A DNA stretch of 47,696 nt from Methylomonas koyamae (lineage in GTDB: Bacteria > Pseudomonadota > Gammaproteobacteria > Methylococcales > Methylomonadaceae): positions 1-47,696 of the forward strand of contig NZ_LUUK01000175.1 of assembly GCF_001644025.1 (NCBI RefSeq), in the 5' to 3' direction. Made by a program: the position numbers and the translations under genes. Shown piece by piece: positions 1 to 47,696 of this stretch. The notes under the pieces were generated by a model. That model was not told where the DNA came from. It made no database searches and was given only the letters and a program-made list of their open reading frames with translations. Positions within the stretch are counted from its first letter, which is position 1. Every line of letters starts with the position of its first letter.

Positions 1-55
1 GGCACCCCAAAGCCCACGCCGCCCATTTGTATTCATCAATTCTAAGGAGAAGCGC

Positions 56-514
56 ATGCCGTCGTTAAATCATTCGCGTTGCCGAGTAGGTTGGCTGCTG
101 GTCGCCGGGCTTTGGTTCGCCGGCCCAGCGAACGCCGGCGAACTCGATCCCAAAGCCATCTCGATCAAATTACCGGATCAAATCGACTGGGTCGCCAACC
201 CCGGCGGCTCGGAAACTGCGGTGTTGGTCGGCGATCCGGCCAAACCGGGACTGTACGTGGTGTTGACCAAATGGAAAGCCCACCACAACAGCCAGCCGCA
301 TTCGCATCCCAACGATCGCTTCATTACCGTCATCTCCGGTACCTGGTGGGTCGGCACCGGCGGCGATTACCAGCCGGACCAATTAAAACCGGTGCCGGCC
401 GGCAGCTTCGTGACCCACTACGGCAAGGAAGTCCATTACGATGGCGCCAAGGACGAAGACACCGTCTTGCAAATCGTCGGCATCGGCCCGGCGACTTCGA
501 CGCCGGCGAAATAA
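56..514 (+). CDS. Exported single-domain cupin protein
   Basis: A 152-residue protein. Residues 1-27 form a Sec signal peptide (basic start, hydrophobic core, expected cleavage after Ala-Asn-Ala), so the mature protein should be periplasmic. The remainder is one small cupin barrel: motif 1 contains His82-Ser-His84 and ends at the Gly-Thr-Trp near 97, and motif 2 is PAGSFVTH...VHYDG around 115-130. The two histidines are plausible metal ligands. The usual glutamate of motif 1 is replaced by Asp/Arg, so metal binding and catalysis are not assured. The ATG is preceded by a good ribosome site (aaggag at 43-48). No operon partner follows; the next 280 bases are degenerate. Substrate unknown. The fold call is firm, the function is not. 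Confidence 0.85.
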   Translation: MPSLNHSRCRVGWLLVAGLWFAGPANAGELDPKAISIKLPDQIDWVANPGGSETAVLVGDPAKPGLYVVLTKWKAHHNSQPHSHPNDRFITVISGTWWVGTGGDYQPDQLKPVPAGSFVTHYGKEVHYDGAKDEDTVLQIVGIGPATSTPAK

Positions 515-521
515 GCATCAA

Positions 522-777
522 CCTGCCGTTAAACCCGCCCAATCGATCTAAGCAGGCTGCCGTCCGGCAATTTGACGAACACTTCGCCGTACAGGCCTTG
601 TTAGACGATCACGGTGTCGCTCAGCAGTTGATCGCCGAATCAGCGCTGGCCGACCGTGGCCACCGCCATTTTATCCAGCGGTTTGGCGGTGAAGTCCAGC
701 GAGACCAGTTTCTCGACAACGACGGCATCCGGTAGAATTTCTAAATGCCAGCTTACGTGCGGATCACCGAGACCCAG
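522..777 (-). pseudogene. Remnant of an unidentified coding sequence with two internal stops
   Basis: Read on the minus strand in one frame, this stretch gives protein-like sequence (LGLGDPHVSWHLEILPDAV ..., then ...QGLYGEVFVKLPDGSLLRS) broken by TGA at about codon 47 and TAA about 13 codons later. The second would be a single-base change from GAA. I do not recognise the family. The composition is like real coding sequence and unlike the flanks, so I read it as a decayed fragment converging on the cupin gene. It could also be chance, as no start or complete domain is visible. Confidence 0.3.
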
Positions 778-801
778 TCAGACTCATCATGACAACTCAC
801 T

Positions 802-986
802 ATGCAAACTGTTAAACAAATTGTCCACGATATTGCCGACCGCCTGACCGAGCAGCTACCTTTGACGATGCCAAGTATGCCATCTATGTGCGGCAGAAGC
901 TTGAGCAATCGTTACAAGCAGCAGCGGAGGTTAAGGTCACATCGCAGGAAGACATGGAAAAATGCTATCTACATGATGCGAGTTGA
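802..986 (+). pseudogene. Frameshifted antitoxin of a type II toxin-antitoxin pair
   Basis: The reading begins MQTVKQIVHDIADRL and then must shift frame near 843-856 to continue as ATFDDAKYAIYVRQKLEQ ... and end with TGA at 984-986. The combined product of about 60 residues has the look of the short antitoxins that precede ParE/RelE-type toxins (an 'A-T-F-D-D ... Y-x-L/I-Y-V-R-Q-K' segment followed by a Gln/Glu-rich tail). It overlaps the start of the following toxin remnant by 14 bases, the usual arrangement. The frameshift should abolish the antitoxin, unless the sequence has an error here. Family assignment is from pattern recognition only. Confidence 0.55.
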
Positions 987-1302
987 ATGGTCTGATCTGG
1001 CTCGAGACGATCTTGACGTTTTAGTCCGTTACATTAGTCGCGACTCGCCTTTTTATGCCCGACGCTTCGGCCAAAAGATCGTGCTTGCCACGCGACGACT
1101 GAAGGCCTTTCCGGAAAGCGGTAGGTAGATTCCAGAAGCTGACGATAAATCGATACGAGAAATTATTGTGCAGAGCTATCGCGTTCTGTACCGTTTGGAA
1201 TCGAATCGCGTGCTGATTCTTGCCATCGTGCACGGCCGCCGTGATACCGCTGGACACGAGAAAAGCCATGGGACGACGCCTAAAAAGGGTATTCGCGGTT
1301 GA
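973..1302 (+). pseudogene. ParE/RelE-type toxin interrupted by an amber codon
   Basis: From the ATG at 973 the frame encodes MMRVEWSDLARDDLDVLVRY ..., typical of ParE/RelE ribonuclease-fold or gyrase-poisoning toxins (an N-terminal 'W-x-x-x-A-x-x-D-L' helix, then ...LKAFPESGR). A TAG at 1126-1128 stops it after 51 residues. The same frame continues with a normal C-terminal half (IREIIVQSYRVLYRLE, then VHGRRD) to TGA at 1300-1302, giving about 109 residues in total, the family's usual length. The upstream antitoxin is frameshifted, so both halves of this module are broken, which is consistent with loss of the toxin first and then the antitoxin. Confidence 0.65.
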
Positions 1303-1337
1303 ACCGAATCCCAAAAGTCGTAAGTGGTCTTTGGGAT

Positions 1338-1958
1338 TTAGAAGATGGTGGCATAACGGTTAGTACATGCGATTGCCGGCCGCGATCGGTTAAAACCTAA
1401 GGTGCAATAGGGTTTCAGCATCCTATTTGGCGCACTTTGCCGCGTTGGTACGTTACCCAGCGTGACGGTGGTGCGCCGCGACAGGTCGTCGTAGTGGTAG
1501 TTGGCCAGACTGACGGTGCCGTTCTCAAATATATCGGTTGGCCGGTTCAGGGCGTCGTAGGTCGTGGTGACGTAGAACGGGGTGGTTTCCGGCCAGGTGG
1601 TGCGGGTACGGTTGCCGGCGGCGTCGACTTGGTAGGACAGGGTTTTGCCGCCCGCGGTGGTGTCGGTCAGACGACCGGCGTTGTCCCAGCTGTAGCTGAC
1701 CGGCCAGCCGGTTTTGTTGGCGGCGGTGCGCCGTCCAAGCAGATCATAGCTGAAGCCGATATTGTCGGCCGAGGTCGGATAGCTGCGGCTCAGTAGGCGG
1801 TTGAGATTGTCATAGCCCAGGTTGACGACTTGACCGCTGCGTTTGCGCAGGCTGGTGACGTTGCTGTTGGCGTCGTAAGCCACCTGTTCAAAGTCGGTCG
1901 CCGAGTTTGTGTGACGTATTTGTTGGTGGAATATATTCATTGAATAACAGTAACTCAT
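1338..1958 (-). pseudogene. Internal fragment of an rhs/YD-repeat gene
   Basis: About 160 of the 206 codons (roughly 1437-1912) are unmistakable YD-repeat sequence of Rhs/polymorphic toxin proteins: repeated motifs such as YDANSNV, YDNLNRL, YDLLGRRT, WDNAGRLTD, VDAAGNRTR and YDALNRPTD, each with the Y/W-D...G-x-R-x signature. Both ends leave the family abruptly: the first 17 codons and everything after about TLGNVPTR are unrelated sequence. So this is a piece from the middle of an rhs gene, without a secretion module, core or toxin tip. A 44-base block (1612-1655) is identical to 4475-4518 in the other rhs fragment. It should not yield a functional product. Confidence 0.85.
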
Positions 1959-1973
1959 AGGTTACCATTAGGC

Positions 1974-2309
1974 ATGATTCAGATTCATGAATATACGGAT
2001 ACCAATGGCCGCAGCCCTTTCGCGGATTGGTTTAATGATCTTGATGCGTCTGTTGCCGCCAAGATAGCAACCACGATTATTCGGCTGGAACAGGGGAATT
2101 TTTCGAATGCAAAAGGTGTCGGTGCCGGCGTATCAGAATTTCGCATCGATTCTGGACCAGGGTACAGAATTTATTTCGGCAAAGACGGCGAGCGACTGGT
2201 GATCCTGCTGGCTGGCGGCACAAAGAAACGGCAACAACAAGACATCGAGAATGCACAATCCAGATGGGCTGATTACAAACAGCGGAAACGCCATAGAGGT
2301 GACAAATGA
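1974..2309 (+). CDS. Type II toxin, HI1419-like RelE/ParE superfamily
   Basis: A 111-residue protein. The C-terminal half carries the family's core (FRIDSGPGYRIYFGKDGERL, then VILLAGGTKKRQQQDIENAQ), matching the COG3657 / phage Gp49-type RelE-superfamily toxins, which are ribosome-dependent mRNA interferases where tested. Length is normal and no residue is obviously lost. The stop overlaps the start of the next gene (ATGA, 2306-2309), so the pair is translationally coupled with the toxin first, as in HI1419/HI1420 and HigBA-like modules. The ribosome site before the ATG is poor. The pair lies between two rhs fragments, which is typical accessory-island placement. It appears intact and may stabilise this debris region. 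Confidence 0.85.
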   Translation: MIQIHEYTDTNGRSPFADWFNDLDASVAAKIATTIIRLEQGNFSNAKGVGAGVSEFRIDSGPGYRIYFGKDGERLVILLAGGTKKRQQQDIENAQSRWADYKQRKRHRGDK

Positions 2310-2620
2310 CTTTAACCCGCAATTTCAAAGATACTGTGATAGCGCGTATCGGGCAAGATACGGAATTTCGCGACGCATTATTACGAGAAGGGATTGAATG
2401 CTTTTTGTCCGGAGATGTGGATACCGGCAAGGCGGTTTTACGAGACTATATCAACGCAACGATTGGCTTTGAGCGACTTGGCGAGGTCACCAATACTCCG
2501 CCCAAAAGCCTGATGCGCATGTTTAGCCAGAAAGGCAATCCGCAAGCCAGAAATCTCTTTGCTGTTATCTCTCAGCTTCAAACCCAAAGCGGCATTCACC
2601 TTGAAGTCAGAGCGGTGTAA
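2306..2620 (+). CDS. Antitoxin, HI1420-like addiction-module antidote (HTH)
   Basis: A 104-residue partner of the preceding toxin. It has the signature order of the COG3636 antidote family: an N-terminal FRDALLREGIECFLSGDVDT helix pair, then KAVLRDYINATIGFERLGE, and the helix-turn-helix with the hallmark PPKSLMRMFS, followed by GNPQARNLFAVISQLQ. It should neutralise the toxin and repress the shared promoter. The ATG overlaps the toxin stop by four bases. Length is normal. I see no decay, in contrast to the broken pair at 802-1302. Confidence 0.85.
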   Translation: MTLTRNFKDTVIARIGQDTEFRDALLREGIECFLSGDVDTGKAVLRDYINATIGFERLGEVTNTPPKSLMRMFSQKGNPQARNLFAVISQLQTQSGIHLEVRAV

Positions 2621-2762
2621 TAAGGTTGTTCGGATCGCATAGCCCACCGCTTCGGTAAACATGCGGCGCAATACTGCTTAGCCTATTGGCACCCTACCGA
2701 TTGCGACTTACGGCCTTGCGGCTGCCATCTGATTTTGCGACGTTATAAGAAGTCGCCGGGTT

Positions 2763-2840
2763 CAACCGCCGGATGCGGAAAACCGCATGTCCTGTGGTGT
2801 GGGAGAGGTGACGGGCGCAATCCAGTCATCCCGACCCGAT
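2763..2840 (+). ncRNA. Group IIC intron 3' end remnant (domains V-VI)
   Basis: Bases 2763-2799 can fold as a group II intron domain V of the IIC class: lower strand aaccgccgg, a six-base-pair distal stem ATGCGG/CCGCAT closed by an AAAA loop (about 2773-2788), a two-base bulge, then the partner strand ending in gtggtgtggg. One lower-stem pair is lost (the expected ccggtggt reads cctgtggt). A domain VI-like pairing and the ending ccgacccgat (2831-2840) follow, as at the 3' end of IIC introns. No intact reverse transcriptase lies upstream. Only the last ~80 bases are recognisable, so the element is dead. The call rests on pattern matching; a covariance-model search would settle it. Confidence 0.55.
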
Positions 2841-2845
2841 CGGCC

Positions 2846-2870
2846 TTAAAAATGGTACGCGGTGCGTACC
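2846..2870 (+). repeat. 25-bp palindromic repeat, copy 1
   Basis: The core GGTACGCGGTGCGTACC (2854-2870) is a perfect inverted repeat with 7-base arms and a 3-base loop, preceded by ttaaaaat. The whole 25 bases recur exactly at 2899-2923. It starts six bases after the inferred intron 3' end. It may be a small dispersed REP-like element or a terminator-like hairpin. Confidence 0.7.
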
Positions 2871-2898
2871 TTTTGATGTTTTCTCCATCTGGAACGCT

Positions 2899-2923
2899 TT
2901 AAAAATGGTACGCGGTGCGTACC
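2899..2923 (+). repeat. 25-bp palindromic repeat, copy 2
   Basis: Exact second copy of the 25-base repeat at 2846-2870, with the palindrome at 2907-2923; the copies start 53 bases apart. The spacer holds no gene. The remaining gene-free stretch to 3048 shows nothing else I can support. Confidence 0.7.
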
Positions 2924-3048
2924 CTACCGGGCTATATGGCGGAACCACGATGCGTTCCGCCTTACGCGGGTTGAAACCCAGGATTTAAACTATGTTTCAT
3001 GTTCTTAGGCTTAATTTTTACCAATGAAGTACGGATTCAGGATCAAGT

Positions 3049-3318
3049 TTAAAATGGTACAGCATTAAAAATTGACAATATATTAAATAAAGACTCTATG
3101 GCAAGTTCCATACCTCTTTTTAACCCAACCTTTTTTATGAACAATTGATAAATTAAAACAGGAAAAAAAACTAATACAACCATAGCGATTTCTATTGCCG
3201 CCAATATAAAGGCAATATTACGAACAATAAGAGACCATGGATTGATGACCAGAATCAGTATGAATACCTGGAAATACATCAAAACTTTTATTTTTGTGGA
3301 TTTCTGATCGTGGTTCAT
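3049..3318 (-). CDS. Small membrane protein downstream of an Rhs tip; possible immunity protein
   Basis: An 89-residue protein from the ATG at 3318 (an in-frame GTG at 3387 would add 23 residues). It has two long hydrophobic segments (about residues 11-34, VLMYFQVFILILVINPWSLI, and about 38-60, IAFILAAIEIAMVVLVFFPV) and a short amphipathic tail. I do not recognise the family. It lies directly downstream of the rhs toxin tip on the same strand, in a clearly AT-rich patch. Cognate immunity genes of polymorphic toxins usually sit there, and membrane immunity proteins often guard against membrane-active or periplasmic tips. That role is inferred from position only. Confidence 0.5.
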   Translation of the reverse strand: MNHDQKSTKIKVLMYFQVFILILVINPWSLIVRNIAFILAAIEIAMVVLVFFPVLIYQLFIKKVGLKRGMELAIESLFNILSIFNAVPF

Positions 3319-3414
3319 ATTTTTTAACCCATTGAGTCTGGCATGCCTAGCAGTTTGGAAATTACCCTGAGCGCTATTAATAAGCACTGCAGGATAATAT
3401 TACAATCTTAAATG

Positions 3415-4545
3415 CTATTTGTAGCTTTTGATTGGCGTAGAAAATGAATTCTTTGTCGAATCAATAAATTGCTGAACTTGATTGTAAGCCCCGCCTAAAT
3501 TTACATTATAAGCAGGAATAGCTGATGATATGCCTTGACCGGCTGCCTCACCTGCTATTTTCAACTGACTAACTAACCCTAAGCCTCCTAAAGTGTTTAC
3601 TGTGTTTTGCCCAATTCCTGAAACAACAGCATCAGTTATCAAGGCATTTTGAACTGCGCCAGGGACAGCGCTAATAGCGCTATAAACTGCGACCTCTGAT
3701 AAATTAATCGTTCCTTTGTTGCCAAAAAACTGGCCAGCGGCATTTCCGGCTCCTCCAATTACAGCCCCCATCCCGGCACCAGCCAATGGAGAGCCAGCCA
3801 AATTTGCACCAAACGTTGCTCCGGTAAGTGCACCAAATCCGGCGCCGATAACCCCACCTTTAATTGTGGCATCCCAATCACCGTCAGACTTAATATAAGC
3901 CGTACCGGCTCCCGCAATACCCCCAATAACAGCCCCTCCAGCTGCTGCAATTAAATTGGCGGCTTCTCCACTAGGATCGATTCGATTAAACGGATTATTC
4001 CCCACATACGCATACAGATTCAAGCCATCCTGATAGCCAATCGGGTCGGTCTGCAAGAACCGGCCGATGACCGGCGAGTACATCCGGGCTTTGTAGTAAT
4101 ACAGGTTGAGCGGGCCGAGCAGCTGTTGGCCGGTGTAGCGGAAGCGGACGCCGGAGGTGGCGTTGGGTTCGCCGAAGGGGCCGTAACTGTAGATCGCGAC
4201 GGCGTTGCCGGTACTGTTGGCCGCGGCAACGATGCTGCCTTGGTGGTCGCTGTACAGCCAGGTTATGTTGGCGGTGCCGCTGCCTTCGTACCAGACCAAG
4301 GGCTCATCGACACCGGGGCCGTGCACGTAACGTCTGAGCAAGCTGCCGGCGCTGTTGTATTCGGCGATCAGCTCGCTGCCGTCGTGGATCAGGTAGGTCA
4401 GGACGCCGGCCAGATTGGTTTGGCTCAAGCGGCCGGCGCCGTCGTAGCCTAGGCTGTTGGTCGAGCCGGTTTTGTTGCCGGCGGCGTCGACTTGGTAGGA
4501 CAGGGTTTTGCCGCCCGCAGTGGTGCCGGTCAGGCAGCGCTTTAA
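3415..4545 (-). pseudogene. 3' part of an rhs gene: Rhs core plus variable C-terminal tip
   Basis: An open frame of 377 codons with no proper start: it is bounded upstream by TGA at 4546-4548, and the sequence beyond is unrelated. The N-terminal part carries YD repeats, then the conserved Rhs core ([36 protein letters not shown], then [14 protein letters not shown]). After this comes a different, more AT-rich ~180-residue tip: two glycine-rich hydrophobic stretches, then [18 protein letters not shown] and a polar end. In Rhs proteins this tip is the toxin. I do not recognise its fold, and the glycine-zipper part suggests membrane contact. Without its 5' portion the protein is probably not delivered, but 'orphan' tips can be reused by recombination. 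Confidence 0.85.
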
Positions 4546-4607
4546 TCACATGCGTTTGAATTTCGGACCGTGTTGCCCGGCGAGCACTTTGCACCAATGC
4601 CTAACGC

Positions 4608-5681
4608 TCACTCCCGAGCCTGCGGGTAGGGGGCCGACAATTTACGGGTTCCGCTCGGTAGCATGCCGTAGATGCCCAGTTTGTGGCGCAAGACGTTGCG
4701 GCTGATGTCCAGCAGGCGGGCGGCCTGCACCTGGTTTTCCTCGCAAAACTCGAAGGCGGTGCGGATCACGGTTTCCTCAATGATGTCGAACAACTTCGGC
4801 GGCGCTTGCTCGCACAAGCGTTGCAGCGCGGTTTCCAGCGAACTGGTGGAGACCGCCGGCCCGGACTGCGGGATTCTGATCCCGGACAGCTTGAAATCCT
4901 CGGGCCGCAGGCGATTGCCGGGACAAACCAACAAGGCCCGATGCACGGCGTTTTCCAGCTCGCGAATATTGCCGGGCCAATCGTAATTCAACAGGGTCAG
5001 TTCGGTGGCCGGCGACAGTTTGATTTCGTTGTATCCCAGACGCTCGCTGTAGACTTTCAGAAAATGTCTGGCGAGCGGCAGAATGTCGCCGGGCCGCTCG
5101 CGCAACGGCAATAATTGGATGGCCGCGACGTTAAACCGGTAATACAGATCGGCGCGAAAATGCGAGGCTGCCACGGCGTCCTCCAGATTGACGTTGGTGG
5201 CCGCGATTACGCGAACGTCCACCGGCGACGCCTGGCGGGCGCCGACCTTGACGACTTCCCGCTCCTGTAGCACCCGCAACAGCTTGGCTTGCAACGATAA
5301 GGGCAAGTCGCCGACTTCGTCGAGGAACAGACTGCCGCGATTGGCGGTTTCGAACCAGCCGGTTTTGGTTGCGAATGCCCCGGTAAACGCGCCTTTCTCG
5401 TAACCGAACAATTCGCTTTCGATCAAATTCTCGCTCAACGCGGCGCAGTTCAAGGCGCCGAACGGTCCTTGCGCGCGCTTGCTTAGCGCATGTATGTGCC
5501 GGGCCACCAGCTCCTTTCCGGTGCCGGTCTCGCCTATGATCAATACCGTCGCGTCGCTGGGCGCGATGCGTTCGATATGCTCCAACAAGTGGCGGGACGA
5601 TGGGTCCTCGAAAACCATCGCGGTAGCGCGCACCGCGCTGGTCTTGGCGCGTTGTTGTTCGTCGAAAGCCAATAGTGTCAT
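4608..5681 (-). CDS. Sigma-54-dependent activator without sensory domain (SfnR-like)
   Basis: A 357-residue enhancer-binding protein: AAA+ domain with Walker A GETGTGKE (50-57), the sigma-54 contact loop GAFTGA (97-102), Walker B LFLDEVGD (118-125) and arginine-rich sensor motifs, then a Fis-type helix-turn-helix (316-335, [20 protein letters not shown]). There is no receiver, GAF or PAS domain; activity must be set by expression level or a partner protein, as in the SfnR family. I place the start at 5681 rather than 72 bases upstream, because AGGGG lies eight bases before this ATG and the paralogue at 45970-47169 starts with the same MTLLAF. It follows the molybdenum hydroxylase genes on the same strand and is their likely regulator. 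Confidence 0.9.
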
Positions 5682-5840
5682 GTTTTTTCCCCTGCGCTTT
5701 CCGGCGGCGCGGCCGCCGGAAAGTTCGTTTCCTAAAATTCGTATCCGGTCCACGCTCGAACCGTTTCCAACAGACGCCCCCGGCGATGGTCGGCGGCTTG
5801 ATTCGCCCGCGACCGGCCATGCCCCAGGGTGCCCGTAAAA

Positions 5841-6974
5841 TCAATGCACCATGCTATCGGTTATCGGCGGCGAACCGACTTTACCGGATTTCAGCGTCAA
5901 GGCTTGTCCCCGGCGGCCGGTCAATTCCGCGTGTATCCCGGCCATGATCGATACCGCGATTTCGGCCGGCGTTTCGGCGCCGATATCCAAACCGACCGGC
6001 CCGAACACGCGATAGGCCAGATGTTCGGCATCTTCGCCCAAGTGCCGCAACAGCCGGTCGCGCCGCCGCGCCGGTCCCAACAAGCCGATAAAGCGAATCC
6101 GGCTGCCGCGCAACGCGGCGAGATACCGGCTGTCGTAGTCGATGTGATGCGTCATCAATACCAGGGCCTTGAATTGGCTGAGGTCCAAATGCTCGGCGAG
6201 TTGCTCGGGCGGCGACAGGCAAACCTCGTCGGCACTTGTAAACCGCTCCGGTTTGGCGTAGGCCGGCCGGTAATCGACCACCGTCACCCGCCAGCCCAAT
6301 AATTTGGCGCATTGCACCAACGGCGCGGCATCGTCGCCGCCACCGATCACCAACAAGCGCCAAGGCGGCCGGACCGCATCGTAAAACACTTGAACCCTTG
6401 CCGAGTCGATGCGGTGCTCGGTAATTCTCGGTGATTGTTGCAACAAGCTTTGGAGTGCCGACGTCACGAACGGCATTGGCACGCCCGCCAACAGCGGCGG
6501 CCAGCCGGCGTCGGGTTCCGTCAGAAATTGGCAGTATCCGGCCGGATATTGGGGATGGTCGGATGTCAACACCGTCAACATCACGCCGGTCGACTGGACA
6601 TGCGCCGCTTCGGCTATCCGATCGAGCGGATGAAAGTTTTCGCTAGCCGCCAAGCGCTGCAACAGGATGCGCGCCGCGCCATCGCAGCCCATGCCCAAGC
6701 CCCACACGTCGTCGCCCAATCCGCGCATGTCGTAGAATACGCACCGGGCGATTCCGGTTTCGAACACCGATTTCGCCTGTTCCAGCAGATCGCGCTCGAA
6801 ACAACCGCCGCCCAACAGCCCGTCCATCGCGCCGGATCGCTCGATGACCATTCTGGCCCCGGCTTTTCGATAGGTGGAGCCGAAGGTTTCGACCACCGTC
6901 GCCAGAACCGCATCCTCGCCCCGTTCCCGAAGCCGCTGGTAAGCCGCGATCAAATGCTGGTGTTTATTGGGCAT
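5841..6974 (-). CDS. XdhC/CoxI-family molybdenum cofactor maturation factor
   Basis: A 377-residue protein of the XdhC/CoxI family, which binds and sulfurates molybdenum cofactor and delivers it to molybdenum hydroxylases. The N-terminal domain shows GEDAVLATVVETFGSTYRKA and LLGGGCFERDL. The C-terminal Rossmann-like domain has LLVIGGGDDAAPL, then VVDYRPAYA, and LVLMTHHIDYD. Full length for the family. Its start lies seven bases beyond the stop of the large catalytic subunit, so it is co-transcribed with it. This placement supports a molybdenum hydroxylase needing sulfurated or cytosine-dinucleotide cofactor. Confidence 0.9.
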   Translation of the reverse strand: MPNKHQHLIAAYQRLRERGEDAVLATVVETFGSTYRKAGARMVIERSGAMDGLLGGGCFERDLLEQAKSVFETGIARCVFYDMRGLGDDVWGLGMGCDGAARILLQRLAASENFHPLDRIAEAAHVQSTGVMLTVLTSDHPQYPAGYCQFLTEPDAGWPPLLAGVPMPFVTSALQSLLQQSPRITEHRIDSARVQVFYDAVRPPWRLLVIGGGDDAAPLVQCAKLLGWRVTVVDYRPAYAKPERFTSADEVCLSPPEQLAEHLDLSQFKALVLMTHHIDYDSRYLAALRGSRIRFIGLLGPARRRDRLLRHLGEDAEHLAYRVFGPVGLDIGAETPAEIAVSIMAGIHAELTGRRGQALTLKSGKVGSPPITDSMVH

Positions 6975-6980
6975 CCGCCG

Positions 6981-9233
6981 TCAACTCCAACTCAAATCGG
7001 TTTTGCGTAGCGGCAGTTCGCGGACGCGAATGCCGGTGGCGGCGAAAATCGCGTTGCAAACCGCCGGCGCCAGCGGCGGCAAGGCCGGTTCGCCAAGACC
7101 GGTGACCGGAAAGTCGGTTTTCAGAAAATGCACGTCGATCTTGGGCGGGGCATCGGCGATGCGGATCATCGGGTAATCGCCGAAATTGCTTTGCACGATG
7201 CGACCCTTGTCGATGTCCAGTTCCTGAAACATCAATGCGCCCAAGCCGTCCACCACCGAGCCTTGCACCTGATTCTCCGCGCCGCTCAAATTCACAATCT
7301 GCGCGCCGATGTCGGTGGACACCAACACCCGGTCGACTTTCAATTTACCGTCCTTGGACACCGTCACTTCGGCCACCTGGGCAATGTAACCGCGATGGCT
7401 GAAATGAAAGGCAATGCCCTGCCCTTGGCCGCGCGGAAATTGTTTCCTGCCCCACTCGGCTTTTTCGGCGACGTGGAGCAACACATGCTTCATCCGGTTG
7501 ACGTCGTAAGGAATGCCCTGCTCGCCGGTGCCTGGCAGAAAGCCCTTGTCGCCAAGCAACTCCAGCCGGAACGCCAACGGGTCCTTAGCGGCGGCATGCG
7601 CCAATTCGTCGATAAAGCTATGAAACACCCAGGCCAATACGTTGCTGCGCGGCGCCCGCCACGGCCCCATCGGGATGCCGCATGCCAAGGCCGTGTGTTC
7701 GATACGGCAGTTAGGCACCCAGCGCCCTGGAAACTCGTCGCCGGACAAATTGGCGCCGGCGCCGAGTTCGACGACCGGCTTGCCGTCTTTGAACACCGGG
7801 TGCGAAAAGGTGACGAAATGATTGTGCCAGGCGCTGAGCTTGCCGCTGTCGTCCAGGCCGCCGCGCAAGAAATGAAAGCCGCCGGCCCGGTATTGGTCGT
7901 GCCGCAGATCGTCCTCGCGGGTCCAGGTCAGTTTGACCGGGCCGTTAACGCGCTGGGCAATCGCCGCCGCTTCGATGATGTAATCAGGAATTAAGCGCCG
8001 GCCGAAACCGCCGCCGCTACGGGTAATGTGCAGCGTGATTTTGTCCTTGGGGATACCGAGCACTTCGGTGATGATCCTTTGCCCGGCTTCCGGATTTTGC
8101 GTCGGCGCCCAGATTTCGATACCGTCGTCCTTAAACCAGGCGGTGGCGTTTTGCGGCTCGATGCTGGCGTGCGAAATAAACGGGTACACATATTTCGCCT
8201 CGACTGTTTTGGCGGCGCCGGCTAACGCGGCTTCGACGTCGCCATCGTTACGCAGCACTTCCCCGGCCGGTTGACGATACAACGACTCAGCTTGTGCGGC
8301 AAAGCCTTTCCAACTTTGTTGAGCCACCTGACCTTCGTTCCATACCACCTGCAACTGTTTTCCGGCGTCGATCGCGGCCCAGGTCGAGTCGGCGATAATC
8401 GCCACGCCGGGCAGCAAGCCCTTCAGATTGGCGGTGCCTTCGATCACGAAAGCATCGCGAACACCGGGCAGTTTTTTGATGTCGGCCAAATTGACGCTCG
8501 CGACCTGACCGGCGAACGCCAGCGATTTGACGTAGCTCGCGTAGAGCAAACCGGGCAGTTGCACGTCGATGCCGAACAAAGGCTGACCGGTGACGATGGC
8601 CCGGTTATCGACGCCGCCGATACGGGTGCCGAGCAAGCGAAATTCCTGAGGGTCCTTTAATTTGACCTGATCGGCCGGCGGCACCGGCAGCTTGGCGGCG
8701 AGCGGCGCCAATTTGGCGTAGGACAAACGTTTACCGCTGGGCAAATGATGCACCGCGCTGTCGCGGGCCACCAAGGCGTCGGTCGGCAATTTCCAAGTCA
8801 ACGCGGCAGCCTGGACCAACATGGTTCTGGCGGTGGCGCCGAGTTTATGGAATTCTTCGTAATTGGTCGGCGTAGAGCGTGAGCCGCCGGCGCTCTGGCT
8901 GCCGTAGATCGGATCGAGATCACCCTGGACGATATTCACGTCTTGCCAAGCCACTTCCAGTTCCTCGGCAATCACCATCGGCAACGAGGTCTTGATACCC
9001 TGGCCGATTTCCGGCTGCTTGCTGGTCAAGGTCACCCGGCCGTCCGGCGCTATGCGGATAAAGGCATTGGGGCGAAACTCGCCCGCCGCCTCGGGCGCGC
9101 CCGGCTTGGCAACACCCCGGCCCGCGCCGCTGGAGGCGTCAAAGTAAAAACCCAACACCAAGCCGGTGCCGGCGACGGCGGAGGTTTTCAAGAAGTCCCG
9201 GCGAGCCGGATTGATCGGCGTATCGACGGTCAT
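6981..9233 (-). CDS. TAT-exported molybdopterin subunit of a molybdenum hydroxylase (IorB/aldehyde oxidoreductase type)
   Basis: A 750-residue catalytic subunit. Near the N-terminus, [21 protein letters not shown] is a twin-arginine signal, so the folded enzyme is exported. The molybdopterin-binding parts follow: [34 protein letters not shown], then GGGFGRRL, and near the C-terminus [18 protein letters not shown], whose Glu is the catalytic base of this superfamily. The layout matches isoquinoline 1-oxidoreductase beta subunits and the related membrane-facing aldehyde dehydrogenases. I start at 9233, because this ATG overlaps the stop of the small subunit by four bases (ATGA). The substrate, an aldehyde or N-heterocycle, cannot be read from the sequence. 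Confidence 0.9.
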
Positions 9234-9703
9234 ACCGCCCCCTGTGCCGCCAATTCGGCCGCGCGATGGATGCCCGCGCGGATGCGCAAATAAGTACCGC
9301 AACGGCATAGATTGCCATCCAGCGCCGCATCGATTTCGCTATCGCTGGGCTGGGGCGATTTCTTTAACAACGCAGCGGCGGTCATGATTTGCCCGGCCTG
9401 GCAATAGCCGCATTGCGGGACGTCCAGTTCTTGCCAAGCGATTTGCAACGGATGGTCGCCATGCGCGCTCAAGCCTTCGATGGTCGTGACCCGCCGCTGG
9501 CCGACCTCGGCAATCGGCGTGATGCAAGCACGGGTGGGCACGCCATCCAGATGCACGGTGCAGGCGCCGCATTGGCCGACGCCGCAGCCGTACTTGGTGC
9601 CGACCAGATGGAGCTGGTCGCGCAGTATCCAGAGCAGCGGCACATTCCCGGCGGATTCCACGGTCGCCGCCGCGCCGTTTACGTTGATAAGGTATTGACT
9701 CAT
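9230..9703 (-). CDS. 2Fe-2S subunit of the molybdenum hydroxylase (IorA type)
   Basis: A 157-residue electron-transfer subunit with two [2Fe-2S] sites: a plant-ferredoxin motif CGVGQCGAC followed by a fourth Cys in RACITP, and the C-terminal helical-bundle motif CGYCQAGQ ... CRCGTY. Together these are diagnostic for the small subunits of the xanthine oxidase family. It has no signal peptide, so it should be carried across the membrane with its TAT-tagged partner. It is first in the operon and overlaps the large-subunit gene by four bases. An outside electron acceptor such as a cytochrome is needed; none is encoded in this operon. Confidence 0.92.
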
Positions 9704-9735
9704 GATTCAAAAGTGGCCGTTGGCTTGATCGGTGC

Positions 9736-9752
9736 GCCGCCGACTCGGCGGC
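9736..9752. promoter_or_regulatory. Perfect hairpin just upstream of the molybdenum hydroxylase operon
   Basis: GCCGCCG-ACT-CGGCGGC, a perfect 7-base inverted repeat with a 3-base loop, 33 bases upstream of the small-subunit start. It could be a 5'-leader hairpin or an operator. No good sigma-54 or sigma-70 promoter is evident nearby, so the role is open. Confidence 0.4.
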
Positions 9753-9992
9753 ATTGCACGCGTGAAGCAGATTTTGTACCGAAATGAGCGCTCTACCCCA
9801 CTAGTCAGGTTTCCGCAGCCATTTTCGGCGCATCGTCGGCTTCAACGCTCGACAGGAATCGGTGGAGACATGCTCGGTTTTCAGCATTAATTGCTCGATC
9901 GCTGTTGGCTTGGCAGCAAGAAAGTCGCTTTCGACTTCAATGCAAAACCCGCGATCGGTGCTATCCGGTCCGGATGGATCGGCCGATTCCAG

Positions 9993-10463
9993 CTAAGAAC
10001 GCAAACTCGCGATTAAGCGTTTGGGTTGGCGCAACAAATCCAGGGCGTCCAGGATGCCGGGCGCGACCAGGTCGGCGTTTGCCAACGTTTCCGCGTCCAG
10101 GCCTTCTTTTTGTAACAACGCGATGCCGACTGCCGCCGCCCCTAACATTTTCCGGTCGTTGCGACCGTTGCCGAACGCGACGACCGATTCGGCGCCCAGT
10201 GTTCGCAACAAGGCCAATTTGGTTTCTGCCTGTCGTTCGGTCGGGGCGATTGTCAGCTCAACCGGCAAGTCGGCCAGTTCGGCGCGGGCCAGGCCGAAGG
10301 TGTCGGCGGTGATGACGTGGATTTTCACGACGGCCGCCAAGGCAACCAAGGCATCGGCAACTCCGGGCAGCAGCCGGCCATCCAACGCCAGCGTGCCGTT
10401 GTAATCGGAAACGATACGAGCAATACGTAGATCGGCAAAGCCGGGGATGTTGATTTCAAGCAC
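9993..10463 (-). CDS. Small HAD-family protein, soluble P-type-ATPase-like phosphatase
   Basis: A 156-residue HAD-superfamily protein of the COG4087 kind. Motif I is VSDYNGTLA with the nucleophile Asp20; the +2 position is Asn rather than the Asp used as general acid in most HAD phosphatases, as I recall for this small family and comparable to P-type ATPases (DKTG). Motif II is HVITADT, and motif IV is FGNGRNDRKML with the metal-binding acidic pair. I choose the GTG at 10463, since AGAGG precedes it at proper spacing and the homologous region begins there; a longer frame upstream is a shadow of the neighbouring gene. It is third in a minus-strand unit with an ABC ATPase and a membrane protein. 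Physiological substrate unknown. Confidence 0.8.
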   Translation of the reverse strand: MLEINIPGFADLRIARIVSDYNGTLALDGRLLPGVADALVALAAVVKIHVITADTFGLARAELADLPVELTIAPTERQAETKLALLRTLGAESVVAFGNGRNDRKMLGAAAVGIALLQKEGLDAETLANADLVAPGILDALDLLRQPKRLIASLRS

Positions 10464-10492
10464 GATAACCTCTTGGTTGGCTGGTTTAACTA

Positions 10493-11752
10493 TCAAATGA
10501 TGGAATCGCCGATCACCCACAGCCGGGCGCCGGCCAGGAAGATCGCGGCGGCATACAGTTTGGACAGCAGAGGCGGCCGGTGCGCGGCGCTGTTTGCATA
10601 GCGGCAGGCCAACCCGGTCAGCGCGACCGCGCCCAGTATCGGCAAGATCGCGGCGCGCGGGCCGAGAATCGGGAGCAGCATCGCCAACGCCGCCGGTTCC
10701 AGAACCAGGAACACAGCCTGAACCACCGCCAGGTCCGCCAGCAGCAGTTGCCGGGGCCGGATGCCCAACGACGTGAGTACCGGCAACATCGGCAGGCGGG
10801 CGCGGCGCAAGATCAGCATCAATCCGGCGCATTGCCAAAGCAGCGGCACCATGCTAGCCAGTAGCAGCCACAATGCGACCGAGTCGTGCAAGCCCAGTGG
10901 CCGCCAATGATCGCCAAACCAGACGATGGCGCCGGCGTAAGCCAGCAACGGCAGGCGGGCCAGCAATACACCGGGTTGCAGCAAGGCGCGCAAATTGAGT
11001 TTCAGCAAATTCCGAGCCGCCGATTCGCTGCTCAGCGCCGGCCGCTTCCAGCCGATTTCGCGCCGGGCCGGACGCAACGCGGCCGATAGAAACGCCGCGA
11101 AACGGTCGGCGGCTAGCGGTCCCGCGATTAAGTTCAGCAGGCCGACCGCCGCCGGCAGGCCCGCCGCAATCGATTGCACCGTGGCCAACGACAGCACGAA
11201 GATCGACCATGCCGCCAAATTTCGACCGCGCAACAGGCGTTGCTGCATCAGCGGGAGTTGTAGCGCCAAACCCGCCGCCAGAGCGGCCTGGAATGGCAAA
11301 TCGGATGGCGATATGCGCAGTTCGATCTGGTGCGCCGCGAACGGCAACAGCAGCGGCAAATCGGCGATCGTCAGTACCGCTAAATCCACGCCGCTTTCCC
11401 AACGCCGAATGCCGGTTTGGGTCGATAAATAGCGCCAGTGTTCCGCGCCGGACAGGGCCGAACCTTGTAAGGAACTCCAGGCGAAGGCCAAGCCGGCAAA
11501 ACCTATCCATATCGCTGCCGCGTCGGCGCCGGCCAGCAAGCGGTCAACCGGCGATGCCAGGACTTGGATTTGCGCGGCTAGAGGCATCGAGGCGGGGGAA
11601 AGTATCAGCGTGGTCAACAGCAGCATTTGCCAACGGCGGACCAACAGTTTTACCGTGACCTCGGCATAAAATCGCAGACGCCAGGCCAATAGGCGACGAA
11701 ACGGGCCGAGACTCCCGCCGACAAACGACACGGCGCCCGTGTTCTCACTCAC
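10493..11752 (-). CDS. Polytopic membrane protein, probable ABC permease partner
   Basis: 419 residues from a GTG at 11752 that overlaps the stop of the ATPase gene by four bases (GTGA). About ten hydrophobic segments alternate with short basic loops (e.g. WQMLLLTTLILSPASMPLAA near the start and AALAMLLPILGPRAAILPIL near the end). I see no enzymatic motif. The tight coupling to an ABC ATPase suggests an ABC-2-like exporter permease, although sequence similarity to a named family is not evident to me. No substrate-binding protein is encoded nearby, which favours export over import. Confidence 0.7.
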   Translation of the reverse strand: MSENTGAVSFVGGSLGPFRRLLAWRLRFYAEVTVKLLVRRWQMLLLTTLILSPASMPLAAQIQVLASPVDRLLAGADAAAIWIGFAGLAFAWSSLQGSALSGAEHWRYLSTQTGIRRWESGVDLAVLTIADLPLLLPFAAHQIELRISPSDLPFQAALAAGLALQLPLMQQRLLRGRNLAAWSIFVLSLATVQSIAAGLPAAVGLLNLIAGPLAADRFAAFLSAALRPARREIGWKRPALSSESAARNLLKLNLRALLQPGVLLARLPLLAYAGAIVWFGDHWRPLGLHDSVALWLLLASMVPLLWQCAGLMLILRRARLPMLPVLTSLGIRPRQLLLADLAVVQAVFLVLEPAALAMLLPILGPRAAILPILGAVALTGLACRYANSAAHRPPLLSKLYAAAIFLAGARLWVIGDSII

Positions 11753-12366
11753 GATAGCGTCAGGCAATGTTCGGCGTGGATGCCGAAATCGCGGTGTTGG
11801 CCGCTGTCGTGGCAGGTCATCAGTACCAAGCATCGCTCGGATCGCCGGCGTATTTCGGCCTGCAACGCGACTAACGATGCACGGTCCAGCGCGTTGCTGG
11901 GCTCATCCAACAGCAGCAGTGCGGCGTCGGCGGCTAGTGTGCCGGTCAGCATGAATTTGCGCGCGGTACCGAGCGACATGTGGTCGAAACGGGTATGCAG
12001 ATGTTCGTGCAAGCCAAACTCGGCCAATAACCGGCGCTCCGTTTGCGACCGCCAGTCGGGGCGAATCGAGCGCAAAAAATCCAACCATTCCCGCCCGTCC
12101 AGAAACGGAAAAATCGGGCAATCAGCCGGACAATAGCTGAGCCGGCTTTTCGCCAGCGCCGCTTCGCTGGATAAACGGGCCCCGCCTATCCAAACCTCAC
12201 CGCCGTCCGGCTCCAACGCGCCGGCCAGCAACGCCAACAGCGTCGATTTACCGACGCCGTTGGCTCCGGCTATCAAATAGCTGCCGGCGGCCGGCCAACG
12301 CTGGTGGAAATTGGCGATCACCCGCTTGCCTGGAAAGTGTTTGGACAAACCTGCGGCGATCAGCAT
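11749..12366 (-). CDS. ABC transporter ATP-binding protein
   Basis: A 205-residue nucleotide-binding subunit: Walker A GANGVGKST (about 36-44), a signature-like MSLGTARK in place of LSGGQ-type sequence, Walker B LLLLDEPSNALD, and an H-loop TCHDS. The compact size and weak signature resemble small exporter ATPases such as CcmA. The ATG at 12366 is chosen because homologous sequence (MLIAAGLSKHFPGK) starts there; a GTG 36 bases upstream is possible. It is first of a three-gene unit with a membrane partner and a HAD protein. Confidence 0.88.
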   Translation of the reverse strand: MLIAAGLSKHFPGKRVIANFHQRWPAAGSYLIAGANGVGKSTLLALLAGALEPDGGEVWIGGARLSSEAALAKSRLSYCPADCPIFPFLDGREWLDFLRSIRPDWRSQTERRLLAEFGLHEHLHTRFDHMSLGTARKFMLTGTLAADAALLLLDEPSNALDRASLVALQAEIRRRSERCLVLMTCHDSGQHRDFGIHAEHCLTLS

Positions 12367-12852
12367 GGGGACGTTGCGACCGCGTAATGGCTTGGACGGC
12401 ACTCCGCCCTAGCCTGATTATCGGCTAACGCGCTGCGTGTCGGACTGAATTTCGCACTCATCCGCTTGGACACCAACCCGGATCGACGTTCTGTTTCAAA
12501 ATCATGGTTCTTATCGAAATACTCTTTTGGCTCTGATCGGATCGCTCTGGCGAAATTCGTGCCAGCCATCGCCTGAATCCGGCAAGCTTGGCGGGCAACG
12601 CCTACATGACCGGATACGCTGCAATCGGTTCAACCCTTGCTGCTTGCCTGCTGCCGGATAGACAGCGCCTCGGCGCGGCGCGACCAGGTCCTGGCTGGAA
12701 ACCTGCGTCACGCCAACCGCTCGCGCCTTGGGTGCCGCTGAATTCGGGCATCAACCCTGAAGGCGACTCAGCACAGCGAGCCGGCACGCTTACTGCTTTA
12801 TCGGATTATCCGCGCCAGCGCGCCAACCCAGGTGTTTTGCCGAGAATCGCCC
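12367..12852. other. Gene-free stretch
   Basis: No convincing coding sequence, RNA gene or repeat seen. It should contain the promoters of the minus-strand ABC unit and of the plus-strand small gene at 12853, but I could not identify either with confidence. Confidence 0.5.
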
Positions 12853-13050
12853 ATGTTTAAAACCGAACGCATTTTCCCGACCAGAAATCCAGACACCGGC
12901 GCGACTGTTTGGTTTTTTCTGACTCGAGAAGGCCGCGAGGGACCCTTTTCGTCGGAAGGCGAGGCGCGGCAAAAATTGGAGGCGTTTATCGATCGCCAGT
13001 TGAACAACCCAAAACGCATACCGCGAACCCGCTTTTTACGGGCAATTTGA
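12853..13050 (+). CDS. Small conserved protein with aromatic 'FFLTREG..GPF' motif
   Basis: A 65-residue soluble protein beginning MFKTERIFPTRNPDTGATVW and containing WFFLTREGREGPFSSEGEARQKLEAFIDRQL. The 'W-[FY]-x-x-R-E-G-x-x-G-P-[FY]' core with a following helix resembles small DUF6316-like gammaproteobacterial proteins. I am not certain of the family. Function unknown. The ribosome site before this ATG is weak; a GTG at 12832 would add seven residues. It is separated from the glutamine amidotransferase by about 50 bases and may be transcribed with it. Confidence 0.6.
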   Translation: MFKTERIFPTRNPDTGATVWFFLTREGREGPFSSEGEARQKLEAFIDRQLNNPKRIPRTRFLRAI

Positions 13051-13099
13051 GGTCATTTAATTGATCTAACCATCTTTTTTGTTTTACCGGAAAAACCTG

Positions 13100-13771
13100 A
13101 TGTGCCTGATTATTCATAAACCCAAAGACGCAAAAATCGACTTGGACTTGCTACACTCCGCCTGCCTGTATAACCCGCATGGCTATGGTCTGATGGCGTT
13201 TACCGGCCACCAGAAAATCAGCGTCGTCAGAGATCAACACACCGATTTCGACGCATTGCGCCGCGCCTACCGCCATTTTGCCCGCCACGAATGTGTGATT
13301 CATCTGCGCTTGCGGACCCGCGGACACGTCAACACGATCAATACCCACCCGTTTCGGGTAACCGATTCGATTTACATGGCCCACAACGGCACCCTGGATA
13401 TCAACTGCCGGATTCCCGGCCGCTCGGACAGTTGGCACATGGCCCACGACATATTAAGTCCGCTGCTGCAACGTAATCCGAAATTGATCCACAACCGCGA
13501 TTTTCAAAACTATGTTGCCGGCAAGATCGGCACGCATAACCGGTTGGTATTCATGGATGCCGATCAACAAAAGGCGATCATCATAAACAAATCGCTGGGC
13601 GTCGATTATCAGGATGTCTGGCTAAGCAACACCCGCTGGTTCGACGCGGCTCGCTTCGGCTTGCCGGCGCCGGTTGCCTGCTGTCATCCGAACCACAGCG
13701 CCGCGTGCGCGAAATTGAACCTGCTCGGCGAGCGCTTCGCTCGGAAACTGGGTTGCGGCGTGGCGCACTAA
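13100..13771 (+). CDS. Class II glutamine amidotransferase-like Ntn hydrolase
   Basis: A 223-residue protein whose start at 13100 gives Met-Cys2, the N-terminal nucleophile of class II glutamine amidotransferases once Met is removed. Further family features are HLRLRTRGHVNTINTHPF (ring of substrate-binding residues), the MAHNGTLDI oxyanion/Asn-Gly motif and VFMDADQQKAIIINK. No synthetase domain is fused, so any ammonia-accepting partner is elsewhere; stand-alone members are often uncharacterised. A longer start would bury Cys2 and is rejected. Confidence 0.8.
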   Translation: MCLIIHKPKDAKIDLDLLHSACLYNPHGYGLMAFTGHQKISVVRDQHTDFDALRRAYRHFARHECVIHLRLRTRGHVNTINTHPFRVTDSIYMAHNGTLDINCRIPGRSDSWHMAHDILSPLLQRNPKLIHNRDFQNYVAGKIGTHNRLVFMDADQQKAIIINKSLGVDYQDVWLSNTRWFDAARFGLPAPVACCHPNHSAACAKLNLLGERFARKLGCGVAH

Positions 13772-13941
13772 GCGGTTTTTCCGTCGGCGCGTTCACCGTC
13801 AAAACACGCACAGGCCGAATCAGCGAAGCACATCCGACCATCCGGGTGGATTGGGGCGTATCGCTAAACCACTATCAAAGCCGCCTGCTCTACTGAAATC
13901 CAGTCAGTGCGCCAGCAGCATCTGCTGGTTGTTCAACAACG

Positions 13942-15576
13942 TTATTCGCGCTCGCCGCTAAACGACTTCAGCCAATGCGCGCGCAGTGTCTCCATCCCTT
14001 CCACCGGCGCGGCCGGATCGGGCAAAATGCCCGGCGACCAGTGCCAGTCTTTCGCTGCCGCGACCAGTACCGGATCGCGGCTGATCAAATGCGCCGGCAC
14101 GTCGCGGCTGGCCGAATCGCCGCTGACGAAGGACAGTGGCTGGTGGTCGCCGACGATCAGCAACACCAAACGGTCGTCGCCGAATTCGAGCACAAACGAA
14201 ATCAAGGTTTCCAGACTATACGCGACGGCTTGACAATACTGGTCGCGGATGCGTTCCGTGCTTTGCCAGACCGTTTCCGGCGCGTCGCCGCGTCGCGCTT
14301 GCGCGAAGATTTCGCCGTCGCCGACCGCTTGCCAATCGACAAGCACCGGCAGCGGCGTCCACGGCGCGTGCGAGGAAATCAGCGCGATCTCGGCCATCAG
14401 CGGCACGCGCTGGCCCGGCCCGAGTTCAAAACGCCCCAGCGCCGCCAAGGTATATTGATCCGGCATCGTGATCCAATTGAACGGCGGCCCGCGATAACCC
14501 AAGTCTTGCGCTGCGTAGATTTTGTCGTACCCAAAGTATTCGCCTTGCGGCCAAGCCATCGTGTGCGCCGGTTGCACCGCGACGGTCCGCCATCCCGCGC
14601 GCCGAAACCAGCGGTTCAGCGAAACGTGCCGGCTCATCACCAGCCGGTCGTAACGGCTTTGGTTGTCGATCCGCAGTCCCGACAGCAGGCTGCCGTGCGC
14701 CAGCCAACTGATGCCGCCGTAGGTTGGCGAAGTCAGATAGGCGCTGGCCGTGTGCCAACCGCGTTCGGTCAAGCGCTTCTGGCCGCGCGCCAGCAAAGGC
14801 CGTATCCGTTCGGCGTAGTCGGCGCGGTCCAGCACCGTGCGGCCGTAGGATTCGACGAACACCAGCAGAACGTCCCTGCCACGCAGCTTGGCAAGCAGTT
14901 CGGCGTCGGGAATGCCGCTAGCCGGATCGTCCGCCAACTGGCGCTGGAAATCCTCGGCGTCGGCAAGACTATGACAAATGGAGTGACCATGAATCGCCAA
15001 TAAGTCGGTCAGCGGTTGCGTGGCGAATGGGACGCCGACTAGCCGCATGCCCAGCCAGAGCGCGCTACCCGCCGCCAGTAACGCGATTCCGCGTCCCGGC
15101 GCGCGCCGCAATTGGCCTTGCACGCCCGCCAGCAAGCGATGCGCGAACAGCAGTAAACCCACCGGCAGCGCCAACAGTAACGCCACGACCGAGGCCGCGC
15201 CCACGCTGCCCAAACTACCGGCCAACCAATGCCAGCCGTCCGCTGGAAAGCGGTAGTCCAACACCGGATTGAACGGCCGGCCGAAGGCTTGATCGGTCGC
15301 GATGTCGGCCAGTTTTAAACATAGCGCGGCGACGATGACCAGGCTCGCCAAGCGGCAGACCCTGCGGCCCCAGGCGCCGGCCGGATAAAGCGCCAAACCC
15401 AGCAACACCAGCTCCAGCGGCAAGCCGAACCAGGTGCCGGCGAACCAGTCGCCCAACCGGTTGGGCAAAACCATAACCCACCACAGCAGGGCCCAGGCCG
15501 GCAAACCGCCGAGAACCGGCGCGGATTTGCGCGCGCCGAACAAGGCGGAGGAATCAGATTTGGCAAATAAGGTCAT
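13942..15576 (-). CDS. Membrane-anchored sulfatase/LTA-synthase-fold hydrolase or phosphotransferase
   Basis: 544 residues from the ATG at 15576: five or so N-terminal hydrophobic segments, then an alkaline-phosphatase-superfamily periplasmic domain. Visible active-site pieces are LLVFVESYGR (metal-ligand Glu), SPTYGGISWLAHGSLLSG (the nucleophile Thr/Ser region) and LLIVGDHQPLSF (metal-binding Asp-His). The architecture is that of LtaS, EptA and OpgB relatives, which transfer phosphoalcohol groups, rather than secreted sulfatases. No clear ribosome site precedes this ATG; an upstream in-frame start at 15690 would overlap the divergent promoter area. Its divergent neighbours are a CDP-alcohol phosphatidyltransferase and a flippase-like protein, consistent with envelope lipid or glycan decoration. 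Confidence 0.8.
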   Translation of the reverse strand: MTLFAKSDSSALFGARKSAPVLGGLPAWALLWWVMVLPNRLGDWFAGTWFGLPLELVLLGLALYPAGAWGRRVCRLASLVIVAALCLKLADIATDQAFGRPFNPVLDYRFPADGWHWLAGSLGSVGAASVVALLLALPVGLLLFAHRLLAGVQGQLRRAPGRGIALLAAGSALWLGMRLVGVPFATQPLTDLLAIHGHSICHSLADAEDFQRQLADDPASGIPDAELLAKLRGRDVLLVFVESYGRTVLDRADYAERIRPLLARGQKRLTERGWHTASAYLTSPTYGGISWLAHGSLLSGLRIDNQSRYDRLVMSRHVSLNRWFRRAGWRTVAVQPAHTMAWPQGEYFGYDKIYAAQDLGYRGPPFNWITMPDQYTLAALGRFELGPGQRVPLMAEIALISSHAPWTPLPVLVDWQAVGDGEIFAQARRGDAPETVWQSTERIRDQYCQAVAYSLETLISFVLEFGDDRLVLLIVGDHQPLSFVSGDSASRDVPAHLISRDPVLVAAAKDWHWSPGILPDPAAPVEGMETLRAHWLKSFSGERE

Positions 15577-15738
15577 GTCGAAACAAAGGTCAGAGCAAGG
15601 CAAGCAGCAAAGCAACATTGATGCCCATCCCAAAAGTCGGCACGCCACGTGCTTGCTTTTGGCGACAAGTCGCCATTGGTCAGAAAGCACTGCCCTTCGC
15701 GCCGAATCGTCGCCACCGTTTTATTACCCTGTACCATC

Positions 15739-16857
15739 ATGTCCGATTCGCCAGAACCGATACTCCGCAAGTTAAACCGGGAACTAAACCGCTTATCGCT
15801 ATTCGCCGTCGCCGGCTTTCTAATCGGCTTCGCCGGTCTGGCGGTGGCCGGCGGCTGGTGTGCGGCCGGCGTCTGGCTGGCGCAAGCCGGCGCCGGTTTG
15901 TGGTTGATCCGGCAGACCGCCCGGCGACGCTTGGCCTTGAACCGCTTAAATCCGCGCACGCCGCTGTATCGCAACCTCGGCTGGGGTAATCGCCTGACGC
16001 TGTTGCGCGGGGCATTGATCGCGGCCACCGGTGGCTGCTTGTTTTCAGATCCCACCGCGCCGGCCAATCCGTGGCTGCCGGCATTGTGCTACACGCTGGC
16101 CGCGCTGCTGGACCGTTACGACGGCTATGCGGCGCGGCGCTCGGGCCGGGTCAGCCTACTCGGCGCCGAATTGGACCTTCACTTCGACGCACTGGGTTTG
16201 CTGATCGCGCCGCTGCTGGCCGTGCAATGGCAACGCCTGCCTACCGGTTATTTGCTGCTGAGTTTGGCGTTTTACCTATACCGCTGGCTGCTGCAAGCCC
16301 GCGTTCGGCGCGGATTGCCGACATTTCCGTTGCCCGACAATCCACTGCGACGGACGCTGGCCGGCTTTCAGATGGGCTTTGTGGCGCTGACGCTGTGGCC
16401 CGTGCTCGAGCCGGCGTTCAGCCGTCAGGTCAGCACGGCCTTCATGCTGCCGGTGCTGTTCGGCTTCGTCGCCGACTGGCTGGTCGCCAACGGCCGCTGT
16501 ACGGCACGGACTTACACGCAAATCGGCGAACTCGCCGACCGGACGGCGCTGCCGGGCTTGCGCATCGGCCTGATTTTGGCATTGACCTTGGCCGGCGGGT
16601 TCGAGCGGACCGAGGCCGCCGGCCTTAGCGTCGCGCTGGCTTGGTCGGCATCGATTTTACTCGCCGTCGGTTGCGCCGGGCGGCTCGGCGCGTTGGCGAT
16701 ACTGCTGTTGTTCGGCGGCGGCTGGTTGAGCGTAGCGCAACCTGCGCTAGGGCTTGCCATTCTGTTCGCCGCCAGTTGGTTGCTGTTGCTCGGTACCGGC
16801 CGCTACAGCCTGAGCCGCTGGGGCGAAGCCTGGTTGCAACGTTACGTCGGCGCCTGA
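15739..16857 (+). CDS. CDP-alcohol phosphatidyltransferase family membrane enzyme
   Basis: A 372-residue polytopic protein with a perfect CDP-OH-P signature, D-G-x2-A-R-x8-G-x3-D-x3-D, at residues 128-150 (Asp128, Asp146 and Asp150 being metal/base residues). It is longer than phosphatidylglycerophosphate or phosphatidylserine synthases, with additional membrane helices after the catalytic domain. The family moves a phosphoalcohol from a CDP-linked donor to a hydroxyl acceptor; donor and acceptor here are unknown. The start at 15739 is chosen because the basic, soluble N-terminus and first helix begin there. Its stop overlaps the next gene by one base (TGATG), so the two are coupled. Confidence 0.85.
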   Translation: MSDSPEPILRKLNRELNRLSLFAVAGFLIGFAGLAVAGGWCAAGVWLAQAGAGLWLIRQTARRRLALNRLNPRTPLYRNLGWGNRLTLLRGALIAATGGCLFSDPTAPANPWLPALCYTLAALLDRYDGYAARRSGRVSLLGAELDLHFDALGLLIAPLLAVQWQRLPTGYLLLSLAFYLYRWLLQARVRRGLPTFPLPDNPLRRTLAGFQMGFVALTLWPVLEPAFSRQVSTAFMLPVLFGFVADWLVANGRCTARTYTQIGELADRTALPGLRIGLILALTLAGGFERTEAAGLSVALAWSASILLAVGCAGRLGALAILLLFGGGWLSVAQPALGLAILFAASWLLLLGTGRYSLSRWGEAWLQRYVGA

Positions 16858-17855
16858 TGCCGAGATTCTCCGGCTTCAAGCGATTGCTTTGGCCGTTGGC
16901 TCTGGCGCTACTGGCTTGGGTGATAACACAGTTGCCGCTGGCCGCGCTGGCAAGGGCATTCGGCCCAGTGACACTGTCGCAAGCCTTGCTCTGGGGACTA
17001 CTGAATCTGGTGATCGCGCTATTGGCGACCGGCCGCTGGTGGCTGTTTTGCCGGTGCTGCGCGGTGCCGATCCGCTATTGGCCGCTGCTGATCGTGCGCC
17101 AGGCTGGGCAAGCCGTCAGCTTTATCACGCCCGGCCCGCAATTCGGCGGCGAGCCGCTGCAACTTTACTGGCTATGCCGGCGCGGTGATGTGCCGGCAAC
17201 TCAGGCGGTGTTGGCCTTGGGCTTGGATCGCGGGTTCGAGTTATGGATCAACTTCGCGGTGTTAGCGGCGGTACTGGTGGCTTTGCAATTGCCGGCCGGA
17301 GATTTCGCCGGCCACCGGCAACTTGGTCTGGTTTTGCTTGGCGCGGCGTTATTCGCTTTGCCGCTGCTGGCAACATTGGCAACTCGTCATCGGACCGCAC
17401 TCGGTCACATCGGGCGAAAGCTGGTACATGCCTGCCGTTTGCCAGCGTCCGCCCCAGCACCACCCGAGGGTTTCGTCAGCGCCGGTAGCGGCTTCGATAT
17501 TCCAGCCGCGAGCGCGGCTTTGATCTTGTCGCTAGCCGGCTGGGCCGGGCTGCTGGCGGAACTGCGGTTGTTGCTGCATCTGTTGGGACTGCCTGTGGAT
17601 ACCGCATCGTTTCTGACCGTGCTGGCCGCGCTACGTTTGGCGATTCTGTTGCCGCTGCCCGGCGGCATAGGCACCTTGGAAGCCGGCGTGTTGTGGGCCT
17701 TTCAAACCAACGGCTGGCCCGCAGAAGCCGCGGCCGGCCTGATCGCATTGACCCGCTTGCGCGACCTTGCCGCCTTGGCGGTCGGATTCTGCTGCTTAAA
17801 GCTGGGATCCGGCGGCAAACCGGGTGGCGATGCTGGGAAGATGGATCAATTTTAG
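16857..17855 (+). CDS. Flippase-like membrane protein, LPG_synthase_TM (UPF0104) family
   Basis: A 332-residue integral membrane protein with about eight helices and the hallmark ITPGPQFGGEPLQLYWLCR and LPLPGGIGTLEAGVLWAF segments of the family that includes the N-terminal half of MprF and AglD. Members are thought to translocate lipids or lipid-linked precursors. There is no aminoacyl-transferase domain. It is translationally coupled to the CDP-alcohol phosphatidyltransferase, so the pair may make and flip an unusual lipid or lipid-linked intermediate. Confidence 0.85.
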   Translation: MPRFSGFKRLLWPLALALLAWVITQLPLAALARAFGPVTLSQALLWGLLNLVIALLATGRWWLFCRCCAVPIRYWPLLIVRQAGQAVSFITPGPQFGGEPLQLYWLCRRGDVPATQAVLALGLDRGFELWINFAVLAAVLVALQLPAGDFAGHRQLGLVLLGAALFALPLLATLATRHRTALGHIGRKLVHACRLPASAPAPPEGFVSAGSGFDIPAASAALILSLAGWAGLLAELRLLLHLLGLPVDTASFLTVLAALRLAILLPLPGGIGTLEAGVLWAFQTNGWPAEAAAGLIALTRLRDLAALAVGFCCLKLGSGGKPGGDAGKMDQF

Positions 17856-17957
17856 CGGTCTGCTTGAGGTGGCTCGAGTGGTGCCGGCAACGCTGGCGTT
17901 TCAACACGGTGGATAGTTGCGATCAAACGATTTGAATTACGCTGATATCTCAAGATT

Positions 17958-19298
17958 TTAATTCTCGACGATACGTTTTCGTTTTGAAGGTTGGCTGTGT
18001 TTGAATTTAGTCGAAAAGGCTTTAGTGGGATGCTTCAGGTGTCGGCCCTTGGTGACTTTTTTCATCGCGTCGATAACGATCGGGTTTGGCGAAAAAAATT
18101 CCGGCGTATTCCATTGACTCCATTTGTACTTGATAGTATTTAAATCATCGGTATCAATATTGGCGATATTGCCGTTTTGCATGACTGTATTGTACATGCC
18201 CCAGTTATTACGGCCCAACACCTTATAAGACCAAGTTGTCCAGTGGGCGCGGGATTCAGTAAATTTTTTAAGTCCGTAACTCCAGGATTCGGCATTGCCG
18301 AACAGCGTGAATTCGCCGATAAAATGCGGCACGTTATATTTGGCGCCCCAGATATTGGCATCCTTAATCCAACCATCCACCGATTTTTTCATTACCGAGA
18401 AATCATCATTATTTTGCCACTGGTAATAATGCAGAGAATATACAACGTTACGCCAATGTTTCTCGCGGGGATTGGGAAGCGTATTCCACCACCAGATAGC
18501 CTCCATAATGATGATATGGTCGGGATCGATCTTGCGGATAGCGTGGTACAGGCGGTCGTAAATGTGAATTACCCCGGAGCCCATCGGGCCGGGAAAGGTC
18601 TCGGAGGGCTCGTTCAGCAGATCGTATCCGGCGACGGCGGCATTGCCTTTAAAACGCTTGGCCAGGGTTCTCCAAAATTCAAGCAATTGCTTTTGATAGA
18701 GAGGACTGGAATAAAGTAGAGAGCCGTTTTGCCGGCCGGAATGATGGGTTCCATTTTGCGAGCCCGGCGCGCCATGCAAATCGAGGATGGTGTAAAGCCC
18801 ATGCTCCAGCGCCTTGTTTACGGTCCATTCGATCCGCGATAAATCGATCGCGCCTGAACGATCCCGCCGCCAGTTGCCTTTGTCGTCCATATGGTTAAGT
18901 ACATAGATTGGCAGACGAATACAATTCAGGCCGGCTTTGGCGATATTATTAAAATCAATTTCGGTAATCCAGGAATCCCAATAAGCGTTGTATAAGTCCC
19001 AAACCGCATCCTTGCCAAAACGACTGGCCAATATATTGCGCGCATCCCATTCATTTTCCGCGCCGGCTAACGGCGACATCCAGGGTTCATGCATTTTCCA
19101 GCCACCCAGATTGGTGCCGTACAGAAAAACTTTTTTACCTTTGCCGTGATTATCCCTGATATATCTGCCATCCACTTTCAGGAAATCCGACGCGGAATAA
19201 CATAATGGCAAAAAAGCCGTCAGCGTAGTGAATAAAATGAATAAATTAATCAACACTTGACGAAAAATTAATTTCGTTTTGATACTAGGTTTTTGCAA
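17958..19298 (-). CDS. Secreted glycoside hydrolase family 5 enzyme
   Basis: 446 residues. The first ~36 residues form a long signal peptide (basic stretch, then INLFILFTTLTAFLPLCYSA). The catalytic (beta/alpha)8 barrel has GTNLGGWKMHEPW, CIRLPIYVLNHM, DLHGAPGSQNGTHHSG, the acid/base in GYDLLNEP (Glu230) and the nucleophile in HFIGEF (Glu329), which fits the exo-1,3-glucanase/cellulase side of GH5. The tail after ~410 is basic and low-complexity. Translation starts at TTG (19298) behind a gagga site; no ATG lies in the signal region. Base use is more AT-rich than the neighbours, hinting at transfer. It acts on extracellular or self-made beta-glucan; the substrate is not readable. Confidence 0.88.
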   Translation of the reverse strand: MQKPSIKTKLIFRQVLINLFILFTTLTAFLPLCYSASDFLKVDGRYIRDNHGKGKKVFLYGTNLGGWKMHEPWMSPLAGAENEWDARNILASRFGKDAVWDLYNAYWDSWITEIDFNNIAKAGLNCIRLPIYVLNHMDDKGNWRRDRSGAIDLSRIEWTVNKALEHGLYTILDLHGAPGSQNGTHHSGRQNGSLLYSSPLYQKQLLEFWRTLAKRFKGNAAVAGYDLLNEPSETFPGPMGSGVIHIYDRLYHAIRKIDPDHIIIMEAIWWWNTLPNPREKHWRNVVYSLHYYQWQNNDDFSVMKKSVDGWIKDANIWGAKYNVPHFIGEFTLFGNAESWSYGLKKFTESRAHWTTWSYKVLGRNNWGMYNTVMQNGNIANIDTDDLNTIKYKWSQWNTPEFFSPNPIVIDAMKKVTKGRHLKHPTKAFSTKFKHSQPSKRKRIVEN

Positions 19299-19856
19299 GT
19301 TTGGCTTCCTCGGAAGTGCCGATTTCGTCGCCGCCTACCAGCGACAGACATATTGCAGACGCCGAGTCGGTTTCGTCGGTAGGCCAACCGATTTGAAGTG
19401 TTGGGTGTGAGACGGTGCGATGGCGCCGTTGGACTGACCATGACAATTCCAGGGCGCTAGGCGGGTAGGAACGTTTGAAATCGGTCCTGTTATCGCGGGC
19501 GTTTAGATTTAGGCCATAGTCTTCGGAAGCATTCGAGACAAGCTTGTCGAAGCTTGACCTTGCGCACCCTTGGGCAAATTCAATACTCAAGGGGAAACTC
19601 GCCGAACGGGGAATAAGGGAACATTTTTTGTTTTTGCCTGACAGCTTATTGGCCTTTGTCTGTCATCGCAAATTTAATTGATGTCGCTGTCCGGGGCGGC
19701 GTTGATCGTTGATCGTCAGGAGGGCAAAACGACGGGCTTAAACGGCGCCGGCTATTTCAATTGCTTCGCGGCCGATTTGCCGAATACGCTAGACGGTCCG
19801 TCCGGTGGTCTAGGTCAAGGCCGGAAACGAAGTTGCTTCGAAGGGCTAGTCGCGCA
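19299..19856. other. Gene-free stretch between GH5 and aminotransferase genes
   Basis: Short frames occur on both strands but none has a domain, a convincing ribosome site or coding-like composition. I see no RNA gene or clear terminator. Decayed sequence is possible. Confidence 0.5.
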
Positions 19857-21011
19857 TTAACGCAACCCGGCAAGCCGCTCGATCGCTTCGTGCAAGGTCT
19901 CGTCATCCTTGGCAAAACAAAAGCGGATCAAGCTCTCGCCTTCCCGACCCTGGTAAAACGAACTGCCCGGAATCCCGGCGACGCCGGTAGTTATCAGCAA
20001 ACCCAGCGCGGCGGCTTTAGCGCTGGGATAACCCAAGTGAGAAATGTCGGCCAGCACGTAGTAAGCGCCCTTCGGCACGATCGGCGTCAAGCCAGCCGCC
20101 GTCAATCCGGTGCAAAGAATGTCGCGCTTGCGCTGATATTCGCCGCGCAGTTTGGCGAAATAGTCCTGCGACGCCTGCAAGCCGGCGGCGGCGCCGTACT
20201 GCAGCGGAGACGGCGCGCAGACGTACAGCAAATCGTTGACCAGATTGATCGCGCGCGCCAACTCCGGCGCGGCTACCGCGTAGCCCAGACGCCAGCCGGT
20301 AATGCTGAAGGTTTTCGAAAAGCCCATGATACTGACGGTGCGCTCGGCCAAGCCATCAATGCTGGCCGGCGAAATATGCGGCAAGCCGTCGTAGGTGATG
20401 TATTCGTAAATCTCGTCGGAAATCACCAGCAGATTATGGCGGTCGGCCACGCGGGCGATGATCGCCAATTCTTCGGCGCTAAAAAGTTTGCCGCTGGGAT
20501 TGCTGGGCGTACACACCACGATCGCGCGGGTATTCGGCTTGATTACGGCTTGCAGCGCGGCCTCGGCCAGGGCGAAATCGGGCGGAGTCAGCGTCAGAAA
20601 TTGCGGCTCCAGGTCGTTCAGCAAGATCGTGTTCAGGTGATAGCCGTAGTAAGGCTCCAGCAATACGATACCGTCGCCCGGATTCAACAATGCGGTCAAC
20701 GTTGCCGCGAACGCGCCGGTGGTGCCGCCGCTGATCACGATCTGGCCGTCCGGATCGACCGTCAAACCGTTATCGCGGCGGAGCTTGGCCGCGATCGCCC
20801 GACGCAGCGGCGGCACGCCCTCGGACGCGGTATAGGTATTCAGTCCGGCGCGGATGGCTTGAATCGCGCCGTCGCGCACCAGCTCCGGCGCCGGCAGATC
20901 GCCCAGGCCCTGGCCGAGATTGATGCCGCCGACTCGCTCGCATTCGCGAGTCATCAGCCGGATATCGGACGGTTGCAGTTTGGCGATACGGTTGGCGGCG
21001 GGAAAAGTCAT
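19857..21011 (-). CDS. Class I/II PLP-dependent aminotransferase
   Basis: A 384-residue fold-type I aminotransferase of the aspartate/aromatic/alanine subgroup: GGINLGQGLGDLPAPE substrate loop, SGGTTGAFAATL, EPYYGYH, TPSNPSGKL, SDEIYEYITYDG, the PLP lysine in GFSKTFSITGWRLGY, and the carboxylate-binding Arg in ESLIRFCFAK. Full length and intact. It forms the internal aldimine and transfers amino groups to 2-oxoacids; the donor cannot be told. It begins just downstream of the terminator of the porin gene, so it is probably an independent unit. Confidence 0.92.
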   Translation of the reverse strand: MTFPAANRIAKLQPSDIRLMTRECERVGGINLGQGLGDLPAPELVRDGAIQAIRAGLNTYTASEGVPPLRRAIAAKLRRDNGLTVDPDGQIVISGGTTGAFAATLTALLNPGDGIVLLEPYYGYHLNTILLNDLEPQFLTLTPPDFALAEAALQAVIKPNTRAIVVCTPSNPSGKLFSAEELAIIARVADRHNLLVISDEIYEYITYDGLPHISPASIDGLAERTVSIMGFSKTFSITGWRLGYAVAAPELARAINLVNDLLYVCAPSPLQYGAAAGLQASQDYFAKLRGEYQRKRDILCTGLTAAGLTPIVPKGAYYVLADISHLGYPSAKAAALGLLITTGVAGIPGSSFYQGREGESLIRFCFAKDDETLHEAIERLAGLR

Positions 21012-21036
21012 CGGAAGATTTCGCTGAAAAGATTAT

Positions 21037-21061
21037 AAAAAGAAGCGCCTGGACGGCGCTT
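21037..21061 (-). terminator. Intrinsic terminator of the FadL-type porin gene
   Basis: On the minus strand AAGCGCC-GTCCA-GGCGCTT forms a 7-base stem with a 5-base loop (21043-21061), followed by CTTTTT (21042-21037). It lies 24 bases downstream of the porin stop at 21085. Confidence 0.8.
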
Positions 21062-21084
21062 TAAGGGAGGAGAGCACAAGCCAC

Positions 21085-22347
21085 TCAAAATCGCCGCGAC
21101 CACGCGAACTGCAAAGAAAACTGGCTCATCGACAAGTCGATCGATTGTCCGGGGCTCAGCGGATTCGGACCGCTGACGGTCTTTTGCGGCGAATACATCA
21201 CCGCGAAACTCAGTTCGACCCGCTGGCCCAGCGCGCGGCTGAAGCCACCGGTCAAATGCCATTCCTGCACGCCCGGCGCCAGAATGTTGAACAACACTTC
21301 GGAGCCTTCGATAGGTTGCTGGCCGTAGCTGACACCTCCGCGTAGCGTCCACAGCGGATCGGGTTTCCATTGCGCGCCGAATTTGTATATCGTCATATCG
21401 TTCCAGCCAAAACCGCGGCCGTCGGCGTAACCGAGCAAATTGCCCCGAAAGGGATTACCGACCGATTTGATTTCGCTATATCGAATGTGTTCGACGTCGA
21501 AATTGGCGGTCAGCGCCGCGTTCACATCCCAAGACAAACCGACGTTGAAACTGTCCGGGATGTCGAAACCGCCGTCCTGAGCGAATAAACCGGCGTAGCG
21601 GTCGAACTTGCTCATGAAAACCCGGCTTTTATATGAGGCGCCCAAACGCAAGCCGGGCAGCAATTCGGCCAAGCCGCCGATTCGGAAACCGGCGCCGAAC
21701 GAATAATCGCGGCCGTTATCGGACAAATGATCCGGATCGGCGGAAAAACCGAACGCGCCGAACGTGGACAGGCCGCGCGCCTTGAAAGTCTGCGCGGCGA
21801 ATATCGGCGAAATGCCGAGCGCATAACGTCCGTGGTCGAACGAACGGGCGTAGGTGCCGACGATGAAGGCCTGCGCCATATCGATGCCGGTGCGGCCCGC
21901 GCCGAAAGTGCCGGGCGCGCCGGCAAACAAGCCGTTGCCATTGACCAGCGGCTTGTAGTCGGTATTCATGCCGCCGTTACCGTACATCGCCAAGCCGACG
22001 GTCTGGCTGTCGTCCAATCGGTAACTCCAGCCCAGGGTCGGAATCGGAAAATATTCGCTGTCACTTTCCACCGAGCCGGTCGCCAGCATGCCGCCGCCGT
22101 TCACCCGGTATTCGCGATGCGGGCTGAATAATTCGAACTCCAGATCTAGACGATCGCCGACATAGGCCAATCCAGCCGGATTGATCGCCGCGACGATCGC
22201 GTCTTGCGCCAGCGCGGTCGTGGCCCCGGCCAGGGCTTTGCCGCGCGCGCCGTAGCCGTGCGCGAAATAACCGTTGGTGGCCAAAGCCGCCGGCGCGAAT
22301 CCGGCCAGCAAGCCCGCTAGCACGTATCGATGTGTATACCAAGCCAT
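21085..22347 (-). CDS. OmpP1/FadL-family outer membrane transporter
   Basis: 420 residues with signal peptide (cleavage near Ala-Leu-Ala/Thr-Asn-Gly). The mature N-terminus TNGYFAHGYGARGKALAGA ... AAINPAGLAYVGDRLDLE is the FadL/OmpP1 hatch motif (the NPA region plugs the barrel). Many amphipathic strands follow and the C-terminus ends in aromatic residues (QFAWSRRF) for BAM insertion. The family imports hydrophobic compounds such as fatty acids and aromatics. The ATG at 22347 has AGGA six bases before it, preferred over a TTG two codons upstream. It is transcribed alone and closed by an intrinsic terminator. Confidence 0.9.
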   Translation of the reverse strand: MAWYTHRYVLAGLLAGFAPAALATNGYFAHGYGARGKALAGATTALAQDAIVAAINPAGLAYVGDRLDLEFELFSPHREYRVNGGGMLATGSVESDSEYFPIPTLGWSYRLDDSQTVGLAMYGNGGMNTDYKPLVNGNGLFAGAPGTFGAGRTGIDMAQAFIVGTYARSFDHGRYALGISPIFAAQTFKARGLSTFGAFGFSADPDHLSDNGRDYSFGAGFRIGGLAELLPGLRLGASYKSRVFMSKFDRYAGLFAQDGGFDIPDSFNVGLSWDVNAALTANFDVEHIRYSEIKSVGNPFRGNLLGYADGRGFGWNDMTIYKFGAQWKPDPLWTLRGGVSYGQQPIEGSEVLFNILAPGVQEWHLTGGFSRALGQRVELSFAVMYSPQKTVSGPNPLSPGQSIDLSMSQFSLQFAWSRRF

Positions 22348-22756
22348 CCGCAATCCTGCCCGAGTTGAATGTGCCTCGATTCTAACGACGCTTGTTATCC
22401 ATCAAAAACGATAAGTTTCGATTTGTATTTCGAAAAATGACATAGCGGCAACGCCCGGCTATAAAAATTTGGATTTCGGCAATTGCCCGGACAGCGTCCG
22501 GCCACGCACAGTTGCGTCGGCAACAGCCCGTGTTTCGCGGCTGTCCTTCGGCCAACAGCCACCGCCCGCCAAATCCGGGCCGACAAACGCTGCCTAGCGA
22601 ATCGGGTAGCGGCTATTCCTAACGAAAACAATAGCTTGCCTTCCACCTAACTTTCCAGCGCATACCTCGGCCGATTCCGGCCCGCTTATTGCGATACCGC
22701 TGATCGTCGCGGACACGCTGTCCGCAAACGCCCTAACGAACTACGCAGGAAACCTC
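22348..22756. other. Divergent intergenic region
   Basis: Lies between the divergent porin and DUF6152 genes and must hold both promoters. I see no clear -35/-10, sigma-54 site, RNA gene or repeat. A minus-strand frame at 22395-22646 lacks any recognisable domain. Confidence 0.5.
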
Positions 22757-23197
22757 ATGGCCCGCAGATCAACGATTGTTTTGACCGTTTTAACTCACTG
22801 CTTATTGACCGCGACCGCACCGGTCGCCCATGCCCACCACGCCTTTTCCGCCGAATTCGACGCCGAAAAGCCGATCGAATTGAAGGGCACCGTGACCAAG
22901 CTGGAATTGGTGAATCCGCATAGCTGGCTGTATCTGGACGTCAAACAAGCCGACGGCAGCAGTAAAAACTGGGGGCTAGAATTCGGCGCGCCGTTCAGCT
23001 TGAAACAAAAAGGCATAACCAAGGCCAGCCTGCCGGTCGGCAGCGAGGTGACGATACAAGGTTTTCGCGCCAAAAACGGCAAGGACTTCGGTTACGCGGT
23101 GACCACGCTGTTATCCGACGGTCGCGCTGTGAAAACCGGCGGCGCTCAGGATGCGCCGGACGCGCAAGCGAATCAGGCCAAGCCGCAAGCGCAATAA
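22757..23197 (+). CDS. Exported DUF6152-family protein
   Basis: 146 residues: a Sec signal peptide (cleavage after Ala-His-Ala near residue 26), then HHAFSAEFDAEKPIELKGTV ... NPHSWLYLDV, the conserved N-terminal His-His and NPHSW motif of DUF6152. The fold looks like a small beta-barrel (an OB-like domain), and the exposed His-His at the mature N-terminus could bind a metal. It heads a cluster of six same-strand genes; the distances are 25, 21, 5 and 2 bases up to the second DUF6644 gene, so this is an operon. Function not established. Confidence 0.8.
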   Translation: MARRSTIVLTVLTHCLLTATAPVAHAHHAFSAEFDAEKPIELKGTVTKLELVNPHSWLYLDVKQADGSSKNWGLEFGAPFSLKQKGITKASLPVGSEVTIQGFRAKNGKDFGYAVTTLLSDGRAVKTGGAQDAPDAQANQAKPQAQ

Positions 23198-23222
23198 GCG
23201 CCGACGATCAGGAGTGAAATCG

Positions 23223-24020
23223 ATGCCCAACCCACACAACGGCCCGTCCTCGCTCAGCATCGGCGTGATGCTGGTCAGCGGTCTGATTTTATTATTCATG
23301 GCGGTCAGCGACGCCGGGGCGGCTAGCGCCAAAATCCCCCGGCTGGCCAACGGCAAGCCGGATTTCTCCGGTATCTGGCAAACCACCAGCGCCGCCGATT
23401 ACGACCTGGAACCTCATAGTAACCGCAAGGATGCGCCGCCCGGCGCCGGCATCGTCGAAGGCCACTATTTGCCGTATTTACCCAAGGCGCTGACGCAAAA
23501 GCAGCAAAACTTCGAGGCCCGCGCCACCAACGATCCGGCCTTGAAAGGTTACACGCTGGGCGTGCCGCGCGGCATTTATTACCCGGAGCCGTTCCAGATC
23601 TTTCAACGCAAGCAGGACTTGACTCAGGTGTTTCAGTTCGGCCATTCGGTCAGAACCATCCACACCGACGGCACCGACCATCCGAAAGACCCTTACGACT
23701 GGTGGCTGGGCGATTCGCGCGGCCGTTGGGACGGCGACACGCTGGTGGTCGACGTCAAGCACTTCAACGACAAGACCTGGCTCGACCGGGCCGGCAATTT
23801 TCACAGCGACGCGCTGCATGTCGTCGAACGCTGGACTTATCTCGATCCGAATACGATCGAATACCGGGCGACTGTCGAAGACCCCAACGTGTTCAGCAAG
23901 CCATGGCAGCTATCGGTGATTTTGTACCGACACCGGGAGAAGGATTTTCAGTTGATCGAAGACTACCGTTTTACGCTGGACTACGACGATGCCTATCCGC
24001 CCAAGCCGAATAAACCCTAA
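23223..24020 (+). CDS. Exported protein of unknown function, paralogue of the next gene
   Basis: 265 residues from the ATG at 23223 (aggag eight bases upstream). The signal peptide or membrane anchor covers about residues 12-34. The mature part has IPRLANGKPDFSGIWQT near its start, then WWLGDSRGRWDGDTLVVDV and VVERWTYLDPNTIEYRATVE. These 'P-D-x-[ST]-G-x-W' and 'G-D-S-R-G-x-W-[DE]-G-[DN]-T-L-V-V-D-V' motifs recur in the following gene. I know such proteins only as uncharacterised neighbours of DUF6152/DUF6644 genes. A beta-rich periplasmic binding or structural role is possible, with no catalytic motif seen. Confidence 0.75.
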   Translation: MPNPHNGPSSLSIGVMLVSGLILLFMAVSDAGAASAKIPRLANGKPDFSGIWQTTSAADYDLEPHSNRKDAPPGAGIVEGHYLPYLPKALTQKQQNFEARATNDPALKGYTLGVPRGIYYPEPFQIFQRKQDLTQVFQFGHSVRTIHTDGTDHPKDPYDWWLGDSRGRWDGDTLVVDVKHFNDKTWLDRAGNFHSDALHVVERWTYLDPNTIEYRATVEDPNVFSKPWQLSVILYRHREKDFQLIEDYRFTLDYDDAYPPKPNKP

Positions 24021-24041
24021 CCGCCGCCAGACGAGGACCTT

Positions 24042-25109
24042 ATGCAACAGATGAATCCCCGCCGCTCGGCGCTGATTTCCGGACTGGCGATAGGCGCGAT
24101 CATCGTCGCCGCGCCAACCGCGCGCGCCGCCGATCAGGCCGGCAAGCCCGAAACCAAGTCGGATACGACCGCGGCGAAACCCGTGCAAACGGCGACTAAA
24201 GCGCTAAAACTGGGCGGCCCCGGCATCGAACAGGAAAGAAGTTTCCCTAAAATCGTCTCCGGCAAATGGACCGGCCCGAAAACCGCCGACGGCCAGCCGG
24301 ATGTGCAAGGCCATTGGTCCAACACCATTGCCAACCACAACAATTTCACCGATCCGCAAGGCGGCATCCTTAACGATCCGAATCCGAACCGGGTCGCCAA
24401 GAGTCCGCGCGAGGAACGGGCGCCGAGCCGGGTCAGCGACCCGGCCGACGGCCAGGTGCCGTTTCAGCCTTGGGCGCTGGAAAAGGTCAAGGATTTTCAA
24501 GCTCACTTCCACGATCCGGTCAAACCCGAATATATAGAGCCGCTGGCCCGTTGCGCGCCGGCCGGCATTCCGAAATCGCTGTATTGGCACGGATACGAGA
24601 TCGGCCAATATCCGGGTTACGTGCTGTTCCAATTCAATTCCGGCACCCGCATCATTCATCTGGACGGCAAGCCGCATCTGCCCGACAACATCAAATTGTG
24701 GAACGGCGATTCGCGCGGCCATTGGGAAGGCAATACCTTGGTGGTGGACGTGACCAACCAAAACGGCAAGGCGCTGTTCGGCCGCTCAGGCGAATTTATC
24801 AGCGAAAATGGCCATATCACCGAACGCTATATCTTCAGCAACGACGGCGACCGCTATACCTATGAAGCGACCCTGACCGATCCCACCGTCTACACCCGGC
24901 CGTTTACGGTGACCGTGCCGGCCCGCAAGTGGACCGCCAAGGACCAACCGAACGGCTGGCATTTCGAAGTGGAACCGGCCAATTACGTCGGCAACGAAAA
25001 GCTCAAGGAGCCTATCCTGGACCAATACGAACGGGTTTGCGCCGAAAACAACGGCGGCTTCGGTCTGGTGGCCGCCGATGCGCCCGCGCCGGAAAGCCCA
25101 AAGAAATAG
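24042..25109 (+). CDS. Exported protein of unknown function, larger paralogue
   Basis: 355 residues. The N-terminus MNPRRSALISGLAIGAIIVA then Ala-rich to ARAAD is a signal peptide with a paired arginine; the following residues are only partly TAT-like, so Sec or TAT export is open. It shares GDSRGHWEGNTLVVDVTNQN and the HITERYIFSNDGDRYTYEAT repeat-like segment with the previous gene, plus ADGQPDVQGHW near residue 80. It has a C-terminal extension with one Cys (ERVCAENNG). No recognised enzyme motif. It lies five bases before a membrane gene, suggesting that the exported pair works with the DUF6644 membrane proteins. Confidence 0.75.
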   Translation: MQQMNPRRSALISGLAIGAIIVAAPTARAADQAGKPETKSDTTAAKPVQTATKALKLGGPGIEQERSFPKIVSGKWTGPKTADGQPDVQGHWSNTIANHNNFTDPQGGILNDPNPNRVAKSPREERAPSRVSDPADGQVPFQPWALEKVKDFQAHFHDPVKPEYIEPLARCAPAGIPKSLYWHGYEIGQYPGYVLFQFNSGTRIIHLDGKPHLPDNIKLWNGDSRGHWEGNTLVVDVTNQNGKALFGRSGEFISENGHITERYIFSNDGDRYTYEATLTDPTVYTRPFTVTVPARKWTAKDQPNGWHFEVEPANYVGNEKLKEPILDQYERVCAENNGGFGLVAADAPAPESPKK

Positions 25110-25114
25110 CCGCC

Positions 25115-25612
25115 ATGACCTTATTGGAATTTTCGCAGCTGTTATACGACTCCGAATTCGGCACCGCGCTGCGCGAGTCGGTTTACCTGTTTCCGCTGAT
25201 CGAAGGCCTGCATTTGATCGGTCTGGCCGTATCGATCGGTTTGCTGTTTTTCGTGGATTTACGCTTGCTTGGCTGGTTTCTGCCGCAACTGCCGGTTGTC
25301 CAGTTGCTGCATTCGTTACGCCCTTGGCTGTTGGGCGGTTTCGCGGTGACCTTCGTCAGCGGCCTGCTGCTGTTCGTCGCGACGGCCTCGAAGATTGTGG
25401 TGTTGCCGGTGTTTTTTTACAAGCTGGGCTTCATCGCTCTGGCGGGCCTGAACGCGCTGTGGTTCGAACGGCGCTGGGGGCGCGATGTCGTCGTCTGGGG
25501 CAACGCCGAAGTGCCGCCAAGCCCGGTGCGTTTTGCCGGTGCGGCCTCGCTAACCTTGTGGAGCTTGGTGGTGATCGCCGGGCGTTTGATTCCTTATTTG
25601 AGCTACCAATAG
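25115..25612 (+). CDS. DUF6644-like membrane protein 1
   Basis: A 165-residue integral membrane protein with about five hydrophobic segments. It begins MTLLEFSQLLYDSEFGTALR followed by ESVYLFPLIEGLHLIGLAV, the pattern of DUF6644 proteins, with a membrane His (LHLIG) and an arginine after helix 2 (LRLLGWFLP). Histidines within helices raise the possibility of heme or quinone contact, but no full cytochrome b motif is visible. It is coupled by short spacing to the genes on both sides. Confidence 0.75.
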   Translation: MTLLEFSQLLYDSEFGTALRESVYLFPLIEGLHLIGLAVSIGLLFFVDLRLLGWFLPQLPVVQLLHSLRPWLLGGFAVTFVSGLLLFVATASKIVVLPVFFYKLGFIALAGLNALWFERRWGRDVVVWGNAEVPPSPVRFAGAASLTLWSLVVIAGRLIPYLSYQ

Positions 25613-25614
25613 CC

Positions 25615-26088
25615 ATGACTACCCTGGAACTGTTCAAAAGCTTGCAAGCCAGCGACTTCGGCCGGTTTGTCGGCGGCCTGGATCACTTGTTTTGCGCGGT
25701 GATGGAACTGGCGCATATTGCCGGGATGATTTTGCTGCTGGCGTCGGTCTTGCTGGTTAGTCTGAACTTGTTCGGACTCGGCTTGGCTGGATTGTCGCCG
25801 GCCCAACTTCGGCAAAGTACCGGCAAATTGTTCTGGACCGGGTTGGCGTTGCTCGTGGTTTCCGGACTGCTGATCTTCATCCCGGCCGCGACCAGCTATT
25901 ACGAAAACGATTTTTTCTGGGCCAAATTCGTGTTGTTGCCGCTGGCGCTGCTGGCTTATTTGACGCTGTACCGTAAGGCCGTCGCGGCGGCATCGCTCAA
26001 CCGGCTGCTCGCCAACGCTACGGGCGGTTTGTTGTTGAGCTTGTGGCTGGGCGTGGCTTTCGCCGGCCGGTTTATCGGTTTTCTTTGA
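25615..26088 (+). CDS. DUF6644-like membrane protein 2
   Basis: 157 residues, two bases after the previous stop. It has the same topology and start pattern (MTTLELFKSLQASDFGRFVG ... LDHLFCAVMELAHIAGMILL) and the in-helix ELAHIAG matching EGLHLIG of its neighbour, so the two are diverged paralogues likely to form a heteromer. The asparagine/aspartate-rich loop between helices 3 and 4 (SYYENDFFW) is distinctive. Function unknown. Confidence 0.75.
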   Translation: MTTLELFKSLQASDFGRFVGGLDHLFCAVMELAHIAGMILLLASVLLVSLNLFGLGLAGLSPAQLRQSTGKLFWTGLALLVVSGLLIFIPAATSYYENDFFWAKFVLLPLALLAYLTLYRKAVAAASLNRLLANATGGLLLSLWLGVAFAGRFIGFL

Positions 26089-26156
26089 GTCTCCGCTCCT
26101 AACGCGTGCCGTTCCGAATTGCCGGTAGCGGCGCGCGTCTTTTTTGGATTTTTCCG

Positions 26157-26747
26157 ATGCATCATCCATTGTTACCTAAAATGTTACAACGCCCGAGAGC
26201 CATGGGCTGGGCCTGGCTGCTCGTATTGCTCGTTGGCGCTTGCGACGATTCCGCTCGGCAACCTCCGAGCGCGCCGCCAACCGCATTCGTTCCGGTCGCG
26301 ACCCTGCAAGACATCATGACCTCGGTGATCGACCCGAACATCGATTTCGTTTGGAACTCGGTTTCGACGGTCAGCACCGCCAGCGGCACCGAGGAACGTC
26401 GGCCGCAAACCGACCAGGACTGGCTGGCCTTGCGCCAGCACGCATTGATAGTCGCCGAGGCGGCCAACTTGTTATTGGTCGAAAACCGGCCGGTTGCCGC
26501 CGCCAACGCCACGACCTCCAGCGGCGATGCCGAATTGACGCCGTCGGCGATTAAGACGCTGGTCGCCGAACATCGCGACGATTTCGTTACCCGCGGCCAC
26601 GAGTTCCAAGTTGCCGCGTTGGGTTTAATTCGCGCGATAGACGCCAAAAATGCCGACGCGCTGGAAAAAGCCGGCGGCGAAGTCGAACACGCTTGCGAAC
26701 AATGCCATAGCCAGTTTTGGTATCCGGGCGATAATCGGCCCAAGTAA
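26157..26747 (+). CDS. Lipoprotein cytochrome c'-like protein
   Basis: A 196-residue protein. LLVLLVGAC is a lipobox, so Cys29 should be acylated and the protein membrane-anchored on the periplasmic side. The helical body ends with one heme-attachment motif CEQCH (180-184) close to the C-terminus, the arrangement of cytochrome c' and c556. The usual extra C-terminal basic residues are few. It follows the DUF6644 pair by 68 bases in the same direction and gives the cluster a redox partner. Covalent heme makes a role in electron transfer or NO/ligand binding plausible. Confidence 0.8.
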   Translation: MHHPLLPKMLQRPRAMGWAWLLVLLVGACDDSARQPPSAPPTAFVPVATLQDIMTSVIDPNIDFVWNSVSTVSTASGTEERRPQTDQDWLALRQHALIVAEAANLLLVENRPVAAANATTSSGDAELTPSAIKTLVAEHRDDFVTRGHEFQVAALGLIRAIDAKNADALEKAGGEVEHACEQCHSQFWYPGDNRPK

Positions 26748-26820
26748 TCGAGACGGCCGCGCTATCGGTTGGCGCGATACCTGGCTCCAAAATTTACCTC
26801 GGCCGTGAAGGGAGCGGAAC

Positions 26821-26979
26821 ATGCTCATCTTGCTATCGATAAGCCTAATCAGCGCCGTCGCCGGTCATTATTTGGCGAAGGCTAGGGGATCCGGACATGT
26901 GGTGTTTTGGACGGCCCTGGGTTTGGGATTGGGGCCGTTGGCGATTCCGATTCTATGGCTGGTTGTTCGAAAACCGTAA
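26821..26979 (+). CDS. Small two-helix membrane protein (52 residues)
   Basis: Starts MLILLSISLISAVAGHYLAK, continues through RGSGHVVFWTALGLGLGP and ends IPILWLVVRKP. Two hydrophobic helices are separated by a short GSG turn with Lys/Arg flanks. The ATG has a good purine-rich site (gaaggga) upstream. It resembles small 'phospholipase_D-nuclease N-terminal-like' hydrophobic proteins that carry a conserved Gly-rich helix and PLAIP motif. It may be the last gene of the DUF6152/DUF6644 cluster. Confidence 0.55.
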   Translation: MLILLSISLISAVAGHYLAKARGSGHVVFWTALGLGLGPLAIPILWLVVRKP

Positions 26980-27157
26980 GCCGCTATAAAAAATCCAGGC
27001 ATCCGGAAATCGCCATTCGGTAGCCGAGCCAGGACACCGCTAATTGACGCTAGGGAATATGTTTATCTGATCTTATCGTTTAAAAGGCGAGTGGGTTTTC
27101 AGTATCCTTGCCGTTTGCGCCGGATTCAATAACCGCCGTAATTCGACCGATACCAGC

Positions 27158-27814
27158 ATGAGCCATCCCAGCGTCACACTACTTACCCGCACCCGCATTC
27201 CTACCGCATACGGCGAGTTTCAGCTGCACTATTACAGCAACAACCAAGACGATAAGGAGCATCTGGCCTTGGTGATTGGCGATCCGGCCGGGCGGGACGA
27301 CGTGTTGGTCCGCTTGCATTCGGAATGCTTTACCGGCGACGTGCTGGGTTCGCGGCGCTGCGACTGCGGCGAACAATTGGATCGATCGCTGCAATTGCTG
27401 GCGGAGCAGGGAACCGGCATCCTGCTGTACCTGCGCCAGGAAGGCCGCGGCATCGGCCTGCTGCAAAAATTGCGCGCTTACAATTTACAAGACCAGGGTT
27501 ACGATACCCTCGACGCCAATCTGTTGCTAGGCCATCGCGCCGACGAGCGCGATTACTCGTTGGCGGCGCGGATACTGGAAGACCTGGGCGTCCAATCGCT
27601 CCGGCTGATCACCAACAATCCGCTAAAAATCCAGGCGCTGCGCGCCGCCGGGCTGACCGTCAGCGGCCGCCAGCCGCTGCAAACGCCGGTACACCCGGAC
27701 AACGCCGGTTATTTACTGACCAAGGCGCGGCGCATGGATCATTTGCTGGAATTGGACTTGCCGGCCGACGCCAGCCTAATCCGGGCCGATCATGCCGCTG
27801 AATCAACGGATTGA
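27158..27814 (+). CDS. ribA: GTP cyclohydrolase II
   Basis: 218 residues, the full length of stand-alone RibA. It opens the imidazole ring of GTP, releasing formate and pyrophosphate, to give 2,5-diamino-6-ribosylamino-4(3H)-pyrimidinone 5'-phosphate. The zinc cysteines are in CFTGDVLGSRRCDCGEQ; the catalytic/nucleotide loop is YLRQEGRGIGL, followed by DTLDANLLLGHRADERDY and LITNNPLK. All key residues are present. It does not sit with riboflavin genes but with a RibD reductase domain, a dehydrogenase, a PTPS-like protein and a glycosyltransferase, which points to a dedicated pathway. No FMN riboswitch is visible upstream. A complete RibBA also exists in this window. Confidence 0.9.
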   Translation: MSHPSVTLLTRTRIPTAYGEFQLHYYSNNQDDKEHLALVIGDPAGRDDVLVRLHSECFTGDVLGSRRCDCGEQLDRSLQLLAEQGTGILLYLRQEGRGIGLLQKLRAYNLQDQGYDTLDANLLLGHRADERDYSLAARILEDLGVQSLRLITNNPLKIQALRAAGLTVSGRQPLQTPVHPDNAGYLLTKARRMDHLLELDLPADASLIRADHAAESTD

Positions 27815-28505
27815 GCGCTGGCTAGCGCTGCAAAGCGCGGTGACTAAGCCGGCCCAGCGGCCGTTCGTCACCTTGAGCTACGCGCAAAGCTGGGACGGCA
27901 GCATTACCACCCGCCGGGGCGAATCGCTGGGCTTGAGCGGCAGCGAATCCTTGCGCTTGACCCATCAGTTACGTAGTTTGCACGACGGCATCTTGGTCGG
28001 CATCGGCACCGTGTTGGCCGACGACCCGCAACTAACCGTGCGCGAATGGCGCGGCGCCAATCCGCAGCCCATCGTCTTGGACAGCCAATTACGCATGCCG
28101 CCCGCTGCCCGGTTGTGCCAACGCGCCGACAAAACCTGTTGGGTGTTGACCCGCCGCAGCGGCCCGCGGCCGTTTGCCGGAAACGCCGAAATCATCGCGA
28201 TGGAGCGCGACGACGACGGCCGGGTGGATTTGGCCGAAGCACTGCAGGTATTGTGGCAAAAAGGCATCCGCACGCTGATGGTCGAGGGCGGAAGCCGGAT
28301 TATCACCGCGTTCTTGCGGGCGCAATTGGCCGACGCGTTGGTGTTGACCGTCGCGCCGACCTTGGTCGGCGGCCTGAAAGGCGTCGGCGATCTGAATCCT
28401 TGCGTGGGTCGATTACCCCGTATCAAACCCTGGCACTCGCAAATGCTCGGCGACGACCTGGTGATGTGGGGCTCGTTGCAATATCGCGACGCGTTGGCCG
28501 GATGA
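27792..28505 (+). CDS. RibD C-terminal reductase-domain protein
   Basis: A 237-residue protein of the dihydrofolate-reductase-like RibD_C family. SYAQSWDGSITT, LSGSESLRLTHQLRSLHDGI, VGIGTVLADDPQLTVR and MVEGGSRIITAFL are the NADPH- and substrate-binding signatures. No deaminase domain precedes it, so it resembles the fungal/archaeal enzymes that reduce the ribosyl side chain directly on the GTP cyclohydrolase II product. It overlaps ribA by 23 bases and the next gene by four, implying stoichiometric expression. Together with RibA it could make a 2,5-diamino-6-ribitylamino-pyrimidinone phosphate for a non-flavin product. Confidence 0.85.
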   Translation: MPLNQRIERWLALQSAVTKPAQRPFVTLSYAQSWDGSITTRRGESLGLSGSESLRLTHQLRSLHDGILVGIGTVLADDPQLTVREWRGANPQPIVLDSQLRMPPAARLCQRADKTCWVLTRRSGPRPFAGNAEIIAMERDDDGRVDLAEALQVLWQKGIRTLMVEGGSRIITAFLRAQLADALVLTVAPTLVGGLKGVGDLNPCVGRLPRIKPWHSQMLGDDLVMWGSLQYRDALAG

Positions 28506-29542
28506 GCTTGCGCCAATTGTGGTTCGTCGCGCCCGGCGAAGTCCAAGTGCGGGAAACGCCATTGCCGGTTTTGGCCGCCGGGCAAGTGTTGGTCAAAGCC
28601 GAGTGTTCGGCGATCAGCGCCGGCAGCGAATTGTTGGTCTATCGCGGCCGGTTGCCTGGGGATTTGGCGCTGGACGCTACCCTGGCTTCGTTGCAACGTT
28701 CTACCGCTTATCCGTTGCCATACGGCTATGCCTGCGTCGGCCGCGTCGAGCGGATCGGCAATGGCGTTTCGCCGGACTGGCTGGATCGGCGGGTGTTTTC
28801 GTTTCAACCGCACGCTAGCCACTTCGTCGCCGAAACCTCGCAACTGTTGGCGATCCCGGACGACGTCTGCAGCGAGGCGGCGGTCTTTCTCGCCAACGCC
28901 GAAACCGCCGTTAACCTGATTCACGACGGCGCTCCGGCGCTGGGCGAGCGAGTCGCGGTGTGCGGCTTGGGCGTGGTCGGTCTACTGCTGACCGGGATTT
29001 TGGCGCAATTTCCGCTGGGCCTCCTGGTCGGTCTGGACGGCATTGCCGCCCGGCGCGCCAAGGCCTCGGCCTTGGGCATGCACGCCAGCTACGACCCATC
29101 GCGGGACGCCGATTGGCGGGCGCTGCGCGCCGATCTGAATTTGCCGGTCGATTTAAGCCGGCCCGCCGAATCCGGCGCCGATTTGATTTTCGAAGTCAGC
29201 GGCGCGCCGGCCGCGTTGAACGGTGCGCTTGAATTGGCCGGTTACGCCGGGCGCATCGTGGTCGGCAGTTGGTACGGCAGCCAACCGGCGCCGCTGCAAC
29301 TGGGCGGCGGCGCGCACCGCCACCGTTTGCGGATAATGACCAGCCAAGTCAGCACGATCACGCCGGAATTGAGCGGCCGCTGGGACAAGGCTCGCCGCTT
29401 CGAAACGGCCTGGACCGCGATTCGCCGTCTGCAACCGCAAGCCTGGATTAGCCATCGGATGCCGCTGGAGCAAGCCGCCACGCTGTACCGCAATCTCGAC
29501 CAAACGCCTGGCGGCGTGTTGCAGGCCGTGTTCCGCTACTGA
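28502..29542 (+). CDS. Medium-chain dehydrogenase/reductase of zinc-type ADH superfamily
   Basis: 346 residues from the ATG at 28502 (four-base overlap with the gene before). GroES-like N-terminal domain, then a Rossmann fold with VAVCGLGVVGLLLTGILA. The usual catalytic zinc motif C-G-x-C-G-T-D reads CSAISAGSELLVYRG, as in BchC-like and related MDR proteins, so catalytic zinc may be absent or differently bound. The structural-zinc cysteine loop is missing. Other pieces are YACVGRVERIG and ADLIFEVSGAPAALNGALEL. It would oxidise or reduce an alcohol/carbonyl, plausibly on the ribityl side chain made by its neighbours; that is inference from position. Confidence 0.8.
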   Translation: MSLRQLWFVAPGEVQVRETPLPVLAAGQVLVKAECSAISAGSELLVYRGRLPGDLALDATLASLQRSTAYPLPYGYACVGRVERIGNGVSPDWLDRRVFSFQPHASHFVAETSQLLAIPDDVCSEAAVFLANAETAVNLIHDGAPALGERVAVCGLGVVGLLLTGILAQFPLGLLVGLDGIAARRAKASALGMHASYDPSRDADWRALRADLNLPVDLSRPAESGADLIFEVSGAPAALNGALELAGYAGRIVVGSWYGSQPAPLQLGGGAHRHRLRIMTSQVSTITPELSGRWDKARRFETAWTAIRRLQPQAWISHRMPLEQAATLYRNLDQTPGGVLQAVFRY

Positions 29543-29622
29543 GCGCGGCACCGGAAAACCGTATTTGGTCCACTTGTCGCGTTTCGAACCTTGACCCTAA
29601 CCGCCTCATCGGAGAACCCATT

Positions 29623-30000
29623 ATGTACAGCGTAGCCGTCAGCCGCGACTTCATCGCCAACCACTATTTGATCGGCGGCGATTGGGGCAGCGAAAATCAA
29701 GCGCATGCCCATCATTACATCGCCGAAGTGCGGATCGACGGCGAGACCTTGGATCGCCACGGCTATCTGGTCGATATCGTCGCTATCGAAGCGGCCTTGG
29801 ACGCGGCGGTCGCCGACTTTCGCGACCGCCTGCTCAACGATTGCCCCGAGTTCGCCGGCCTGAATCCGAGCATCGAGCATTTCAGCCGAATCCTCTGCCA
29901 GCGCCTGTTCGCCGAAATCCAGCTACCCGGCAACGGCCGGCTACGCGTCAAGCTTTGGGAAAATCCGCAATGCTGGGCCGCTTTCAGCCGGACATTTTGA
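29623..30000 (+). CDS. 6-pyruvoyltetrahydropterin synthase/QueD-family protein lacking the catalytic cysteine
   Basis: 125 residues, ggag ribosome site upstream. Three zinc histidines are recognisable: His14 (DFIANHYL) and His28/His30 (QAHAHHY); GYLVDIVAIEAAL is the family's second signature and IEHFSRILC the third. The C-x3-H-G-H catalytic cysteine is replaced by Glu24, and the motif reads H-A-H. QueD and PTPS need that cysteine, so this protein is likely to carry out a different reaction, or lyase chemistry on another pterin or pyrimidine. It is 80 bases downstream of the dehydrogenase gene and eight bases upstream of the glycosyltransferase gene. Confidence 0.8.
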   Translation: MYSVAVSRDFIANHYLIGGDWGSENQAHAHHYIAEVRIDGETLDRHGYLVDIVAIEAALDAAVADFRDRLLNDCPEFAGLNPSIEHFSRILCQRLFAEIQLPGNGRLRVKLWENPQCWAAFSRTF

Positions 30001-30007
30001 GCGGACG

Positions 30008-31096
30008 ATGCGGATCGGCCTGCTGATTTACGGCGATATCCAAACCCTGAGCGGCGGCTATTTCTACAATCGGCAATTGCTGGATTATCTGCGCGGCCAA
30101 GGCGACAGCATCGAAATCGTCAGCTTGCCCTATCGCCGCTATGCCAGCCACTTGGCCGACAATGTCGCCGATGCACTGCTGAAACGCATCGCCGCTGCCG
30201 AATTGGACCTGTTAATCCAAGATGCCATGACCCATCCGTCGCTATTTTGGCTGAACCGGCGGCTGGCGCGGCGGCTGAATCTGCCGCTGATCGCGCTGGT
30301 GCATTTGCTGAGCGGCGTCGAAAACGCCGGCAAACCCTTGGCTTGGCTATACCGCGCGGTCGAGCGCCGCTATTTGCAATCGGTATCCGGCATCATCGCC
30401 AACAGCCGGACCACTTTGGCGCAAATCAGCCGAATGCTGGACGGCCGCTTGCCGCCGCATTGCATTGCGCCGCCGGCCGCCGACCATATCGCCACGGTTG
30501 CCGCCGATACCTTAACCGAACGCGCGCGACAAGCCGGGCCGTTGCGCATCCTGGCGGTCGGCAACGTCATCGAACGCAAGGGCCTGCAGGTGTTGGTGGA
30601 AGCCCTCGGCCGCTTGCCGCGCCACGATTACCGCGCCACGCTGGTCGGCCGCTTGGACATGGAACCGGCCTACGTGAACCAGCTGCGGCAAACCATCCGC
30701 CGCCATGCGTTGAACGACCGAATCGAACTGGCCGGCGCGGTGGTCGGCGCCGACTTGGCCGAGCTTTACCGAACGCATCAGTTGATGGTGCTGCCGTCGG
30801 CCTACGAAAGCTACGGCATCGTCTACGCCGAAGCCTTGCGCTTCGGCCTGCCGGCCGTTGCCACCACCGGCGGCGCGGCCCGGGAAATCATTCGCCCCGG
30901 CGAAACCGGCTTCCTGATCGCACCGGGGGACTCTGCCGAACTGGCCGCGCTGCTGCAAAACCTGCATCGCGACCGCGACCGGCTGACCAAGCTGAGCCAT
31001 AACGCCCTAACCGCCTCCGCCCAGCTACCGAGTTGGCACGAATGCGGCGCGACCGTCCGGCGGTTTTTGCGGGAATCCTTGGCGAGCAGGTTTTGA
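30008..31096 (+). CDS. GT4-family glycosyltransferase
   Basis: A 362-residue GT-B retaining glycosyltransferase. The N-terminal half has GDIQTLSGGYFYNRQLLDYL (acceptor/G-rich loop). The C-terminal donor domain has RILAVGNVIERKGLQVLVEA, LVGRLDMEP and the E-x7-E motif in ESYGIVYAE, followed by GLPAVATTGGAAREII. Eight bases separate it from the PTPS-like gene, so it is probably the last gene of the ribA cluster and could glycosylate the pathway product, as pterin glycosyltransferases do in cyanobacteria. Donor sugar unknown. Confidence 0.87.
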   Translation: MRIGLLIYGDIQTLSGGYFYNRQLLDYLRGQGDSIEIVSLPYRRYASHLADNVADALLKRIAAAELDLLIQDAMTHPSLFWLNRRLARRLNLPLIALVHLLSGVENAGKPLAWLYRAVERRYLQSVSGIIANSRTTLAQISRMLDGRLPPHCIAPPAADHIATVAADTLTERARQAGPLRILAVGNVIERKGLQVLVEALGRLPRHDYRATLVGRLDMEPAYVNQLRQTIRRHALNDRIELAGAVVGADLAELYRTHQLMVLPSAYESYGIVYAEALRFGLPAVATTGGAAREIIRPGETGFLIAPGDSAELAALLQNLHRDRDRLTKLSHNALTASAQLPSWHECGATVRRFLRESLASRF

Positions 31097-31442
31097 ACCA
31101 CGATCCGATTTGTCGATAGCGCCACCAAAATACGCCGGAGGTATGCCGGGATGATGAGAGCTTATGCTGTCAATGATCCGAAAAGTAGCCGTTTGAGTCA
31201 TGAAAAAAGAACCGTTCATCCTTCGACGGTGCTGTATCCGCGCGGCGGAAGTCGTCACGGCCAACGAGATTTTTCGTTCGCCCTGCACAATGCCGACGTA
31301 TGGATGACCCACGGCTTGTTCCAACATCAATTTTCGATGAGTGAAGAATCAAATGTCCAACCTTAATCCCTGCCTCCAAACGCTGCCTGCAACAAGCGAT
31401 TGCAGCGGTCGCCTAAAGCGCGCTAGACGCCGCCTAACTTAG
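31097..31442. other. Gene-free stretch
   Basis: A 71-codon frame (31151-31366) has no domain and no convincing coding bias. It contains no repeat, RNA gene or terminator that I can support. Confidence 0.5.
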
Positions 31443-32147
31443 ATGAATACCTGGCGCATCGCCGCGGCATTGACGCTGTTGGCCTCAATTGGCATTGCAA
31501 CTCACTATGCGAAGGAAGTATACGTGGCCCGCCGCGATACACCGGCCTTGGTCGGTCTGGCTTGGCAACGCTACGGGCACGGCATTGCACTGTCCGACTT
31601 ATCAAAAAACGAGAAATTGCTGCTGATTGCGGTGGAAGATCCCGCGTTTTATCGCCATCACGGCGTGGATCTCAATACGCCGGGCGCTGGAATGACGACA
31701 ATCACCCAAGCTTTAGTCAAATTGTTGTATTTTCCAGGCGGCTTTAATAAAGGGGTGGCCAAGATCCGTCAAACGCTCATCGCCCGTTACGCGTTAGATC
31801 CGCTGATTCCCAAAAACGAGCAACTGGAATTGCTGTTGAACGTCGCCTATCTCGGCAGTCAGGACGGGCAGGCTATTCGCGGCTTTGAGACTGCCGCCTC
31901 GGCGTATTTTAATAAGCCTTTCAAGGCGTTGTCGGAGACCGAATTTCAATCGCTGGTTGCGATGCTGGTCGCCCCCGACCGCTTAATCCCCGGAACCCCG
32001 GATCACGCGCAACGGATGCGTCGAATAGACGATTACTTAACCGGAAAATATCAACCAACCGGCGTGCTGGATGTCGAGTACGATGGAAATAATCAACAGA
32101 GCGTCGGACAACGGGGTTTGATGGCCTTTCTTCGATTGATTACCTAA
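31443..32147 (+). CDS. GT51 peptidoglycan transglycosylase-domain protein (MtgA-like)
   Basis: 234 residues: one N-terminal membrane helix (residues 5-21), then a GT51 lysozyme-like domain with LIAVEDPAFYRHHGVDL (catalytic Glu in the E-D-x-x-F-x-x-H-x-G motif), GAGMTTITQALVKLL (variant of G-A-S-T-I-T-Q-Q), KIRQTLIARYAL and LELLLNVAYLG. No transpeptidase domain. It should polymerise lipid II glycan chains or be a diverged relative; the Ala-Ser to Gly-Met change in the second motif is unusual. It stands alone. Confidence 0.85.
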   Translation: MNTWRIAAALTLLASIGIATHYAKEVYVARRDTPALVGLAWQRYGHGIALSDLSKNEKLLLIAVEDPAFYRHHGVDLNTPGAGMTTITQALVKLLYFPGGFNKGVAKIRQTLIARYALDPLIPKNEQLELLLNVAYLGSQDGQAIRGFETAASAYFNKPFKALSETEFQSLVAMLVAPDRLIPGTPDHAQRMRRIDDYLTGKYQPTGVLDVEYDGNNQQSVGQRGLMAFLRLIT

Positions 32148-32569
32148 CTGATCCGGATAATCAATAATCGGTCTAAATAGATTTGAAAGGACTGATCGCC
32201 AAAACTCCCGAGTCACAGGGCTTCCTCTCGCCACCATTCGTTTTTGCCGGCCTGAACTTCTCCGCTATCCGATCCTTCTTAAGATTTTCGGCAACCTGAC
32301 CGCTGTTAACCGCCCAAGCATTTTTTTACACCGTGGAGAAAGCGACTTTCCGCTCTTTAAGGCAAAAAGCCGCTCTCGTTCGGTAATCGGGTTCTGACAG
32401 CGGAACCCTTGACTAATATCCGTCAAAATCCTGGTAAACAGCTAGGACAATAGTTACTCATACAGCCGCGACAACATGAGCCGCGCGATTCAAAATCGAA
32501 TAACCATTTGACTATTGAAAACGTTAGTAATAAAACCGATTGCCGAGATTATTGATCTGATTTTTTAAT
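32148..32569. other. Gene-free stretch
   Basis: Lies between a plus-strand gene end and a minus-strand gene end (convergent). No clear hairpin terminator, coding sequence or repeat was recognised. Confidence 0.5.
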
Positions 32570-33043
32570 TTACAACGGACGTCCCAAGCGCTTTTCGACT
32601 TGTTTTCTTTCCCACTCCGCTCCAAAGAAAGGCAGTATATCGAATACTGAAGATGCGTGTATCAAAAGCCCGACACTCCAACCAAGCGCCGGCCAAATCA
32701 CCCAGAGATGGCGGGGCGTTTGCAGCAAATTGAGAATGGCTAAAGCGCCAATAATAACGATGTATTGAATTAAATGCGTGTAAAACCGTCTGAGTTTACG
32801 TACATGCTCGAAGGTAAGGATTTCGTCTTTACTAATATTCTGATTTAAAGCGCCACTCATATCAAACTCCGAATTTAACTGTGAAAAATCGATCTCAAAG
32901 ACCGCCGCCAGTGATTTCAGGGATTCCAAACTTGCCGTTTGTCCGCGTTCGATTCGTTGAATAGTGCGGACGCTGATGCCGCTCAATTCGGCTAATTGTT
33001 GTTGCGACCAGCCGTGTTGCAATCTCAGTTTTTGTATTAGCAT
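32570..33043 (-). CDS. XRE-family HTH protein with two-helix membrane domain
   Basis: 157 residues: an N-terminal XRE helix-turn-helix (LIQKLRLQHGWSQQQLAEL, then SGISVRTIQRIERGQ, residues 2-40) and a C-terminal 2TM domain with two hydrophobic segments (about 93-110 and 117-138) and a conserved W-E-R-K motif near the end (AEWERKQVEKRL). Members are membrane-bound transcriptional regulators. The ATG at 33043 follows AGGAG at good spacing, so I prefer it over the start seven codons upstream. Confidence 0.85.
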   Translation of the reverse strand: MLIQKLRLQHGWSQQQLAELSGISVRTIQRIERGQTASLESLKSLAAVFEIDFSQLNSEFDMSGALNQNISKDEILTFEHVRKLRRFYTHLIQYIVIIGALAILNLLQTPRHLWVIWPALGWSVGLLIHASSVFDILPFFGAEWERKQVEKRLGRPL

Positions 33044-33130
33044 TGGAAACTCCTGTTGTATCACTGGCCTGCAGTCTAGCGCTTAATTCGCGAGCGCCGT
33101 GACGCCATTTACCCGTCAACGACCCGACAT

Positions 33131-33640
33131 TTAACCGCCAAGTCCACGGCAGTTTTCGGCACGGAGAAAAAGCAAATACGATTTCTCCTTAATTTGTCTC
33201 AACCCCAATTCCTCAAAACCCAGTTTGACTAAAACGTTTAGGGATTTCGTATTTTCGGATTCGACATAGGCGAACAACTTAGGCCCTGCGAAGGCCGAAA
33301 TCACGGCTCGCGCGGCCTCGGTCGCGTAGCCGTGGCCGTGGCCGCGATAAGATGCAATCAATCGATAACCAAGCTCCAACTCCCGTTTGCCATCGAGCTC
33401 GAAGGGTTCAATTCCGCAATAACCGATAATTTGGTTGGTATCCTTTAGAATCAAGGCCTTTTTACCCAGTCCCGACTTGGAGTATTCCAGAATTTCTCTA
33501 TATCTAGCAACCGCACGGTCTGTTGCTAAAGCACCGGCCTCGGAATATGCCATGAAAACACTATCCTGAAGCATTGATACTAATACTTCGCAATCGGACT
33601 CTACAAAGTTTCGAATTTTTAGGCGTTCAGTAACAATCAT
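33131..33640 (-). CDS. GNAT-family N-acetyltransferase (RimJ/RimL-like)
   Basis: 169 residues. TERLKIRNFVESDCEVLVSM is the typical start of RimJ/RimL-type GNATs; the acetyl-CoA pyrophosphate loop is SYRGHGHGYATEAARAV, and YVESENTKSLNVLVKLGFEE is the C-terminal motif. The acceptor could be a protein N-terminus, an amino acid or a drug. The ATG at 33640 aligns with the family start better than one ten codons earlier. It is transcribed alone; its start faces the haloperoxidase promoter region. Confidence 0.88.
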   Translation of the reverse strand: MIVTERLKIRNFVESDCEVLVSMLQDSVFMAYSEAGALATDRAVARYREILEYSKSGLGKKALILKDTNQIIGYCGIEPFELDGKRELELGYRLIASYRGHGHGYATEAARAVISAFAGPKLFAYVESENTKSLNVLVKLGFEELGLRQIKEKSYLLFLRAENCRGLGG

Positions 33641-34063
33641 ATAAATGGTGCGACATTTTAACTTCAAAGTACATTTTATAAAGAGTTATTCTCGCGACCA
33701 ATCTACCATACTACATCCAGATAAAAAACCCTGGTTAATCCAGAATCCTTTAAAAGACTCGATTGAATAACCGCGCAAACCGATAAACCAAGAGAATTTT
33801 TCTCGCATTTATCCGGAAAGCTTGAAAATCAACAGCAATGGTTCAGAAACTGCGGTTTTTACAGCAATTTATACCTGCTAGTTAACAGTTTCCGTGGCTT
33901 TATAGATGGCATAAATTTTGTGAAATACCGTTCGAGACCAAAAGTCTCAAACTTTCCGAGCGGAACGGTTAACGAATATCTAACCGTTGCCATTTTTCCG
34001 TCGGAAGTCTGGTTGGACAACTTAAACATTTTGAATGCACTCTATTTTAAGGAGCAAAATCTC
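33641..34063. other. Divergent intergenic region before the haloperoxidase gene
   Basis: Holds promoters for the GNAT gene (minus) and haloperoxidase gene (plus). It is AT-rich. Apart from a sigma-54-like site at 33907-33922, I recognise no RNA gene or repeat. Confidence 0.5.
33907..33922 (+). promoter_or_regulatory. Possible sigma-54 promoter upstream of the haloperoxidase gene
   Basis: TGGCATAAATTTTGTG has the -24 TGGCA and a -12 TTGT with the correct 12-base GG-to-G spacing; the -12 C is T. It would start transcription about 130 bases before the ATG at 34064. Weak match, offered as a candidate only. Confidence 0.3.
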
Positions 34064-35953
34064 ATGTCGACCGCAACTCGCGCCGGTAAAACTCCGGCAT
34101 CCGACCTATCCGCATCCGCGGATGACCACACTTCAACCACCGACATCGACGAACAAAACGGCATTAGCCGCCGCTCGTTCATCGGCCGCGCGGCCGCGAT
34201 CACCGCTGCTAGCGTGTTAGGACCAACCTTGCCGGGCGCGGTACAAGCCGCGGTCGGCGAAGGTTATTCCACCGACGATAGTCAAATTCCCGAATCGGTG
34301 GGTCAGGACTTTAGCAAAAAGTACCAGAACGACACGCTGGGTACCCTCCATGCCAAAAAATTGCGTAAACGCGCCTTCAAAGCCCGTTTGGATGCGGCTG
34401 AAATTGATTACAAAGTCGACATTCCGCCTCAGCCCAATAACGGTGACGAATTACGTTATCCCAATTACATAGGTGCCGCGACCAAGGGTTTGCAACATGA
34501 CGACCAAGGCCATGTATTGCCCGTATCCTACGAATCCTATTTAACGGCGCTACGCTCGGGCAAACACGAGGATTTCGAAAACATCCAGTTGGGCGGCACC
34601 GCCAAACTGGCCGGTATTCAGGGCCCATTGACCGCGAGCCTCGAAGGCTTGGCCAACAGCCAGCTGGCCATTCCGGCACCGGCGGAGTTGGCCAGTGCGG
34701 AACTGGCCGCCGACCATATCGAAGTTTATTGGCAGGCGTTGCTGCGCGACGTGCCGTTTACCGAATACCGCGACGACACCGACAACGAGCTGGTACTGGC
34801 CGCAGTCACCGAGCTGAACGACCTGAAAGCCTTTAACGGCCCCAAGGTCGACGGCAAAGTCACGCCCGAGTCCTTATTCCGAGCGACGGCCGCCTATGTT
34901 GACTATAGGTCCGACCCCTCCGGCAAAAAGGCCAAATACCTCGTCCCCGACGGCGCCCTGGACGGTCCTTACATTTCCCAGTTTTTACTCAGGGCGATTC
35001 CGGCCTGGGGCACGATAGCCAGCCAACCGCAAACCCGACCGATCCAAAAAGCCGGCGAGGCCTTCGGCGCCACCTGGGAGGAATGGCTAGCCCTGCGCAA
35101 CGGAAAAGATCTTGGCCGCGGCATCACGCTGGAATCCGGCCGGCGCCACATCATCAACGGCCGAGATCTGGCCACGTTGGCGCGTGGAACCGGACCGACC
35201 TATCTTCACGTCCTGCAAATCCTGAGTGCCGCGCCCAATGCCGACAATCCGTTGCTGGGCGGGGTCGGCGCACCATTGAACCCGGCCAACCCGTACCGAA
35301 ACTCCAAAACCCAGGAAGCCACCGCATCGTCGTTTACCACCGGTTTTGCCCAGGGCTTACTGGCGCTGGCAGCCACCTACGCCACCCGTACCTCTTATTA
35401 CCAAAACTGGTATGTCAACCGCCGGTTGCGCCCGGAAGACTACGGCGGCCTGGTGCACAAAGTCCTAACCAACGGCGCGAATTATCCCTTGCACCCGGAC
35501 GTATTGAATTCAGAGGCGGTGCAGCGGATTTACAAGCAATTCGGCACTTATCTGCTTCCCAGCGCCAGCAATGTCGGCGCGCCAACTCATCCGGGTTACC
35601 CCAGCGGTGCTACGATAGGCGCTGCGGTGCCTATCACCTTGTTGAAAGCGTTCTTCGACGAAAACCACGTGATCCCGAATCCTTTGGAAGTCGATCCCAA
35701 CGACCCGAGCAAACTCCGGCCTTATAGCGGCAAGGATATACTGACGGTCGGCGGGGAACTGAACAAACTGGTCAACAACATCGGTTTTGGTCGAAACTTC
35801 AATAACTTCCATGTGCGCTCGGATATTTCAGCGTCTCACTCTCTGGGCGAGGCCTTGGCGATCAGTCTGTTGCGGAATCAACGCTTTACCTACAACGAAC
35901 CATTCACCGGGTATACCTTCACCAAGTTCGATGGCAGTAAGGTCACCGTTTAG
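34064..35953 (+). CDS. TAT-exported vanadium-dependent haloperoxidase family protein with altered PSGH motif
   Basis: 629 residues from the ATG at 34064 (taaggag eight bases upstream). Residues 34-60, ISRRSFIGRAAAITAASVLG and on, form a twin-arginine signal, so it is a folded periplasmic enzyme. The C-terminal half matches vanadium bromoperoxidases of the algal/cyanobacterial type: WYVNRRLRPEDYGG, DPSKLRPYSGKDILTVGGEL, NNIGFGRNFNNFHVRSD, where the last His is the vanadate ligand, and GEALAISLL. The active-site motif Y-P-[SA]-G-H reads YPSGATIGAA (about residue 512), so the acid-base His is Ala. Halide oxidation may be lost or altered; phosphatase-like chemistry is an alternative. Confidence 0.85.
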   Translation: MSTATRAGKTPASDLSASADDHTSTTDIDEQNGISRRSFIGRAAAITAASVLGPTLPGAVQAAVGEGYSTDDSQIPESVGQDFSKKYQNDTLGTLHAKKLRKRAFKARLDAAEIDYKVDIPPQPNNGDELRYPNYIGAATKGLQHDDQGHVLPVSYESYLTALRSGKHEDFENIQLGGTAKLAGIQGPLTASLEGLANSQLAIPAPAELASAELAADHIEVYWQALLRDVPFTEYRDDTDNELVLAAVTELNDLKAFNGPKVDGKVTPESLFRATAAYVDYRSDPSGKKAKYLVPDGALDGPYISQFLLRAIPAWGTIASQPQTRPIQKAGEAFGATWEEWLALRNGKDLGRGITLESGRRHIINGRDLATLARGTGPTYLHVLQILSAAPNADNPLLGGVGAPLNPANPYRNSKTQEATASSFTTGFAQGLLALAATYATRTSYYQNWYVNRRLRPEDYGGLVHKVLTNGANYPLHPDVLNSEAVQRIYKQFGTYLLPSASNVGAPTHPGYPSGATIGAAVPITLLKAFFDENHVIPNPLEVDPNDPSKLRPYSGKDILTVGGELNKLVNNIGFGRNFNNFHVRSDISASHSLGEALAISLLRNQRFTYNEPFTGYTFTKFDGSKVTV

Positions 35954-35954
35954 A

Positions 35955-36942
35955 ACTCGCGGAGAGCGGCCGTCAATGGCCGAGCCTTTTTCCTTGCTCG
36001 CCACATGCGGGGTCACCTTGCGCTGGCGTAGATTGGCGACAAAGTCTTGGGTGTCATAGTTTTTATCGGCACCCAAGGTCGCGCCCGGCTTGTGGATCGT
36101 ACGCTTGACCATAGCTTGAGCCGCTTCGCGTTCCGCTGTTCCCTTGGCCTGAGTGACTTCGACGTCGACCACCAGGCCGTTACGGTTTTCCATCAAAGCA
36201 TGACCAAGAAATGCCAACTGCGATTTGTCGCCCTCGCTCTTTTTTTACAGCCGCGCGTCGGGATCGGTGCGTGATACGTGAGTCTCGTTGCTGCGCTGCT
36301 CGCCCTTGAAGTTGACCGTGGGATTACGGCCGCCGTCTTCCGGCGGCGGGGTCGAGCCGTCTTTGCTCTCGTCTTTCGCTAACTTGGCCGGTTTGCCGGG
36401 ACGTATCGCGATCCAGCAAAACGGTGGATTTTCGGCCGACATCTTAGGACGCTAGCCCAGGATTGATACCCGGCGTCGCGTTGGACGAAAGGTTCCTCGC
36501 CGTGCAATAGGAACGCCGCTTCGGTCGTCGCTGATGTTCCCGGCGGTGACTTTAAGCGTATCCACCTGGCCGGTTTCGTGATCGACGCCCTTGCGAAACT
36601 GACTGCCGAAGAACCACTGGCCGCCCATTTTGCTGGGAGGCGGCTTGGGTCGCGTACCTTGCTTTAATTTTTGGACGAGGTCGGCTCTGCATGCCGACTC
36701 TTACAAACAACTCGCGTTCACCCAGCGGAAGGTAAACGGCTTACGGCCGTGCCCTTGGCCGGGTGCGTAATGCGGCTCGATCCCAAAACGCATTGAATTG
36801 ATCGAGGAATTTCACGCTAGGTGAGCTTGCCTGGGTAGGCATAGTCGACACCGGCGAAGCGGATTTGTTAGGAGGGCTTCATGGCGGGTTTCTCGAACAG
36901 CGGCTTAATTCACTCGCAGCCATTAATCGCAGGTTCCTTTAA
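35955..36942 (-). mobile_element. Degraded IS5-family element (transposase pseudogene)
   Basis: Read on the minus strand, it starts near 36942 with ggaacctgcgattaa, similar to the right-hand element's end at 47309. Fragments of an IS5-type transposase follow: IRFAGVDYAYPGKLT (interrupted by stops), then IEPHYAPGQGHGRKPF, then GSQFRKGVDHETGQVDTLKV, NFKGEQRSNETHVSRTDPDA, a TAA where Tyr is expected, and GHALMENRNGLVVDVEVTQ through GADKNYDTQDFVANLRQRKV to GSAIDGRSPR, where it is cut off next to the haloperoxidase stop. Several frameshifts, stops and deletions make it inactive. The C-terminal end and right inverted repeat are missing. Confidence 0.8.
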
Positions 36943-37047
36943 GTAATCATTGCCGCACAGGCGGCTAACTGATCAGGCTTTGCTGCTGTAGCGGCAGCCC
37001 AAAAAGGCCTCCTATAAATTATCTATATGTTTTTAAAAGATATTTAT

Positions 37048-37064
37048 TTGGCACGGTTTTAGCG
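37048..37064 (+). promoter_or_regulatory. Sigma-54 (-24/-12) promoter of the organosulfur operon
   Basis: TTGGCACGGTTTTAGCG has a perfect -24 box (TTGGCACG), correct 12-base spacing between GG and GC, and a -12 box TAGCG differing from TTGCW at two positions. Transcription would start about 12 bases after the -12 GC (near 37075), giving an ~87-base leader before the porin ATG. A sigma-54 activator of the SfnR type is encoded at the end of the cluster, which makes this site credible. Confidence 0.75.
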
Positions 37065-37074
37065 TATTCGGAAA

Positions 37075-37141
37075 TAGGCGATGTAAGCCTAATGATGATC
37101 CGAAAGATCGGATTGATAAAGCTCGCTAGAAGAGCTTTTTT
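37075..37141 (+). terminator. Leader hairpins ending in an intrinsic-terminator-like structure (possible attenuator)
   Basis: Three consecutive small hairpins follow the promoter: TAGGC/GCCTA (37075-37091), CCGA/TCGG with loop AAGA (37100-37111) and AAGCTC/GAGCTT with a 7-base loop (37119-37137), the last directly followed by a T run (37138-37141). The T run continues from the stem's own TT. The terminator lies between the sigma-54 promoter and the first gene's ATG at 37162. It may attenuate the operon, release a small RNA, or simply end transcription entering from the left. No known riboswitch motif is recognisable. Confidence 0.5.
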
Positions 37142-37161
37142 ACAACTGTGAGTACCAATCA

Positions 37162-38526
37162 ATGAAAATAAGTTTTAATTCTCAGCTTAAATCTATTTCA
37201 GGTTTAAAAGGACTGTATGTATTCACAGTAACTGGAACGCTGATGAATATTTCCAGTTGCGTGTGGGCATTAAATTCCGGCACGGATCTGGATTTGAGTT
37301 TAAAGCCCATCGCCGGCGGCATGGCTGGCGCCGCTTTTGTTCGCCCTCAAGAAGTGTCCGCTGCTGTGTTTGGCAATCCGGCCACCTTGACGCAATTTAA
37401 AGGGTTTAATTTTGGCTTGGGCGCGGCGATTTTGGAACCCGAAGTCTATAGCCAACAAAGCAATGCCGGTTTCAGCAACGAATCGCACAGTCAAGCAGCA
37501 AATTATATTGCCCCCGATGTCGCATTAAGCGGGGAAGTAGCGCAGGGCTTGGTCATCGGCGCCGGTATTGGCGTGGATTCGGGTTTGGGTGCCGATTACA
37601 GAACGCAGCCGATCAATGCCGGCGCGGGTCTGGGTTTGCAAGGCAACGGTGTCGCCGGTGCGGCAACGCTGCCGTTACAAGTCGAATTGCTATCCTTTAG
37701 CGCCAACTTGGCGGCAGCCTATGAAATTACCCCCAAGTTATCGGTGGGGGCCGCATTGACGGTGGGCTACGGCATCGGTCAGCTGGGTACCGGCGGCAAC
37801 AGCAGCGGCTTACAAAGCTTGACGGGCAATTTTGGCGGCACCACCGCCAGTTCGCACAATATCTCAACTCGCGGCTCGCTAGGCGCGACCTACCAGTTAT
37901 TACCCGAGCTTTCCGTTGGCGTTTCAGTTAAGAGCCCGCTGAAATATAGCTATCGCAACGTCTTATCCACTACCGTGGGTGGCAACGATCGATACCAGAC
38001 GCTGCATGTCGAACAACCCTTTGAAGTTACTTGGGGACTGGCTGGCAATCCGACTCGGAATTTGTTGCTTGAAGCCGATGTGCTTTGGAAACGTTGGTCC
38101 GAATCCTCGCTGTATCAAGACATTTATCAAGACCAGTTCCTGGCATTGCTGGGTGGACAGTGGAGCCAAGGCAATTGGCAATTTCGTGGCGGCTATAGCT
38201 ATGCCAGCGATGTCTTGCGCGATAAACCGAACGGCACGGTTTCCGGTGCTTCCGGCCTCGGCACACTACCGCTCGACACCCCAGTTCCCGGTGTCCTCAA
38301 TCAGAACGACTTAATCAAAGTCGTGCAAACCACCCTGGGCCCCGTGGTCTGGCAACACACCGTAACCGCCGGTCTCGGATATCAATTCAATCCCAAATTC
38401 CGCTTGGACGCATTTGGTGCGTACGCCTTTGAGGGTTCGGCGCATCGCGAAACGCTGGCGCTGGGCAGTTATTCGGTAAATGGCAGTGAATGGTCGATAG
38501 GCGCCGGGGCGAATTTCCATTTTTAA
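37162..38526 (+). CDS. OmpP1/FadL-family outer membrane transporter of the organosulfur cluster
   Basis: 454 residues; a long signal region (cleavage near residues 36-37, VWA/LN). The mature N-terminus LNSGTDLDLSLKPIAGGMAG and VFGNPATLTQFKG correspond to the FadL hatch (NPA motif). Antiparallel amphipathic strands end in a terminal aromatic residue (GAGANFHF). It is first behind the sigma-54 promoter and presumably admits the organosulfur substrate across the outer membrane. No ABC importer (SsuABC-type) occurs in the cluster, which suits a small or hydrophobic neutral substrate such as dimethyl sulfone that crosses the inner membrane by itself. Confidence 0.85.
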   Translation: MKISFNSQLKSISGLKGLYVFTVTGTLMNISSCVWALNSGTDLDLSLKPIAGGMAGAAFVRPQEVSAAVFGNPATLTQFKGFNFGLGAAILEPEVYSQQSNAGFSNESHSQAANYIAPDVALSGEVAQGLVIGAGIGVDSGLGADYRTQPINAGAGLGLQGNGVAGAATLPLQVELLSFSANLAAAYEITPKLSVGAALTVGYGIGQLGTGGNSSGLQSLTGNFGGTTASSHNISTRGSLGATYQLLPELSVGVSVKSPLKYSYRNVLSTTVGGNDRYQTLHVEQPFEVTWGLAGNPTRNLLLEADVLWKRWSESSLYQDIYQDQFLALLGGQWSQGNWQFRGGYSYASDVLRDKPNGTVSGASGLGTLPLDTPVPGVLNQNDLIKVVQTTLGPVVWQHTVTAGLGYQFNPKFRLDAFGAYAFEGSAHRETLALGSYSVNGSEWSIGAGANFHF

Positions 38527-38578
38527 GTGATTTAGTTTACTAGGCTTTCTTTAACTTATTTACTGGTTTTAAATATTC

Positions 38579-39148
38579 ATGAGCAAATTAAATGTAGTGG
38601 TGGTTTCCGGCAACCTGGGATCCCCGTCAAAAACCCTGGTATTAGCTGAACAGATATTGGCCGAATTGGAATTACTTACGCCGATAAAATCCACGATTTT
38701 TCAGCTTGCGGAATGGGCGGCTATATTCGGTCCGGCTCGACACCCAGGAGAATTGAACGATGAAGCCCGCAAGGTATTGCAAACCATAGCCTCGGCCGAT
38801 CTGCTGATTGCAGTTAGTCCGGTTTATAAAGGTTCCTATACCGGCGCTTTCAAGCATTTAATCGACTTTATCGATCCTAATGCTTTGGTCGGCGTGCCGG
38901 TGATTTTGGCCGCTACTGGCGGGGGCTACAAACACGCGTTGGTCATCGAGCATCAACTGCGTCCATTGTTTGCATTCTTTGGCGCAAACGCCTTGCCGGT
39001 TGGCATTTATGCGGCGGAGCAGGATTACGATGGCCAACGTTTTGCCGAACCCGTCGTACTGGAACGCATCTCGGCGGCGGCAAAACAGGCCGTTGATGCC
39101 GCCCAAACCCGCATTCACTCTCTTCAAACCACTCAGAAAATCGCATAA
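38579..39148 (+). CDS. msuE: NAD(P)H-dependent FMN reductase (MsuE/SfnF-like)
   Basis: A 189-residue flavodoxin-fold reductase. VVVSGNLGSPSKTL binds FMN phosphate, and AVSPVYKGSYTGAFKHLIDF is the conserved flavin-ring loop of MsuE/SsuE-type reductases; VGVPVILAATGGGYKHAL is the third signature. It supplies free FMNH2 to two-component monooxygenases, fitting the three such enzymes downstream. The start has no strong ribosome site, but the porin stop lies only 52 bases upstream. SfnF of Pseudomonas would be an equally good name; only the reductase function is secure. Confidence 0.85.
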   Translation: MSKLNVVVVSGNLGSPSKTLVLAEQILAELELLTPIKSTIFQLAEWAAIFGPARHPGELNDEARKVLQTIASADLLIAVSPVYKGSYTGAFKHLIDFIDPNALVGVPVILAATGGGYKHALVIEHQLRPLFAFFGANALPVGIYAAEQDYDGQRFAEPVVLERISAAAKQAVDAAQTRIHSLQTTQKIA

Positions 39149-39160
39149 GGAAATTCCACC

Positions 39161-40342
39161 ATGGCTCAACATGATTACGAAAAAATTCGCACCGACATTC
39201 GCAAACTGGTCGATGAGGTGATACGACCCAACGCTGAAAAAACCGATGAAGGCGTATTCCCACGGGAAAATCTGAATGCCTTGGCCAAGGAAGGTTGGAA
39301 CGGTGTGCTAATTTCAAAGGAATACGGCGGGTTGGGCTTGGACCACGTGGCTTTCTCGATAGTTGCCGAGGAAATTGGCCGTGCCTGCGCTTCCACCGGA
39401 CTGGTATACGTGATGCACACCGGTGCCGCGCAAACCATCAATCTGTTCGGAAATCACGATCAGAAGGAACGTTGGCTGAAACCGGCGCGCGACGGTCTGG
39501 TCGGCACTTACTCAACCAGCGAAAAAGCGTCTGGCGGACACTGGTGGTTCAATTTCAGCGAAGCATCTCGAGACGGCGACAGCCACTACTTGTTAAACGC
39601 GGAAAAATCCTTCACCACCAGTGCCGGCCAGGCGGACTATTACATTTTTCAAACGCGATCGCCGGGTGCCAAGGGGCCGACCGACATCAGCTTTTTTATC
39701 GTCGATTCCAAGTTGCCCGGCATTAGCCACGGTATCTGGGAGGCCTTGGGTGTCCGGGGGAATCACAGCGGCCCGATTACCTATAAGGACGTGCGGGTGG
39801 AAACGCGCAACCGTTTGGGCGAAGAAGGCCAAGGCAAGGACATCGTCTACCACGGCGTATCTCCGGTTTATCTGATCGGCTTGGGAGCGGTGTGGCACGG
39901 CGTGGCACGTGCTGCCCTGGAAAGAGCATCGGAACATTTATCCGCCAACATACATCGCGACTTTAATCGCAAACTTTCGGACTACCAAGTGCTGAGACAA
40001 CAATTGGGCGAATCCAAAGTGTTGATCGAGAGCCTTGGTCCGTGGCAACGCGAACTGGCACGGAAACTGGACGATTTACAGGCTAATGGAGAACCACAAG
40101 GCCAAATCTTGATTCCGCTGACCGAATTCAAGGTACATGCCGCCGAAGTGGCGAATATCTCGGCGCGCAACGCGCTGGATGTCAGTGGCGGTTACGGCTA
40201 CAAAAAAGGTCCCATCGAACGCATTTTCCGCGACGCCCGCGCCGGTATCGGTATGGGGCCGTCCAACAATATCGCGCGCGAATGGATAGGCAAAGTTCTG
40301 GTCGGGTTACCGCTGGAATTGTTCGAGGCTGGTGGCGAATAA
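39161..40342 (+). CDS. Acyl-CoA dehydrogenase-family flavoprotein of the organosulfur cluster (SfnA-like position)
   Basis: A 393-residue acyl-CoA-dehydrogenase fold protein (aagga before the ATG). GLGLDHVAFSIVAEEIGRAC and AEKSFTTSAGQADYYIFQT are helical and strand domain signatures; the C-terminal part has FKVHAAEVANISARNALDVS then GGYGYKKGPIERIFRDARAG, including the R-D-A-R motif. The catalytic base typical of fatty-acyl enzymes is not clear to me. In sulfone/sulfonate gene sets such proteins act either as flavin monooxygenases or as true dehydrogenases. It lies between the FMN reductase and SfnG genes, so a redox step on a sulfur compound is the likely role. Exact reaction unknown. Confidence 0.75.
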   Translation: MAQHDYEKIRTDIRKLVDEVIRPNAEKTDEGVFPRENLNALAKEGWNGVLISKEYGGLGLDHVAFSIVAEEIGRACASTGLVYVMHTGAAQTINLFGNHDQKERWLKPARDGLVGTYSTSEKASGGHWWFNFSEASRDGDSHYLLNAEKSFTTSAGQADYYIFQTRSPGAKGPTDISFFIVDSKLPGISHGIWEALGVRGNHSGPITYKDVRVETRNRLGEEGQGKDIVYHGVSPVYLIGLGAVWHGVARAALERASEHLSANIHRDFNRKLSDYQVLRQQLGESKVLIESLGPWQRELARKLDDLQANGEPQGQILIPLTEFKVHAAEVANISARNALDVSGGYGYKKGPIERIFRDARAGIGMGPSNNIAREWIGKVLVGLPLELFEAGGE

Positions 40343-40426
40343 CCGGCCAACCATCCATCTTATCTGCCCGGATGCAGCCCATGCGGGGCGTCCGGACTCT
40401 TTTTGCGCGATAAAGGAGCCACTATT

Positions 40427-41530
40427 GTGAGTCTGCCATCTTCAAATCAACTCTCTCCGATTAAGTTTGCCTACTGGGTACCCAACGTCAGTGGTGGATT
40501 AATCATCAGTAATATCGAACAGCGCACCAGTTGGGATATTGACTATAACCGCAAGCTGGCAAGGATTGCCGAAGAAGCCGGCTTTGAATACGCGCTCAGT
40601 CAAATTCGCTTTACGGCCGGTTACGGCGCCGAGTACCAGCACGAGTCGATCTCGTTCAGTCATGCGTTATTGGAGTCCACCTCAACGCTGAAAGTGATCG
40701 CGGCGGTTTTGCCCGGCCCTTGGCACCCGGCAGTGCTAGCCAAACAAATTGCCACCATCGATCACTTAAGCGGGGGACGTGTTGCCGTGAATATTGTCAG
40801 CGGCTGGTTTCGAGGCGAATTTACGGCCATCGGCGAACACTGGCTGGAGCACGATGAGCGCTATCGGCGCTCGGAAGAATTTATCAGAGCCATTAAAGGC
40901 ATTTGGACCGCGGATAACTTTAATTTCCAAGGCGATTTTTACCGCTTTCACGATTACTCGTTGAAGCCAAAACCGCTACAACAGCCACATCCCGAGATTT
41001 TCCAGGGCGGCAGTTCGCGCGCGGCCCGGGATATGGCATCGCGAGTATCGGATTGGTATTTCACTAACGGCAATACTGTGGAAGGCATCAAAGCCCAAGT
41101 GGACGATATTCGCGCCAAGGCCTCGGCAAACGGGCATTCGGTCAAAATTGGCGTCAACGCCTTTGTCATCGCTCGCGATACCGAAGCGGAAGCCAAGGCC
41201 GTGTTGCACGAAATTATCGACAAAGCCAATCCGGAGGCCGTGAAGGCTTTCAGCCATGAAGTGCAGCAAGCCGGTAAAGCGTCTCCGGAGGGGGAAGGTA
41301 ATTGGGCTAAATCCACTTTAGAAGACTTGGTGCAATACAACGACGGTTTTAAGACTAACTTGATCGGTACCCCCGAGCAAATTGCCGAGCGTATCGTGGC
41401 ATTGAAACATATCGGAGTTGATTTGGTGCTGACCGGCTTTCTGCACTTTCAAGAAGAAGTGGCCTATTTTGGCAAACATGTGCTGCCGCTGGTCAGACAA
41501 TTGGAAAACGAACAATCGGTGGCTGCCTGA
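40427..41530 (+). CDS. sfnG: Dimethyl-sulfone monooxygenase SfnG
   Basis: 367 residues, bacterial-luciferase-like (LLM) FMNH2-dependent monooxygenase closely resembling Pseudomonas SfnG over its whole length: FAYWVPNVSGGLIISNIEQR, LSQIRFTAGYGAEYQHES, LPGPWHPAVLAKQIATIDHL, GGRVAVNIVSGWFRGEF, FQGGSSRAARDMASRVSDWY and NLIGTPEQIAERIVALK. SfnG cleaves dimethyl sulfone to methanesulfinate and formaldehyde. I take the GTG at 40427, with AAGGAG nine bases upstream; a TTG at 40403 is less likely. Its stop overlaps the next start (TGATG). Confidence 0.9.
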   Translation: MSLPSSNQLSPIKFAYWVPNVSGGLIISNIEQRTSWDIDYNRKLARIAEEAGFEYALSQIRFTAGYGAEYQHESISFSHALLESTSTLKVIAAVLPGPWHPAVLAKQIATIDHLSGGRVAVNIVSGWFRGEFTAIGEHWLEHDERYRRSEEFIRAIKGIWTADNFNFQGDFYRFHDYSLKPKPLQQPHPEIFQGGSSRAARDMASRVSDWYFTNGNTVEGIKAQVDDIRAKASANGHSVKIGVNAFVIARDTEAEAKAVLHEIIDKANPEAVKAFSHEVQQAGKASPEGEGNWAKSTLEDLVQYNDGFKTNLIGTPEQIAERIVALKHIGVDLVLTGFLHFQEEVAYFGKHVLPLVRQLENEQSVAA

Positions 41531-42711
41531 TGGGCACTAAGGTGGCGAATTGCCAAGTACAAGCCGTGTTCGAGCAGGCCGAGCGGCTTGCCGCCGATTT
41601 CGCCAAAACCGCGATCGAAAGAGATCGTTTGGGCGGTACGGCAAAGGCGGAGCGCGACCAGCTGCGCGCCAGCGGGCTGTTGAAACTCATCATTCCCGGA
41701 GAATTTGGAGGCTTTGGTTTTAATTGGCATGACACCTTGCGTGTCGTTCGGATTATTTCCCGAGCAGACAGTTCATTGGGCCACTTGTTTGGCTTTCAGC
41801 ATTTACTACTGGCGACCGTGAGACTGTTCGGCGACCAATGGCGGCACTTTTACCAAGAAACGGCCGAACACAATTGGTTTTGGGGGAATACCTTAAATCC
41901 GTTGGATACCCGCGCGAAATTGATTGCGGATGGCGCCGATTGGTTGATAGACGGCCATAAGAGCTTTTGCTCTGGCGCCTTGGATGCCGATTATCTGATC
42001 GTTTCGGCATTACGCGAGCCCGACGGCAAGCTTTTTATAGCCGCGTTACCGCCGAACCGCCCAGGCATTACCCGCTTTGCCGATTGGAACAACATGGGGC
42101 AGCGCCAGACTGACAGCGGCAGTGTCGCGTTCGACCATGTGCGTGTCTACGATCACGAAATCCTGCGTAACCCAGGACCGTTGGGAAGTGTCTTCGCGAC
42201 TCTTAGGCCGTTGATCGCGCAGCTTGTCCTAACCAATATTTACCTAGGTATAGCCGAAGGTGCGTTGGCCGAGGCGAGGCAATATACCCGCTCGCAAAGT
42301 CGGGCATGGTTTCTATCCGGCGTGGAAAGTGCCACGCAAGACCCTTATACCTTAAAGAAATATGGCGAGTTTTGGGTGGATATCAATGCCGCGGCGTTGG
42401 CGACAGACTATGCCGCGCAAGCCTTGGATCTGGCGTGGAGCAAAGAGGACGCTTTGACCGTGCAGGAGCGCGCCGATACTGCGATTGCCGCCGCCACTGC
42501 CAAAGTGTTGGCAACCCGCTCCGGATTGGATGTGACGCAGCGCTTGTTCGAAGTAACCGGTGCGAGAGCAACCACCGCTCAAGCCGGCTTCGATCGCTTC
42601 TGGCGTAATCTGCGCACCCATTCGTTGCACGATCCGGTTGATTACAAATTGGCGGATTTGGGGGCGTGGGTATTGAACGGCCAAGCCCCTAAACCCAGCT
42701 TTTACTCATGA
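41530..42711 (+). CDS. sfnB: DszC/SfnB-type FMNH2-dependent monooxygenase (acyl-CoA dehydrogenase fold)
   Basis: 393 residues. The family's conserved pieces are [57 protein letters not shown] and, near the C-terminus, [20 protein letters not shown], a DszC/SfnB hallmark. DszC oxidises dibenzothiophene to its sulfone; relatives such as MsuC oxidise methanesulfinate to methanesulfonate. Here the second reaction would bridge SfnG to the SsuD-like enzyme. Placement with one-base overlap after sfnG supports this. The exact subfamily (SfnB or MsuC) cannot be told by eye. Confidence 0.8.
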
Positions 42712-43949
42712 GACACGCTATGAACGATAACAACATCGAAAAGGCGCTGAACGCTATACATACGGGTCAGTTTGTCGTGGTGGTCGACGATTTGGATCGC
42801 GAGAATGAAGGCGATTTAATCATCGCCGCCGAAGCAATGACGCCGGAAAAAATGGCATTCATGGTGCGTCATACCAGCGGCATAGTCTGCGTAGCTTTAA
42901 CCGAGGAACGCGCTCAGGCCTTACAACTGCCGCCGATGGTGGCCCGGAATAGCGATGCTCATCATACCGCGTTCACCGTCTCGGTCGATCTGAAACTCGG
43001 CACCACAACCGGTATTTCTGCGAATGACCGTAGCGCCACGGTTAAGGCATTGGCCGACCCCGCGAGCAAGCCGGACGATTTTTCCAGACCCGGTCACGTG
43101 TTTCCGTTGATCGCTAAGCCTCAAGGCGTACTGCAACGACCGGGTCATACTGAAGCCGCTTGCGACCTGACGCGCTTGGCCGGTTTGCAACCGTCCGGCG
43201 TATTGTGCGAGCTGGTCAATGATGCCGGAAGTATCTTGCGAGGTGAAGCCCTTATTGAATTTGCCCGACATTATGATTTGCCGCTACTCTCGATAGCGGA
43301 ACTCATCGCCTACCGGCGACGTAGCGAAAAGTTGATTGAATGGGTTGCCCAAGCCCGAATGCCCACGGAAGCCGGCATCTTCGGAGTACATGTCTACCGT
43401 TCAATTTTGGACGGCTCGGAACATCTTGCCCTGGTCAAAGGCGAGATTGCCGGCCGCGAAAACGTGCTGGTCCGGGTGCATTCCGAGTGTCTGACCGGCG
43501 ATGTACTCGGATCGTTGCGTTGCGATTGCGGCAATCAACTGAAAATGGCGCTAATGCAAATCGCCCAAGCTGGAGCCGGCGTGTTAGTGTATTTGCGCGG
43601 CCACGAAGGCCGAGGCATCGGATTAGCCCATAAAATCCAGGCTTACGGCCTGCAAGACTTGGGGCGCGATACCTTGCAGGCTAATCTGGATCTCGGCCTG
43701 CCAGCCGATGCCCGCCAATACGACATCGGCGCACAAATCCTCACGCATCTCGGGGTTAACAGCTTATTACTGATGAGCAACAATCCCGCCAAATTCACCG
43801 AACTGATGGGGTATCCACTGAAAATCGCTGGTCGGGTGCCGTTGGAACCCAGGCCGAATCCCGAGAATCTGCGTTATCTGCGCACCAAGACTGAAAAGAT
43901 GGGGCATTTACGGGACATAGACAGCTTGCTGGAGGTGAATAGCGTATGA
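42708..43949 (+). CDS. ribBA: Bifunctional 3,4-dihydroxy-2-butanone-4-phosphate synthase / GTP cyclohydrolase II
   Basis: 413 residues. The N-terminal half (to about 205) has the DHBP synthase signatures [37 protein letters not shown] and [16 protein letters not shown]. The C-terminal half is GTP cyclohydrolase II with zinc cysteines in [35 protein letters not shown] and LLMSNNPAK. Both halves look complete, unlike many proteobacterial RibBA proteins with a dead cyclohydrolase half. The start overlaps the previous stop by four bases (ATGA) and the end overlaps the next start likewise. Encoding the first steps of both riboflavin branches inside a flavin-consuming operon would raise FMN supply when sulfur is scarce. 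Confidence 0.9.
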
Positions 43950-45085
43950 AGATTTTCTGGTTCTTACCGACCAATGGCGACGGACGCTACCTGAATTCCC
44001 AACAAGGACTAAGAGCAGTCGATTACAGCTACTTGCAGCAAATCTCGATGGCCGCCGACCGACTCGGCTATAGCGGTGTATTGGTCCCGACCGGGGTAAC
44101 CTGCGAAGACCCATGGATTGTAGCGTCGTCGTTGATACCGGTGACTGAGCATTTGAAATTCTTAGTCGCGGTGAGGCCGGGCTTAACCTCGCCCACCGTG
44201 GCCGCACGAATGGCATCATCATTAGATCGATTGTCAGGCGGTCGGCTATTGGTCAACGTTGTGGCCGGCGGTGATCCGGTGGAATTAGCAGGCGACGGCC
44301 TGTTTCATGACCATGACAGCCGTTACGAACTAACCGAAGAGTTTCTGACAATCTGGAAACGCCTCATGCAAGGAGAAACGGTTAGTTACCGAGGCAAGCA
44401 TCTACGGGTTGAGCAAGCGAAACTGGCGTTTCCGCCGGTGCAAAGTCCCTATCCACCGTTGTTTATCGGCGCCTCATCGCCAGCAGGTCATCGCTTGACC
44501 GCACAACACATCGATTACTACCTGAGTTGGGGAGAACCTTTAGCTGCGGTCGCTGAAAAAATTCGCGACGTTAAAGCGCAAGCAGCGCAATTGGGCAGAA
44601 CTGTCCGCTTTGGCTTGCGCATCCACGTTATCGTCAGAGAAACCGATGAACACGCTTGGCAAGCCGCTCATGAATTGATTCGCGATGTCGATAGCGAGGC
44701 GATCGCCCAAGCGCAAAAAGCCTATGCCCGCTCCGATTCTGAAGGACAACGACGCATGTCCGAACTTCACGGCGGTTCGCGCGATCATCTGGAAATTGCC
44801 CCCAATCTGTGGGCCGGTGTCGGGCTGGTGCGCGGTGGAGCAGGAACAGCATTGGTCGGCGATCCCGAAACCGTTGCGTTACGCTTAAAAGAATACGCGG
44901 ACCTTGGGATCGATACCTTTGTAGTGTCCGGTTATCCGCATCTTGAAGAAGCCTATCGGGTGGCTGAGTTGCTGTTTCCGTTACTACCCTTGGTGAAGCG
45001 GCGCGATGAAGGCAAGGCGCAACCGGTGGTGCATTTGAGCCCAGTCGGCGATACCGGTCGGGTTGCCCTGAAAAAGGCTCAATAG
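43946..45085 (+). CDS. ssuD: FMNH2-dependent alkanesulfonate monooxygenase (SsuD/MsuD-like)
   Basis: 379 residues, LLM-fold. [92 protein letters not shown] and [20 protein letters not shown] are SsuD signatures; the Cys in the P-T-G-x-x-C-E-D-P loop matches the conserved active-site Cys of SsuD. It releases sulfite from an alkanesulfonate with an aldehyde as by-product; for methanesulfonate that is formaldehyde. It is the last oxygenase in the operon and is coupled to ribBA by four bases. MsuD is an alternative name. Confidence 0.9.
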
Positions 45086-45127
45086 CCGCGCAAGCCAAGT
45101 TTCTTTTCTGAATAAAGCGAGGTCAAT

Positions 45128-45973
45128 TTGTCTACCATCATCGATATGCGTAATCGTCCGGCATTTTTGCACGACTTTTTCGGCGCAAGCCCAGGAACGG
45201 CCGCTTACGAAACAGCAGTCTGGTTAAATCACCGGGTTGGTTCCTTGGACGTCGGGCACTTGGAACGCTCATCAACGCTATCGGGTTACTTAAGCGAGTT
45301 GGAGCAAGCCGGTGTCGACAAGGCTGTGGTGGTTGGTCGGGAAACGCCGGATCTAACGATCGATAACGATCAAATATCGGCCTTGGTTAGCCAAAGCTCA
45401 CGTTTGGTCGGTATCGGTTCGGTGGATATTCAAACGCGCGGAGCCGATTCGGCGATCAGCGAAATCCATCGGGCTGTGCGCGAACTCGGCTTTAAGGCCA
45501 TCAATATCGAACCAGGATTTGGCCTTCCGGCACATCATGCCGACGATCCTCTCCTTGATCCGGTATATCAGACCTGCTTAGAGTTGGGTGTCCCGGTTTG
45601 TCTGATGACCGGCCCCACCACGCCGGACTTTGATTTCGCGCACCCCAATGCGGTGGCTCGCTTGGCACGGCGTTATTCGGACTTAAAAATTATCTGCTAT
45701 CACGGTTACTATCCGTTCGTTAATGAGATACTAGGTGCGGCATTTCGTTACCAAAACATCTATTTAGTACCGGATATGTATATTTTTCAGCCCGGCGCTC
45801 AGCTCTACGTTGAGGCAGCCAATGGATTTTTACAGGATCAGTTACTATTTGGTTCTTCGTATCCATTTAGAGCCCTGTCTCAAACCATAAAAGATTATCG
45901 GTCATTAGGCTTTAAATCGACAGTTTTAGATAACATATTTTTCAAAAACGCGCAAGCGATTCTCAATATTTAA
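45128..45973 (+). CDS. Amidohydrolase_2-like TIM-barrel protein without the HxH motif
   Basis: 281 residues from TTG at 45128 with GAGGT upstream. It reads as a metal-dependent hydrolase/decarboxylase barrel: ELEQAGVDKAVVVGRETPDL, GIGSVDIQTRG, AVRELGFKAINIEPGFG, LLDPVYQTCLELGVPVCLMT, PNAVARLARRYSDLKIICYH and a C-terminal LLFGSSYPFRALSQTIKDYR. The N-terminal IIDMRNRPAFLH lacks the H-x-H metal pair, so only a reduced metal site is possible (HGYY and the S-Y-P-F region remain). It is last in the operon. A role in hydrolysing or decarboxylating an organosulfur intermediate is conceivable; the reaction is unknown. Confidence 0.7.
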   Translation: MSTIIDMRNRPAFLHDFFGASPGTAAYETAVWLNHRVGSLDVGHLERSSTLSGYLSELEQAGVDKAVVVGRETPDLTIDNDQISALVSQSSRLVGIGSVDIQTRGADSAISEIHRAVRELGFKAINIEPGFGLPAHHADDPLLDPVYQTCLELGVPVCLMTGPTTPDFDFAHPNAVARLARRYSDLKIICYHGYYPFVNEILGAAFRYQNIYLVPDMYIFQPGAQLYVEAANGFLQDQLLFGSSYPFRALSQTIKDYRSLGFKSTVLDNIFFKNAQAILNI

Positions 45974-47169
45974 TACCCCCAGACTTCGGCGGAAGTTTCA
46001 GTTTCTTGAGCACTACTTATTCGTATTCCGCTAGTCTCCTTGATATACATTTTGAAAGGGAAAAACAATGGTTTTTCGGTGTTTTCCGATACTTTTGCTT
46101 GGTTTTCCGATGCATTGGCGAGAGCTTTACGGTTAGGCGGGATAATTTCGTACCCGATTAGTTTTGCTCTTACAACATGGCGACTGAGGCCCAATAAACG
46201 GGCCACGGCGAGTTGATTGTGGTTGCAAGCATCGTAGGCTGCCGCGAATAGTGCCTTTTCAACCCGCTCGGCAAGCTGTTCCGGCTGTTGCTCACACAAA
46301 TTTGCAAAAAATGGGTATAAATCATCAAGACTGGATTTCTGAATATCGTTCGACGCCGGACGTAAATTGAGCGTTAACAATTTAAAGTCGTCGGCTGCTA
46401 TTTCCCGAGCCGCTGACACTAAAACCGCATGATGCACCGCGTTTTCCAATTCCCTGATATTACCTGGCCAATAATGACGAAACATCAGCGCTTCCGCATC
46501 TAATGAGAATATCTTATCGGGACAGCCTAGTCGCTTGCCATAGGATGCCAGAAAATGGCGAGCAAGCGGCAATATATCACCAGGCCTCAAACGTAATGGC
46601 TGCAAATTTAAAACCGCCACGCTTAATCGATAATATAGATCTTCTCGAAATCGTCCGGCAATAACCGCTTCTTCCAGATTTACATTCGTCGCGGCAATCA
46701 AGCGCACATTGATCGGAATAGGTTGGCGAGAGCCGACCCGAACCACTTCACGCTCCTGAAGAACTCGCAGTAACTTCACTTGCATTGACAACGGTAAGTC
46801 ACCGATTTCGTCCAGAAATAGCGTACCGCCCGACGCAGCTTCAAACCAACCTTGTTTAAACGTATGTGCCCCGGTGAATGCGCCTTTTTCATGGCCGAAC
46901 AGCTCACTTTCCACGAGCGACTCAGATAACGAACCGCAATTTATTGCAACAAACTGCTCATTCCTACGATGACTGATACTGTGAATATGCCGCGCAATTA
47001 ATTCCTTACCGGTTCCGGTTTCGCCAATGATTAGTATATTCGCTTCGGATGGCGCTACTTGTTTGATACGCTTAAGCAGTTTCTTCGATTGTGGATCTTC
47101 GAATACCAAGGCAGAGGCTTTTATTGAAATAGCCATGTCCTCTGGGTTGTTGAATGCGAGTAAAGTCAT
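45970..47169 (-). CDS. sfnR: Sigma-54-dependent activator SfnR
   Basis: A 399-residue activator lacking an N-terminal sensory domain. AAA+ motifs: Walker A GETGTGKE (49-56), GAFTGA (96-101), Walker B LFLDEIGD (117-124), [17 protein letters not shown], then the Fis helix-turn-helix [20 protein letters not shown] (318-337). The ~60-residue tail after the HTH ([15 protein letters not shown] ...) is an addition compared with the paralogue at 4608-5681, which shares the MTLLAF start. In Pseudomonas SfnR activates the sfn genes with sigma-54 under sulfate limitation. It is convergent to the operon and overlaps its last gene's stop by four bases. It probably acts at the promoter at 37048. Confidence 0.88.
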
Positions 47170-47308
47170 TAGCGTATTTGAAAGTAGTGGTCTTACAGGT
47201 AGAATAGAAAAAGCAAATCATCCGGTAAATTGACATTATCTGATTTGTTTATCTTGAATGCGTATAACAGAGGGAATGTCGCTCACTCTCGTGATAGCGT
47301 TCGGATAA

Positions 47309-47696
47309 GGGAACCTCTGATTAATTCCCCAAAACAGCAAGTGGTATAATATTCCAACGAAATCGCGGTAGAGACGACGCCCATGGACCAGCCCCAACAA
47401 CTCAGTTTTGCCGATGCCGAATACGCTAACAAAGGCAAAGTGACCCGGCGCGAAAGTTTCTCGGCCAGATCGAAGCCTTATTGCCGTGGTCCATCATTCT
47501 GGCGGTGATCGAGCCACATTATGCGTCTGGTAAAGGACGCGGGCGCAAGCCGTTTCCGTTGAATGCCATGCTGCACGTGCATGTCGCGCAGATTGTCTAC
47601 AACTATTCCGATCCTAGGAGCCTGTCGGACTTAACTTACCAGCACATCTGTTGTCATCCAGCTCAGCGAAGACGGCGGTCGAAGGAAGGATTTGCC
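47309..47696 (+). mobile_element. Left end and 5' part of a frameshifted IS5-family element, truncated by the window edge
   Basis: The end gggaacctctgattaattcc (47309-47328) resembles the IS end at 36942. TATAAT at 47345-47350 is a good -10 box. A transposase frame starts at 47383: MDQPQQLSFADAEYANKGKV then TRRE; one base is missing in the run after cgcgaaa, since only after shifting frame (about 47447) does it continue KFLGQIEALLPWSIILAVIE, then PHYASGKGRGRKPFPLNAML and IVYNYSDP. After that, near 47615, similarity to the usual IS5 transposase is lost. The N-terminal part is typical of IS5; the copy is inactive unless the frameshift is an error. Confidence 0.75.

Follow-up and report, generated by a model that had tools for sequence, protein, structure and literature searches.

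Five genes in a 47,696-nucleotide stretch of the genome of Methylomonas koyamae, a methane-oxidising bacterium (the whole stretch analysed, hereafter the window), probably build a pterin-like compound from GTP, and this product may be attached to the cell membrane. We hold with moderate confidence that they form part of a dedicated module apart from vitamin synthesis, in which entry at 2,5-diamino-6-ribosylamino-4(3H)-pyrimidinone 5'-phosphate (DARPP) would be followed by reduction and re-oxidation of the chain, closure to a dihydropterin, glycosylation and perhaps membrane attachment. In this scheme, what we infer from sequence is the pterin nature of the ring, the carbon that is oxidised, the attached sugar and the link to a lipid.

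A five-gene cassette that recurs across genomes

The cassette spans positions 27158-31096 on the + strand. It encodes a GTP cyclohydrolase II (RibA, 27158..27814; PF00925, 3.2e-67; TIGR00505, 250 bits against a cut-off of 205.85; motif alignment), a stand-alone RibD_C reductase without a deaminase domain (RIBR, 27792..28505; PF01872, 7e-42), an MDR-type dehydrogenase that is BchC/polyol-dehydrogenase-like and without the usual zinc motifs (28502..29542; PF00107, 2.7e-09), a PTPS-fold protein with Glu24 instead of the catalytic Cys (29623..30000; PF01242, 3.1e-23) and a GT4 glycosyltransferase (30008..31096; PF00534, 7.4e-30). The five assignments and positions given in the initial annotation hold, as every protein matched its Pfam family and the genes are tightly packed, with a 23-nt overlap between the RibA and reductase genes and an ATGA overlap between the reductase and MDR genes.

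The same gene order recurs in related genomes, which shows that the cassette is not a one-off, a point on which its initial description had been made to depend. Of 201 genomes of the family, 23 gave a relative of the PTPS-like protein at an E of 1.4e-42 or better (31 matches in all, 8 of them weak), and 20 of the 22 loci besides the window were fetched. All five genes are present in the same order in 12 of these 20 loci, the first four are followed by a methyltransferase in 5, two loci end at contig ends, and one (L047) has no RibA match; GT4 is present in 14 of the 20. The cassette is flanked by genes for a cytochrome c'-like protein (26106-26747) and a transglycosylase (31443-32147), and a tblastn search of the 20 family loci matched neither of them. 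The methyltransferase profile had no match in the window, and a methyltransferase of the type found in genus g11 had none in the M. koyamae genome (a search run without a positive control).

Clusters of the module type were found in methanotrophs and other gammaproteobacteria, in rhizobia, Streptomyces and Chloroflexota, and in haloarchaea. Among the 44 named loci of at least 15 kb, module profiles matched the MDR enzyme, the PTPS-like protein and the reductase in all 44, GT4 in 43, a CDP-alcohol enzyme in 40, a flippase-like protein in 39, RibA in 37, a methyltransferase in 34 and a sulfatase-like protein in 28, while none of 20 control regions was matched by any profile. Across the phylum, the MDR profile matched 8 of 398 genomes at an E of 1e-40 or better (the M. 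koyamae genome included), with 5 of these 8 matches spanning only about the first 190 positions. For plasmids, 27 loci were fetched of 30 records, and two (L171 and L172) with an MDR profile match alone were excluded from the counts.

Outside the cassette, the genome encodes FolE, a complete RibD and a further intact RibA, so the cassette genes are not the housekeeping copies; the caveat that they might be the only RibA and reductase in the genome can be set aside. The genome also has a second gene of the PTPS family (on C31), which we take to be QueD. The window itself carries a complete RibBA, as first noted (42708-43949; 627 bits against a cut-off of 569), which sits within a sulfone/alkanesulfonate monooxygenase gene set. 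The earlier view that the cassette is unlikely to serve flavin synthesis is borne out by the other RibA and RibD copies and by the recurring gene neighbourhood. That these are spare riboflavin genes or part of F420 synthesis is hardly credible: the RibA and RibD_C families are present, and an unpublished link between PTPS-IV and archaeal F420 is quoted in a section of PMC5041015, but the other RibA and RibD copies rule out housekeeping riboflavin genes, no later riboflavin gene was seen in the cassette, and an F420 role was rejected on a search for CofH that gave no match in the genome at an E of 0.001. A folate role of the cassette was rejected on account of FolE together with the patchy distribution.

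Exchangeable first enzymes point to DARPP as the entry compound

GTP cyclohydrolase II is recognised by three zinc cysteines and a catalytic Tyr. The window RibA contains CFTGDVLGSRRCDCG and RAYNLQDQG, and the Tyr is kept at the catalytic position. The reductase scores 152.1 bits with TIGR00227 (cut-off, 150.15), and its nearest solved chain is the DARPP reductase 6p8c (3.9e-36), which is barely ahead of Bacillus subtilis RibD (2b3z) and 2azn; the nearest solved relatives fail to separate DARPP reductases from RibD.

In 4 of 10 haloarchaeal clusters (3 of these 4 loci are closely related), the first enzyme is GTP cyclohydrolase IIa, which is unrelated to RibA, and in a Streptomyces cluster a Met-variant RibA stands beside a creatininase. 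In Sinorhizobium, DARPP is made by a creatininase-family enzyme, as described in a section of PMC9478397. These swaps of the first enzyme point to DARPP as the compound that enters the pathway. Among plasmid clusters, module profiles matched the reductase in 12 of 15 from bacteria and in none of 10 from haloarchaea, a pattern that fits an enzyme acting on DARPP ahead of deamination; indirectly, this favours DARPP over the deaminated uracil as the putative substrate. Against the scheme, no reductase match was found in the Streptomyces fungicidicus, Neorhizobium and Arthrobacter clusters, and RibA had no match in 7 of the 44 loci of at least 15 kb nor in L047; there the missing steps would fall to housekeeping enzymes.

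RibA would thus open GTP to DARPP (step 1), and the stand-alone reductase would convert it, before any deamination, into the 2-amino ribityl compound (step 2). The initial proposal that GTP is opened and a ribityl chain then formed is strengthened by the haloarchaeal and Streptomyces swaps and by the fusion of RibA and reductase into one reading frame in 5 of the 20 family loci, those with the first four genes only.

The dehydrogenase and the PTPS-like protein

Zinc-dependent MDR alcohol dehydrogenases carry a catalytic zinc Cys and a GHE motif. Neither was found in the window enzyme, which has SAISAGSE and YGYACVG instead (read by eye), and its score of 46.2 bits with TIGR01202 (cut-off, 291) does not make it a BchC. 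We suggest that it oxidises a ribityl hydroxyl (step 3). If this were the hydroxyl at C2', the ketone would be the intermediate at which GTP cyclohydrolase I arrives through its Amadori rearrangement, and ring closure with the 5-amino group would give a 7,8-dihydroneopterin phosphate; the reductase and dehydrogenase would then amount to a redox bypass of that rearrangement. FolE counts against such a pathway, because with it plain dihydroneopterin phosphate can be obtained more simply.

The PTPS-like protein keeps His14, His28, His30 and Glu113, and Glu24 replaces the catalytic Cys; all 20 of the 20 rows aligned share the pterin-anchoring Glu and the zinc histidines. A canonical QueD identity is ruled out by the motif, which reads ENQAHAH where PTPS-I has CxxxHGH, and the QueD model gives 39.9 bits against a cut-off of 89.25; C-x3-HxH occurs in none of 80 named loci. 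The PTPS-II motif CxxxxxHGH was absent from the window sequence in the alignment, the window's ExxxHAH is one residue longer than ExxHGH of PTPS-III and has no HGH, and WGSEN stands in place of the PTPS-IV signature FGPAQ. We suggest that this Glu-for-Cys protein binds the 2-amino-4-oxo ring and either aids its closure or shortens the side chain (step 4).

Two other products were weighed here. The first is a compound other than a pterin, such as a pyrimidine, formed if the PTPS-fold protein cleaves the oxidised chain and the ring never closes to a pterin. The catalytic Cys and the usual PTPS Asp-His pair (assigned by eye) are both missing, and to our knowledge the crystallised relative SCO6650 has no PTPS activity; but the invariant Glu and histidines speak for a pterin, and a 5-amino group beside a ketone is expected to close, so we regard this outcome as unlikely. 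The second is a branch supplying 6-hydroxymethyl-dihydropterin for folate or for tetrahydromethanopterin, which methylotrophs need. This reading is very unlikely: PTPS-III uses Glu for this role with the motif ExxHGH (a section of PMC5041015), but the window motif ExxxHxH differs, FolE is present, and the cassette is missing from 12 of the 21 examined genomes of the genus, including one of the same species.

Linked membrane genes

The pathway to a reduced pterin would continue with addition of a sugar by GT4 (step 5); a methyltransferase is also present in many relatives. The initial annotation ended here, with a pyrimidine or pteridine glycoside. Its core genes stand, but it missed three membrane, phospholipid-type genes at 13942-17855: a sulfatase-like membrane protein of the alkaline-phosphatase superfamily (13942..15690, - strand, approximate start; PF00884, 4.5e-07; module profile, 690 bits), a CDP-alcohol phosphotransferase with a complete motif (15739..16857, + strand, from an ATG inside ORF 15649-16857; PF01066, 2.4e-13; 378 bits) and a flippase-like LPG_synthase_TM protein (16857..17855, + strand, from an ATG inside ORF 16641-17855; PF03706, 6.9e-26; TIGR00374 passed; 300 bits), the only such match in the genome. 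The motif DxxDGxxAR...GxxxDxxxD is present in the window CDP-alcohol phosphotransferase and in 54 of 55 members of sequence cluster c5. Because this part is linked to the core, the pathway may end in something other than a soluble glycoside.

The membrane genes could instead be a separate envelope-lipid pathway that travels along with a soluble pterin glycoside made from the same DARPP entry. In keeping with this, the two parts lie 9.3 kb apart in the window and about 75 kb apart in another genome (G014), and five cassettes of genus g11 have no CDP-alcohol and sulfatase-like genes. Genome-wide, however, the CDP-alcohol enzyme accompanies 15 of 15 GT4-bearing cassettes and occurs in none of 21 genomes without a cassette (0 of 5 with a GT4-less one), and module profiles also matched it in 10 of 15 plasmid clusters from bacteria and in 6 of 10 from haloarchaea, making a soluble end product less likely. 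The sulfatase-like gene is distributed similarly (14 of 15, 0 of 21 and 0 of 5, respectively). In the membrane-linked reading, the CDP-alcohol phosphotransferase, flippase-like and sulfatase-like proteins would join glycoside and phospholipid and act in the movement or transfer of the glycoside at the membrane (step 6). We tentatively propose that bacteria and archaea make a pterin phospholipid, a reduced pterin that carries a sugar and is anchored in the membrane, from DARPP by the reductase-dehydrogenase bypass and a Glu-dependent PTPS homolog, with its own flippase-like and headgroup-transferase-like proteins for outward movement.

Relation to known systems

GTP cyclohydrolase I converts GTP to dihydroneopterin phosphate, and the Chlamydia route starts from RibA and uses TrpF. 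The module would make the same conversion, with a reductase and a dehydrogenase replacing the Amadori step. Toxoflavin clusters use a GTP cyclohydrolase II and a RibD-type enzyme outside flavin synthesis, and cyanobacteria and green sulfur bacteria place a sugar on pterins; the module may resemble both in these respects. In archaeal riboflavin synthesis, reduction precedes deamination. That pathway starts from GTP to DARPP, with GTP cyclohydrolase III and ArfB, according to a section of PMC9478397; the module would share this entry and branch off to the MDR and PTPS enzymes.

A 2017 network paper places PTPS-IV (signature FGPAQ) next to RibA (PF00925) and RibD_C (PF01872) (PMC5445326), as the window places its PTPS-fold protein, whose best solved match is SCO6650 (PDB 3d7j, E 1.8e-13). 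FGPAQ proteins in plasmid records also share the module's MDR-PTPS-GT4-methyltransferase order. However, the window protein has WGSEN and keeps the HxH zinc pair, which the FGPAQ proteins lack, and we treat it as a sister group of PTPS-IV with gene context in common. The PTPS-IV section of PMC5445326 names no MDR, GT4 or membrane genes, and in the literature searched, seen in part, we found no description of the whole module of core and membrane genes. The role of this PTPS-family branch is an open question in the relevant sections of PMC5445326 and PMC5041015, and according to a 2026 review on pterin signalling in bacteria (PMC13259868), it is unknown how pterins cross the membrane and no efflux system for them has been identified. 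Because unrelated first enzymes are exchangeable and the membrane part is linked, a hidden group of metabolites made from GTP becomes open to direct tests of its entry compound, ring chemistry and export.

Sequence cluster c9 looks like an artefact of reading frames opposite the PTPS gene. Trees of the MDR and PTPS proteins divide alike into two groups, which speaks for the proposed module.

A conserved cassette apart from the housekeeping genes

The initial annotation described five genes of a GTP-derived pathway at 27158-31096, and all five were borne out on the plus strand, in the order GTP cyclohydrolase II (RibA), stand-alone RibD_C reductase, MDR-type dehydrogenase, PTPS-fold protein and GT4 glycosyltransferase. 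The cyclohydrolase and reductase genes overlap by 23 nt, the reductase and MDR genes meet in an ATGA overlap, and 7 nt separate the PTPS and GT4 genes. The 5.4 Mb Methylomonas koyamae genome, in which the window is contig C175, carries four GTP cyclohydrolase II domains: one in the cassette, one in an intact free-standing RibA on contig C163, and two within RibBA proteins, one in the window (42708-43949) and one on contig C173 (L004, C173:10100-13579). The cyclohydrolase half of the C173 protein is degenerate, with two of three zinc cysteines gone, so riboflavin synthesis would need a different copy, such as the RibA on C163. Full-length RibD is located on C173 and FolE on C67, while C31 carries another gene of the PTPS family, presumed to encode QueD. 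With other RibA copies, a full RibD and FolE present elsewhere, the cassette genes are distinct from the housekeeping set, as had been proposed. The window RibBA is grouped (38579-45085) with FMN reductase (MsuE), the dimethylsulfone monooxygenase SfnG, a DszC/SfnB-like protein and an alkanesulfonate monooxygenase, and is perhaps a private FMN source for FMNH2-dependent sulfur scavenging.

The neighbourhood recurs in other genomes. A PTPS relative (E ≤1.4e-42) was found in 23 of 201 genomes of the family, and of the 22 loci besides the window, 20 were examined. Twelve of these keep all five genes in order. In five more, all from one genus (g11), RibA and the reductase form a single open frame of ~450 aa (L050-L054), followed by MDR, PTPS and methyltransferase genes; GT4 is absent from the gene content of all five fetched loci. 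Contig ends interrupt two loci, and one (L047) has the last four cassette genes and no RibA match. The cassette was missing from a same-species genome (G107) in the PTPS search of the 201 family genomes and is thus an accessory trait; across the class few genomes carry it (4 of 369, its own included). The contig that bears one cassette (L107) has the title Klebsiella pneumoniae MAG, which probably reflects an error in binning or naming. Three window ORFs at 22757-25109 have clustered relatives only in one locus of the same genus (L037); two of them, of 289 and 355 aa, have no Pfam match.

Membrane genes accompany the GT4-bearing cassette

The module exceeds the five genes claimed. Membrane genes lie 9.3 kb upstream of the cassette: a sulfatase-like gene (13942-15690, minus strand; module profile 690 bits), a CDP-alcohol phosphotransferase (15739-16857, plus; 378 bits) and a flippase-like LPG_synthase_TM gene (16857-17855, plus; 300 bits). 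A pattern search of species genomes with the PTPS protein gave 442 relatives, of which the best 80 were analysed; these are mostly gammaproteobacterial and include Chloroflexota, a Cohnella and a Verrucomicrobiia bin. Because the profiles were made from the same loci, themselves picked by PTPS patterns, the counts are descriptive and no test: among the 80 loci, many of them short, PTPS 80, MDR 77, reductase 68, GT4 67, LPG_synthase_TM 60, CDP-alcohol phosphotransferase 58, RibA 53, methyltransferase 47 and sulfatase-like 36; among the 44 loci of at least 15 kb, 44, 44, 44, 43, 39, 40, 37, 34 and 28, respectively. No profile matched any of 20 control regions (16 kb each, from eight cassette-bearing genomes).

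Genome-wide co-occurrence is a more independent test of this link. The window CDP-alcohol enzyme and sulfatase-like protein were sought anywhere in 41 genomes selected from the 201, each with a completeness of 90% or more (the incomplete cassette-bearing G064, G076 and G106 were excluded); for the flippase-like gene, the genome-wide search covered the M. koyamae genome only. The CDP-alcohol enzyme occurred in 15/15 and the sulfatase-like protein in 14/15 genomes with a GT4-bearing cassette, while genome-wide neither occurred in the five GT4-less g11 cassette genomes or the 21 cassette-free genomes (CDP-alcohol enzyme, GT4-bearing versus cassette-free, Fisher p = 1.8e-10, overstated because the genomes are related). 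G142 was counted as GT4-bearing from a fragment at a contig end (L068, taken as the same contig). Cassette and membrane genes are ~75 kb apart in G014 and on separate contigs in G177, G041 and G142, which may be assembly breaks. This pattern indicates that the membrane genes accompany the glycosyltransferase-bearing cassette.

Unusual PTPS-like and MDR proteins

The PTPS-like protein retains His14, His28, His30 and Glu113 and has Glu24 at the catalytic Cys position in 20/20 aligned rows. The window type has WG[SA]EN where PTPS-IV has FGPAQ and haloarchaeal members have GPEG or GQEG, and all three kinds share a common gene context. The usual zinc motifs are missing from the MDR alignment, and the protein is closest to the BchC, butanediol and polyol dehydrogenase families; both it and the PTPS-like protein fall below every curated NCBIfam cut-off. 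MDR and PTPS trees (48 rows each) gave an identical split into two fully supported groups, the PTPS tree with a long-branch warning. The AGeNNT paper describes PF00925 and PF01872 in the vicinity of PTPS-IV as previously unrecognised, and its section on PTPS-IV gives no pathway (PMC5445326); PMC5041015 mentions unpublished work linking PTPS-IV with archaeal F420. Open-access full texts yielded no description of the module as a whole; subscription papers were mostly outside this scope, so one may exist.

The pathway probably enters at DARPP

The MDR search at 1e-20 matched 30 plasmid records, from which 27 loci were fetched; excluding two with an MDR match alone left 10 haloarchaeal and 15 bacterial loci. 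Four of the haloarchaeal loci, three from Haloarcula and one from Natrarchaeobaculum, have an MDR gene that overlaps a gene annotated as GTP cyclohydrolase IIa, an enzyme not related to RibA. The RibA of a Streptomyces fungicidicus cluster has Met at the position of the window's Tyr; a Met variant of this kind in S. coelicolor halts at the formylated intermediate. The S. fungicidicus gene adjoins a creatininase-family gene, and such a gene lies a few kb off in two Haloarcula loci. Passages of PMC9478397 describe how Sinorhizobium BrbF, of the creatininase family, removes the formyl group to yield 2,5-diamino-6-ribosylamino-4(3H)-pyrimidinone 5'-phosphate (DARPP). Three ways of opening GTP (GTP cyclohydrolase IIa, RibA, and Met-RibA with creatininase) thus converge on DARPP, probably the entry compound.

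The reductase profile matched 12 of the 15 bacterial plasmid loci (all except L159, L163 and L169) and none of the 10 haloarchaeal ones. In archaea DARPP reduction precedes deamination and in bacteria deamination comes first, so a dedicated reductase would be needed in bacteria only. Its presence in bacterial and not haloarchaeal loci argues that the 2-amino group is retained, as in pterin.

The module is real, conserved and bigger than claimed, and belongs among GTP-derived pterin-type pathways; comparison supports the gene set, its unity and the predicted entry at DARPP. The reductase would convert the ribosyl to a ribityl chain, one ribityl hydroxyl would then be oxidised, and the ring would close to a dihydropterin, with glycosylation and membrane attachment to follow. 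If oxidation is at C2', the two redox steps would together amount to the Amadori step carried out by GTP cyclohydrolase I. Where the initial annotation had proposed a pyrimidine or pteridine glycoside, we somewhat favour a pterin and regard its membrane attachment as a tentative suggestion; a membrane-linked pterin glycoside is a bold but testable proposal.

In the plasmid locus L146 (8991-10461), the genes that follow GTP cyclohydrolase IIa and MDR encode an IS5 transposase and a hypothetical protein, with no PTPS match after them. Clusters in L158, L160 and L162 contain an FkbM-family methyltransferase, and an inositol monophosphatase and a PfkB kinase are close by in L162. In L156, L158, L160 and L161, a cytochrome b gene adjoins the cluster's RibD gene and is a possible electron carrier for it.
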